Positions 1-64,000 of a stretch of DNA of 64,000 nucleotides are shown here, piece after piece. The stretch is taken from assembly GCF_004027225.2 (NCBI RefSeq), contig NC_044277.2:84332283-84396282 (forward strand), written 5' to 3'. This stretch comes from Strigops habroptila (Eukaryota; Chordata; Aves; Psittaciformes; Psittacidae). Both the position numbers and the translations under genes were made by a program. Positions within the stretch are counted from its first letter, which is position 1; each line of letters begins with the position of its first letter. The notes beneath the pieces are model-generated. The model was given only the letters and a program-made list of their open reading frames with translations, was not told the origin of the DNA and searched no databases.

Positions 1-252
1 AGCTAGTGCTTGAGCTGGAGAAACAGCTGAGCTCAGAACACTGAAAATCTGTTTCTCCTACCATTCAGGGTGCTGGTTTTCAGACTCGCTGTGAAATCCC
101 AGACGTGGTGAATCAGGAATCTTCCATAAAGCGCTGAACAATTTACTGCAGAAAACTTTTCTGCGCTCTACCAAGGCATCTAAGCTTAGCAGGTGTAAGG
201 ATGAGGAGCCTAAATCTTTGTTTCCCTTGTTGCAGGCAACCACAGTGCCACA

Positions 253-3200
253 ATGTGCTCTCTCAGTGCAGCCAATGCCAAGTTCTGTCTGTACTTTTTC
301 AGAGAGCTGAGCAAAGGGAAAAGAAATGAAAACATCTTCTTCTCCCCACTAAGTCTCTCAGCTGCCTTTGGGATGGTTGTCCTCGGAGCCAGGGGCAACA
401 CACTAGAACAGATTGAGAAGGTGGGTTTCCTTTGCTCTGAAAAGGGGACAGTAGTTAAGATACAAGCCAAGAGGCCAGTAATACCATCTGATACAGCTCC
501 TACTCACATCAAAGGAGTGATGCACACAGTGGGCCCTTTAAAAATACCCTCTCTTACACTACCCTCTCTTACACTACTCCTAACACCAAACTTTTTCAGA
601 CTAAACACTATGACAGTAATTGACCATGCAATGAATATATCAGTGCTAAAGGAAGTGTTTTTGGAGGTATCCCTCCACTCTCCAGAGCTCAGAAGTGGTG
701 ATTCCCTTTAACGTGGTCTTCTGTCTTCTATGGATACCCAAAGTCTTTTTTCTTAAGAAGAAAGATTTCAAACATTTCATGAGCTCACCCTCTACAAAGC
801 CTTCATGTTTACTTGCAAGGAAAATTGTGACTGACTGTGTCTGACTGCATTTTGGGATAGGCTTGCAACACTGGTTAAGCTTTGAGGTACTGTCACTCAG
901 CTGCATTCACCCAATATTTACATTGCAGGTATTTCATTTCAGTGAAGTTTTGAGCAGTACAAGCCAAGGAAACACATACCCTTCTGAGAAGGTAAGACAC
1001 AGTTGCAGCTCTGAGATGAAGCCATAGGTGCAGGTTTGCCAGCCCTTTTCCTTGCAAACAATCACTTCATCAGAAAGCACAGTAGGGCTGAGCAGCCACT
1101 CTGTCTAGATCTGCAGACCTGCTTATTAATGTTCTTTGTGGGCCTGGTGAGATCACACATTTCAACATAGAAACCTTCTCATTATAGGTTTCTAACCAAA
1201 ACAGCAGTACTAATCTAAAACATAGTAAGTTTCGATATCTGCAAAGGTTTGTCTACAGGGCATGCCAAAGGCACCTTGGAGCTTACTCCTCCAAGGCTCT
1301 AATCCAGTAGACTTCTGCTCAGTGATTTGGAGCTGGACTAGTGTGGGCCTGAAGGGGAATTGTTTTGTCATTCTTTACATCTGGTACAGAGGGACCTGGA
1401 CGTTGTGTCCTGATGCATTTAATTCAATGCCTGTATCAACTGGGTGGAGTCAGGCTTCTCATATAGGGAGAGGCTGTAATTCACCCTCAGGTCCAGTTTT
1501 GCATGGTGAAAGCTCAAGCCTACCATGAAACTCCTGTCTTCATGTTTAAAGTGTGAAGAAGATGGAGGAGTCCATTCCCAGTTCCAGGCTCTGTTGGCTG
1601 AAGTGAGTGAACCCAGACCAGGCTGCTCTCTCACCATTGCCAACAGGCTCTTTGGAGAAATTACTTATCCGTTCTTCCAGGTAAGTGGCCATGGTGTCCA
1701 TTTTAACAGCTCCTGGGAATTACAAACTCAGCAGGATTTCTTCCATCATGAAGTACAAAGGGAAATGAAGCACAAGGTATCCTTGACATGCGCAACTGGT
1801 GTCTAATAGAGCTGATACTTGCTGTGTCGTTTCTATCCAAGAAACAAAGGTCTGTGACCAAAAGAAGATCTTTTTCTTCCCCCAGTGTCTCATCTGTTTC
1901 TAATAAGATGATTTTATTCACTCTTCCACCTTCCCTTCAGAGTCTATGTGAATATGGGACTCTGATTCCTGCTGCTTTTTCAAACAAGGCTTAGAAGTAA
2001 GCCTTTCAGATTTTTGTCAACTAGTCTAATGGAATTCACCATTTCAGAACATTCCTAACAACCCAGGCAATGCAAGTGCATACAGATAATTTTCTCAGGA
2101 AAACAGGCTTCAGGTATTTATAAGTCTATTGCTAGAAACAGTGCTATTTTATCCCTGTTACTACCTTTCTCTTTGCCATTGCATATTTCATCTTGCTTCC
2201 AAAACTTTGCACTCCATGTAAAGAGAAATTTTCAGAGATAGAAAAAGGTGACCAGCAGCTTGAAAAAGTTTTATACTTAATAGAAGTTATATGTTTTACA
2301 GTGCATACATCTACAAAGAATAATATATATATACAAACACACATATATCTCCTTGCGATATTATCAATCCTGATTATTTGTTCAAAATAAGGTAACCTTC
2401 TTCACATAGTAGTTAGGGGAATACGGGCAGCATAAAAATTATATACAAGCTTAAAGAAAGGTACCAGGTTTTGATAGATACCTTTTTTTCTCTGTGTTGA
2501 GACATTTCTACTGCTCAGGACAGCTTGAAAATACAGAAAAATAGATCTGCAAATATTTTTTTTAATAAATAGCATCTCTCTAAAAACTGAATGCTTGAGT
2601 TATTTCAATGAATTTATTATATATGCCTTTTTTACTCATTCCTTTCTCACCAATCTACTACATGGAATTGTCCTGAAGCTATGAAATTATCTATCTTATA
2701 AAAATCATCCTGTTGTGATAAACTTCTGTCATTTGTACTTTCCAGCAATACTTGGATTCCGCAAAGAAATTCTACCGATCAGAACTGGAACCAGTCAATT
2801 TTAAATACACCGAAGAAGAAGTCACAGATAAAATTAACTTTTGGGTGGAAAATGAGACAAAAGGTAAAGAGGAAAATGTGTAGGTTGTTTGGTTTGCAAT
2901 TGAACCAGTAGCAATATTATGTCTTAATTTCAGTTTCCACGTTTTTTTCCAACAGTAGCAAGATTGTTACATATTAAACACTTACTGCAGATTTTTGCTT
3001 AATAGGAAATAAAAGTAGGAAAAATCACAAAAATGGCCAGAGTTTCTGGCTTTAAAAGCTGTACATAAACATTGTGTTATTTGTCTGGCGGCATTATACT
3101 ACTTTTCAGATTTACAGAAATAATTATTAACAGTCAAGTGCAGATGATTACCTGTACAAAGCAATAATTATTCTTTATTTATTATTTTTAAAGGTAAAAT

Positions 3201-4917
3201 CAAAGACCTATTTTCTGCTGGGTTTATCGATCCCTCTACTGTGCTTGTCCTGGTCAGTGCTATATATTTCAAAGGAAAGTGGGCAGTAGAATTTAAGAAA
3301 GAAGACACTAAGGAAACATATTTCCATCTGAACAAGGTACAGTATGGACAGGAACTGAGACAGCTTGGGGATGGAAATCAGATGTCTGTCTCCTGTAACA
3401 ACAGATGGGAGCTTTTCTGCCCTCTGTTATCCCAAGACAAAACACTGGTCTTCAGCTAGAACAATAGAAAGCTACATCTTCCCTCCAGTTTTATAACCAG
3501 ATATGTAACTTTCTATCAATTCACATCAGAAGTGGGTCTCATGCAGCTGAGATACTGGTTGTGTCAAAGTCACTGAGCACATGCACTAACTTGGGGATTT
3601 TGCAACTGAGGATGCTGTTCTGAAAACAGTCTGCTTTTGGGAGTGGATTTGAGGATTCTGTTCCTCTGCTACTATTTACCAACAGAGTAGTGTTTGTTTT
3701 CAAGAAAAATGAGCTAAAGACAAATTATCCCAGGAGAATGCGACATGGTCTAGTGGGAGGTGTCCCTGTCCATGGCACAGGGTTGGAACTAGATCCTTTC
3801 CAACCCTAACCATTCTATGATTCTATGATTCTATGATAATGTATACATTACTCATGAAGAATTCAGATTCATGGTGGCATCAGATGCATCAGTTTCCTCA
3901 TTTGATATGCCATAATAAAGAAGGCTGTAACAAGGGAGTTGTGGGTAAAGTAATCTGGCACCAGTAGAAATGGAAAAGTAGGTTTTATGCTCCTAGAATG
4001 GATAACTTCATTGGAGCTACAGTTACGAGAGAGGAACTTGTCAATGCTACAAGTACATTAAACCTACAACCAGTGTAAATAACGTTTCTGGACTGAACTC
4101 TTATCTCAATACTGAAACCAATTTAAACCTGGGTGATAATTTCTGTATTTTATCTTAGTATGTTTCATGTGTTACAGAATGAGAGAAGGACAGTGCAGAT
4201 GATGTTTCAAGAAGGTTATTTTAACATGGCCATCATAGAGGAACTCAAAATGAAAGTGATAGAGCTCCTATATTTTGATAATGAAATGAGCATGTTCATT
4301 CTTCTTCCTGAAGTTGTCTGTGAGGATTCTACTGGCCTGGAACAGGTAATAATTCCTTTTTTCTTTAGTAGCATACATAAGGGGCTGCAAACAGAGCAAT
4401 ACTTAAACATTGTTCCAGTGTGGTCAGAAGACAAGAACAAAAAAATGAACCTTATTATCTTTTCCTTCTCTTCATTATGGTGTCAATCATTATTATCGAT
4501 ACCACCTTACAGCTTGAACACACCCTGACGTATGAAAAGCTAGCAGAATGGACCAACTCGGATAGGATGCAACAGCTGAAAGTGAAGGTGTACCTGCCTC
4601 AGTTCAAGATGGAGGAAAGTTATATTCTCAACAAAATTCTCCAGGAGATGGGAGCAATTAATGTTTTTGACTGGGGAAAAGCTGATTTGTCAGGAATCTC
4701 TAGGAAAGATGGTTTGGTTGTGTCCAAAGTCATTCAGAAGTCATTTGTGGAAGTCAACGAAGAGGGCACTGAAGCAGCTGATGCCATGGGGCTTGTTGCA
4801 GTGCCTCTGTGTCGCCCAATTTCTTATGAGTTCAAAGCTGACCATCCATTCCTCTTCTTCATCAGACACAACCCAACCAATACTATTCTCTTCTTTGGAA
4901 GGTATTCCTCTCCTTAA
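253..4917 (+). CDS. SERPINB12: SERPINB12-like clade B serpin, complete coding region in 7 exons
   Basis: Spliced coding exons: 253-420, 929-991, 1552-1680, 2746-2863, 3194-3336, 4178-4345 and 4513-4917. All have GT-AG borders and compatible phases and give 397 aa. The acceptor at 235/236 leaves 17 nt of 5' UTR before the ATG; the leader exon was not identified and is probably at or beyond the left edge. The N-terminus, the stretch around IIEEL in exon 7 and the longer loop before GLEQ (four codons more than ovalbumin) resemble mammalian SERPINB12, and the gene lies next to OVALX as in chicken. Family members are mostly intracellular protease inhibitors without a cleaved signal peptide. The C-terminal serpin signature (DHPFLFFIRHN) is intact. 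The hinge reads EEGTEAADAMG, with Asp at about P10, and alignment gives a P1-P1' pair of Leu-Cys (residues 362-363). Inhibitory activity is therefore uncertain. Intron 6 holds a CR1 fragment. Identity to SERPINB12 rather than SERPINB11 is inferred from recalled sequences. Confidence 0.82.
3743..3838 (+). repeat. CR1 LINE 3' end in SERPINB12 intron 6
   Basis: The sequence shows the typical CR1 tail: a GTTGGAACTAGAT-type motif, CCTTTCCAACCCTAACC, then tandem ATTCTATG octamers at the 3' terminus. It is 5'-truncated, as most CR1 copies are, and is only about 95 bp long. Confidence 0.9.
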
Positions 4918-6889
4918 GTGGATGTTATTTTGGAAATTAGATCTTTTGCCCCACTAAGATCCCCACTGGCAAGATGAGCACATTTTCACTAGGCTTTACC
5001 CTAACGTGTTATCTTCACATGTGTTTTACATTTAGGAGGCCTCATTAAAATGACATCTACCTTAAAATACACTATGTGATACTTGCCAAAGAGCTGTAGG
5101 CCTCTGAAGGCATCTGCATATAAAATCTTATTTTGAACCTTTCCTAATGCAGTATGTCTCCAAGAAACCCATGGTTTTAGTTCCCTAAAGATGAGTGATA
5201 CATTCTCCCACATGAAGGAGACAGGAGGATAGGGATCTGCATTAAAAGGATAACATAAACTTGAGTACTTGGTCTCTTTTAGGTTTACCTACCCATGCTT
5301 GGTATAGGTCCCAAGGAAAATGCCACATTGTATTGGAGTAAAAAAGTATTCCTGTGGGACCCCTCCTTTAAATGTTGATTGTGGGTAGTGGTTCAAGCTG
5401 GAACTCTCAGGATTTGTACTCAGCAGAGGAAACAAAAGATTTTTCTGGTGTAGTTTTGCTTGTTCTCAAGCAGGGCAGACCCATTGCTTGTTGTTTTGTT
5501 TTTTTTTTCCTGTTGGAAACCCTGTATGTGCCAGGAAGTTCTCCAACTTCTTCATAAACTTCCATGGAACAAAAACAGGGTTTCAGAATAATGGAAGGCC
5601 TTTTCTGACAAGGCCTACTTTGCAATGGCTGGGAATTGGACCCTTACTTCCCTCATAAAACTTCAAGCAGTGATCAGCTATTCTCACTTCTAGAAAACAG
5701 CTCTCTCTGTGCCTCAGGTACCATGAGACTCTTGTTCCACCTGTTTTTTCATCAAAAATAATAAAAAAATCCATAGTGGTGGTATTTAGATGGGTAGCCT
5801 GTATTTGTTCCATCTATCAGACTAAAACCACTGCAAACTAAATAGTAAATGTAGTAGTGTGCAGTATTAAGTGGACAGAGGAATAGTCTAATATAGCAAG
5901 TAAAAATAAGGGTAATACTTTAATAAATGTGACACTGAAGTCTACTGCCCATTTTAAAATATTTATCATGCTAAGTTTAGGCACTGAACAACTCGACGTT
6001 AGGATAGGTAAACCCTGAATCTTACTTACTGCTTCTATCCTGCATTTGATTCTACCAGAGAATTAAGAGTGCAGTTTTAGGACATGGCTGAGTCAGCCTA
6101 ATGCCACTGAGGAAGAAGATGCTGCTCCCCTTGTCTTCTTCCTTTCATGTGGTTCTGTTCCCTCCCCTACACCACCACTATTACTTGCCTGACTGGGCGA
6201 TGAACAGTTCTCTGGGACGTAAACCAAGAGGAAAATTTTTGGTAAAGTTAATTTTCTTGCTGATGACCTAGTTCCCTAAACCACCTTCTGGATGTTGCGG
6301 AGTAGGTGGTGGGAAGGCACAGCAAGTGGGTACAGAGAAGAAAGCAGACTGCCCAGTTCACCAGTAGGCAATGTCCAAAATCCACAGATACATGAAAAAT
6401 ACTTGCTTTTAAAGGAAAAAATATTCCACCTCCGATGACACACACTCTTTTTCCTGTTGTTTGCTGATGGGAAGAATGTAAACACTGTGAGCATACTAGT
6501 GCCATTTCAGAACTGCGGATTCAAAGGGCTCTTCTAAATGCTGAGGTATGCAGGAAAAATTACAGTAAATTAGAGTATTCAACACAAATTCGGTTGCTAA
6601 GTAAAGCAGACTCATGCTAGTCTGTGGAGCTGTCTCAGATTGCTGCAATTTCAGTATGAAATACAGCCTGAAATAGTAAAACTACCAGTAGAGGCACAGT
6701 TTTCACATCAATTAGCTGCTAAGAGACGAGAACACCAAACACAGGCTGTGGGCTTTTCTGGTTAACAGGGTATGCAAAAAATAGCCATACATGTTTTTCA
6801 AAACCACCATCGGTATTTTGTGTATATCTGGTTTGTTTCAAATGTAAATTACTTACATTAAAAAAAAAAAAAAAGAAAAAATAGAGTGA
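4918..6889. other. SERPINB12 3' UTR and intergenic sequence
   Basis: The 3' UTR begins after the TAA at 4915-4917. Candidate poly(A) signals AATAAA lie at 5760-5765 and 5922-5927; the sequence alone does not say which is used. No further gene or clear repeat is visible. The open frames here are short and lack codon or family signal. Confidence 0.5.
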
Positions 6890-7029
6890 AATCATAGAAT
6901 CATAGACTGGTTTGGGTTGGAAACGACCTTAAGATCATCTAGTTACAACCCCTCTGCCATGGGCAGGGAAGCCTCACACTAGCCCATGTCACCCAAGGCT
7001 CTGTCCCACCTGGCCTTGAACACTGAACA
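6890..7029 (-). repeat. CR1 LINE 3' end, reverse orientation
   Basis: It begins with AATCATAGAATCATAGA and continues through GGGTTGGAAACGACCTTAAG. This is the reverse complement of the CR1 3' end, and it continues into the usual CCACCTGGCCTTGAACAC segment. A poly(A)-rich stretch precedes it at about 6860-6880. Confidence 0.9.
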
Positions 7030-8004
7030 GTGTTAGAATGTATTAGCTCGCATAATCAGATAAACATATTTTCAGATGTAATGTAAAAGAAAAAACAATT
7101 AATAGCATATGTGATAAAGGCAAGTGCTGTAAAATACTATCCCAAACAGCATGAGTCTCAGAGAAGGAAAAGGAATCCTTTGTGTGAGCAAAGGAGAAGG
7201 CTGAAATGGCTGAAACAAGGATTGTCACTTAGCTTACTACAGTAGAAGTAATCACTTATGATCTTTGTATTTATTTATTTTTTTAACTTACTCCTTGGAT
7301 ATCTAAATAATTTCAAAACAGGAAAAAAATACAGTATAAATAGAAAAAAATTTTCTCTTCACATAATCTTTTTTCTCATTGCCATCTTAATTTATAAACC
7401 ATCTAAAAAATGTAGTGAAAATAAGCAGGAGCTGGAAAGCAGCCTCCTGTTGCTAGTGTGGTGGTAGCAGCTCCTAGTATAGAGGCCAGTACTCCCACAA
7501 ATTGATGTTTACTTAAAAACAGAAGATAAACCCTTTACTCTGACAGCAAGTGCTTCTCCTGTGAGGAACTGTAGCTGGTAAATGTGCAATGCCAAACAAT
7601 AGAGCTTGCAGAGCAGAATAAAGCCAGAGACTCCGAAAAGTGCTTGGAGGAGACACGATCCTGAAGGGGTTGCCCCTGCCCCTTCTCCAGGGACAGGCTC
7701 TATGCTGAGTGTTGCTGAACAGCCTGTTGGACCATGCCAGCAAGCCTCACAGCCTACAAATATGTACACTGCGAAAAAACAAAGCAAAAGAAGTCAAATA
7801 CTATTTGCAGTGTTCTTTACAGATGGTCAGGCCATCCAAAACAGAAGCACACATTACCCCCAAACGATGCACAGTAGTTGCTGCACAACATAAGAAATTA
7901 AATGTGAAAATCTGAACAGAGAAATGTTGGAAAGAGGTGCTTTTTCTGTGGCTTAATATTTCCTCAATTATGCTAATACTGGCAAAGAGGGGCAAACATC
8001 ATTA

Positions 8005-8285
8005 ACTGACTTAGGCACAAAGGGCAGCAGAGTCCTTGCTGCCCTCTTTCTTGGGCCAAACATGGATATGGAGCAGATTTTAACCTGTTTTTCTTGCTTT
8101 ACAGTACTACACTCTTAGCTTTTGAATTTCAGGAGAAGCATCTGATTTTCCCAAATCCAATGCCTTAATTAGGCAGAGTTACAAAAGAGCACTTGTCTGT
8201 TGATGGCTGCATATGGACAGCCCATTCTGATCAAAATTTTCATCAACTCACAGGCTGCTTCTGCAACCACTTTTGCACTAACATT
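8005..8285 (+). promoter_or_regulatory. Distal upstream block shared with OVALY and OVAL (OVALX copy)
   Basis: GGGCAGCAGAG followed by CCCTCTTTCTTGGG near 8020-8055 matches the OVAL flank near 39256-39290 and the OVALY flank near 22810-22850. The following GACAGCCCATTCTGATC stretch (about 8217) matches the OVAL flank near 39470. It lies about 2.5-2.7 kb before the inferred OVALX start. Retention in all three paralogs is observed; a regulatory role is inference. Confidence 0.45.
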
Positions 8286-9312
8286 CCATGTAGAAAAAAA
8301 TACTAAACAAGCCCATCAGCGTGTAGTAACAGACTACTCTCTGGAGTAGTTGTACTGCCCCATCATGGCTACTGGCAGAACCAAACTTCCTCTCTTCCAC
8401 TTCTTCTCCTCATTTACTTTGGGTGTTTTAAACTGTCTTTCCTGCCTTGACAAAGTAGTTTTTCACTTAAGGATAACTAGTTTAATTCAGAAACTGAGTA
8501 GTTATCAAATGTTCAACCTATGTGGAGAACTGTTGTAGTGATCATGTTGCTGCAGATGTATGAAATGTAGAGTGCACAAAGAAGGAAAATATATTGGCTG
8601 GGAGAAAATACCAGAAACACCTACATGCCCTCTTCCAGGGCAAATGTGTGTTGAGAAAATCTTGGACATTTGGCAGGGCCAGTTGTATACTTCACGTGCA
8701 TGCTCCACACAGGACAAACACATTGAGGCAGAGCATAAGGAATGTGGGTGCTTCTTCATGGAAGCCCCAACGGCATGTTTGAGCAGCTGGTGACCAGCAG
8801 CTGGAACTCTAATGTAAATATGTGAAAATAGGAGAACAAGAGAAGACACACTACATCTCTTTTCACACAAAACCCGTGCCCTCATTCAGTAGTGGTTTGA
8901 TAGGATAAAGTAAAAGCTACAGCAGCCCAGCTCACTGAATAAGGAACATTGAACAAGGTGAGAGGAAAGCTGCTTACTGTCTTTAGATTTTTCCATCCTT
9001 ATGATTGCTATGACACCCTCACATGAAAAACTCATTCTGAGTTGGGAAACTGAAAGACAGCCCAATTATCAGGTTCTGCTCATGCATGCCTGCATTTCAT
9101 CAAAGCAAAACACTGTTAAGGGTAAAATGTCTCCCTTCCCCTTTCACAGAGGGTGCACCTACTGCTGTATGCTCTGTGACTTAATATGTACAAATCTGGG
9201 ATTTCTATTATCCACTCATATGGCCTTTACAGATGCCAGATTTGTTTCTTTACTGCTCATCAAATCTATTATTCAATAAAGAGTAATAGCTTTTTACAAT
9301 TGAATTATATTT

Positions 9313-9350
9313 GATATTGTGCATTATGATTGTCTAACAGACCATGAATG
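9313..9350 (+). promoter_or_regulatory. Conserved upstream block, OVALX copy (candidate steroid-responsive region)
   Basis: GATATTGTGCATTATGATTG followed by CAGACCATGAATG is shared almost base for base with 24370-24407 (OVALY) and 43102-43139 (OVAL). This copy is about 1.4 kb before the OVALX start. In chicken ovalbumin a steroid-dependent regulatory element lies at about -0.9 to -0.8 kb, where the OVAL copy sits. Function for this copy is inferred from that correspondence. Confidence 0.5.
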
Positions 9351-10705
9351 TTCCTGCAGACAGATTCTGTAGTTTATTCACCTGCCATAGTAAAAAGTAG
9401 GTATGGAAGATCTATGAGAATGGCCTGTGCAGGTACCATGGCCTTGTTGCCATGACCTGCTAAGAATGAAAATTAAAAGCTGACCCTCAATCATTCTTTA
9501 AATCCTACTGGCTTTTTAGAACTGTTTCTGAATATCTGAATACTCTGGGGTCCAACTTAAAGCCCAGAAAATACGTAATTCGTAACTGTTTCTCAAATCT
9601 CTTCCTCTGCCATGCCCACCCTCAGACCTCTAATTCATCTCAACACTGCTGCTCTGAATGTTTTCATCAAAATGAAGTTGTAGCAAGAAGTGCTTTCTCC
9701 TTAGAGCCCTTCTCCTCTCCTCCACATGTATGCTGTAGACCCTATAGTTTGACTTCAGGTAAAAAACTTTGGCCTCACCTAATTATAAAAGGAGATATGT
9801 CTGTGCTTTTAACAAGTACAAGTTATAAACCACACTAGTCCTTGGACTCCAGGAACATACTTCTGCATTTTGGCAGAGCAGAACACCTTTCAGTAGTAGT
9901 TTGGTCTGGAAAATAAATAGCAAGTTTTGGGTTTGTTCTTACATGGAAAAAGTCCATTTCAAAACCCTCTGAATCGAATGACCATCCCACAGCTGGCTCT
10001 TCTTGGAATTGCATTATTTTGGCAATATCAGATGGTCACTGTCCATGAGGAACTTCCCTCTGTTCCACTGCATAGACTGTGGTGAGTTGTTGCATATATA
10101 TCATAGCTTCAGCAGTTTTTTGGACTTTCTGGTAATGCAGGTCTCTTTCCTCAGCTGTATCCATGGATGCTCACTAATGGTGGACTGTGATGGGAACTGT
10201 TTCCTCACTCCCAGCTCACTGCACTATGACTAGGTCTTATTTTCCTGTAACATTTTGGGATCTTTAGCTTCACTTGACTGCGAGATTCACCTGATCTGAT
10301 GTTACAGATAGGTGTATTAAAAATGTACTATGTTTTGCTGGATATATTTGTAACACTATTTTTCTTGAGTTTTGTTCATTTGTTTCTCATTTGGTTCTAG
10401 ATACCTAATATAGCCCAATCACAGTAATTTGTAAATTCAAAAGAACTGCATGAGACATAGTTTTAGATTTGAATTCCAGTTGCTTTTGTACATCCTTATA
10501 AGTTACAGTAAAAGCTTAAATACGTAATTTTTTAAATTAGGTTTTACTACAATAAATAAAGATTGACCTGCTGTAGGTAGAGGCCAAGTCTAACATTGAT
10601 CAACTCAGTGTTTCAAAGTGCAATGAATCAAAAGATCATGACGAAAGGTACTAACTCAAAAGATGACTTCTTGAAGGCTAACAGTGGGAGTGTCTCAAAT
10701 GGTAC

Positions 10706-10713
10706 AATATATA
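10706..10713 (+). promoter_or_regulatory. OVALX: OVALX TATA box
   Basis: AATATATA lies about 30 bp before the inferred start at 10740. The stretch upstream (TGACTTCTTGAAGGC and on) aligns with the OVAL proximal promoter. The DR1 receptor site of OVAL is replaced here by AAGATGA-type sequence, so COUP-TF type binding should be weaker. Confidence 0.65.
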
Positions 10714-10739
10714 CCACCAAGAGCTCAAAGAATCTGTTT

Positions 10740-10789
10740 AGGTTCAGCTGACAAGCTGGATTTTTATGTGCCTCTTTGAAGTTTCTGGG
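10740..10789 (+). other. OVALX: OVALX noncoding leader exon (exon 1)
   Basis: A ~50-nt stretch containing TTCAGCTGACAAGCTGGA is homologous to the OVAL leader (TACAGCTGGAAAGCTG). It ends at a GTAAGT donor and pairs with the acceptor at 12043/12044, giving an intron of about 1.25 kb. The start is set by alignment to the OVAL leader, so it may be a few bases off. Confidence 0.65.
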
Positions 10790-12061
10790 GTAAGTATTTC
10801 TCCAAGTGAAATATAATTTCTAATTAGTATTCTTTAATATGGAAAAAAGGTGATATCATGTTTAAGAACTTTAAGGTAAGTATAAGACAGCTATGTAAAA
10901 AGACAGCATATACAATAATTTTACCTTGCTTTATCAATATATCTTATACTGTTTGACTGTCAAATACTTCTGGTATGCAAAATATGAGCATTTGTACATC
11001 ATAGCTTTGAGCAGAAATATTTCTTTTTCATTGAAAATCTGGTGTCACATTAAAACTGTTCTTTTTTTATTTTAATAATTATTTTGGGAATAAAAGCATT
11101 TTTCTTTTCTCAGTCTTACTCTCTGGAGAACACAGGTGAGGTACAGTATGATGATTCCCAGAGTCTGTGGTTCCACAGTCATTAGCGCCAGATGCTTCTC
11201 AGGTCACATAAATCAACCACATCTGCTTCAAACTATGGATATATGCTGCTGTTCCTCCAACTTTAACTGTTCTAGAGATATAAGAACAGTATGCAACTTT
11301 CTCAGATTGAAAAGAGAGAATGACTGCAGTTTCAATGAATATCCTTAACATGTCGCATTCCTTTGCATGTACAGGACTTTCACCTGACTGAACGAATGCA
11401 ACTCTATGCTGTTTCAAGTTATACTGCCAAAACATGTATTTATGATACATATGCTTATGCTTTTTCTCAACAAAAAAGCATCAGCAGAGATTAAATATCC
11501 AAAATGGGACTACAGGAAAGAACCCCCCCTAAATCTATAGTTCGGCATCTAAGCAACTGGCTGGGTTTACAGAGAAACTCCTGTTACTCCTATAAAATAC
11601 AGGCAAGCAACCTCCAAATTTCTGACTGATTGTACTAAGCAACAGTGAGAAGTAAGAGTATAATGAGTTGACTATATCTAATTTAAAGATTTCAAACATT
11701 GTTCAGAGCCCTCTGGATGGCCATAGGGACACTCATTCATTCAGTGTTATATTTATCACATTGAAGCACAGATGAAACTATCTATTTCCTAGAAGTCAAG
11801 TATAAGCTACTATCTTGATGATGAGGGAGTATCTTGCTGAAAGAAAACAAACATGCATTCAGAGATAAGTGGGTCAGGAGTTACAATATTTCCAATGATT
11901 GTAGAATTTGTAGGCTTCATATAATTCATTGGTTCAGCATCACAAAATCTGCAATAAGCTAGCAGTTTCTGGGCTATTGACAGAACTTTTTAAAGCAAGT
12001 ACTACATACAACCATTAGACACTCATATTTCTGTTTACTTTAGACAGCACTAAATTTAACA

Positions 12062-15000
12062 ATGGGCTCCATCAGTGCAGCAAATGCAGAATTTGCTTTT
12101 GATGTATTCAAAGAGCTGAAAGTCCACCATGCCAATGACAACATCTTCTACTCCCCCCTGAGCATAATTGCAGCCCTGGCCATGGTTTACCTGGGAGCAA
12201 GAGGTAACACTGAGTATCAGATGGAGAAGGTAAGTTACCTAAATGGATTCAAACCTGCCTAGAAAAAGAATGACATTCCAAACTGCGAAGTTTGGATCTT
12301 GAGCTGAGTTTTCATTTACCATCATTGCTTTTCTCCATGGCAACCAAGAACTGTCTTTAAGAAAGAGTAGTCCATTAAGAAAGAGCAGTCTTGAAGAACG
12401 GTTAAAGCAGAGCCTCTTGCTTCAGCTTGTATAATTTCACAGACCTGATTCCTTCGAGGTGGAAAGGACAACTTGTAATATACAAAAGAGGAAGCATTCA
12501 GAGAACAAAATCACAGTTATAAATACAATACAATAAGATTGTAACTGGTTTATAGACTGAACATGATTAACTGGAAAAGAATGGATCTAAGCTAATCATC
12601 ATAATCTCAAATTTTCAGTGTGGCACATGCAGGAAAAAAAGTTTTAAAGCTTACATGCAATTTCTCAATTCATCTATGCGTTAATCAGACCTGTTTAGAT
12701 CAACACAAACATCAGTGACTTTCGGTAGACTTCACATACTTAATTTCTTCTATTGCTACTTCCAATTGCAGGTTCTTCACTTTGACAAAATTGCAGGACT
12801 TGGAGGAGCTGTTCAGACCAAGGTACAGAAATCTAAGGTACATTTATTTCTCTTTCACACTTTTCTCCTGAGACCGTCCTGATGGTGCTTCAAGTAGGTT
12901 CGACACCTTCTCAAACCTTTGCTAACACTCTTAATTTAAGAGACCTCACTCCTACAGTTTCAGATTCATCACTGAGGTTAAAAATAAAACCAACCAACCA
13001 ACCAAAAAACAGAAAAAGAAAACAGGCTGCACATGTAGCACTAGAACAAGTGACAGAACAGAATAGCATGCTTTGGGTACCAGCCAGCCTTCCTGTGTAG
13101 ATGAGCATATGCACACCTGTAAGGGGACAGCATTTGAAAGGGGCTCAGTAACTGTAATCAGGTTGTAGCAGTAAGACTTGCAGCTGAGACTCTAAAGTGG
13201 GGCAGGAATATGCTTTCTCAGAAAAAAGCCCAGAAACCTCAAAGGCTGGAGAGTAACCACATTCTTCAAAAGCTGCAGGGACTTTTCTCGCCTCCAATTC
13301 TCACTGCTACCCCAAGAGCACCATGAGGGGTCCCAGTACCTTGATACCACCTGTGTGCTTTTCTCAGTGTAAATCTGCTGTCTCTGTAAAGATAACACCA
13401 GCCATGCCCCCTGGACTGTCCCGATACACTTGGGATCCACAAGCACAAAGTGGGACTTGCAAAGAGCTATAACACTTTTTTTTTTTTTTCATAATTAAGA
13501 AAGATTAAGGTAACATCAGCTAAAGCATTTAGTGGCTGCTTAAGCATTTAGAAAGGAGCAGTTCAACACAATTCTCCTTCTCATCAAATGAAGTTCCAGC
13601 CACATTTATCATTGTGCATTTTTCTTGCACACTCAGCCTCTGCCACCTGGAACATTATTCCTGGGACATTAGACAGTTGGTCCACTTTTTCATTATATTA
13701 TGAGACACTTCCTGACTTCCTTGTCATCTAACACTCTTATCCTATCTGCAGCTTCAGCAGAAAGCTGCTGTGAAAATGCAAGCAGAAGCATGGAGCTAGA
13801 GGCTTTATATCTATGACAACTTGCCAATTGCAATCATTGACACCCAAATTTTTGTTTTTCTCACCTCACTTCTACAGTTTCAGATTCATCACTGAGGTTT
13901 TCTGCTTGTTATCACCTAGAATGAGTGTCATCGTATACTATGAATTAATTGTACATCGTTAGTTGCTTATATTGAATATCCCTCCCACGGAGATCTTGGA
14001 CTGTAGTAGATGTTCATTTGCAGATGTCCAAACACTGTGCATTTTCCCATGTTACTTGTACCTTATAAATACTTCTCTTCCTTGTAAAATAAGCTAACAG
14101 CTGTACCTTTTTATCTTCTTATCAACAACTCTCAGTGTGGCAAGTCTGTGAATATCCACATACTGTTTAAAGAACTTCTTTCTGATATCACTGCACCAAA
14201 AGCCAATTATTCACTCCACGTTGCCAACAGACTCTATGCTGAAAAGACATCTTCAATCCTACCGGTAAGTTGTACATCATAGTGATTTTTTGTTAAATTC
14301 TGTGTAAACCTGTAATCCAGGAGGACTGGCCAGAGTAGGTGGTCTGTTAATCCACTGGTGTGGACTTCCATGGCTTTTCCCTTTGCCACAGCCCTGACAA
14401 TAGCAATTCCAGGCAAAAAGATGGCCCTAGTAAAAAACGAATGGAGTAAAAGCCAAAACTATTTGGTAATGTAATTCCTCTCTCCCTGCTTGCTCCTATT
14501 TTAATAGATTGATTGGTTTTTTCCAGGAAATAATTTGATTTCAGCACATTTCTTCAATTGAAAACCTCACCTCAAAACCAACTTTTGAAAGTGTCAAAAT
14601 CTTCTATTTGACATTTTCAAAACAAAGGATACAAATACTCCAGATCAAAAAAACTTCTTATCATCTTCAAAAATAAAGAAGAACGCTTTAAAGTAAAAGG
14701 AGTGGACATAATGATAATAAAACACTCTGAAATGAACCTGAAACAATGGTTTTGGATCAGGTTTTCTTCAAGAAAACATTTAAACATTTCTGATATGTAT
14801 TTTCTTAACTGATAAAGTAATAAAATTGCCAGATCTGAAAATGTCATGGATCAAAATAATTTTTCTGGCCCAGTTTTAGCAGGTTCTTCCAGGAAGTAAG
14901 CAATGAGAACAGCCTAACCATGGTATCACTATGAAAATCCTTTTAGTCATATTTTATATCACCTTCATACTGTTTTAAAAAAAATTACTAGTTTGGTGGC

Positions 15001-18000
15001 TACAATTGTTGTCTTCACAGATTTACTTAAAATGTGTGAAGAAACTGTACAGAGCAGGTCTGGAAATGGTCAACTTCAAAACAGCATCAGATCAAGCCAG
15101 ACAGCTCATTAATTCCTGGGTGGAAAATCAGACAAACGGTAAGGTCAGACAAGATTTTGAAATACACTTTCCTCTCACAACTGTATTTAAACAACTTCTG
15201 GAAAGACTAAGCATTAGAGGAGAGATTTACCCTCCAATCCCATCCCCATTTGTGGATATTTCCTATGGAAAGGGATGACTCTATTGCACCTGTGTGGCAG
15301 TGACAGTGTGTTTTAAACATATCTGGCAAAGGCAGAGATGCCAGGATGTGCACACTTTTTATATGCACACTTTCTGTGTCTGAAGAGCTTAACTCATGCA
15401 AGGTTAGTCCCAGCTTCTCTAGAACGTTGGCATAATTTTACGAGGATGTGCTGGATGGGTAACAAGTGGGCTTCCAGGAATGAAAGTAATGCATGCTCTA
15501 GGCTGATGGTGGGAAATGAATGACTCATGAGCTGTGTACATTTGTTGGGCTGAGGTGGGAGGAAAAACAATGCGAGAAAGAAGCACAGTAAGAAACAGAA
15601 AATCTATATCGCTGCTTCCATCTCTTTTTCCTTCTTTTATATATAAATCTTTTTCTAAGCACTGGAGAGGTGTACCACTCCTGATCCTACCTGTCTTTTT
15701 GCAGAAATATCTGGCCAGGTTCCAGTCATTCTGTATTAAATCATCCTTATGAACCTGAATTCCACATGCAGACCTTTTAAGAAGAGGAAGTCAAGCCAAG
15801 AAGCAGCATGTTGATTGACTTCTAAAATGCAAGACTACTGCTGTGAAACTTACCACTCTCTGCCTTGCTTCTTCCTTAAAGGAATGATTCAAGATTTTCT
15901 TGAGCCACGCTCTGTTGATCTGAATACTCTGTTGGTCCTTGTGAATGCCATTTACTTCAAAGGGATATGGAAGACGGCGTTTAAAGAAGAAGACACTCAG
16001 GAATTTCCCTTCAGCGTGACAAAGGTAGAGGGGCACATCATCTGTCCAGGAAGCCAAGTTGGGGGCTTGCACAGACAGCAGGCTGAGTGTTACACATACA
16101 ACATGATGTGGTCAGTGGCCAGGTGATTTAGCTGCGCTCCTTGCAGTCAGGTTTGCAAGATATGTGTCTGACCCAAGCACACCAGTAGGTAAGAGAGAAA
16201 AATGGAGACACAGCTCTTTTTCAAAGGCAGCATGCTTCAAGATCGAGTCCTGTCCCTTTCAAAGAGCTTGTACTTTTGCCTGCTCAAAGAAAAAATAGCT
16301 CCCTGCTCACATTGTCTCTCATTTCTGTTTCTGCAGCAAGAAAGCAGACCTGTGCAAATGATGCGTCAGAACAGTACCTTCAAAGTGGGAGTGGTGCCTT
16401 CAGAGAAAATTAAGATCCTGGAGCTGCCATATGCCAGTGGAGAGCTGAGCATGTTGGTGCTGTTGCCTGATGACGTCTCTGGTCTGGAGCAGGTATGGCC
16501 CTGACAGGGGAAGCAGAAGAGGTACCAGTTCAGTGGGACCTGGCTGCCACCAGACCTTCTGCTGTCCACTTACATCCCAGCTGCCCACCCCATGGCTGTG
16601 CTGGGCTGGTGGGGGAGCAGAAAAGCTCCCCAGGTGATACCAAGTGCTCAGGCAGCGACTGGCCTCTTAAGAGAGCACTGGACTCAGCCTAATAAAATGC
16701 AGGTAAAGGAGACTAGTGCTGCTGTAGCCCTACTACATGTTTTTTAATGAGAGGTAATTTCACCTCTGCCCCCAAAGAAACTGTTGAGGAAATGTTTCTA
16801 AAACTGATGAGAAACAGACATTCTTTGTCGAAATCCCTGGGGTTTTTTTGGTTTTGCTTTTGTATTTTAGAAAAATCCTCATTAAACATCATAAGTAGGC
16901 TGCTTTCAAAAACTTCTCTGCTTCTGTCATCATGGAACAAAAACCAAAGTTAGATAAAGCATGTCCTAAATAAAATATTCTTGATTATGAAACAGTGAAA
17001 CCAAGCTAAACTAACTGATCAATAATACTTCATCAATTAAGACTTCAGAGAGTTGTGAATAAGGAGATGGAAAGGAAAGGCATAAAATATATTTGGAAAT
17101 TACACATCAAACAAAGAAAATAGATATAAGGACATAAGATATATTATACATTAGATAAAAGGAAGAAGTTCTTTACCATGAGGGTGGTGAAGCACTGGAA
17201 CAGGTTGCCCAAAAAAGTGGCAAATGTTCCATCCCTGGCGGTGTTCAAGGCCAGGCTGGACAGAGACTTGGGTGACATTGTCTAGTGTGAGGCATCCCTG
17301 CCCACGACAGGGGGGTTGGAACCAGATGATCTGAAGGTCCTTTCCAACCCAAACCATTCTATGATTATATGAAAACAGACGAGACTTGCGTCTATCATCA
17401 ACATCAGAAAGAATTCATGATCATACAAGAATAGAAAATGAGAACAGCACAGAAAGTAAAAGAAAACATCAAATTGCTTTAAGTCAGGTTGAGTCAGCCA
17501 TATGCATGAAAACTAGTAAAAAAAAATTTGCTAAGCTGTGCAACTGTTGGGTTGTGTCTCATGAGACATAAAATTAATTGGACAGAAGGGGATGTGTCAG
17601 GTGGGTAAGGAACTGAATAAAAGGACAGTGACACAGGCAGTACTGAAGAAGCAACTAATAAACCACAAGAAGGATATTGATAGGATGCACTTTAGGAGAC
17701 AATCTGGCTTGTTTTCTGTATGATAGCCTTGATTAAAACGAATGGTAAGAAGCTGTTGAATTCACATTCCAGGTGTTTCATTTCCTGCCTCTTTTTACAG
17801 CTTGAGAAAAAAATCAACTTTGAAAAACTTACGGAGTGGACCAGTCCCAGCGTGATGGAAAAAAAGAAAGTGAAAGTGTACCTCCCGCGCATGAAGATTG
17901 AGGAAAAATACAACCTCACAGGTGTCTTAAAGGCCTTGGGTATGACCGACCTGTTCAGCCCTTCGGCCGATCTGTCTGGCATCTCTTCAGCAAAGAACCT

Positions 18001-18202
18001 GAAGATATCTGAGGCCATTCATAAGGCATTCATGGAAGTCAATGAAGACGGCACTGAGATGGCTGGCTCAGCAGGTGTGATTGGAGTCGTCAAATATTTC
18101 CCTGAGTCTGAAGAGTTTAGGGCTGACCACCCTTTCCTTTTCTTCATCAAACACAATCCAACCAACAGCATCCTCTTCTTTGGTAGATATTGTTCTCCCT
18201 AA
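12062..18202 (+). CDS. OVALX: Ovalbumin-related protein X (SERPINB14C), complete coding region
   Basis: Coding exons: 12062-12229, 12772-12822, 14136-14264, 15021-15138, 15882-16024, 16337-16492 and 17801-18202, with exon 2 starting at 12044. They give 388 aa. Exon 4 starts CGKSVNIH and exon 5 starts IYLKCVKKLYRAGLE, both matching my recollection of chicken OVALX. The loop (EDGTEMAGSAGVIG) also matches X rather than Y. OVALX is an egg-white heparin-binding, non-inhibitory ov-serpin in hen. By alignment P1 is Lys353. Cysteines at the start of exon 4 and in YLKC correspond to the ovalbumin disulfide. Sequons include NYS, NST and YNLT. Exon 3 has a second in-frame donor 15 nt downstream (12838), which would add VQKSK. 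Intron 7 holds a CR1. Exon 7 and its flanks are nearly identical to OVALY. No inactivating change is seen. Confidence 0.93.
17155..17372 (+). repeat. CR1 LINE 3' end in OVALX intron 7
   Basis: The sequence matches the final part of CR1: GAGGGTGGTGAAGCACTGGA, then CCATCCCTGGCGGTGTTCAA, then CCTTTCCAACCC, then an ATTCTATGATTATATGA terminus. OVALY intron 7 has no counterpart, so the insertion came after the X/Y split or was lost from Y. Confidence 0.92.
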
Positions 18203-18219
18203 AGAAAGAAAGAGCTGGA

Positions 18220-18225
18220 AATAAA
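18220..18225 (+). terminator. OVALX: Proximal poly(A) signal of OVALX
   Basis: AATAAA occurs 17 nt after the stop codon, in GCTGGAAATAAAGCTTGCC. The identical motif is at the same place in OVALY (32365-32370) but not in OVAL. Use of this site would give an extremely short 3' UTR. It may be unused. Confidence 0.35.
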
Positions 18226-19384
18226 GCTTGCCTTCCCCTCAGAAACAGATCCCCTTTAGTGTAGTATTGTAGTATAATCTCATCTCTCAATATTTTCTCC
18301 AAATGGAAAGCCTAATCTAGGAAATGCCCATTTGGGAAGCTTCCATAGCAAAGACATACCTGCAGGTGAGGAAACAGCAGCAAGTATGTTTACTCCTTTC
18401 CCTTCTCATACTAGTTCCAGGATTGCTTGAGCTGAACAAATACTGAGTCAACAGAGACTAGATTCTCCCACCAGTTGTGAAGGGGCCAAGTGATTTTCAT
18501 TCAAGGAACTAGTTGTTGTGCTCATCCCATTCCTCAGTACATTCTGTTGACAAACCCCTGCTGTTCCTCAAATAAGGGCTTTGAGATCTCCAGTCTGGCA
18601 TAGATGCTTGTGAATAAGATTCTGCTATGCATGTTGTTAACCGGTCCCTGTGTACATCTCAAATGTTTTTTACTTAGCTGTTGGAAAATGGTGTACATGA
18701 CCACTGTCACCAGAGTCGTCCTCTCATCATGACTTCCTCGCCTAAGTCCGAATTTCAGAGGTTCTCCAAAGTCATGGAGAGTCTCCCTTCCACTTCAGAG
18801 AGCACAAAAAAAGATCTTAGGTGCAATTGCGCCTTCTCACAGAGTGTAGATTCAAAGCCTGAAACATGGATATATGGCTGATCCATATGATCCAGAACTC
18901 AGTGAGAACTGTCAGGCAGAAGAGCTGTCTGAATTCTTGTTTAAAACATTGGAAGCATGTCAAATTTGAGCACATTTTGATTTTTGTGAAAAATCCTGCA
19001 AGTGGTATTAAAGAATCTGATTTCTCCATGGGAGTTCTGTGGAAAAACACAGCTTTCAACATTATCCCCGTCTCTGTTGAGCTTGCCTGGCAAGTAAACT
19101 TCAATTGGTCACTGGGAAGCCCTCAGGTGGAGCTCAAATTTCAAGCACATAATTCTTCTATGAATGCAGCTGGGCTTCTTGGTTCCTGTGATAGTTCAAG
19201 GCTACATCTCTTGTTTGTAAGAAATACAGAGAATCCTAATATTCTCTGCCTTTTCCTTCCTATGCATCCATTGCCATCTGCAAATATGGATATATTGGCT
19301 CAATGCTATGTCCTGTTTTCTTTCTAATCATACATTACTGATTTTGATGGATACAATTGATTTTTTTTTTTTTTTGGTTAACAA

Positions 19385-19390
19385 AATAAA
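19385..19390 (+). terminator. OVALX: Distal poly(A) signal of OVALX
   Basis: AATAAA follows a T15 run (19361-19375). Sequence between the stop and this point aligns in patches with the OVALY 3' UTR, including GATTTTTGTGA and CACAGCTTTCA stretches. This suggests a true 3' UTR of about 1.2 kb. The site was chosen by homology to the distal sites of OVALY and OVAL. Confidence 0.5.
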
Positions 19391-19409
19391 ATCACAAATG
19401 CTTTTCATG

Positions 19410-21317
19410 AGAATTATATTAATTTTCTGGTCCACAAACCCTTAAAAATACCATTGCATCAGTAACTGTTGGGAGTAAAATGGGGTTTAGTACAAAATCT
19501 TATTTTTAGAATGAATAAAGCATGTAAATATGGAGCTTCCTAGGCAGTTATGAAATGCATAAATGCACATATTTGGAATTTGATTCCTCTCTGTATTACA
19601 AATTACGAAGAAATAGCCCAATGGAATACTAATTTATTCTTATGTATTTTTCAATACAATTCCAATGGGTATTAAAGATGCACTGACAATTACACTGGTA
19701 AATATTTCAAGGAACAACTATACCAGCAGCTCTACCATTTTAGATGATGAAGTTATCTGAAAATCACATAACTGAAAAGGCATAAGAAAGAATAAGTAGA
19801 TTGACAACTATTAGGCAAAGCATTTTCCCCTTGAGAGTCTTGAGAGGATGAACTCTGTTGTTAATATCTGCTATTTCCACATTAACATATAGTGTGGTGT
19901 GACAAAAGCAGATCTGTAAAGGGAAGCAGCTGCTGCTACAGGTCAGACATCCACATTATTTGAACATCATCAGGATATTTGTGATAGAGACTCAGCTGTT
20001 TTTCAGCAGTAAAAACTCCTATTTTAACAACTATACTTCAATTTTTGTTCTTTAGAAATGAAAGCAATGATATGAACAGTTCCAAGAGATGCAAAATTTC
20101 AACACCTCAAGGTTTGTCATAAGCACTTTATTCACCCCTTGCATCTCTTGTAGCCAGAAGCAGTTAATCCAGTCATTTAAATTTAAAAGCCTGTTCACTT
20201 AAACTACAAGAAGATTTGAAAAGGGTTACATTTGCAAACTAGCCTTATTATGATTATTAAACTGGAAAGTGCTTAAAGTACAAAGATATGCCTCAGTGAC
20301 CAGCGTTGTTCCCTGAAAAAAGAAGGTCAAAATGAAGGAATGGGAAAAAAAGCAAAGGAGCCACGAAGCTTATGAGAAAGTACAATGTTTCCTCTTTCTC
20401 AAAAGCGGAAAGAAGATGCAGCCAAAAGTGCAAATTCAGCAATACTGAACCAAACCTGTAACAAAGTGCCGATGGCTAGGACCTGGACCTGGTCACCACA
20501 AACCAAGTAGGAGGCACAATATTAAAAGGGTAGTGGAAAAGTATTAGCCAAGAAGGGGGTGGCAGACCTGGCCAATGGGATGATGAATGCCTGGTGTGGC
20601 CTCCAAGCATTCCAAAACCCTGGGGAGATCTGGGGCAAGCAGCCCTTCCTGTGCCCCAGACAGATGAGGTTTGTGGTTCAGACTCTCTGTGCTCTCATCC
20701 ACCGACCAACCATTCAGTGGAAGGGTTCAAGTGCTCCGGCTGGACCCCGTGCCCTGAGCACATCTGTGTTTTCACCTGACAGGTTTCATTTTCCAGGCAT
20801 GGTTCCGGTTCTCATGCCAACGGGCAGCTCTAATAATAGAGTGTATTTGCTCTGAAAAAAAAAAAAAAAAAAAAGGCCAAAATTTTAACAATGTTAAAAT
20901 GCTCCTAATGTTTTTATTTGGAAAAAAAAAAAAAAAAAAAATTTTAAAACCTCCTTGTTGCTACTGGCCTTCCAAAGGCTTCTGGTACTTTTGTTTCCTG
21001 AAGACTTGAAACCCTTTTACTCTGACAGATTACTGTGCAGCGCCAGAAGGAAGGCTTGGCGGGGGAGGGGGCAACAAAAAGTCTGAAACCTTCTGCACCT
21101 CTTGCTGCAACTAACACAGCTTCAGAAAGCACAAAGAGAGGTCCAGGGCTCTCCAGTATGACATGATGTTGCTCCCCGTACAACATGGAAACAGTACTCT
21201 GGGACTTGCCACACATTCCTGTTCGAAGTGCCTTATCTGCACCACAGTACTTTGCACATTAACAGGCAATAACCCTGCTGTCTCCATCTCCCTGGAGATC
21301 TTCCTCTGCATATAACA
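19410..21317. other. Intergenic region between OVALX and OVALY, first part
   Basis: No gene is visible. Part near 20130-20280 aligns loosely with sequence downstream of OVALY near 33920-34050, so it belongs to the duplicated unit. The stretch 20550-20855 is moderately GC-rich and ends in a 20-base A run. A second A20 run lies at 20922-20941. Confidence 0.45.
20855..20941 (+). repeat. Two A20 runs 47 bp apart
   Basis: Uninterrupted A runs occupy 20855-20874 and 20922-20941, separated by AT-rich sequence. They could mark the tail of a retroposed copy whose body is the GC-richer 20550-20855, or simply be expanded mononucleotide repeats. No flanking target-site duplication was recognised. Confidence 0.6.
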
Positions 21318-21890
21318 CAAAATCACAGAACAGCTGAGATTGGAAGTGACCTCTGCCAATTGTCTACACCAAGATCCCCCCTTCAAGCAGGGTCAGCTAC
21401 AGCAACCCTGTTGGGTTTTGAATATTTCCAAGGATGGAGACTCCACAGGCTCTTTGGGCAACCTGGCTTTACCTCCTTCCCCATAAACAAATGTACTTTC
21501 TTATGTTTAAATGAAATTTATGCTACTTCAAGTTGCATCCATTCCCTCTTGCCTAAAGCACTGGAGAAAGTCTAGCTCCATCTTCTTTTCACCTTCCCAT
21601 CAAAAAAGTTCGGCATCTGGATAAGACCCCTGTGTACTTTCTCCTCTCCAGTGAAACAAGTCCCATCATTCTGAGCCTCTCCTGACAGATGCTTCAATCA
21701 CTTCATCATCTTTGTGGCTCTTCCCTGGTCCTGCTCCAGGACATCCACATATCTTTTGTATTGGAAAGCCTGGAGCTGTACACAGCACTCCAGCTGTGGT
21801 CCCACCAGCGCTGAGAGGGGCAGGAAAACCTCCCTTTACCTGCTGGCAATGTTTTTTCTTATGCAGCCCATGATGCTGTTGACGTGAGCA
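21318..21890 (-). repeat. CR1 LINE fragment, reverse orientation, ~570 bp
   Basis: It starts with AATCACAGAACAGCTGAGAT. Reversed CR1 segments follow, including CTCCACAGGCTCTTTGGGCA, AGCCTGGAGCTGTACACAGC and CAGCCCATGATGCTGTTG. It is more diverged than other copies in the window, so probably older. Confidence 0.85.
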
Positions 21891-22334
21891 GTGCTAGTCA
21901 TAGGCTGTCATGAGCAGTCTTCTCTGTGGTGATTGACCCTGGTAACTAAGGTTCCATATGGCACAGACAGTAAACTAGTTATGCAAATGCCAGTGGCCGC
22001 TGTCAGCACCACGTGTATGCTGGGTCTAAGGGCCTCGTTACCATGCTGCCTCCCAGTGAGGTAAGACCATCCACAGCCTCACCCTGGCTCTTGGCTGATC
22101 CCAGGGACTTGAGGGATGAATAAGGGACTTCACATATGCTGTGATGACTGATGAAGAGACTGCTATGTGCACTGGTCCAGAACCTGTACAGCAGCAGGCC
22201 CTCATGCTGTGTGTGCTGCTAAATAAACACAGTAAGTGTGAGAGACTTGTGACCAAAGCCACCATAAGATCCTTCTGAAGAGGCTTTCAATGGAGAAATC
22301 CACTCTGTCAAGACTGAGGTACGCACATCCCTGT

Positions 22335-22860
22335 TCACAGTCTGTGAGATATCAGGGCAGCAGCACTGCAGGCAACAATGTCCATGTCTTCAGAATGGTA
22401 CAGCGCTGCTGCAGAAAGGTGCCAGGTAGGCTACAAGCTCATGTCTGAAGAAGATTGACCAGACACCTCATTTTCTTCAGACGAGGGAAAGAACACAGTC
22501 CTACAGGACAACTGAGAGAGAAACCATCACTGATAGCTACAGCACCAAGGTCTGCAGCGGCAACTAACTAATCACTGGCAGTCACTCTGAGCCAGAAAAA
22601 CATGAAACAATATGCTCCTTCCTACTGGCAAAAGAGCAGCAGAGAGGAGGGGAACTCAACTCTTGAGTTCCATGTGGGTTCTTGTGATTGGACCGTGCTT
22701 TGGTCTGTGAGCTGACCTGGACTTCATATCCTCTTGGAAAGGCTCAAATGTCCAAGAGTCTGTTGGTTTAGGGACAGCTCCACAATGAAATGCCTGTCAG
22801 AGCAAAGGACAGCAGAACCTTAGCTGACCTCTTTCTTGGGACAAGCATTGTTGAAATGAC
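22335..22860 (+). promoter_or_regulatory. Distal upstream block shared with OVAL (OVALY copy)
   Basis: About 525 bp aligns with 38683-39305. Shared stretches include CACAGTCTGTGAGA, ACTGAGAGAGAAACCATCAC, GATAGCTACAGCACCAAGGT, GAGCTGACCTGGACTTCATA and GAGTCTGTTGGTTTAGGGAC. It lies 3.2-3.7 kb before the OVALY start. In chicken OVAL a hormone-linked nuclease hypersensitive site is known at about -3.2 kb. The match to that site is inference. A TGACCT nuclear-receptor half-site is present, but its partner half (GGTCT) is imperfect here. Confidence 0.5.
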
Positions 22861-23044
22861 ATGTGGTAAAACACATCCTTTTGTGTTTGTGTGCATTACA
22901 CAGCTGGGCTGGAAAGGGCAATCCATTCATTTGACCAATAAAAAATAGAAATGCTAACAAAACCTGTAACCTGGGTTGTGTATTGTCATGTTTCTAGAGG
23001 AGTGTACTGCCCCTTCTGTACTACAAAACAAAAAAATTCCTTTC

Positions 23045-23190
23045 ACAGAATCATAGAATCATAGAATCACACAGTGATTTGGGTTGGAAGGAACCTGAAA
23101 CACCATCTAGTTCCAACCCCCCTGCCAAGGTCAGAGACACCTTCTACTAGACGAGGTTGCTCAAAGTCCCATCCAACCTGCCCTAGAAGG
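23045..23190 (-). repeat. CR1 LINE 3' end, reverse orientation
   Basis: It begins AGAATCATAGAATCATAGAA, then TTGGGTTGGAAGGAACCTG and CATCTAGTTCCAACCCCCCT. This is a 5'-truncated copy of about 145 bp. Confidence 0.92.
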
Positions 23191-24369
23191 AAGGAAGATT
23201 TTAGCATCAAAGCCAGCATGGATATAACTGATATGCACTCTTCCTTCAATCTTCCTATGATTCCTGCATCACCTTTTCCCCCAGGGTGCTGTGCCTCCCT
23301 CTTTAACCCTTAAGAAAGATGTTGCAGTTCTCCAGCTCTCATTAATGAATATATTCAACTAGGAATTATTTTTAAAAACATGCCATTGCCAAAAATATTA
23401 ATACTGCTGTGAAACAACTGTACTGGCTCACTAGATATCTTTGTAGCTTTTAAGTTACAAGCTGACTAGGATGTTACAAATGTGATTCAGGTAGATGATG
23501 CATAAATGCCAAGGTGACAGAATGTACTGCTAGACAATTTGGTTGTCAAGAAAAAAGATTCAAGTCATACTGGAAAGTTAGAACTGACAGGGTAAAACAT
23601 ATTGGTTAATCCTCTGACTTCTGAGCTGTAAAGTATATAACAATGGACCATGGCTGTGAGTGTTAAAGCCTGTTTGAACAGAAACAAAGCAGTCTTAAGC
23701 AGAACAGGCAGAAGCTGCAGGAGCCACAGGAACAGCTTGCAGTTTAGAGAGTGCTCCCAGTTGTGTGATTAAAGGTATTCAGCATGTACAGACACATTCA
23801 CCTATTTGATCTGTCTTTCTACCATCATGGTAATACCATTTTCAGCTAAACAGGACTTAAAACAGTGGTGGTGTACCATTTATGTACCAGTCCTGTGATG
23901 GAATAGCTTACTCTACAGCAAGTTTGCAGTGACAGGTGAACAAGGTGAGTCAAAGGCTAAACATCTTTCCTCAAAAGCACTCTTGCTGTATAGCAATGGC
24001 TGTAACAGACAAGCCTGTGTGTGTGTTGCTGTGCCATGTAAAATACTAGTGGTATGTAAGAGCACCAGTCCAGACTGAGGTCTTCACTGTTATTGCACTT
24101 CAGCTTAACAGGACTAACAAGGACTGTCTTAGGGAGAAAGGCATGGACAGTTCAGAGGCTATCCACTTGTATAGACAACTAAAAGGGTTAAAGAGTCCAC
24201 CTCTTTTTTTCAGAAGCATAATTTGTTCTAAACAATTTCAGAGGCATTTTGTGTATTGACTTTGGATTTCTGTTTTAAAATCACATGGCATTCAGAGAGG
24301 TCAAAGCCGTTTCTTTTATTCTCTGTTTGTTCTTTCATTTCAAAGGAATTATGTGATTGTTTTCTGCTT

Positions 24370-24407
24370 GCTATTGTATATTATGACTGTCCTGCAGACC
24401 ATGAATG
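24370..24407 (+). promoter_or_regulatory. Conserved upstream block, OVALY copy (candidate steroid-responsive region)
   Basis: GCTATTGTATATTATGACTG followed by CAGACCATGAATG is shared with 9313-9350 and 43102-43139. It lies about 1.65 kb before the OVALY start. The CR1 at 24590-24980 inserted between this block and the promoter, which explains part of the greater distance than in OVAL. About 75 bp upstream an AGGTCAAAG half-site stands where OVAL has AGGTCAGAA. Confidence 0.5.
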
Positions 24408-24589
24408 TTTTTTCAGCTTGTTTGTTCACCTGATGTGCCATGAAGTTACTTACGGAAGATCTGAAGAATGGTCTTTATATGCGCAAAAGGCACATTTTGA
24501 ACCTAGGATCTGGTGCTGTGACCTGTGGAAAAGGAAAAGAACGAATTCACCTTAAGTATTCCTCAAAACTTTAGCAGTGAGTTTGAATC

Positions 24590-24980
24590 CTTTTGTGATT
24601 GTTCAGCCTGGAGAAGCCTCAAGGGAGACCTTGTAGCAGTCTTCTAGTACCTAAAGGGGCCTGCAAGAATGAGGGAGAGGGACTTTTTACAAGGGCATGT
24701 AGTGACAGGACAAGGGGGAATGGCTTTAAACTGAAAAGGGGGAGATTTAGATTAGATGGATTTCAGAAGACATTCTTTACTGTGAGGGTGGTGAGGTACT
24801 AGCACAGGCTGCACAGAGCAATTGTGGATGCCCCATCCCTGGCAGTGTTCAAGGCCAAGTTGGACGGGGCTTTGAGCAACCTGGTCTAGTGGAAGGTGTC
24901 CCTGCCCATGTCAGGGGGTTTGGAACTAGATGAGCTTTAAGGTCCTTTCCAATCCTAACCATTTTAAGATTCTATGGTAG
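24590..24980 (+). repeat. CR1 LINE 3' part between OVALY upstream block and promoter
   Basis: Typical CR1 segments in order: CAGCCTGGAGAAGCCTCAAG, then GACAGGACAAGGGGGAATGG, then CCATCCCTGGCAGTGTTCAA, then CCTTTCCAATCCTAACCATT and a decayed ATTCTATG terminus. It is about 390 bp long and truncated at the 5' side. Confidence 0.93.
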
Positions 24981-25993
24981 CATCTGGCTGGTGTCTAAAT
25001 ATCCTGATGCTTGAATTTGAAAAGCAACAACCTCAACCCTTCTTTTCCCAACACATCTTTCTTCGGCTCTGCAATACTTCTCTATACAGACGCTCTGAAT
25101 ATTACTTCTGAAATTCATTTTTATTCCCACAGTATGCTCACTGAAGGTTTTGTTCCACTGATGTGTTGTACAGACTGTGACTATGTCTGAGTTCCCTGAG
25201 TTAGATTGCTGTAGGATGAAAAACTGTGAAACTGAGGTCTTTTACAAAGCAGGCTGTAAGTGGCACTGGGCAATCACATACATGTTTTTGCAGAATAATT
25301 TTTTTCAATGTTATTAAATTTGGCAACTAACATTTGAAGGATGTGACCTTTCTAAAGTTCCTTGGTAGCAGAAGTTTTCCCATTCCTCAGCAAAAGCAAT
25401 AGATTCTGAAAAGACTAGTGATGTTGGTAGTCCAGCCAGCAACGGGAGAGAGAAAAGTTGCAATAAGTATAGTGTGGGCATACCATAGCAAGCAGTTCTG
25501 CACATGCTCATCTTAGTAAATTTTTTGAGTTAATAGAACAAAGACTCTGGGAGGTAACTGGCCTGTCAGTACTCATTACAGAGGAATAACAAAGAAATAA
25601 ACTCAAAATTCCTTAGAGATATTCTGCAAGGCTGAATTTCTCACTCTTTTTGTTTTATTTTCACCAGCTATGCCACACTATTTGCTGCCATTATCAAATC
25701 ATACTTACATTTCAAGTTCCAATGAATAGCTTTTACACTACTTTTGCTTCAGCTACTTCAATATTCTCTTTCATTTTCTCAAGGTTTCATGTGCTAGATG
25801 AATAAATCTCCCATTCTGGACATGTTAGGGATTTTAGGTGAAAATCCTTTCATTCAGGCATTCAGGCTTTTTTTTTTTTTATTAAAGAATGGACTTGTTC
25901 CAAGTAAAAGTACATGCCTGACATTGAGCTCCATCCATCATTTTATTTGTTAAACACAGAACAGGCAGCGTGGGGCGTGTCACAAAATTACAC

Positions 25994-26000
25994 ATATATT
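25994..26000 (+). promoter_or_regulatory. OVALY: OVALY TATA box
   Basis: ATATATT lies about 30 bp before the inferred start at 26026. The stretch GTGTCACAAAATTACACATA aligns with GGGTCACAATTCAGATTGTA of OVAL. The part matching the OVAL DR1 site has decayed to TTTGTTAAACA. Confidence 0.6.
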
Positions 26001-26025
26001 TCCAGGAGTTCGGCAAGTCTGCCTC

Positions 26026-26075
26026 AAGTACAGCTGAGAAGCTGTACTATTACCTTTGCAGGTGAAGCTGAAAAG
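26026..26075 (+). other. OVALY: OVALY noncoding leader exon (exon 1)
   Basis: AAGTACAGCTGAGAAGCTGT aligns with the OVAL leader and the exon ends GAAGCTGAAAAG before a GTAAGC donor. It pairs with the acceptor at 27616/27617, giving a 1.54-kb intron. The exact 5' end is placed by homology. Confidence 0.75.
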
Positions 26076-27488
26076 GTAAGCATTTCTTTTGATGATGATC
26101 TAAGTTCTAATCTGCAATTTGAGAAAAATTGTCTGTAACAAAACTTGCAAAAAGATTGATGTAACCTCATGTTGATGACTTTCAATGTTAGTTGAAGAAA
26201 CAAATGATTAAAGGATGCCTTCTGCTGAAACCTTACCTCACCTTCACACACGTTCTGCATTACTGTACTGTTTCATGTTCTACCATTCATAGAAGTCGAA
26301 GTATTTGTATGAGCTAAAGTTTTGTTTAATAACTGTTTCACATTGAAAGCTGGTGATATGCTATGACAGCCTTTCTTCCTTTTACCTCTATCCCTTTAAT
26401 TTTTCACTTAGCAATAAAAGACAAAACTGAATTTGCTTAAATTCCAGAGGATGCAAATAAAGCTTACTTGCAGGTTTTATGGAAGATGTTCTCCGAATGA
26501 AATTAGGGAATGCAGCATGCTCAGGTGACCCTAGTATACTGCATCTCTGTGTTATCTTTAAGTCGCATTTTCTAAGTTTAAAAATACCCACCACCCTAGC
26601 AAGGTTCTCTCTGTTTGTGTCAACATGTGGGAAGTTATAAGTGGTATAAATGCTATACTGTTGCACTAGATTTTACAGTACTGTATTTTCTCTTTTGCGT
26701 TGTCTCCTTTATTAAAAAATAATTTCTTGCAGTGTTATATGAAATACTAGGTGCTGAAACTACAGGGAAAATTTTACAAGCATGTCAGAAAAAGGGCAGA
26801 AAAATATTTAAATACAGGAGATGTGAAGATCTCTGCAAATTAAACAAAAGGCTAAACAAGCACTGTTTTATTGAAGGGTATGTTTTATGGAAAAGGTGAT
26901 AAAAAAGTAAAGAGCACTTTTTTAAAACAGTGAGATGTAATTAATGATATGCGTTTATAATCCTGTTTAAAATGATAAAAGTAATGTTGCTAACTTTTGG
27001 GGTCTCTGATAAAGTAGGTGGCGTAACATCTAGCTTCTGTTTACACTAGGCTGAAATTAGAGTAAATCTAGCAAAACTTATGCTATTGCTTCAGACGTAT
27101 ATTGTATACTGGAATTAACAGCAGTTTGGATCATAGAGGGCTGATTGTTAATCTCTTTACTGATCTTCAAAGTGATGTTAATAATGATAGTGAAGAGCCT
27201 GGTTTGGAGTCTAAAAAAAAAAATCTATGGTGGTTTTTTTTTTCTAAAGAGATAAGAAAAGACTGTTTGTATGCTTCTCTCAAGATAACTAATATTCTTT
27301 GCAACATTTTCAACAATATGGTGTACATATACAGAGAGGGAGAAATCAAAGTTCAAATAAGAGAGTCACCAACCTATGCATAACTGGTACCTACCCAGCA
27401 TTTTCATTGCTCATGAATCCAAAAGCACGCCTGCCTTTTAAATCCACATACCTGGACTCAGTTTGTTGAAAAAAAACTTATGCCCCAA

Positions 27489-27527
27489 GTTCAGGGGTTC
27501 AAGTGTACCCCTGAACACTTGAACCCC
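27489..27527. repeat. Overlapping inverted repeats in OVALY intron 1
   Basis: Two mutually exclusive hairpins overlap. GTTCAGGGG (27489) pairs with CCCCTGAAC (ending about 27516). GGGGTTCAAGTG (27494-27505) pairs with CACTTGAACCCC (27516-27527). The cluster lies 90 bp before the exon 2 acceptor. Confidence 0.8.
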
Positions 27528-27633
27528 CAGAATTAATTCAAGGGGTTTTGAATTAATGTGTTTAATTAATGTGTTTCAACATAATAAGTAAGTCAGACTC
27601 TTTCTGTTTGCTTTAGACACCATTGATTTCACA

Positions 27634-30600
27634 ATGGGCTCCATTAGTGAAGCAAATGCAGAATTTGCTTTTGATGTATTCAAAGAGCTGAAAGTCCATC
27701 ATGTCAATGACAACATCTTCTACTCCCCCCTGAGCATCATTTCAGCCCTGGCCATGGTCTATCTGGGAGCAAGAGGTAACACTCAGTCTCAGATGGAGAA
27801 GGTAAGCTACTTAACGTGGGTGTAAAGTGACCTCTGCTTGTGCTTGTTGTTCCTTCTAAGTAACATCACTGAAATATATTAACCACTGATGAGCTTCTCA
27901 CCTGTTTTAATACACAAGAGTAAGCCATAGTCACAAAATGGAGAACTGGATTGAGAGTTATTTAGAGAAAATACTAAGGAAAGTTGCATATTGTCACTAT
28001 GAGGGGCAGTTAGTTTTGACTTAGGAAAAGAAATCTCAAGAACAATAACAAAATGGATTAGCAGTCAGCAAATATTATTATATGTCTTTTTTTCTAAATT
28101 CTGACATCTTCCAGATAATGTGATCAGGGGTTTATTTAATATAGATAAAAGACAAACCCCAGCAAGAGAGGAAGACAATTAGCAGTACATATGTAACTCA
28201 TTTAATAACAGTACATACGTAACTCACTTAATTTAAGAATAATCCAAAGAAAAATTGTCATCTAAGAAAAGAGTAGTATTTACAGTTCCCAAGATGGCCA
28301 CAGAGGGTACAAACTAATTGCAAGCTCACTTGTGAATTTTTAGTTCATCTACGTTCTCAGTTAGCACCTTTTTTCTTTTTTCCTGAGCCAACAACTCAAT
28401 GTCAAGCATTATGTGTAAATCTCAAATTCACATAATTCTTGGTCATGCTTGTTATTTCTACCACTGTCATTTTCTCTTGCAGGTTCTTCACTTTGATAAT
28501 GTTACAGGAGTTGGAGATGCTATTGACTCCGAGGTAGAGAAATAACCTGATATCCCTTTCTGTCTTATTTTCTCCTCAGAACAAAACTAGAACTGTTCTG
28601 CCTTTCCTTCTGGCAGTTTCAGACCCTGCCAAAAACTATGGTAATACTCTCAAACCAAGGAGAGCTGTGGAGGGAGGGAGGAAAGGAAGGTGTAACTCAC
28701 CTATTTGTTAAAAACCAGGGAAGAAGCCAGGTTGCACATCTTGCACCAGAACAAGTGACAGTGTAGGGCAGGATACTTTGGGCACCAGGGTGCCTTCCTA
28801 GGCAAGTGCTGCTGAGGTACAGCATTTGAAAGGGACTCAGCACCTGGAGCCAGCGTACAGAAGTCAGACTTGCAGCTGAAAGACTCCAAAGCAGGGCAGG
28901 AAGATGCAGGACAGAGAAAAGGCCATAAGAGTCAGTGACAGGAACACAATTGCACTCTTATAAAATGCACATTTCAGGGGACTTATCTTGAGAAGGATGA
29001 ACTTGTCAGTTCAATGCACCACCACAGCACCTGCTGTCCCAAAGGTGACAGCCCTATGTCTGCGGGGGAGGTCTCCACTGCAGCATGACTTTTAACTGGT
29101 AGGGACAAGCCTTTAGGGTCTTATTTCATAGCAGGGAACATTGAAACTAGATGATCTTAAGGTCCTTTCCAACCCTAACAATTCTATGATTCTATGATAC
29201 TATAGGAAGAAGCTAATGAAATGTATCTTCTTATTTTCATGTCATCACCTCAGTGTGGCACTTCTGAATACATCCACAGTGCATTCAAGGATCTTCTCTC
29301 AGACATCACCATGCCGAATGCTACATACTCACTGAAGATGGCTGACAAACTCTATATTGAAAAAACATATCCCATTCTTCCGGTGAGTTGTACTGGAACC
29401 TGATTTCCACATGATTTCCCATAAAGGCCCTGTGACTCCACCCTACAGAAGCACCACTGACAACAACCCATGTCTATTGATGAAGAAGTGGTTGTGAGCC
29501 ATGAGGGGAACTTGCTCAGAACGAGTTTGAACCTCCCTGTGGCTGTTCGATGGAGGCCAGGCAAAAGTACAATGGCATAAAACATGTCCATATTGCAACA
29601 GTCACAGGGAGTAATCAAGATTGCTGTTCGTTTCCTAGAAAATGGCTTTTAATAAAAAATGTAACTTTTTAGGGAAATTAAAAATATTTTATGACTTGAA
29701 AGCATGAAGACTAAAATTATCACATTTTCTTTTTTTTTTCCAAAGCCAAATATCAAATCTTCCCAGTGAAAGGAAGCTTTGGCTTTGAAATCTAAGAATG
29801 TAAGAACACAGTATTCAAAATAAAAAGCAGGCACAAAGAGAAGGAAACAAACATTGTTTGTCCTTAAAAACGTTTGTTAAACTGAACATGTTTTAGTAAA
29901 ATGATGAAAATATTTCAAACTTTTAACTTAAAATCCTATCTGGAAAAAAAGTGCTAGATCTAAGTATTTGAAGTCGTCTTTCTTATCTAGCCTTAAGATT
30001 CAGTTACAGGAAGACAGCTGCGACTGACATGTTCAAACACAGAGGTATAAGTTCACTGTTTTAACCATTCTGCTTCATTTCACAGTCTTGCATTTCACAT
30101 TCATACATTTTCAAGTACTCATCTGTCTGACAACTGAATCTTTCTGCTTACAGGAATACTTGAAGTGTGCAAAGAAATTCTACAAAGCAGGGCTGGAAGA
30201 AGTTGACTTCAAAACAGCTGCAGAGGAAGCAAGACAGCTCATTAATTCCTGGGTGGAGAAAGAGACAAATGGTAACTGAAATATGGGTAGCAGATATTTT
30301 CCCCCACCTACCATAATCTATACCCTTGTCTTCCTCTCCTCATAATGTCTAGGAAAAAAAGGTCAAGCAAAAGCAGGTTGTTTATTGCTATGAAAACAAA
30401 GCTCCACAAAGTGTCACCCTCCATCCCCATGCCCTTCATTGCAGACATTTGTGCACACCAGGTGTAACTTACCACTCTCTGCCCTGACTCTTTCTTAAAG
30501 GACAGATCCAAGATTTTCTTGTGGCAGGCTCTGTTGATCCGGATACTGCACTGGTCCTTGTGAATGCCATTTATTTCAAAGGGATATGGAAGACAGCATT

Positions 30601-32347
30601 TAAAGAAGAACACACTCGGGAAGTGCCCTTCAATGTGACAGAGGTAGGAGGGCATGGACACATCTTCTGGCCAGGACAGCTGTTGGCTTACACAGCCAAC
30701 CTGTTACACATACAGCCTGTTGCTGTGACAGGTTGGGTGATTTAGCTAGGTCCCTCACTGCCAGGGCCTGGGCCTAAGGTCAGGGAGTATTTGCGTGAGC
30801 TATCTATGACCAGGCTTCCAGGGCACACCAGCAAGTAAGAGAGGAAAATGGAGACACAGCTCTTTTTTGAAGTCAGCATGCTTCAAGATCGAGTCCTGTC
30901 CCTTTCAAAGAGCTTGTACTTTTGCCTGCTCAAAGGAAAAATCACTCCCCAGTCTCATTGTCTCATGTTTCTGTTTCTGCAGCAAGAAAGCAGACCTGTG
31001 CAAATGATGTGTCAGAACAGTACCTTCAAAGTGGGAGTGGTGCCTTCAGAGAAAATTAAGATCCTGGAGCTGCCATATGCCAGTGGAAAGCTGAGCATGT
31101 TGGTGCTGTTGCCTGATGACGTCTCTGGTATGGAGCAGGTATGGCCCTGACAGGGGAAGCAGAAGAGGTACCAGTTCAGTGGGACTTGGCTGCCACCAGA
31201 CCTTCTGCTGTCCACTTACATCCCAGCTGCCCACCCCATGGCTGTGCTGGGCAGGTGGGGGAGCACAAAAGCCCCACAGGTGATACTAAGTGCTCAGGCA
31301 GAGAATAGCCTCTTAGGAGAGCACTGGACTCAGCCTAATAAAATGCAGGTAAAGGAGACTAGTGCTCTTGTAGCCCTGAATCAGTTGTTATATACACCGG
31401 TCTCCATCAGGTACCAGAAACAGACATGGTAGCAAGGTTTTTTTAAATCTTGAGTGATTTCAATCTTCCAGGAAAGCACTTAAGGGTTTGATAAGCAAAA
31501 ATTTTATCTAAGGGGAACTGAAAAATGGAAGTGATGAGGAAAACAGTCCAGGAGCTGACTAAAAGGAATGTGGGAAAAGCAGTACTAAAAAGGATCTAAG
31601 ATGAGGGAAGTGATCAATAAAATATGTTCCAGGAGGAGCAGTTTTGGAGCCAATTTGATTTGATGTTTTGAAGAACTGTATTTTCACACACACCAAAAAA
31701 AAAAAAGCCTTGATCTGATAAGGAAATTTTCAGATGACAATGTTTCGGAGAACTTCATTAAGACAGATGTTATATAGGCCATAGTCAGGAGGATGCATAC
31801 AGGATAACCAAATACATTTAAGATACGTATCAGTTCTATTGTGTATACAAAGTAAATTAAAAACGTAGTAGCAAGTGGTACAAACACAGCTGTTAAGGTC
31901 CTTGTGCTTTTGTCTCAGGCATTTAATTCCTGCCTCTCTTTGCAGCTTGAGAAAAAAATCAACTTTGATAAATTTACTGAGTGGACCAGTCCCAGCGTGA
32001 TGGAAAAAAAGAAAGTGAAAGTGTACTTCCCGCGCATGAAGATTGAGGAAAAATACAACCTCACAGGTGTCTTAAAGGCCTTGGGTATGACCGACTTGTT
32101 CAGCCCTTCGGCCGATCTGTCTGGCATCTCTTCAGCAGAGAGCCTGAAGATATCTGAGGCCATCCACAAAGCATTCATGGAAGTCAATGAAGAGGGCACT
32201 GAGGCTGCTGGCTCAGCAGATATGATGGGAGACATCCAACAATCTTCTGAGTTTGAAGAGTTTAGGGCTGACCACCCTTTCCTTTTCTTCATCAAATACA
32301 ATCCAACCAACATGATCCTCTTCGTTGGTAAATATTGTTCTCCCTAA
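27634..32347 (+). CDS. OVALY: Ovalbumin-related protein Y (SERPINB14B), complete coding region
   Basis: Coding exons: 27634-27801, 28483-28533, 29254-29382, 30154-30271, 30501-30643, 30983-31138 and 31946-32347, with exon 2 starting at 27617. They give 388 aa, the length I recall for chicken OVALY. Diagnostic matches to chicken Y are CGTSEYIH-type exon 4, the NATYSL sequon with ADKLYI, EEARQLINSWVEKETNG in exon 5, and the EEGTEAAGS loop. It is an egg-white ov-serpin without a cleaved signal peptide; in hen it is a lesser component than ovalbumin. The hinge (GTEAAGSA) is closer to inhibitory serpins than that of ovalbumin. By alignment P1 is Gln353, where I recall Lys in chicken. The disulfide cysteines (start of exon 4, YLKC) are kept. 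Intron 2 has a 27-bp near-perfect tandem duplication around 28183-28236, and intron 3 a CR1 fragment. All frames are intact. Confidence 0.93.
29131..29203 (+). repeat. CR1 LINE 3' end in OVALY intron 3
   Basis: A short (~70 bp) terminal CR1 fragment: GAAACTAGATGATCTTAAGG, CCTTTCCAACCC, then tandem ATTCTATG octamers. It lies about 50 bp before the exon 4 acceptor. Confidence 0.88.
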
Positions 32348-32364
32348 GAAGAAAAAGAGCTGGA

Positions 32365-32370
32365 AATAAA
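32365..32370 (+). terminator. OVALY: Proximal poly(A) signal of OVALY
   Basis: AATAAA occurs 17 nt after the stop codon, in the same context as in OVALX. It may or may not be used. Confidence 0.35.
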
Positions 32371-33033
32371 GCTTGCCTTGCCCTTAGAAACAGATCCCCT
32401 TTACTGTAGTATTGTAGTATAATCTCATCTCTTCAATATTTTCCCCAAGTGGAAAGCTTTCAATATCCAGTGAGATATCCTTGAAGAAGTGTATGACTTT
32501 TCAGATGTTTAGGTGCAAGTATTTCTGCTTAAACCACTTGTATTCAGCACTTATATCCAAGATTGAATGAAAATTTCAGGAGGTAGTTTAGGAATATCTC
32601 CCATTACCACTGAATAACTCGAGAGACAGGCTAGTGTTTTGATTTTTGTGAGAAATCCTACCACTGCTATTGACAATCTGGTTTCTCTATAGGAGAGGTT
32701 AGTGAAAGAAACACAGCTTTCAGAATAATCCAGTTCCTTTCTGGACAGTCACCATTGAATTGATGCCTGGACAACTTGCAGACAAAATTATATACTTTAG
32801 CAAAGCATTCTTCTTCCAGGAATGCATGTGGGCTTCCTTGTGCTGCATGTTAATATAAGGCTGTGTCTCTCTGTGTCTTTTGTTCTGAGAGAGCATCTAG
32901 AAAGTCCACCATTTCTTCATAAATGATCATTTCCAAATACAACATCTTCCTGACTGATATAATTTCCCATCTTCATTGCAGTGACATGCCATTGATTTTG
33001 TGAATGTTAATTGGTGGTCCTTCTATTTATTCT

Positions 33034-33055
33034 AATAAAAGCATTGCAAAATAAA
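33034..33055 (+). terminator. OVALY: Distal poly(A) signals of OVALY
   Basis: Two AATAAA hexamers lie at 33034-33039 and 33050-33055, the second in AAAATAAACATGTCATTG. This matches the AATAAAAACATG context at the OVAL 3' end. It predicts a 3' UTR of about 0.72 kb, close to that of OVAL. Confidence 0.7.
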
Positions 33056-33075
33056 CATGTCATTGTCATTTCCTA

Positions 33076-36000
33076 TTCTGGGTTACTGCACCCCACAACC
33101 TGAAACGTATGATATAGTGGGTAGTGATTATTGACAGAAGGGGGTTAGAATAGCATTCAGATCCTATTTTCAAAACCAGAATGTACCCATATAGCCACTA
33201 AAGAGCTTAAGATTTTTATTTTTTTTTAAATTTTGAGTTTAAGCAAGGTAAACCCTATAGCTCCTTTTCTTACCTTGAGTTTATGTCCATATGGCACATC
33301 AATAACTAAATTTTTTTAATTTGCTATTGTATTCCCAGATAGTTTTAAAAGATTTCCTCAGTAAATATATCAAGGTGATGCCTAAGAGATATAACTTCAA
33401 AAACATAAGAAGAGTGTCTTAAAAGGTGGACTGCTTAAGTTCTCTATTACCCACAAGAATCATAGGAGGAAATATTTCTTATTGCTTCTTGATGTAATAA
33501 TCCTCTAGGACATGTTATTTCCTATGTCATCATTCTTTAGGTTACAGTTTATCCAACTGAAAAGATAATTAGTGTTAATTGCTGAGTCAAGCAATCTTCC
33601 TTCTGCTGGGATACACATGTGGAACTGCAATTTACAGTATCAGTACTTAACAAGTGCTTAAAAAAGGAGACACATACATGGCAGATTTTGGAGCTGCCTC
33701 AACCATTTGCAAAGTCAGCATTAAATATGACTTGAAATGATGATGCTGGCAGCAGGGAAACACATTTTCATAGCTCATATGAAGTCTATGGGAGAACTGC
33801 AAATACTGGTCTTCCCAAGACAGCCATAAAGGATTAGCTACAGTTAACGCAAGTATTGAAGCAAAAAAGGTTTTCAAGAGATATGTCATTTCAAGGTTTA
33901 CTGTGTACATCATGTTCTGCTTCCCTATAGCCAAAAGCAGTCAACAGAATTTTGCAGCAACCAAAAAAAAAAGGGAGAGGACTTGTAAAATATTGCAGCA
34001 GACTGTGTAAGGTTATTAAACAACTATAAAACTGTTTGTAAACTGAAACCAGCATATCTGTCACGCTGCACTTCCTAAGTACAATGACAATAAAACTATC
34101 AACATTTATTATGGAAGTATTTATTACATAACATGAACCTCCCCCCACCCCCCCGCTATTCTACTGTTTAATGGTTCTTTGGCTTGATGATTATTTTATA
34201 GCAAAGAAGTTGAGAAAATCAAGGCTGAAATGGTGACTTCCTAAAACTATTCATGAGAGAGTTTTTCGAGGCACAGTGTTCAGCTAATGTCCTCTACTAT
34301 GCTACAGAACTATTTGACTCGTTTTAATTTGGGCCATTAGGTGTCACTATGGATACAAAGTGATGTCTACCAGTCTTATGAAAGACAGACATCTGTTGAA
34401 AACTAGGTTTGGGAACTTAATGCAGGTTTTAATTTTGTTCTTATTTTATTTTTTCTGAAAGCAGATGATTCTGGTTGATATACTGAAAATGTAAAGCAAT
34501 GGCATTGTGCTTGAAACCCAGTAATTTTTTAAGAAAAATACAGAAATGTTATTTAGTGGAAGTCCAGAGGCATTTTAAGGTGTTTGTGTCCTGAATGAAA
34601 AAACAATATCACAGCCAAATACTGTAAAATGGATAGAGTTATTTGGTTTATGAAAGAGAAAGCTTCCTCCATAGAGGCTAGAATGAGAGGTAAATGTGCA
34701 GATTCAGTAAAGTTGAATAAAATTTATACCCCTGCATCAATGGCTGGGCCTGGAACTGTGCCTGTGTATTGCTGGTCTGGTCAGCAGGACTTGCTGTAAT
34801 GGCCCTGCCATGGCGAATGTGGCTGCTGCAGCCCTCATGGGGAGCAATTCTGCAAAGGGCAGGATGGAGGGTGTTACGCAGGATGAGGGAAGAGCAGCCA
34901 TGAGGGGAAACACTGCCTGCTGCTTCTGAGCTCTGAAGTCCAGCAAGAATTTAAAAACGTGAATCCCAGTTCCCAGGAAGTCTAGGTATTGTCCAATACT
35001 CCTTTTTGTTCCCTGGCAGCATGACTGAAGTTGGTATGTCAATAAATTGCCATCTGTCTCTCCACTACACTCCACTTCCACTATGTGCTGCTTTATTTTG
35101 GATATATAGCACTGCTAGGGGTCTGTGGAAAAAAAACCAGCCACAAAGCAATCACTTTCCTTTTAATGCTGCATACGACAGCATTAGAAGTGCTTTGTGG
35201 ACAAGGTGTGCTTTTGCTTATCGTGTCATTTGGGGAAGGTTTGGAGCTGACGTATCTTCTCTGTCCTTTGGGGAATACAATTGTCTGAGACCACTCCATA
35301 CTTCTCTGCACATTTCACTTGCACAAAAGGCCTACTTTCTAAGCAAACCAAAGCCATGGCTGAAGGCACAAGACTGTAGGCAGTATGCTCTGATCATAGG
35401 CACCAGAGGAAGAGCACTCAGAGAATGCCCTGGACTCCAGGGGGAAAGCTGTCTGGGACTCCCAAATGATATTCAAGAAAGCACAGTTATACACCAACCC
35501 CAACCTCCTGAATTGCCTGCTGCTTCTTCACCAAGGGACTGGGAAGCACTGAGCGTGACAAGAAAGCTGGAAACTAGGAAGCAGAGAAGAATGGTTTTGG
35601 ACTGCAGTTGAGTGTGGGGAAGTGGGATGAAAGATCTGTTTCATAGTTTGTTACATTGTTTTTTTCAACACCTGAATCAACAAAAGAAGTTTTACGTTAT
35701 CAGCAAGAAATTATGTGAAACTCCCCAAGTCAAGACTGTTGCCCACAACAGAAGCCCATTTCAGCCGAGCCTTGGCACTTCAGTCTCTGCCTGAAGTACA
35801 CAGTAGGTGCCTGTCTGCAGGCTTGCTTCCTGATGGACCTCAGACCAAAGCCTTGCAGCCTTGTCTCCAGGTCCATTTCTTTTCCCCATAAGTGGGTATA
35901 GGGCTTTGAGCGCACTCATAAGCCTTTAATGGTCCTGACCAGCCGCACCTGGAGTCTCTACCCGCACCTATGGATGCATGAGCTCTAAGCTATGACATGG

Positions 36001-36120
36001 ACTTTCAGTGCCTCTCTGTGCTACATCAGAGGTGTTTCAGTCTCCAGCTCAAACACAGCTGTGCCCATGCCTAGCCAAGGACTTCTAGTGTGACCTTGGC
36101 TCTGCCTTGTGATCACTACA
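33076..36120. other. Intergenic region between OVALY and OVAL, first part
   Basis: No gene is visible. Part (33900-34100) aligns loosely with the region downstream of OVALX. An open frame at 35006-35611 could code 201 aa but has no recognisable domain. No CR1 is seen here. Confidence 0.45.
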
Positions 36121-36164
36121 CCTGAGCCTAGCTCTGACGTATGAATTGACTTTGTGTTTTGTCT

Positions 36165-37130
36165 TTGGACCTGCCTCATAGCCATGACATTACCTTATGA
36201 TCTGGGCTCTTTGTTAGAGCTGTCTGTGACCTCTGGGTGTGCTCTGCCAGGTCTTGTGGGACTGAGCCCTGGCTGGTGAGACTCCTGCCCTGCTGGCGGT
36301 GGGATCTCCCTTGCCTCCTGGTTTGTCTTTCTTTGGGGAAGAAGCCAGCCCTTGCTTCCTCTCCCGGGTCATCAGCCCCTGCCCCAGCAACATTGAATCA
36401 GGGCCAACCTCTAGCTCCTCACAGGCCTACTCTGCCCAGGCATCAGCCCTCTTGATCCCATGGATCACAGAAACTTGCGGACTGATTTTCTGGCTTGATC
36501 TTGGCCCTACTTTGTCGCTGTGGACCTGTCCGGTGGTCACTGGGCCTCATCCCAACCCTCACTTGTGGATTGACTTCCCAGCTTGATTTTGGACCTGCCC
36601 TGTTGCTATATTGCCTTATGATCTGAAAACTTGGTTGGACCTGCCACCATTTCAGAGTCTGTCTTTCTCCTCTTGCCATGGGGCTGGGATCTGGTCAGTG
36701 AATCTCTCATGCCACAGGGAGCAGCCAGCTCTCACTGTTCTCTGAGCCTGGGCTCTGTAGATGTACCCTCGCCCTGGTTCTTCTCTTGCCACGTCCCCAT
36801 GGAAGTTTTGAATGCTCCATCCCTGGCAGTGTTCAATGCAGGTTGGACGGGGCTTTGAGCAACCTGGTCTAGTGTAAAGGGTCCCTGCCATGGCAGGGGG
36901 TTGGAACTAGATGATTTTAAGGTCCTTTCTAACCCTAACCATTCTGTGATTCTATGATTCTATGGCTGTTGATGGACCCTGTTACTGGCATTCCCTTCTG
37001 TCACTCTATGGTCAGATCTTGTGGTGTGGCACCAGCTGGTGAGGGCACTGCCCACACTGAGGGTGACCCTTGGCCTGGCCCACTGTCCTCACGGAGCAGC
37101 CCTGCTACTGTTGCTGGTGGCAGTCCAGCT
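36165..37130. repeat. Unclassified degenerate GC-rich internal repeats
   Basis: Units resemble each other: TTTGGACCTGCCTCATAGCC followed by TTACCTTATGATCTGGG (36165) and TTTGGACCTGCCCTGTTGCT followed by TTGCCTTATGATCTGAA (36588). Looser copies occur around 36450-36560 and 36965-37090. The base composition is richer in G+C than the surroundings. A CR1 has inserted inside it. It may be an old, unnamed interspersed or tandem repeat; family not recognised. Confidence 0.4.
36803..36965 (+). repeat. CR1 LINE 3' end inserted in the GC-rich repeat
   Basis: CCATCCCTGGCAGTGTTCAA, GGTTGGACGGGGCTTTGAGC and tandem ATTCTATG octamers at the 3' end identify it. It is about 160 bp long and very like the copy at 24590-24980. 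Confidence 0.92.
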
Positions 37131-38682
37131 AATTTTCCACAGTATTGTCTGTTTACTCAGTCTATAACTCTCCAAACTGCCTGCAAGGGTATTCTGGGAG
37201 ATCATTCTGAAGACTTTACTAAAGTCGGGGTGTGCAATATCCTCTGCTCTTCCCTTGTTTATAGAACAAGCCATCCCATCCTACAAGACAATGCAGTTGG
37301 TCAGGAGATATCTGCCCTTGCTACATCTGTGCTGGCTTTTCACATCATGTATTATTCCTTCATGTGTCTTGAAATGCTCCCAGGAGGCTTTGTTTTGGAG
37401 CCTTCTGCAGTGATTCAAACTTGAATACAATTGTACATCAAGGAGTTACTGATCCACAAAACAGTTGACAAAAGAAGGCATAGGTGTGGGCTGTACTGAG
37501 CGTATAGGCTGGCTTCCTGTCCTGTGCTGTGCTGCACATACCCCTGAGCTATAGGGTAAACTTTGTGTGCCAGAAGAAAGGAACCTGTAGGTAGTTCCTG
37601 CTTGGCATGCGCAATTGCACCACCTGTGTGCTTGTATTTGTCCTAAAGTGAAGCAGCATGTTTTCATGTGAATATCCTTTTGTTTCACAGTAGAAATGAA
37701 TTCAAGTATTTTCTTCTTTAGAAAATCCTGCAGGAGCTCTGAAGACCAAAATGTCAGTCAACATCTATCTCCACGAATGGGATGTGCACTTTGGTGCTCT
37801 GTCCAACGCTGCACAACCTGGGGTTCCCTGCATATGAGGGACTGTAAGATTATCTATACTATCCTTTTTTAACTTTTAACATTAGCTGCGATAAATGGTA
37901 TTTTAAGCAATATCTGACAGAGTCATAGTGCCTTTCTTAATGTAAATTGTAATGAACCCTAGTCCTAGTGCCTTGCAGCAGTGCACTACACCTTTTCAGT
38001 GACCGCAGAGCTCTGTAGTCTCCTGAGTTCTCCTCCTTTCCATTTCTGAAAGTTAGTCACTTTTCCAAATCATCAGGAACCTTCCCCAATCATCCTGACA
38101 TTTTCTTAGTCTTCTTTTTGATGTTCTACCTAAAGAAGGTTTTCTTACTGCTCTTCACACCCCTCGTCAGTTTTCCCTCCAGCAGAAATTTTGCTTTTCA
38201 AATTTCATCCCTACATGCATGGGGAAAGCTTCTATACTCCTGCCTGGTAGATTCTTCTTGCTTCTAACTCTTGTATACTTTCTTTTGCATTTGAACTCAG
38301 TCAGAACAAAGGCACTGACTTCATCATTACAGATAGCCTGTACAGTGCTTCCACAGCAAGATATGTGATATGTATGGGAGCAAGAGAAAGGCACTGCATG
38401 TAGGTGAGGCTAAAGCTCCTTCAACCACAGTGAAAATGATCTTCAGGTTCTGGGTCAAACACTCTCATTCAACCTGTCACTGGCTTGTGGGATGTGACCA
38501 CTGAAAGTTATGCCATGAAGGACACATGAACCTCTGTCAGATCAAATATCCATGGGAGAGCATTAAGCAATCATTGGCTGTACTACGAAGGCTGAGACCA
38601 TGTCAGGTTTAAATGAACTTAAGACCTGATATGGGATATCACAATGACAATTAAGTGCAATGACAAATGCCCCTGTCACAGT

Positions 38683-39545
38683 CTGTGAGAGATCAACGCA
38701 GCACTGCAGGTAAAAACGTCCATCTCTTCAGAAAGGCACAGCACTGCTGCGAAAAGGTGCCAGGTGGGCTACAAGCTCCTGTCTGAAGGAGCTTGACCAG
38801 ACACCCCATTTTTCTTTGTACTGGTTAAAAACACAGTCCCACATAACAACTGAGAGAGAAACCATCACTGATAGCTACAGCACCAAGGTCTGCAATGACA
38901 ACCAGTTAGACAGTCAGCTGCAATCACTCAGCCTAAAATGATTTCTCTTTCTTTGAATGGTTATTTCTGTCCTTCATTGAATGACAGCTTCCAGATTCAC
39001 AATGTGGAATGAAGACAAACACAAAACAATTAAAATGCTTATTCCTACTGGCAAAAGACCAGGAATAAGGAGGAGGACAAAAATCTCAAGTTCTGTGTAG
39101 GATTGTGATTGGATGAGAGGCTTTGGTCAGTGAGCTGACCTGGACTTCATATCCTGTTGGATAAAAAAGTGCCTTTTATACTCTCAGGTGCCCAAAGTCA
39201 AGAGTCTGTTGGTTTAGGGACAGCTCTACAATGAAATGCCCAGCAGAGGAAAGGGCAGCAGAGCTTTAACTGACCTCTTTCTTGAGACAAGCATTGTCAA
39301 ACAAGGACGTGTGACAGAACCGTTCGTACTACCTTGCACAGCTGCACCAGAAAGCAACAATTGCTAGTTGTCCCAGATAGCCTTCCAACTGCAGGAAGGT
39401 TTGCTTACTTTCTCTAGACCCTATGTCAAGCAGACTATACAAGACCTTCTGTGTGTTGATTCTATGCTGACAGCCTGTTCTGATCCAGTTCTTCATTTGC
39501 TCATGGGTAGATTCTGTTGCTTACAACTGGCCTTGCATTAACTAT
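38683..39545 (+). promoter_or_regulatory. Distal upstream block of OVAL, shared with OVALY and OVALX
   Basis: 38683-39305 matches 22335-22860 (OVALY). 39256-39290 and 39466-39545 match the OVALX flank at 8020-8055 and 8209-8283. It lies 4.4-5.2 kb before the OVAL start, but a CR1 composite of about 1 kb has inserted in between. At 39125-39140 GGTCA, six bases, then TGACC form an inverted nuclear-receptor half-site pair, which is imperfect in OVALY. A role as a hormone-responsive distal element, comparable to the chicken hypersensitive site at about -3.2 kb, is inference. Confidence 0.5.
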
Positions 39546-40204
39546 CAGTTTGAGCACAGAAAACTAGAACTAGCCTCTGGGAAGGAGCACAGCATATCTT
39601 TCTCATACACTATCAAAGCAGAGCTTCTTATCCTTCCATGTCTTTGCTTATTGTGGGTGTGTCCTGAACCTGAAATTCCAATTCTTTGAGACAAAATATG
39701 GCTTTTGTATAACTCATGAAACAACGCTCTGCATCAAACAGACAAAATTGTTGTGCAGGTCTGGAACCAGGACACTACACAAAAGTCAAATTCACCATGT
39801 ATAAAAAACACCTCTGGGATCATTTTTATTCTATACTTCCTATGTGATGGTGTGAAAAAAATGATCACTGACAAAACTGGATATGTTTGTAGGTCCTAAA
39901 ACACAGGCCACTTGTGATGATCAGGGCCTGTGACACAGGTCTGGACACTGATGTAATTCATGTACAATAAATTAAATTAAGGAGAGAGGCTTGAGGGACA
40001 CTTGGAAGGTAGATTTGACTGCGCTAAATATACCAGCCAAGTCTTATATGGAAGACCAGTGTGGTAAAAATGGAAATAAACCCTTGTGAACACAAAGTGG
40101 CCCTTAGCAAAAAAGGGATTAAGAGTGAAAATTACGGCATGGATCTGAGGTTCACTATAAACAGTGTGAGCAACAGCTTATTAGATGTAGACACATAGAT
40201 TCCT

Positions 40205-41215
40205 AGAATCATAGAATATGTCAAGTTGGAAGGGACCCATAAGGATCACCAAGTCCAACTCCCTGATCCTCACAGGACTACCTAAAATTAAACCATATGA
40301 TTAAGAGCATTGTCCAGACATCCCTTAAACTCTGACAGTCTTGGTGCCATGACCCCTTCCCCAGGGACCCTGTTCCAGTGACTCACCACCATCTCAGGGA
40401 AGAACCTTTTCCTAATGTCCCATCTGAACTTTCTGTGACTCAGCTTCATTCCAGAACAATCAGCCACTGGAACAATCTCCCCAGGGAAGTGGTGAATTCC
40501 CCAGCAATGGACACGTTCAAGGTTCAGCTAGGCAGGGTGCTGGAACATCCTGTCTAGACTTTGCTTTTGCCAAGAAAGATTGGACCAGATGATCCCTGAG
40601 GTCCCTTCCAATCTGGTATTCTACGATTCTATGATTTCCTTGTGTCCTGTTGGTGGCCACCAGAGAGAGGAGATCAGCACCTCCCTCTCCACTGGCCCCT
40701 TGTAGAAGTTGTAGACTGTGATGTGGTCACCCCTCGGCCTTCTCTTCTCCAAGATGAACAAACCAAGAGACCTCAGCCACTCCTTGTAAGTCCTGTTCCT
40801 ACGGCCTTTCACTATCTTGGTCACACTCCTCTGAACACATTCCAGTAGTTTGATGTCTTTCGTATCCTGAGATGCCCAAAACTACACACAGTACTTGAGG
40901 TGCGGGTAACCCTAGTGCAGTGTAGAGTGTGACAGTCAGCCCGCTCAAAGAGCTGGCTATGCTTTTGGTTGCCATACACCAACTTTTGTGCCCTACACTA
41001 ACTTGCCACCAACCCAAACCTCCATATCTCTTTCTGCAGGGTTGCTCTCTGGCCCCTTGTCTCCTAATTTGTATGTATTACTAGGATTACTTTATCCCAC
41101 ATGGAGAATCCAGCACTTACTCTTGTTAAATTTCATTTGCCCAGCAATCTATCCAGATCTCTCTGTAAGCCCTCTCTATCCTGAGGGGAGTCCACAACTC
41201 CTCTTAGTTTAGTAT
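40205..41215 (-). repeat. Nested CR1 composite upstream of OVAL
   Basis: Outer CR1 on the minus strand begins at its 3' end (GAATCATAGAATATG, 40205). Near 40445 it is interrupted by a plus-strand CR1 3' end reaching to about 40638 (ATTCTACGATTCTATGAT). It then resumes with TTGTGTCCTGTTGGTGGCCA and runs to about 41215. 40205-40776 is nearly identical to the reverse complement of 51847-52413. Confidence 0.9.
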
Positions 41216-41665
41216 CGTCAGCTTATGCCCACTTTTGCATGTTCTCTTCAGCCTTTGAAGGACTCCTGAGAACCAGTATTTTTGGACATGAAGATTAAAA
41301 GCAAAGCAAGGTGTGACACACTGCCTGTGACTCTCAGGGTCCAGGCACACCTCCCAGTATTTTATTATATGCAAGATATTCTTCTGGCCACACAGCACTA
41401 CGAAGCACTTCTGCCTCACCTTATATCTGTGGTACCACCAGACCTCCTGAGCTACTCAAATGAAATGAGGACCCATTTTGCCAGTGGATACGAAAGAAGG
41501 AATGTGGGTACTTATTTAAGTGTCCAGTGCCTTGGCTCAATGGTACAATGAACCATTGTGTGAGAAACAGCCTGTAGTTATTCACCACTCTTAAGATATG
41601 TTAATGTGATGTGTTAACAAAAGCATTTATTCATAACACCCAAAGGAGGGAACACACTGAACTAA

Positions 41666-41710
41666 TAAAATAAAATAAAATAAAATAAAATAAAATAAAA
41701 TAAAATAAAA
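41666..41710 (+). repeat. (TAAAA)9 microsatellite
   Basis: Nine uninterrupted TAAAA units lie 2.2 kb upstream of the OVAL start. Length variation between individuals is likely for a pure pentanucleotide array. Confidence 0.97.
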
Positions 41711-43101
41711 ATTAAAGCTAAATTATATATGCCAGGGTTACTGTGAAAGCACCTTGCCTTTACTGACCTGACCTGGTATCTGCTCAGAAAAAGTGGCTGA
41801 CAGTTTTGGCCATACTGGATAACTCTCTCTTTTTCTGTAGTGGAGACTTTCAGAAGACGGAAATTATTCAGGATCCTCTATCTGGCAACCAAGCCAAGGA
41901 TAGAGCTTCTCACACAGAAATTCCATTAAAAAAAGTATCATATATTAACCTAGTTTCACAAGGCTTGCTCACCCTTACAGCTGCTCTCACTTTGAATGCA
42001 CGGGAGGTGAGCAAGGAGGTGAGCTGAACTGCTGAGTCCCCCTAGCTGTATCCATGCGACATACTCTCAGACCAGGCCTCTAGAAAGACTGAAATTATTC
42101 TGCTAAAACTGCCTCTTTACTGCCTCCCTCTCAAGATCTTTGAGGACATCATTATTCTCAGCTGTGGTAGCACTGTCTTAATGCTTTAAAGTGTGTGGAA
42201 GCATCCTTTTGAGGCTGTATGTCTTCTCCAGCACCTGGGTGGCTGATAAAGAGTTCATTGCCTTAACATTAGGATGTTTCAAAGTGGCAGGACCACCTGG
42301 TCTACATTGATCTCTATGTTAACAAATGGATGTGAAGAGCTAAGTAGAATACATGTACACAACTCATTATCAGTGTTTGACCAGAAGGTGGAGATTTTTG
42401 ATTAACAAAGTACCTGGGAGACTCATTCTCTATTCCCTTTCTCCATCAACATACTAATACATATTTTATAGGTAGGGATAATGCCTTCTGAGAAGCACTT
42501 GTGTCATCAGAAAAAGCAGACAAGATTTTTAAGCTTTGTTAAAGGCTGAAACAGTACAAGCAGTAGGCTTGACTTTAAGAAAAATTGGGAAGTATTATTC
42601 TGTGTGTAAGTATAGACACGTATCTGTCAGACTATCTGTGGGAAAACAAAAAATCTCAAACAAAATCAAACCAAAACACTCAGCTGACATCTGTGGAGTA
42701 GAGTTCTAACCAAAAATAACACCACTTCAACTTCCACTACAATCTGGTCTTGCTTAAGTCCTCAGAGTGCCTTGGTGACAACTCAGCAAGGAGAACGTAG
42801 ATTTCTATGGTACATTGATTTTCACAAAAGGAAGCAGACTCCGGTAAAGAAAACTGTAGTGTTTAAGCTTTTGACTGTAGTACAGGAGACTACCTCTTCT
42901 CCTAAAGAGAGATCACAATCATGTCCCATATGTACTGAAGAACTATGTTGTACTGACTTTGAGATCCCCCCTGCCCTATTTTAAATCACACAGTGCTTTA
43001 CAGAGGTCAGAATGGTTTCTTCGCTGTTTGTCCATTCTATTATTTCAACACAGCACAATAGCTTTTATACAGAACAAATGCTTTTAGAACTCAAATATAT
43101 T

Positions 43102-43139
43102 CGCTATTGTATATTATGATTGCCCCACAGACCATGAAC
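43102..43139 (+). promoter_or_regulatory. OVAL: Conserved upstream block, OVAL copy (candidate steroid-dependent regulatory element)
   Basis: CGCTATTGTATATTATGATT followed by CAGACCATGAAC lies at -822 to -785 from the inferred start, inside the interval known in chicken for the steroid-dependent element (about -0.9 to -0.8 kb). It is shared with OVALX (9313) and OVALY (24370). An AGGTCA half-site lies about 100 bp upstream (near 43003). Confidence 0.6.
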
Positions 43140-43838
43140 ACTCTTTTATCTGGATTTCACAATTCCTCTGCCATCTGCCAGGCTATTTAGTAACACATGG
43201 AATATCAGAGAGATACATTGCAAGTGCATACCACAAACATATTTGGAACTGACTACTTTTTACTTTGTCTGGGACTATGTTTTGATATTACTCCCTGAGA
43301 AACAAGTAGTTTGCTATGAAACCTTCACACTCTTTTAAGATCTTTTTTAAATACCCCAGTTTTTTGAAGAAATTTGCCTGCTTTTGACTTTCATCTCAAC
43401 TGGCTTTCTTACTGGCACACTTCTTTATTTGTCAGTAGAATAATAGGCTAAATTTTGCTCTTACTTACCTTCTGTCTAGCATGGCTCAGCTGCATTTTGT
43501 ACATTCAAAAAGGATCAATTGAAAGAGAGTTTTGATCTGTTACTACAACCATAATAACAATTTGACTAATTATTGACAGATTGACCAATAACTGCTAATT
43601 ATGTTTTCTATCACTAAGGTTTTGACATTTTTTGTTTTTACTAACATCCCAGCATTTATTTGCAAGTGAGGCTTAAAGGAATGAGCATTGTTTCCCACTC
43701 TTCAATCCACTAGTCCTGATGTACTCTTGGAGAACACATTGTTATATGGAATAAAAACCTAATATTTGTTATCCCTTCAATCAAAACTGGGCCCATTGAA
43801 ACTAAAATCTGGCCTAATCCCATTAAATTATTTTTATG

Positions 43839-43851
43839 GTGTCATAGGTCA
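43839..43851 (+). promoter_or_regulatory. OVAL: COUP-TF type DR1 element of OVAL promoter
   Basis: GTGTCATAGGTCA forms a direct repeat of two nuclear-receptor half-sites with one spacer base, at -85 to -73. I recall GTGTCAAAGGTCA at the same place in the chicken ovalbumin promoter, where COUP-TF was first described; only the spacer differs. Neighbouring promoter sequence is also like chicken (GGGTCACAATTCAGA). Confidence 0.85.
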
Positions 43852-43893
43852 AACTTCTGAAGAGCAGCAGCAGGTGGGTCACAATTCAGATTG

Positions 43894-43900
43894 TATAAAT
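43894..43900 (+). promoter_or_regulatory. OVAL: OVAL TATA box
   Basis: TATAAAT lies 30 bp before the inferred start at 43924, the canonical spacing. Confidence 0.85.
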
Positions 43901-43923
43901 TCCCAAGGGCTCAGCCAGTCTCT

Positions 43924-43970
43924 ACATACAGCTGGAAAGCTGTATTGCCTTTGGTGCTGAAGCTCAAAAG
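43924..43970 (+). other. OVAL: OVAL noncoding leader exon (exon 1)
   Basis: ACATACAGCTGGAAAGCTGT through GCTCAAAAG is nearly identical to the 47-nt leader I recall for chicken ovalbumin mRNA and has the same length. The GTAAGC donor at 43971 pairs with the acceptor at 45650/45651 (intron 1.68 kb). Together with 17 nt in exon 2 this gives a 64-nt 5' UTR, as in chicken. Confidence 0.92.
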
Positions 43971-45667
43971 GTAAGCACTTCTCTAGGAAAATTTACCTTC
44001 TCCATATATTATTCCTGGTTTATGCCTAAACTTAAGAGGAGAGCAATTATTGTGTTATCTTTTGTATCTGCAAGGAGTGAATATTTATATCCTATTCTCT
44101 AAAAATCTTCTTACCTGTGTTTATGCAATTTTATTATGTATAAAATCTGAGTATTTGTTTTCAGACAACTTTTTAAAAGTTTATTCTTTGTGCTTGTTAT
44201 TTTGTGCTTAAAATATTTTATTTCAGAGCACCTTACCCTCTCATTCAGTATCTTTTGATTTTTGACAGCCAAAGAATAAGTTTGCTTGAGTGACCTCTGA
44301 TTAAACAGAGTGCACTGAGAGAAAAACTGTAGCATTTAGTAAATATACTAGGTTTAGTTTAATGTGAAATTTCCCTATCAGTTGCATCCCTGGAAAATAC
44401 AGCTGGTGAACACTATACAAGATAAAATGTGTGTGGGTGTACAGACTTATATTTCTACAATAATCTATAAATGTGAACTTGTATACAGAAAGGAAGGTAA
44501 GAGAAATGTCTGTGCGAGTGTATGTTTATGTCCATGAATATGGCCACTAAAAACCTTGGTAGAGTTTAATACTCCAAAGACAAACCTGAGATCCCAGAAT
44601 TAAGCACCTACACAAAGGGCTGAATTTTGAAGAACAACAAACTTTCACAATTTCCATAAATCAGAGGAAGGAAACTAGATTTATGCTGACCTCAGAAGTT
44701 GTGCTTTATATAAGTGCAGTGGCCACAGCAAACTTACTTACACTGTCTAGCACTTCTAGAAACCTCAGACAGAAACAAATAAGAAACTTTTGCCAGTCTA
44801 TGCCACAAACCAGTATTCATTTAACAGCACTGTAATATGGTAGGCATTGCTATTTTATCGTGTCTGCATTTCTACTCTATTTGAATGTCAGTAACAAAAT
44901 TTAATTTCTCAGAAAGTTTATACTGTAGTATATATAGACATATTTATGCAAAGCAAGCCATATCTGAAAGCACAATAGGGTGGAATATTAATTTTGTGCA
45001 TCAGTCTCTTTCCTAGATTTGGTGACCTTAGACAAATTATATTGCCTGTCCATGCTTTCATTACTAAAACAAGGGTAAAGATACAAGCCTTTGAAGATCT
45101 ACTGACTGGAAGTACTGTGGAAAAAAAAAAGATATTTTACTGCACTTCTGTATTTTTAGAAAATAAAAACAGTCCGCTAGCCTCTGCTTTTACTTGTATC
45201 TGTCCAAACTGAGAGCAAATCTACTAAAATTCACACTTTAAATTTCCAGCTTTGCAAGTATATCAAAGACAGATCGTATTTTCTTGTTTTCATCAAGGTA
45301 CTACAGAGTACCAAGGAATTCTAGCCTTCACCGAATGAAAATCAGAACAGGCTATTGTTATTTGACCGCTTTGAAAAGGTAAACAGAAATCACATACAGA
45401 TTTTAGACCACTGAGGAACTGTACTGCCAAAAAGGCAACTGAATACAAATGTGAAAGAAACAGATTTATGAGTATGGATTTTTTCAAATGTATGGGAAGT
45501 GAGCATAGCAATAGGCATGTTACCACAGAATGACTTCAAAACTACTTGTTTATATTTCATTGACTAAAAACTATTATTAAAGTGCATTATGCTGTGTTTG
45601 TACAGTATTCCATCCTTACATTGTCATTGTACTTCTGCTGTTTACTCTAGGCAATCCTGGTTTCACA

Positions 45668-48600
45668 ATGGGATCCATCGGTGCAGCAAGCACAGAATTT
45701 TGTGTTGATGTATTCAGGGAGCTGAAAGTCCAGCATGTCAACGAGAACATCTTCTACTCCCCCCTGAGCATCATTTCAGCTCTGTCCATGGTCTACCTAG
45801 GTGCAAGAGAAAACACCAGGGCTCAGATAGATCAGGTAAGGCCTCGGTGAAAGATTTAAACCTTCTTGCAGCTCAGTAGACCCATAGCATTTAGTTATAT
45901 GACAATGTCCCTTGCATAGCCCAGAAGCTAAAAAATCTGGATCCAGAGTTATCAAAAGCTGTGGCCCCCATCTCTAACTCCCATAGTGCTGAACAAATGT
46001 GTTAGCCAGAAATCTTGAAACTGGATTTAAATTTTATCATTGTTAGTTGTAGGATTCTCAAAGAGAACAACACGTTCTAGTGTCCTTTGTATAGAGTAAG
46101 GAAAGTAGATAAAATCTCCAGGGAAAGAGCCAGAACATGTGTCCAGACTGCAAAATATTTCACAAGTTTTCTATAGCTCTCACTTTCTTCACAGAGATTG
46201 GCTGGCTTGTTACCTGGGAGAAAGTTAGTATTACTAATAGCACACACTGGAGGTGATTTCTAGATATTCACAGAAAAAGAGATCAGCTAAGCAGGCAACA
46301 GTAGGCCCAACTATTCACAGAGAGTGCAGATGGACTGCACCTTTCAAGTCATCCAGCTTTGCAGTTAGCTAAGAGGTTTACTTCAAGCATCATGTGCTTG
46401 AAGTAAACATTAATCTTAGTTGCATAACTTTCTTTTTCTTTTTTTTTTTGCCATACCTGTTATTTTAACTACTGTTATTTTCCATTACAGGTTGTTCACT
46501 TTGACAAAATCACAGGGTTTGGAGACACTGTTGAATCCCAGGTACAGAAATAATTTCAACTCCTTCTCTATGTCACTTTCTCCTGGGAGAAAAATCTAGC
46601 AGATAAAAGAGTCTCTTGCAGTTCCAACACCTCTCTCATGAGCAGCTGGTTTTCTGCATCCCGCAGCTGGAGGAACATTTTGTTCATAGGAATAGAGAGA
46701 GAAGGGAGGTAAGAGAGGATTCAGAACAAACATAGGATGAAACACAGCACCATAATATTGGGCATATAAGGAAAATTATAGATATTTGCACGTGTATGCA
46801 AAGTAGGTGGATGTTACTGGTTAAATGGGACTGGTTGAGAAAGAAGGAAAGCCTATCTATCTGGTCTGCTGGAGCTAGATAATGTAGCAGGTAATTAAGA
46901 GTCCCTTGGAGAGAGGTATGAGGAAATTACAGTATAAAAACAGCACAGAATTGTATACATTAGAAAAATACATTAGTTCTAGCAACAAGAAGTACAAGAT
47001 GAACAACAGTTTTGTAAGCAGAAGTGTCTGAACTACTCTACTTTTCTCATATAGTATGAAAAATATTCTAAGTACTAAAACTAGGATAATATAATCTATC
47101 TTTTTATTTGTATTCATGTATCCATTCAGTGCGGCTCATCTCTAAGTGTCCACAATTCGCTTAAAAACATGTTCGCCCAAATCACCCAACCAAAAGACAA
47201 TTATTCACTCAACTTTGCCAGTAAACTTTATGCTGAAGAGACATACCCAATCCTACCGGTGAGTTGCTCTAAGATCTGATCTGAGTGTATTTCCATGTCA
47301 CAGCTGTACCATTCTGTAATGCAAAGGCGCTGCCAGAAGTTTAGGTTCTGCTAAAGAAATTTTCTTTTATATGGAAGACAGGATTCATGACTTCTCTCTA
47401 TCACAGCCCTAACCCTCTACAGTCTTGAGAAGAAATTTGCCTTGCTAAAAAGATGTTTGTGCAAAGTACAATCATAATCCAACCATGTCAAGGTATAATT
47501 AATAAAGGTAGCTTTTGTTGGAAAGAGTTAACTCCAACTGTTTTCTCAACAAACCTGAAAAATAACTTCAGGTTCTCAAAAATATTCCAAGTTTTCCCTC
47601 TGAAAGGAACATTTAACTTGAAATTAAAGGAAAATACCATTGCAAAATAAAAAGTTAAGAAGCTGGCAAAAGGAATAAACCCCCATATTTCAACTGAAAT
47701 TAATTCCATTTTTGGATCAAACTCAGTTCTGCAGAAGATTTTTAAAAATGTGAGCATATTGTCTTGCTTGAAGCAATGAATATCAAATCTTAAGCGGCTT
47801 TTGAACTAGAATCATGTCTTGCTGATTAGCCTTAATAAGCACATTATTCATATCTCTTAATTTCAGTCTTGCATTTCACATTTGCAAAATGCTTTGACAT
47901 TCTGATCTGAAAACTGCATACTCTTCCTTTGAAGGAATACTTACAATGTGTGAAGGAACTGTATAAAGGAGGCTTGGAAACTATCAGCTTTCAAACAGCT
48001 GCAGATCAAGCCAGAGAGCTCATCAATTCCTGGGTTGAAAGCCAGACTAACGGTAAGAGCAAGCCAAGTATCAGCATAGGTATTTTCCTTCCTGCCACCA
48101 TATTTGAGCAGCATATGAGAACACTTTGTCAGGAGACAAAAACCCCTAAACCTCTCTCTCTGTCCTTCTCCCAGACAATAGCTCAGTTCCCAGATATGGA
48201 ACTATCATTTAATGTTTTGGGTTTTTTTTCCCTCAGAAACATCTCTTTTAGAGGACTCTTTGTATAAGCAAACACAGATAAAAGATGCTGAATTTTAGCT
48301 GAAATGAAAATATTCACAATCATGCAAACTCTAGTGTGGCGTCACACTCTGAAGCAGAAAACCAGGCCATGACTAAACTACTAGTGGGAAAGGACTGAAG
48401 GAAGAGCTTGCTGTGTGCATGAGGACTGCAGGATAGACAAAAACAAGTATAAGAAGAAAGTAGAGTGAAATTCTGGTTTCTTCCTTTCCTGCTACCTTCT
48501 TTATATAGTCATGACCTTTCAACTTTGGTTTGAAACAAGAAGTATTTATGTTTACTGTTTGGGTTGGAGACCATCCTGGGATAAATTATTCCAATGGTTC

Positions 48601-50806
48601 TTCCCGTTGTCACAAAATACAAGTTTACTCATTTTCTAACAAGTAAATCTCTGGGTCTTACATCTTCCATTATAATTCTTTACAGAGAGAGGAAACAGCA
48701 GCTATTGCCAACAACAGTGAACAAATCAACCTCAGAAGTACAAGATTACAGCTGCCCTACACCCTCCTCCCTACAAATTCTGTACCCTTCATTTAACATT
48801 GTATTGCCAAGTAAGATACATTATACACAAATGTGTTATATACATGTCTCTTTTCCCATGCCTTCTTAAAGGAATGATCAAAAATATCCTTCAACCGAGC
48901 TCTGTGGATCCCCAGACTGCAATGGTCCTTGTCAATGCCATTTACTTCAAAGGAGTGTGGGAGAAAGCATTTAAGGATGAAGAAACCCAGGCAGTGCCTT
49001 TCAAAATTACTGAGGTAAATGGGCATATATCACCTTAAAGGTGTCTTCTAGAATTTATGAAGAGAGTAGACAAGTTGTTATATAATCTTCCAGAACAAGA
49101 GCAATCAGTAGCTTTAATCAGAAGTGGCCATTTCTACAGTCTAAGAATAATCTTTATGAAAACTATATTATCTTATTTTGTTTTGCAGCAAGAAAACAGA
49201 CCCGTGCAGATGATGTATCAGTTTGGTTCATTTAAAGTGGCAGTGGTGGCTTCTGAGAAAATTAAGATCCTGGAGCTTCCATATACAAGTGGGCAGTTGA
49301 CCATGTTGGTGCTGTTGCCTGATGAAATCTCAGGCCTGGAGCAGGTATGGCCCTGGCAGTTGGGTTTCATAAAACCTTAAACACAGTGAAATTTAGGCCC
49401 TTCACAATAAAGTGATACTAAAACACTTCACCAGCACAGATCTGACCACTAGCAGCATGGGATTGTTGCATAGAAGCATGCAGTTGTCTCAATGGTCATG
49501 AAATAGTTTGTGCTGAGCATGGAGTGCTTAAGGAACTACTTTAGTGGGTTAATTATTGGTCACTGCAGAACAGATTCTTCTCAACTAAGCAGCTGTTACT
49601 CCAGCAGCTTGAACTCCAAAAGGTTTTAATATCTCCATTCCTGCATGTTGTGGAGCTTCCTGGGAGGTTCATGTTAGCTTTACTAGTTGCAATTATCATT
49701 TGGTTTGGCAGTGCTCAACATGCTTCCTTCATACCTTCAAAAATTAACTATCTAAATACTGAATATGAGAAGTACTGGAATGGTTAAAGCAATTTCAGAA
49801 AATAAAATGTATATGACATACTGTTGTTGATATGAACAGCATACAGGCACAGGATATTGTCATTAGCAGGGCTGTAGTTAGTCTGAATATGAAAGTTATG
49901 TAATAAATGAGAGTTCATTGAAATGTTTGTACAGTAATTCAAAGAGTTTAATTTATAAAAATGAAGAGGCTTTTGAGCACAGCTAAGTGTCCTCAGTGAT
50001 AAATGATAGTTCAGGTATGAGTGATTGGTTGCCATTAACACCTGGTTACTTGAAGGCCTTAAATGTAGCTAGAGCTTACAACTCAAAGGCATAGAATGTT
50101 GTTTGGAATATGTTTCACAAGAAAAGAAGATACACAGGGAAGAGCTTTAGATGAAATTTGCAGAGTAGCCATCTCATTAATAAAATTAATTGACAGTGAG
50201 ACTATTAAAAATAGAAAGCAGAAAAGCAGGACAGAAAAGAAAAAGTCATAGTTTGCTTTTCTCTCTTAGATACATTAATCTGTATATACCTAGAAATATG
50301 CCATGCTAAGAGCAGTCAGTTTAAAAAGAAAAACCAACCACTGGTACTGCATTGTCACAAAGGAAGTTATGCTCTCATCCCCTAGATCTCATTTGCTTGT
50401 CTCCTTGCAGCTTGAGAATGCAATCACCTTTGAAAAACTTACAGAGTGGACCAGTGCTGATATAATGGAAGAGAAGAAAATAAAAGTGTTCCTCCCACGC
50501 ATGAAAATTGAGGAAAAATATAACCTCACATCTGTCTTAGTGGCCTTGGGTATAACTGACCTGTTCAGCTCATCAGCCAATCTCTCTGGCATCTCTTCAG
50601 CAGAGAGCCTGAAGATGTCTGAAGCTGTCCATGAGGCATTCGTAGAAGTCTATGAAGCAGGCAGTGAGGTGGTAGGCTCATCAGGAGCTGGGTTGGAGGC
50701 TGCAAGTGACTCTGAAGAGTTTAGGGCTGACCACCCTTTCCTCTTCTTGATCAAGCACAACCCAACGAACAGCATCCTCTTCTTTGGCAGATGCTTTTCC
50801 CCTTAA
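45668..50806 (+). CDS. OVAL: Ovalbumin (SERPINB14), complete coding region
   Basis: Coding exons: 45668-45835, 46491-46541, 47130-47258, 47935-48052, 48872-49014, 49189-49344 and 50411-50806, with exon 2 starting at 45651. They give 386 aa with Met, the same as chicken. Ovalbumin is the main egg-white protein, a non-inhibitory storage serpin secreted by oviduct through an internal, uncleaved signal. Numbering without Met: the disulfide pair Cys73 (ESQC) and Cys120 (YLQC) is kept, the glycan site Asn292 (YNLT) is kept, and the reactive bond is Ala352-Ser353. Differences from chicken: Ser at P14 (339) instead of Arg; Thr68 instead of phospho-Ser68; Ser344 without Glu at +2; and only two free thiols (Cys11, Cys382) because positions 30 and 367 are not Cys. 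Intron 2 holds a 14-bp perfect hairpin. The 3' UTR carries an A24 run. Frames are intact. Confidence 0.97.
46376..46408. repeat. Perfect 14-bp hairpin in OVAL intron 2
   Basis: GTTTACTTCAAGCA (46376-46389) and its exact reverse complement TGCTTGAAGTAAAC (46395-46408) are separated by a 5-nt loop. It lies about 80 bp before the exon 3 acceptor, upstream of the polypyrimidine tract. Confidence 0.95.
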
Positions 50807-50932
50807 AGTGAAGAAAGCTGAATGAATTCCTCTCCCTCACAGCAAGACCCAAAGCACTGCAGTATCAAGGACAAAAAGAAATGCATACTCTCTCTCATCC
50901 ATATTTTCTAAAACCAAAAGCTTTTCTTTATC

Positions 50933-50956
50933 AAAAAAAAAAAAAAAAAAAAAAAA
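50933..50956 (+). repeat. A24 run in OVAL 3' UTR
   Basis: Twenty-four uninterrupted A residues lie 127 nt after the stop codon, inside the inferred 3' UTR. They could prime oligo(dT) internally and give false 3' ends in cDNA. Confidence 0.9.
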
Positions 50957-51516
50957 GGCAGAAAAAAGCAAAAAGCTCAATCGGAGAAAGTATGTCAAGA
51001 AAACAGAGGCCCTTTCCTTTCTGCAAGATGAAGAGTTAAGGGAATGAAAACTGGACCCAAAGAAAGCATGAGCATGAACAGAGATGTTTGTGGTGCAAGC
51101 TAACAGTAGTAGTGCCAAATCATCACAATGAAACAACACAGCCACAATTTATCAGCAGAAGTTTTGTGGGGGAAAAAAAAATTGCAGCATTCTAACTAAG
51201 CCAGGTTTCTCTATGGCCAGGCTTCATCATGACTCCTCTGGAACCAGTCACTCGAAAGCGCCCAGATTAAACTCTAGACTATCATCAACCATTCCTACTC
51301 TGACACAGCAACTGCCTTCTCTTTGTGCTCCTGATACTGTAAGGCTCTTCCTCCCCTTCTAAAGATGCATTATATAAATCTTGTAATTCATATTTCTCCT
51401 TAAATCTTTTTGGCTCAATCATCAAGACTAAATATGATATGTTCCTATTCAAATTGTTTTTCATGTATCCATATGTAAAGGGTCTTGCAAATGTACTCTT
51501 TTGTTCCTCTGATCAT

Positions 51517-51522
51517 AATAAA
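51517..51522 (+). terminator. OVAL: OVAL poly(A) signal
   Basis: AATAAA in CATAATAAAAACATGTTTAA matches the chicken ovalbumin mRNA 3' end as I recall it. Cleavage should fall near 51540, giving a 3' UTR of about 0.73 kb. Confidence 0.85.
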
Positions 51523-51562
51523 AACATGTTTAAGCACATGCATTTCATTTGGAGTCTTTCAA

Positions 51563-52413
51563 GTGCGCTCAGGATGGAGTAATCCTGGTTGAACATACAA
51601 ACTGCAGAAGATAGGCTGGAGAGCAGTCCTGCGGAAAGAGATCTGGGGGGTTGGGTTGATGGCAAGTTCAGTATGAGTCAACAGTGTGCCCTGGCAGCAA
51701 AAAGGGCCAACTGTGTCCTGGGGTGCATCAAAAACAACATAACCATTCAGTCAAGGGAGGTAATCATCCCATTCTAGAAAGCACTGGTGCGACCCCGCCT
51801 TGAGGACTGTGTGTAATTTTGGGTGCCTCAATACAGGAAGGAATATCTGAGGTCTCTTGGTTTGTTCATCTTGGAGAAGGCCGAGGGGTGACCACATCAC
51901 AGTCTATAACTTCTACAAGGGGGGCAGTGGAGAGGGAGGTGCTGATCTCCTCTCTCTGGTGGCCACCAATAGGACACAAGGAAATCATAGAATCGTAGAA
52001 TACCAGGTTGGAAGGGACCTCAGGGATCATCTGGTCCAATCTTTCTTGGCAAAAGCAAAGTCTAGACAGGATGTTCCAGCACCCTGCCCAGCTGAACCTT
52101 GAACATGTCCATTGCTGGGGAATTCACCACTTCCCTGGGGAGATTGTTCCAGTGGCTGATTGTTCTGGAATGAAACTGAGTCACAGAAAGTTCAGATGGG
52201 ACATTAGAAAAAGGTTCTTCCCTGAGATGGTGGTGAGTCACTGGAACAGGGTCCCTGGGGAAAGGGGTCATGGCACCAAGACTGTCAGAGTTTAAGGGAT
52301 GTCTGGACAATGCTCTTAATCATATGGTTTAATTTTAGGTAGTCCTGTGAGGATCAGGGAGTTGGACTTGATGATCCTTATGGGTCCCTTCCAACTTGAG
52401 ATATTCATGATTC
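51563..52413 (+). repeat. Nested CR1 composite just downstream of OVAL
   Basis: Outer CR1 on the plus strand runs from about 51563 and is interrupted by a minus-strand CR1 3' end (about 51984-52170, starting TCATAGAATCGTAGAATACC). It then resumes to the terminus near 52413. 51847-52413 is the near-perfect reverse complement of 40205-40776. Compared with that copy, part of the outer element is missing or different beyond 51847. It starts only about 20-25 bp after the predicted OVAL cleavage site. Confidence 0.9.
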
Positions 52414-55400
52414 TTTTATCAGAGTTGGTTCATTGCTTACAGAGAGATAAGGAATGAGAATCTGTCCTAACTCTTGGCAAAGATACAATGTTGAGACCAA
52501 TTTTTCTGCCAGGAATGGATCCACATGACCCATATAACCTCATGCATGCAATTCAAACCAGTCAGATATAACACTTCCAGCACAAACCATGATTCATCCC
52601 GTCTCTCTGAAACAAGAGCTGATAAGCACTTTGGAAGGCAGCTGAATACATGCAGAATCTACATCCTTCTGAGGCACAGCACTTCCTTAAAGAACACATG
52701 TGAATGGGAAATGGGAAGGAGTTTTCTAACTATCTTTGTGATGTTTATAAAGCTTTATAGGCTCTTACTTTGCAACTAAAGAGAATAATCATGCTAAGAG
52801 AAGCAATGTTTATGGCAAGTTATAGTTTGTCTCTAATGAATTATTCTTCCCTTTGTCACTGAAGCAAGAAAGGAAACAGACCTGTAAGAACTGTTGCGGA
52901 GAAGTACCAGAAGAGTGAAAGAGAAAGGTTTTGGGGAATTAAGTTACTGTAAGAAAGCTATGCTATTTCCTGACTCTAGTATGCACAGCATGGCACCAGT
53001 GTTGGGTGGTCTGTGGTGGTATGTTTTACTTGTTTTAGTTCCAAGATAACACATATTTTGGCAGGTCCTAGGGAGCATAATTTGCTGGTAGCAAATATGA
53101 TCTTGCAAAAGAAGGAAAATTATATGACACTTCCTTCACTGGTGCATAAATAGTTCAAATAATTTCCTTCACTTTCCTGTACATTAGTCTATTGCTGGTC
53201 AGGAGATATCAAATGGGGGAATTTATCGTAAGAGAGCTAATAATTTGTTTACTATTGTCCTGGAGTTTCTGTTGATGTGGCCATGGAAATAGGGCATCTA
53301 AAATCCTCAGGACACTTAATTTTCAGTAGCTATGTTCTAAAACTGCACTATTTCTTGGTTGTTGTAGTTCTTAACAATTAAAACATACTTCTTCACAAAT
53401 GGAAGAGACAAAGAAATACATCTGCTCCTCTATGTAGACAGATAGATTCAGTGCTGCTTCCTGATTTCTGCTGACTTCTCCTGCCAGCACAAAACGAGTA
53501 GTCATATTCTTCTCCTCAGTAGTCACTTGCTTAAGCAGCTGTGCAGTCCATCCATCTCTAGTACACAAACAAAAAATACCAAACCAAACCAGCCCCATGC
53601 ATTCTCAGTCCTATGTTTTCAGAGACTGAAAGCTTTGAAACTGTTCTGGGACTTGGCAAATCACACACCCACTAATGAATGGATGCTGGAGTCCTCAAAT
53701 CTCAGACAGATAAGTATTTGTCTAACAGCTAAAAACTTCAACAGCCTTCCACACCTGAGGCACTGTAGTTTCTGTAATAACAGGCCTCACCTAAAGAACA
53801 GGCTTCTTAAGGAGAAGCCTGGATGTAGTCCCAAGTTGGGTGGCAGATATGAGACCTCCAACATCCCACATGGAACAAGTCCTCTCCTTTGTGCCAACAG
53901 AGGAGGCTACAACTTTTTCTCTGTATCCCCAAATGAGCAAAATAGTCAGCACCATGTCCCAGAGACTTTGGCTCTCTGCTCTGTCATGAAGTACAGGTGG
54001 ATTACCCTTTCTTTTACCCCCAGTATGTCTTTCAGCAGAAGTACGGAAGAAGGCTCAGGCTTACAGCTTTAGGACCTGTCATAAGAGGCTGTCATAAAGC
54101 ACATGGGGTGCTTTACCACCACACCCCATGTGTGTTTGTAATTTCATATGTGCAGAGACACAACTAATTCAAAGGATTAGTAAGTTTTGCAGATACAAGA
54201 CCACACTTGTTTGGTTGCCTGCAGTCTTTCAATGGGAAGGTAATTCACGTAATGAGTTTCCATAGAGATGACAGAATTTGCCCCTAAGGCCCTACTGTTT
54301 ATTCCAGTCCAAATTCTTCAAATACATAAAAATGTAAGTAATATTGCTCAGTTGAAAAGAGTCAGTTACTTGCAAAACTCCTGAAGTTCACACAGTTAGA
54401 GAGTAACTTCAGTTGGAATGAGCAGCTGACAGTCATTTGCTCCTAGCTTCAGATATATACCAGGTTGCTCAGGGCCCTTCCCAGTCAGATGTTGCATATC
54501 TGCAATGGTGGAGAATCCACGATGTTCTGATTAATTTCATTTTAAACATAAATCCAAACCTCGCTAATGTAGAAGTAGTGTAAGCCATTCAGCCAGCTTA
54601 GCTTTTCTCTCACCCAATGAAAGTTGGCCACATGTGAGAATGAGTCCCACGAGTTCCTTTAACCTTGATTCTCCCATGGATATCCCACAAAGGTCTCACT
54701 GTCTCTCATAACTTTTAATGCTCTTGGAGCCAAAGTCATACAGAATATCTCTAAATCTCAAACAGTGCTTAGCCACTTTGTGAATAGCAAATTCCTAGGA
54801 TGGTCAATGCTTAGGAGCAATGGTGAGATAACACACAGGTAGCTTCATGCTACACATTTTTAGTCCCAGCCCCATAATTTATATTTTGTCTCCACTTTAT
54901 TATATGTGGATATCAATAGTTTGTACCTGGCCTCCCTTTCTTCACTGTTATACTCTTAAACATCACAAGATAAAGACTTTAATACCATACAGTCTTAACT
55001 GTCCTGTGACACGAGCAAACACTCACAATTGCATGCTACTCCTGGGAAAAAAAAAGATTCCAAACTAATTATGAGCTTTTATTTTTATAACTCACACAGC
55101 ACTTCCCTGATTTTTCTAAATGCTATCAATAGCAATCCACAGTTTAACATCAGTGCAGGCAAACAATGAACTTCTATTACCATCACCTTTCAGACAAGCC
55201 AATCCTTACAGTGGAAGGCTGACTTCTTAGTCACACAGGTAAGATTCCAGGGTTGTGGCTCTAATGAGAAATCATTATGGAGAATAGTGAGGTGTCAGAT
55301 GCATTCCTGTAAAGAAAGCATAGATATAGGAAATAAAGGCGAACAAAGAGGGAGAAGGAGGAATCATTAAACTTCACAGGGCTGTGTGTAAGAGCAGTTC

Positions 55401-55430
55401 CACTTTCCTTTCCTCTTTTCTCTTTCATTC
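52414..55430. other. Intergenic region downstream of OVAL, first part
   Basis: No gene or named repeat was recognised. A small hairpin (CACATGGGGTG with CACCCCATGTG) lies at about 54099-54133. A 181-codon open frame at 53527-54072 shows no domain and is probably chance. Confidence 0.45.
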
Positions 55431-55452
55431 TGCCCCATCTCTCTTGGGGACC

Positions 55453-56597
55453 TTGAGACCTGACATCCTTTTACATGGTTCAAGTTAGCAAGCTTTTTGT
55501 AACAGTGACCAAGTAGAAATTAATGACATGATACATGACAGGTAAGACAAGATGAAATCATGTTCCTTTCTGCTCTCAGACAGAATTCTGTCTGAGACAG
55601 GTTCATTGCTATCCAGTAGCTCACTTCCCCCAAGGTGCTGACTATCCCCACCCTCACCATGTCCTCCTGTATCTTCCTTGCCCTTCAGCAATTTCTATCT
55701 GTTTCTTGGGCCAGTGAGGGAAAGGGGCAGGGCTGGAGTCAAGCCTTGTTTCTAAGAGGAGAAATGTCAGGGAGAGGAAGGTTCAGGACTAAGGAAGAAA
55801 GTGGGCGGAGTGTTGCCACTCCTACTGCCTAGAGGAATCATCTGCCATGCAGTAAGGCTGTGTCAGAGTCCAAGCTGAATTTCAGCTGCACCTGCAGGAG
55901 GTGGGGTGATGGCCCATTCTTCCAGCCACAGAGAGCAAGTGCTCTGCCTCTTCTTACACATACTCTGCTAAGTTTCCTTAGCCTGATGTTGCCTCTGTAC
56001 CGCTGAATTCAAATTAGTCTTGGTCTACAGCTTGGTCTGTACATGTTCCCAGACAAGGAATTGGCAACCACAGAAGCAAGGGTTATAAAGAAAGCCTCGG
56101 AAGATAAAGCCAAAGCTCTAGAATATGAAGGGAGACAAATCAAGAAGAAAGAAAATTCTAAAGCAGCTGAAAAGGACAATTGCACTAGTTTTAAACTACA
56201 CAAAGAGAGTTCTGCTTTTGGCTTTGAAAGAGCTAAAAGAGTCGGAAATACCAATCCAAAAGATAATGAAGCCATGAAGATCTGCATACAGCTGAATCAC
56301 AACTGGAAAGGGCAGCTCCAAAGAGCTTGGAAGTGCTGTGGTAAAGAAGAGCAGATGGTCATCAGGGTATTTTAAAGTAAGACCCTCAGTGCATTACCAT
56401 GCAGGTTCACACTTTTGTATATCTCACAAAAGCTTAAGGAATAAAATCAAAACTTTCTGTCTCATTCTGTCTGAGAGCAGAAAGGAACACAATATCATCT
56501 TGTCTTACCTGTCATGTATCATGCCATTAATTTCTACTTGTCACTGTTACAAAAAGCTTGCTAACTTGAACCATGTAAAAGGATGTCACGTCTCAAG
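55453..56597. repeat. Inverted repeat pair, 134-bp arms, ~880-bp spacer
   Basis: The left arm 55453-55586 and right arm 56464-56597 are reverse complements with about six differences. A further short match (CCCATCTCTC) follows outside after an indel (near 55434 and 56632). The left arm runs into a perfect 24-bp palindrome (55574-55597, centre GAATTC). It may be a non-autonomous DNA element with long terminal inverted repeats or a template-switch inverted duplication. No transposase reading frame is recognisable in the spacer. Confidence 0.85.
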
Positions 56598-56645
56598 AGA
56601 CTGAGCTGCTTTGTGCAACAGGCAAAGAACATGAGAGATGGGAAG

Positions 56646-59600
56646 ATGTAAGAAACTTTCAATGGCAAAGGCATTGGTAAGACATGTTCAAATAATGCTA
56701 ATGACATTCCACCTCAACCATGGTCCTTGCCAGTCTGAGAGGGAAATTCCATCCCAGGCCCCCTTTTGGGAGTTACTTTCTTCCAGAACAAAGGTTTATT
56801 GCCTTTGTATGTGCACTTAACCAGGTAGTTCAGATCAGTCCCAACGGTAGCCTAAAAAGCATGAAATTACAAAGAGCCAGTAGGTGCCAAGCAGCTCAGT
56901 GAACAGCTAAGATATCCAGTACACTTCCACAAGTGAGTATTGGGAAAATTCTCCTTATGAAACTTCTGAAAAAACCAACTGCCTTGTGAAATTCCTGGTC
57001 ATTTCACCAGGCAAGAATATTTGCAGTGGAGCTATATGAAAAAAATAGCAAATGTTTAAATGGGTTTCTTAAAAGAGAGCATTTCCTCTATACCCTGCTC
57101 TTGCATATCAGCACAAGGCTCCTGCTTAGGATGCACTCTTGTTCAGAAACGTGGTTTGAAGATACATTGACTTGATAGTCACATTGTTCACCCCACAACA
57201 TGGCACATCTTGCACTATACCACTGTGGCCTGGGAAACTCCCATTTATGCAAAGCAGGGATCAGCTTTCTGATTCAGTAGTTGTGCAGCTGACGTACAGT
57301 TACACCCTTTGAGAGATTTCTTTAGAAAAATGACAAGTTTCAGCTAAAGTGCGTACAAGCCACATGTCATTACTCACGATGCGGTACTGTGTATCACGAT
57401 TGAGAAATTCTGGCCACTCTTCATATTTTTGATGTTGACCTGGGATACTTTATAAATGCTCACCACCTGCGTCATTCGAAGGAAAGCTGTACCCTTGTGT
57501 ATGTGAAAACCCTGTGCATATTCATGAACAGATAAACTATGTCTTTTCAGATATAGAGATCAGTCCTTTCTCAGAAGTGTTGCGCTTCTTAACAGAGACA
57601 GAACAAACACCACTTTTATTAATTACAGTGTCTAAGCCAAAGCATGTAGAAATAATAGTAAAGTATGATGAATTGAGCCAGTACTGTCAAATTTCACCAC
57701 ACCTTTGCTTTCTGCAGGTGTGGAGCAAATATCTCAATAATATTTATACAGGAACTTCACCACACCCTCTGGAAACTCATACAGTTTTAAATACTGTTAG
57801 AATATGTCAGCAAGGATTGCTTGGCAAGGGAAGGCTTGCAAACTTACTCCTAGGAGGTACACAACAGATAAATATCTACTCTGTTTCAAAATAAAGACAC
57901 GTGTATTCTCAACCAAAGCCTTAAAAGGAAAAAAGATATCCAAAGAACCAATCTCTCAAAAACTATTTGAGATTTCAGGGTAGTATAAACTTATCCTAAA
58001 TAAATATCTGTTACAGTACAAACCAAAATCTGTTGTAACCAGTCTAGGTGATGCATATAACTTATTATTTTTTTCTTTTAGCTGACAAGGTTAGGAAAAG
58101 CTCATGCCATGCTCTCAATTACATCATGACAGAGGCATGACCCAGATGAGTGTCTTCCTTAGGACAGAAAAGTATTTAGTCACTCAGCACCCTCACTATT
58201 TTCTGCTGCTCTGCCCCTGTCCTCCCTACAGTTTTTAACTTTAAATCACACAGAGATTTAGAGAAAAATACATCAAGGATTAATTTAATCAGGGACTAAA
58301 ATATTCTCAGATTTCAAAACCTTTCTCCTCCCCATCATTGTATCTCTGACATCCTTTTAAGGGGTTTGGGACATTTAAAATCCTTTCATGTTTATAACCT
58401 ACTGGCCTGCTCTGGCTGAGCCAAAAACCTGAATAGAGTGATCTGCTGACCGAACCAGGAATTCTTCCCTCCCAGGTAAATAAACAGTGCTTATACTGGT
58501 GAAAAAATATTTGAAGATGTCAGGGAAACTGAAAAGCTTTTCTTCAAACATCACTTTTCCTTTTGATCTACCTGAAATAAAGAACATATTAGTTTTGATT
58601 TAAATCAGATTTCCAAAAGCTATATAGAGTTGATAGCTAAAATATACTACCAATGAACATGAAAACCAGCCATGGAAAGTTGTATCCTAAAATACTGTGT
58701 GAAAGCAGAAGCTACCATTTTTCTGTGACAGAAAGTCTTTCTCTCAAGACCCTCAAGAGCCTTTATAGAGCTCTTTATTATGTTCTGTTTAGACACCAAG
58801 TATTTCACCTACTCCTGAATCCAGGTGCTAATGAACAGAACAACGCACTGCGTAAGAAAGTCGAAATGACTTGTGCTAAGTTATACTGAAACTGGAGGAA
58901 AACAAAATGCATTTGATAGCTTAAATCTGGCCACAGCACTGATATTCTGCCAGCATTTGTCCTGACCAAATATAAACATGAATGACTACAGTGAGAGAGC
59001 CCACAGGCTTACTTCCCTCAGGAAGGGTACTATTAACACAAATATAAGTCTTCTAGTGTGCTGATGTGTTGACTTAGTATAGAGTGGGAGTGAGACTACC
59101 GCTGCTCCTGAGTCAGAAATAGCACCACCCATTGAACTGAGTCCTTTGGTGGTGCTACTTCAAAAGGATATTGGAAAACGTTATCACGTTGATTTAGCAT
59201 ATGTTGTCCTTTGAGACGAGTATAATTTTAGTTACTCAGTATGCTTTTTTTGGTTTTGGCTAATAACCAGCCATGCCATTCAAGAAGTGTTTTAAAAAGG
59301 AAGCTTTAAAATCCTGTACAGAGGCACAAGCCTCTCATTCCCTCTAGCCCAGCGTTTCTGCATAAGCGGAACACCTCAGGCACTTCTTGTAAAGCAGCAA
59401 GCAATATTACAAGTTAGCAAATTAAATTCACCCATTTAAAAACCAGAAAATCCACAGTAATTTCTCTAAGGGATAAAGTCTATACAGTGTTATCTATCAC
59501 TCATTCAACAATATGGCTAAATTTGCAAAGATTACACAAATCATTTAGCTTTGGGAATGACTTAAGGCCAATGTAAACAGATTACAACTTTCCCAGGCAT

Positions 59601-60960
59601 GATGGAAGCAATTAATTATGCAGTGAACACCTCTCCTACGCTATGTTGCTCTCTGCAAAACCTAACAGATGCATCTAATTATAACTCACCTGCTGGTTTT
59701 GTGTATCTACAACTTCAAAAGACCCAACAGACAGGAAAACCATTTGATTAAAGTCATGCAGTTCCTCACAGGTAGGAAAGCAACTTTAACAAAGCCTTCG
59801 GTTCCCAGATTGTATCGATGCAAAAGGGTCACCATTGGCAAGGGACTCTGTGCAGCTGCATCCTCCTGTGTCCTACACCAAATTTTGCAGTTACTCCCAT
59901 GGCTCTTTCCTCATTACAGAGTCTTCTGTACCAGCCACTGACATTACAGTTGAAGTGCATCTTAAATGTATACTTGTAGGCAGCAGGTCAGAAAGAAGCT
60001 CTCAGAAGGCAGTTTATGCTGAGGAGATAGACTTTGAGAGTGAGTCTTGCTCAGCATTGAGGAGGCAGTTGCAAATAGACAAGCAGCTTACAAGGAGGTC
60101 TTCAAGGTGGTGTCATCAACAGCGCAGAGCGGTAGGGAATGAAATAAAGGGCAAGGGTAGGATTACACAGGTGTTTTCAGTTAGGGGTTAGAGAGGGGAT
60201 GGACAGCTACAAAAAAGACAACAGAGGAAAGGACAGCATGACTGCAAGGAGAATCAGGGAAGGAGGTGTTCTAGTAGCCAGAACAAGAGAGAGAAAAAAA
60301 AAAAAAAAAAAGACAATTTGACAGAATATCCATTTATGGAATGGAAAGTAAGGAAAAGCTGAGGTGCTTCACTGGTCAAACAGCAGCTTTCAGATTAGGG
60401 TAGGGAAACAGAAGCAGAAGAGAAATAAAGTCAAATCTAAGACCCACACCAGGTTCTAGTCACCAGTGATTATAAAAGCAAAGGTCTGGTGCCTGTTTCT
60501 CAACCTTTACTATCTCACGGTGACAACATGTCCCTGGTTGTACAGTCTTAGAATATTCTGAGATTAACAAAATCTATTTTTCTAAAATGGAAACCCACCA
60601 GGAGCGACAAATATTTTCTCAATAGGAAATAGACAATAGAAAAACTCAAATATAAGAAGTCACTGTCTTTTGTCTGTTCAATTAATTCATCTAATTTCAA
60701 TTAGGCGAATCATAAAAGAAGTATGCCAGCAACTGCAATTTTAAAACCCTCCAAACCACGAAAGAAAAGTTTAAAGTAGTGTGGGTTCAAGTTGTTACTA
60801 GCCTGTTGCCAGAAAGGTGTTTATAGAAATACTTGTGCAGTCAGTTTTGTAAGTTTCTTGTATGGTATCATTCTCACCATCACTTCACATCCTACTCTGA
60901 GATGATTCAGTTCTTCTGAATGTGGGATGTGGCCTACAGGGCAGATTAAATTGCACAGTC
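56646..60960. other. Intergenic region before the SERPINB2-like gene
   Basis: No gene was recognised. An A18 run lies at 60294-60311, preceded by purine-rich sequence. Short open frames (for example 57514-57894) lack family signal. No CR1 terminus was seen here, in contrast to the ovalbumin block. Confidence 0.45.
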
Positions 60961-60961
60961 A

Positions 60962-60989
60962 TGAGTCATAAGAACGGTCCACTATAAAT
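60962..60989 (+). promoter_or_regulatory. Candidate promoter of the SERPINB2-like gene: AP-1 site and TATA box
   Basis: A consensus AP-1 site TGAGTCA (60962-60968) is followed 14 bp later by TATAAAT (60983-60989). Human SERPINB2 is known to be driven through AP-1 sites and a TATA box, so the arrangement fits. There is no independent support for the start site. Confidence 0.45.
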
Positions 60990-61012
60990 TCTCTCTACCC
61001 TCCATGTGAACT

Positions 61013-61066
61013 GCAGAAACCTTGGAGACAGCCAGAACAGCAGTGTTCCTCCCTGCACAAAACAAG
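61013..61066 (+). other. Candidate leader exon of the SERPINB2-like gene
   Basis: Sequence about 30 bp after the TATA box runs to ACAAAACAAG before a GTACTG donor. The acceptor at 62146/62147 would give a 1.08-kb intron, similar to the first introns of the ovalbumin genes. It is inferred only from position and splice signals. Confidence 0.35.
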
Positions 61067-62156
61067 GTACTGTAACGATTTCTGGAGATTATTTATTTCA
61101 TATACTCTTGGATGGTGTTGCTTTTCTGACAAAATCATAGAAAAGAAAGGAAGCAGAGATCTGAATAGGAAATTGAAAATGCTTGGGAAAGTGATTTACT
61201 TGCACAGGCATGGTCTAGAAGGTGGATGTCTTATACAAGAAGAGCAATTTATTGTACAGAGTTCTATGATTTCTAGAGCTCACTGGCTAGCATATCTATC
61301 ATAGCAAAGTAAGAACCACTATGTTTGCCTAAGCCAGCTAATCTGTTCTTGTGCTCTGTAGTTTTTAAGAACATCAGATCAGCTCCTGGTTTGCGAGTTA
61401 CTCAGGACACAAACTGTCTTTAATCTAAGGCCATTTAGTCCCTGCCTAGAGCTCTCAGCTAAACCTGCAATGCAAATGACAAATAGCAACGTTTGTGGTC
61501 TACTGAATATGGAAACTTTGTCCTGCAGAAGAACTGGGAAGCTAGGATCTGGGATAGCACTGTAAGAGTTTCAGGACATTTTTGAAAGTCAAAATGGGAA
61601 TTCAGGATGCTTAGCATGCAAAACTCAGGGCAATGCTTGCCCAAGCACTGGCAGAAATATTTTGTCCTAAGGAATATCCTAAAGGAATAGTTTGACTGTT
61701 ACCGTTAAGAGTATTTGTTCGCTACAATTATGAGCATCAAAAGGCTCTTGCAGAAATTGAAGCATAAAAGATGCCATAAAAGACACCATAAAAGACAGTC
61801 TCTCAGAACCCTCTAGCCCAGGCACTGGTAAGAAACACTACCAACTGTCACTCCAAGGTGCTGTAAATGACAGTGCAATAACTATTCTGATGAACAAACA
61901 CAAAACAAGGTTGGAGGCTGCTTTTCCCCCAACCTAAATGACAGCTAGTGTCATCAGTGAAACAGGACGTGCTAAACCTTGTCTGACTTTATAATGGTTA
62001 ATCCTCCTCATTCTTAATATAGATAAATACCTTTAGAAACCCTTTAAATCACAAAAGAACATTCAAAAAACAAAGAGAAACTTGCAGGCACATGTCAGTC
62101 ATAATTAGTGGTTTGCTAATAGCATCTTTTCTCCCTTTCTGTGCAGGTTCAGCACA

Positions 62157-63775
62157 ATGGAAGCTTTGAATAATGCAAACACAAGCTTTGCTCTTGAGTT
62201 TTTCAAACAGGAGTGTCAAGAAGATGGTGACAAGAATATTTTGTTCTCCCCTTTGAGTATTTCATCAGCCCTGGCTACTGTTTATTTGGGAGCCAAAAGT
62301 AACACAGCAGATCAGATGGCAAAGGTGAGTCTGAGCTTCAAAAGGTAGCTGTCTGAAGGGGTTGTCTCTTGGAATAACTTCCTCTATGGAAGAAATTTAT
62401 TGTGATGGAACAGAGGAAAGCCATAAGCAGAAAAATTAATCAAAACTCTACACACATGTATGATAGCTCCCATCTCATCCATGATGTGCACTGCAATGAA
62501 TGGACCAGTTCTCCACTTATGCAGGTCAAAAAAATAGTCTACTCTAGCCTCTGGAAACAGGCCCTCAAAAAATGAAAGAAGTGGCACTGGTGACATTGTT
62601 TCCTTTTAAATCTCACCAGTAGAAATAAGGGATCTGTATCCCAAAGATCAGTAACTCAGATGAGTACTCAGCAGAGAATGGGACGCCTGGATTCTCGTTC
62701 TACTTTGCCACAGACAATTCCCATCTCATGCCTCGCCTGTTTGGAAGTGACCTCACACAAAAAGACTCTCTTCTATAGGTATTCTAAGTTTTGCACTTTG
62801 CTAAACATAAATCCACTTCCACCAGATCAGAAAAGAAACATGGTGAGACTAAAAGCCTTACTTTGGGGTATGTATTTTACAGCCAAAATCTGTAATCTGC
62901 TGAAATTCCGAAGTCATATTTGTGCAAAGTTCATAGCTTCAACAGGTGGCTGTGGGAACAATCTCAGTGCAGTTATCTAGCTCCTATCTTAGGAGGTGAG
63001 GCTTGTGAGTTTGTATCTGCTAAAGCAGAAGTTGTCCAACCTGCTAAGGCAGATCTAACTTCTGATTTACAGGACAGAAGAGGGCTGATAGGGTAACAGA
63101 GAAAGGAGTGATCTTCTGTTAAGAAGAAGGGAAAACAAACAAAAAAGAGGGCATAGCTCTTCCAAACAAATGTTCCAAGGCTGGATGCACCCCTTTGTAG
63201 CCTGGGTAAAGTGTACCTGCTCAGAACAAGGGATTTAAGGCATGAAACTGTCTGCACTATTTTTCACGCCTTCTGACACATAGCAGCACTACATTTAGAC
63301 TTGTGCTTTGGTAGCCTCCACTAGGAGATAATTGGCTCTTCCCAGGTATTTGTTGGTCAGCCCAGGGCATTCCTACCTAGAGGAATCTACCTGCAGCTCA
63401 GAGGAGGTAGATTCCTCTAGATAGGTCAGGTACATGAAAGTTTTGCCCTGCAGCCTTAAGTGCGTGCTTAGTGTGCACAAGTCATTTTGTACACATGGAC
63501 CTTGAGACCCAACCAAAGATTTCATATTCAGTCAGGACTGGACACAAGAATGAAATCTGAGTTCGACTTTCTTCATCATCAGTCCCATGACATCACTGAA
63601 AGATTTTACTGCAATGGCAAATTTTCTATCATTGCATTTATTATTGCTTTTTCCACTATAGGTACTTCACTTCAACAAAGTTGAAGGAGCCAGGAATGTC
63701 ACCTCAACCATAAAAATGCAAGTCTTTTCCAGAACAGAAGAGCGTCTAGCAAACCAATGTACTTGTTTCCAGAAG
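62157..63775 (+). CDS. SERPINB2: SERPINB2-like clade B serpin, first two coding exons (gene continues past the window)
   Basis: Coding exon 62157-62324 (56 codons, MEALNNANTSFALEFFKQ at the start) is preceded by an acceptor at 62146 and followed by GTGAGT. The next exon 63662-63775 (38 codons, starting VLHFNKVEGARNVT) ends at a GTATCT donor. The second exon is more than twice the 17 codons of the ovalbumin genes, so the C-D interhelical loop is long, as in human SERPINB2 (PAI-2). The stretch NKVEGARNVT resembles human NEVGANAVT. The loop contains Cys-Thr-Cys. The alternatives are SERPINB10 or MENT, but the basic nuclear-targeting loop of MENT is absent. PAI-2 type proteins inhibit urokinase and act mostly inside cells. 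The reactive loop is outside the window, so specificity cannot be judged. The intron between these exons has a 21-bp hairpin. Confidence 0.7.
63372..63425. repeat. 21-bp near-perfect hairpin in SERPINB2-like intron
   Basis: The left arm 63372-63392 (CCTACCTAGAGGAATCTACC plus T) and right arm 63405-63425 pair at 20 of 21 positions around a 12-nt loop. It lies 236 bp before the exon at 63662. Confidence 0.93.
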
Positions 63776-64000
63776 GTATCTCATCAAGTCTAGTGATCAA
63801 ACTATGGGCATGGTCACATCTTCTCTTGCTTGTATTTTCCTTCCACATTTGCATTTGCATGTTTGCCTTCCTCAGACGTAGTGTACACAATTAATTGGTA
63901 CAGCATCCTGTGATACCTTCACCTAATGCAATACTTACTACCCCTTTTTAGGCAGAATTGCAAAAACTAACCTCAAATTTGCAAAATTTAAAATTTAATG

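Follow-up and report, generated by a model that had tools for sequence, protein, structure and literature searches.

How do two neighbouring genes, old enough for most of their introns to have become unalignable, come to share one exon and its intron flanks almost base for base? The question is raised by OVALX and OVALY, which are followed by ovalbumin (OVAL) in the window, a stretch of 64,000 nucleotides on contig 1 of Strigops habroptila (84.33–84.40 Mb; 1.15 Gb assembly). The parts of these genes described here lie on the forward (+) strand, and in each of the three genes the seven coding exons can be spliced to a continuous reading frame.

The length of OVALX depends on exon 3: the short form of this exon gives 388 codons, and a form 15 bases longer, like that of chicken OVAX, gives 393. 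The longer form would use an additional GT splice donor that lies 15 bases further on (12823–12837), and the predicted extension, QTKVQKSKCGKS, matches QTKVQKPKCGKS of OVAX (7qr2), a segment that ovalbumin lacks. In the putative longer exon the frame continues through KVQKSK at the exon 3 end, where 7qr2 has KVQKPK; both Y and ovalbumin carry an in-frame TAA at the corresponding site. The best PDB match of the window X protein is ovalbumin-related protein X (7qr2; 667 bits, full length), and its unconverted exons are nearest to chicken OVAX (36/43 residues in exon 4, 37/40 in exon 5). OVALY was named by its position between X and ovalbumin, and none of the PDB matches was an OVALY. A scan of genome contigs with Y exon 8 returned a single relative, a bacterial serpin at 32% identity (L001), and a scan of viral contigs none; neither scan returned bird DNA.

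Further ovalbumin-like serpin exons lie on both sides of the cluster (253–4914 and 62157–62327), and exon 2 of these flanking serpins shows 54–57% and 42–45% identity to the window ovalbumin and OVAX. The ovalbumin gene itself is bracketed by an inverted pair of about 580 bases (40205–40785 and 51838–52414; 96.4% identity over 583 columns) that, judging from a motif, we take to resemble CR1-type repeats.

Comparisons were made among six proteins with one window bird: the three window proteins, 7qr2, and two ovalbumins from the PDB (1jti and 6kga). We take 7qr2 and 1jti to be from chicken and 6kga from duck; 1jti is presumably an engineered variant of chicken ovalbumin, in which single exon 8 columns may be off, and serves as outgroup only. 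The OVAX of structure 7qrn is chicken according to PMC9363672, and chicken carries a cluster of the same three genes as the window (OVALX/OVALY/OVAL, or SERPINB14C/B14B/B14; PMC3682532, PMC9363672). The duplication is therefore older than the divergence of chicken and the window bird, whereas the similarity of exons 7 and 8 described below arose later.

Most of the OVALX–OVALY comparison indeed looks old. For exons 2 to 8, dS between X and Y is 0.145, 0.133, 1.49, 0.63, 0.285, 0.000 and 0.083, respectively, the exon 3 value resting on 12.3 synonymous sites. Exons 4 and 5 (OVALX, 14136–14264 and 15021–15138; OVALY, 29254–29382 and 30154–30271) were taken as the unconverted reference; exon 4, which the first-pass annotation had put at about two-thirds identity, measures 66.7%. 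A tolerant similarity search of the introns, judged against 20 base shuffles, found no X–Y segment above the shuffles in introns 2 and 4. In intron 3 it found one segment of 68.5% identity over 270 columns (13004–13271 and 28710–28964), possibly a conserved element or an old repeat. Introns 5 and 7 contain short segments only, 31–51 bases at 72–87%: those of intron 5 span 35–40 columns, and those of intron 7 past the tract described next comprise 51 columns at 76% plus 31 columns at the intron end. DNA downstream of the gene is 65.4% identical over 246 columns and DNA upstream 57.7% over 423.

Against this background of an old duplication stands out a gapless tract that runs from the last part of intron 6 across exon 7 into the first part of intron 7 (OVALX, 16185–16731; OVALY, 30831–31377; offset 14646) and differs at 31 of 547 bases (5.7%). 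Exon 7 of OVALX (16337–16492, 156 bases) aligns base by base with that of OVALY (30983–31138). The two differ at the three positions reported in the first-pass annotation, all of them nonsynonymous, and show no synonymous difference over 34.9 synonymous sites. The same annotation had estimated about a dozen differences in each intron flank, which holds for the downstream side (12/239; 16493–16731) and is too low for the upstream side (16/152; 16185–16336), both being free of gaps. The abrupt right end that it placed at 16728 is sharp, and lies three bases further on: identity includes GTAGCCCT and breaks off at 16731/31377. On the left, identity falls by a step, beyond which the 5' part of intron 6 (16025–16184) can still be aligned with 34 of 148 bases differing and 51 gap columns. 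Similarity is thus raised locally, in introns and exon alike.

The interior of intron 7 (16732–17780) is 1049 bases long in X and 548 in Y, and its best similarity to Y is the colinear remnant of 51 columns at 76% (17608–17658 and 31550–31599), likely what is left of the ancestral intron, now flanked by two tracts of more recent origin. It also holds a repeat (17151–17372) that recurs at 88–93% identity in at least 39 other places of the genome (40 scored of 4975 first-look candidates) and was not seen in intron 7 of Y.

When the exon 7 stretch was searched against the assembly (E<=0.001), all three first-look candidates were scored, and these were X itself, Y (95%) and exon 7 of ovalbumin (84%). 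The ovalbumin match spans exon 7 (49189–49344; our outgroup, 83.3% identical to X and to Y) and 15–20 bases on each side, and the intron flanks are otherwise not common to ovalbumin. The part of the tract that lies in intron 7 is GC-rich (57% in X and 55% in Y, as against 37% and 36% beyond it), a content that 0.4% and 1.0% of 239-base windows here reach for X and Y, respectively. Yet high GC (53% and 56%) is also seen in the 5' part of intron 6, where X and Y are less similar, and GC is 43% in that part of intron 6 which belongs to the tract. Because the GC-rich zone includes the former and excludes the latter, it does not match the tract, and we dropped base composition as support for GC-biased conversion.

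The region is not the single clean tract of the first-pass annotation; instead, near-identical pieces are interleaved with more diverged ones. An identical run of 62 bases in intron 6 (16228–16289) is followed by a patch in which 10 of 35 bases differ (16290–16324), then by the most similar core (16325–16605; 30971–31251 in OVALY) with 4 differences in 281 bases, and finally by an outer part (16606–16731) with 11 in 126. Permutation shows clustering of the differences within the 547 bases, with 10 of them falling in one window of 35 bases (p 0.0008) and 10 in one of 60 bases (p 0.046); none of 5000 permutations gave a 280-base window with as few as the four differences observed. This mosaic fits repeated or patchy conversion of differing ages; it makes more than one conversion event, or patchy repair, likely.

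Silent sites and site patterns set exon 7 apart from the reference exons. Synonymous differences number 0 of 35 in exon 7 versus 32 of 58 in exons 4 and 5 together (Fisher p 3e-9). With the window ovalbumin (O) as third sequence, patterns uniting X and Y against O relate to the other two groupings as 32:55 in exons 4 and 5 and as 24:2 in exon 7 (Fisher p 3e-7), and at silent sites alone as 8:13 and 9:0 (p 0.003). GENECONV-like permutation tests of run length on coding columns placed the longest X=Y run among 317 polymorphic columns in exon 7 (p 0.012) and the longest among 71 silent columns in exons 6 and 7 (p 0.047), both values being uncorrected for the three gene pairs. These results are significant yet modest, and the homogenisation of several exons raises the background in such tests. 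Ovalbumin was also considered as a conversion partner and rejected, since over all columns neither X nor Y has an unusually long run of identity with O (p 0.11 and 0.47). Residues that set X, Y and O of the window jointly apart from chicken X, 1jti and 6kga occur at 3 of 180 columns in exons 7 and 8 and at 0 of 202 in exons 2 to 6; three such window-specific residues are too few to support a claim.

Homogenisation is not confined to exon 7. A second tract, comprising the end of intron 7, exon 8 and the 3'UTR (OVALX, 17782–18311; OVALY, 31927–32457), is 91.9% identical over 531 columns. Within it lies a divergent island that, by alignment with ovalbumin and the place we assume for its reactive-centre loop, corresponds to the reactive-centre-loop segment (OVALX, 18049–18115; OVALY, 32194–32260; offset 14145). 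Here X and Y differ at 16 of 67 bases, versus 15 of 335 in the rest of the exon 8 coding sequence (Fisher p 3e-6, with loop bounds set post hoc on data already seen). At the protein level, seven loop columns unite X and chicken X against Y and four unite X and Y against chicken X; outside the loop, the corresponding exon 8 counts are 6 and 22 (Fisher p 0.022; same post hoc bounds). The island may reflect selection that removed transfers of the loop or, alternatively, rapid change in Y after conversion.

The relationship of X to its chicken counterpart changes along the gene in the same manner. Protein identity of X with chicken X exceeds that with Y in exon 3 (17/22 versus 9/17), and in exons 4 and 5 the identities with chicken X given above compare with 27/43 and 29/40 for Y. 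The order is reversed in exon 7 (36/52 versus 49/52) and exon 8 (99/133 versus 112/133). Quartet columns, with the window ovalbumin as outgroup, support X+chicken X, X+Y and Y+chicken X as 2:0:0, 1:0:0 and 3:0:0 in exons 3, 4 and 5, and as 0:3:0 and 1:4:0 in exons 7 and 8. In maximum-likelihood trees of exon blocks picked after the per-exon identities were known, exons 3–5 join X with chicken X (bootstrap 100, SH-aLRT 98) and reject the X+Y constraint (AU p 0.008), and exons 7–8 join X with the window Y (bootstrap 98, SH-aLRT 96) and reject X+chicken X (AU p 0.021). Taken singly, exon 8 nearly rejects the orthologous tree (AU p 0.063), and exon 7, with its 52 residues, does not reject it (AU p 0.126). 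Exons 4 and 5 alone, without the low-dS exon 3, give the same X+chicken X grouping (FastTree 0.950). That each block rejects the tree of the other points to an old duplication followed by later similarity of exons 7 and 8, that is, to ectopic gene conversion. The first-pass annotation had proposed a refutation, namely X and Y introns that cluster by gene across related species with the same high identity; the part of it that was run, on exons with chicken OVAX and two PDB ovalbumins, favours conversion.

Exons 2 and 6 are perhaps homogenised as well. Exon 2 (OVALX coding sequence, 12062–12229; OVALY, 27634–27801) is 94.0% identical between X and Y and may be an older tract, the evidence being mixed: protein identity is 48/56 for X–chicken X versus 51/56 for X–Y and the quartet columns are 0:3:0, and a weak FastTree phylogeny places X with chicken X (0.667), not with Y. 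For exon 6 the corresponding identities are 32/47 and 35/47, and an equally weak tree pairs chicken X with Y (0.757) and leaves X apart. Chicken X agrees there with Y against X at four columns, X with chicken X against Y at three, and X with Y against chicken X at six, which hints faintly that exchange may have taken place in the chicken lineage as well. As a separate observation, the fondaparinux contacts of chicken OVAX reported in PMC9363672 (Arg56, Gly57, Asn58 and Glu64) would map, with an inferred offset of 9, to residues 47, 48, 49 and 55 encoded by exon 2. All four are kept in window X and Y, and two differ in the window ovalbumin.

Taking these data together, we regard ectopic (interlocus) gene conversion between OVALX and OVALY as the best explanation, and do so with high confidence. 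That introns as alike as the exon argue for conversion and against selection on the protein, as the first-pass annotation had reasoned, is borne out by the missing synonymous differences, the similar flanks and the flip of the tree. Purifying selection, which would keep exon 7 and its flanks alike without any exchange, could appeal to the coding nature of the exon and to the strong conservation of certain serpin segments, but we consider it very improbable: exon 7 is ordinary between birds (36/52 for X and chicken X, 38/52 for the two ovalbumins), synonymous sites are just as unchanged, and the intron is alike too, yet ovalbumin lacks that intron similarity beyond the 15–20 bases on each side. 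A recent duplication of the whole gene from X to Y with rapid divergence elsewhere seems scarcely tenable either. Exons 2 and 6–8 are close, dS of exon 3 is low (0.133 over 12.3 sites) and the exon 2 tree leaves X and Y unseparated from chicken X, all of which it would accommodate; it conflicts, however, with the position of Y outside X and chicken X in exons 3–5 (100/98; AU p 0.008 for the X–Y tree), with the mostly unalignable introns and the dS values of exons 4 (1.49) and 5 (0.63), which require an old split, and with the three-gene cluster of chicken (PMC3682532).

The presence of both high-identity tracts in the 3' half of the gene might suggest unequal crossing-over, by which a hybrid gene received this half from its neighbour in one piece. 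Such an event would also have carried along the interior of intron 7 and the DNA behind the 3'UTR, of which X and Y share at most 51 columns (76%) in the former and 246 (65%) in the latter, so that both would have to have been replaced later; we judge this course of events improbable. Erroneous placement of the reads of one gene in both, finally, predicts exact copies rather than 31 differences in 547 bases distributed over pieces of unequal divergence, and an assembly artefact therefore deserves practically no weight.

On this explanation, OVALX and OVALY are old tandem paralogues between which, long after their split, homologous (ectopic) recombination repair may have copied short pieces without crossover, a mechanism that we infer from the pattern of similarity. 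Two regions would have been copied in this way: the exon 7 tract, which measures 0.55 kb including the flanking intron sequence, and exon 8 together with the 3'UTR. In the most similar sequence 1 of 113 bases of intron 7, 0 of 62 of intron 6 and 0 of 35 silent sites differ. At avian neutral rates, this would put the age of the core at perhaps one to a few million years; the outer part, with its 11 differences in 126 bases, may date back tens of millions.

As to direction, the exon 7 identity of 36/52 between X and chicken X is below the level of exons 3–5 (90/105; binomial p 0.0018) and fits that of Y and chicken X in exons 4–5 (55/83; p 0.39). Ovalbumin shows no such drop (window versus chicken, 38/52 in exon 7 and 63/83 in exons 4–5). 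For these reasons exon 7 of one X gene, either that of the window bird or that of chicken, was probably replaced by sequence from a gene other than X. Chicken X and Y themselves probably differ very little over exon 7 and the first part of exon 6.

There are precedents for old paralogues that evolve in concert through gene conversion. The mammalian pairs BMP8A/B, DDX19A/B and TUBG1/2 are described in this way (PMC2720389), and they resemble OVALX/OVALY in that paralogues within a species are closer than orthologues, in stretches and with introns alike. They differ in being mammalian genes followed in many species, whereas the present case concerns a serpin pair in one bird and three proteins of solved structure. 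GOT1p1/GOT1p2 of Tigriopus californicus (PMC3728101) likewise form a mosaic of low and high divergence whose divergent islands may reflect selection for a new function; that work covered several copepod populations, whereas the loop island rests on one X–Y pair and chicken X. The term 'gene conversion' does not occur in the text of PMC3682532 on the chicken cluster. Among open-licence PMC papers none pairs 'ovalbumin gene family' with 'gene conversion', and among the matches listed from that source no title concerned OVALX–OVALY conversion. OVALX–OVALY is a further, well-supported example of a known process, to which it adds the mosaic, the second tract and the loop island.

For the ovalbumin family, the consequence is that trees of whole sequences blend two histories, one joining X with chicken X and the other X with Y. 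FastTree phylogenies of the whole protein (X+chicken X, 0.880) and of exons 7–8 (X+Y, 0.981) conflict accordingly, and dating, naming and inference of selection on OVALX and OVALY in other birds should thus proceed exon by exon. A divergent loop in an otherwise homogenised exon also offers a test case for selection guarding the reactive loop in egg-white serpins, a group of proteins with poorly understood roles. It is conceivable, though we hold this only tentatively, that X–Y conversion recurs independently across bird lineages and homogenises the serpin body encoded by exons 7–8, with selection removing transfers through the loop and the middle exons such that each paralogue retains its own loop and middle. 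If true, these genes would share a common chassis while their gene-specific working parts are protected.
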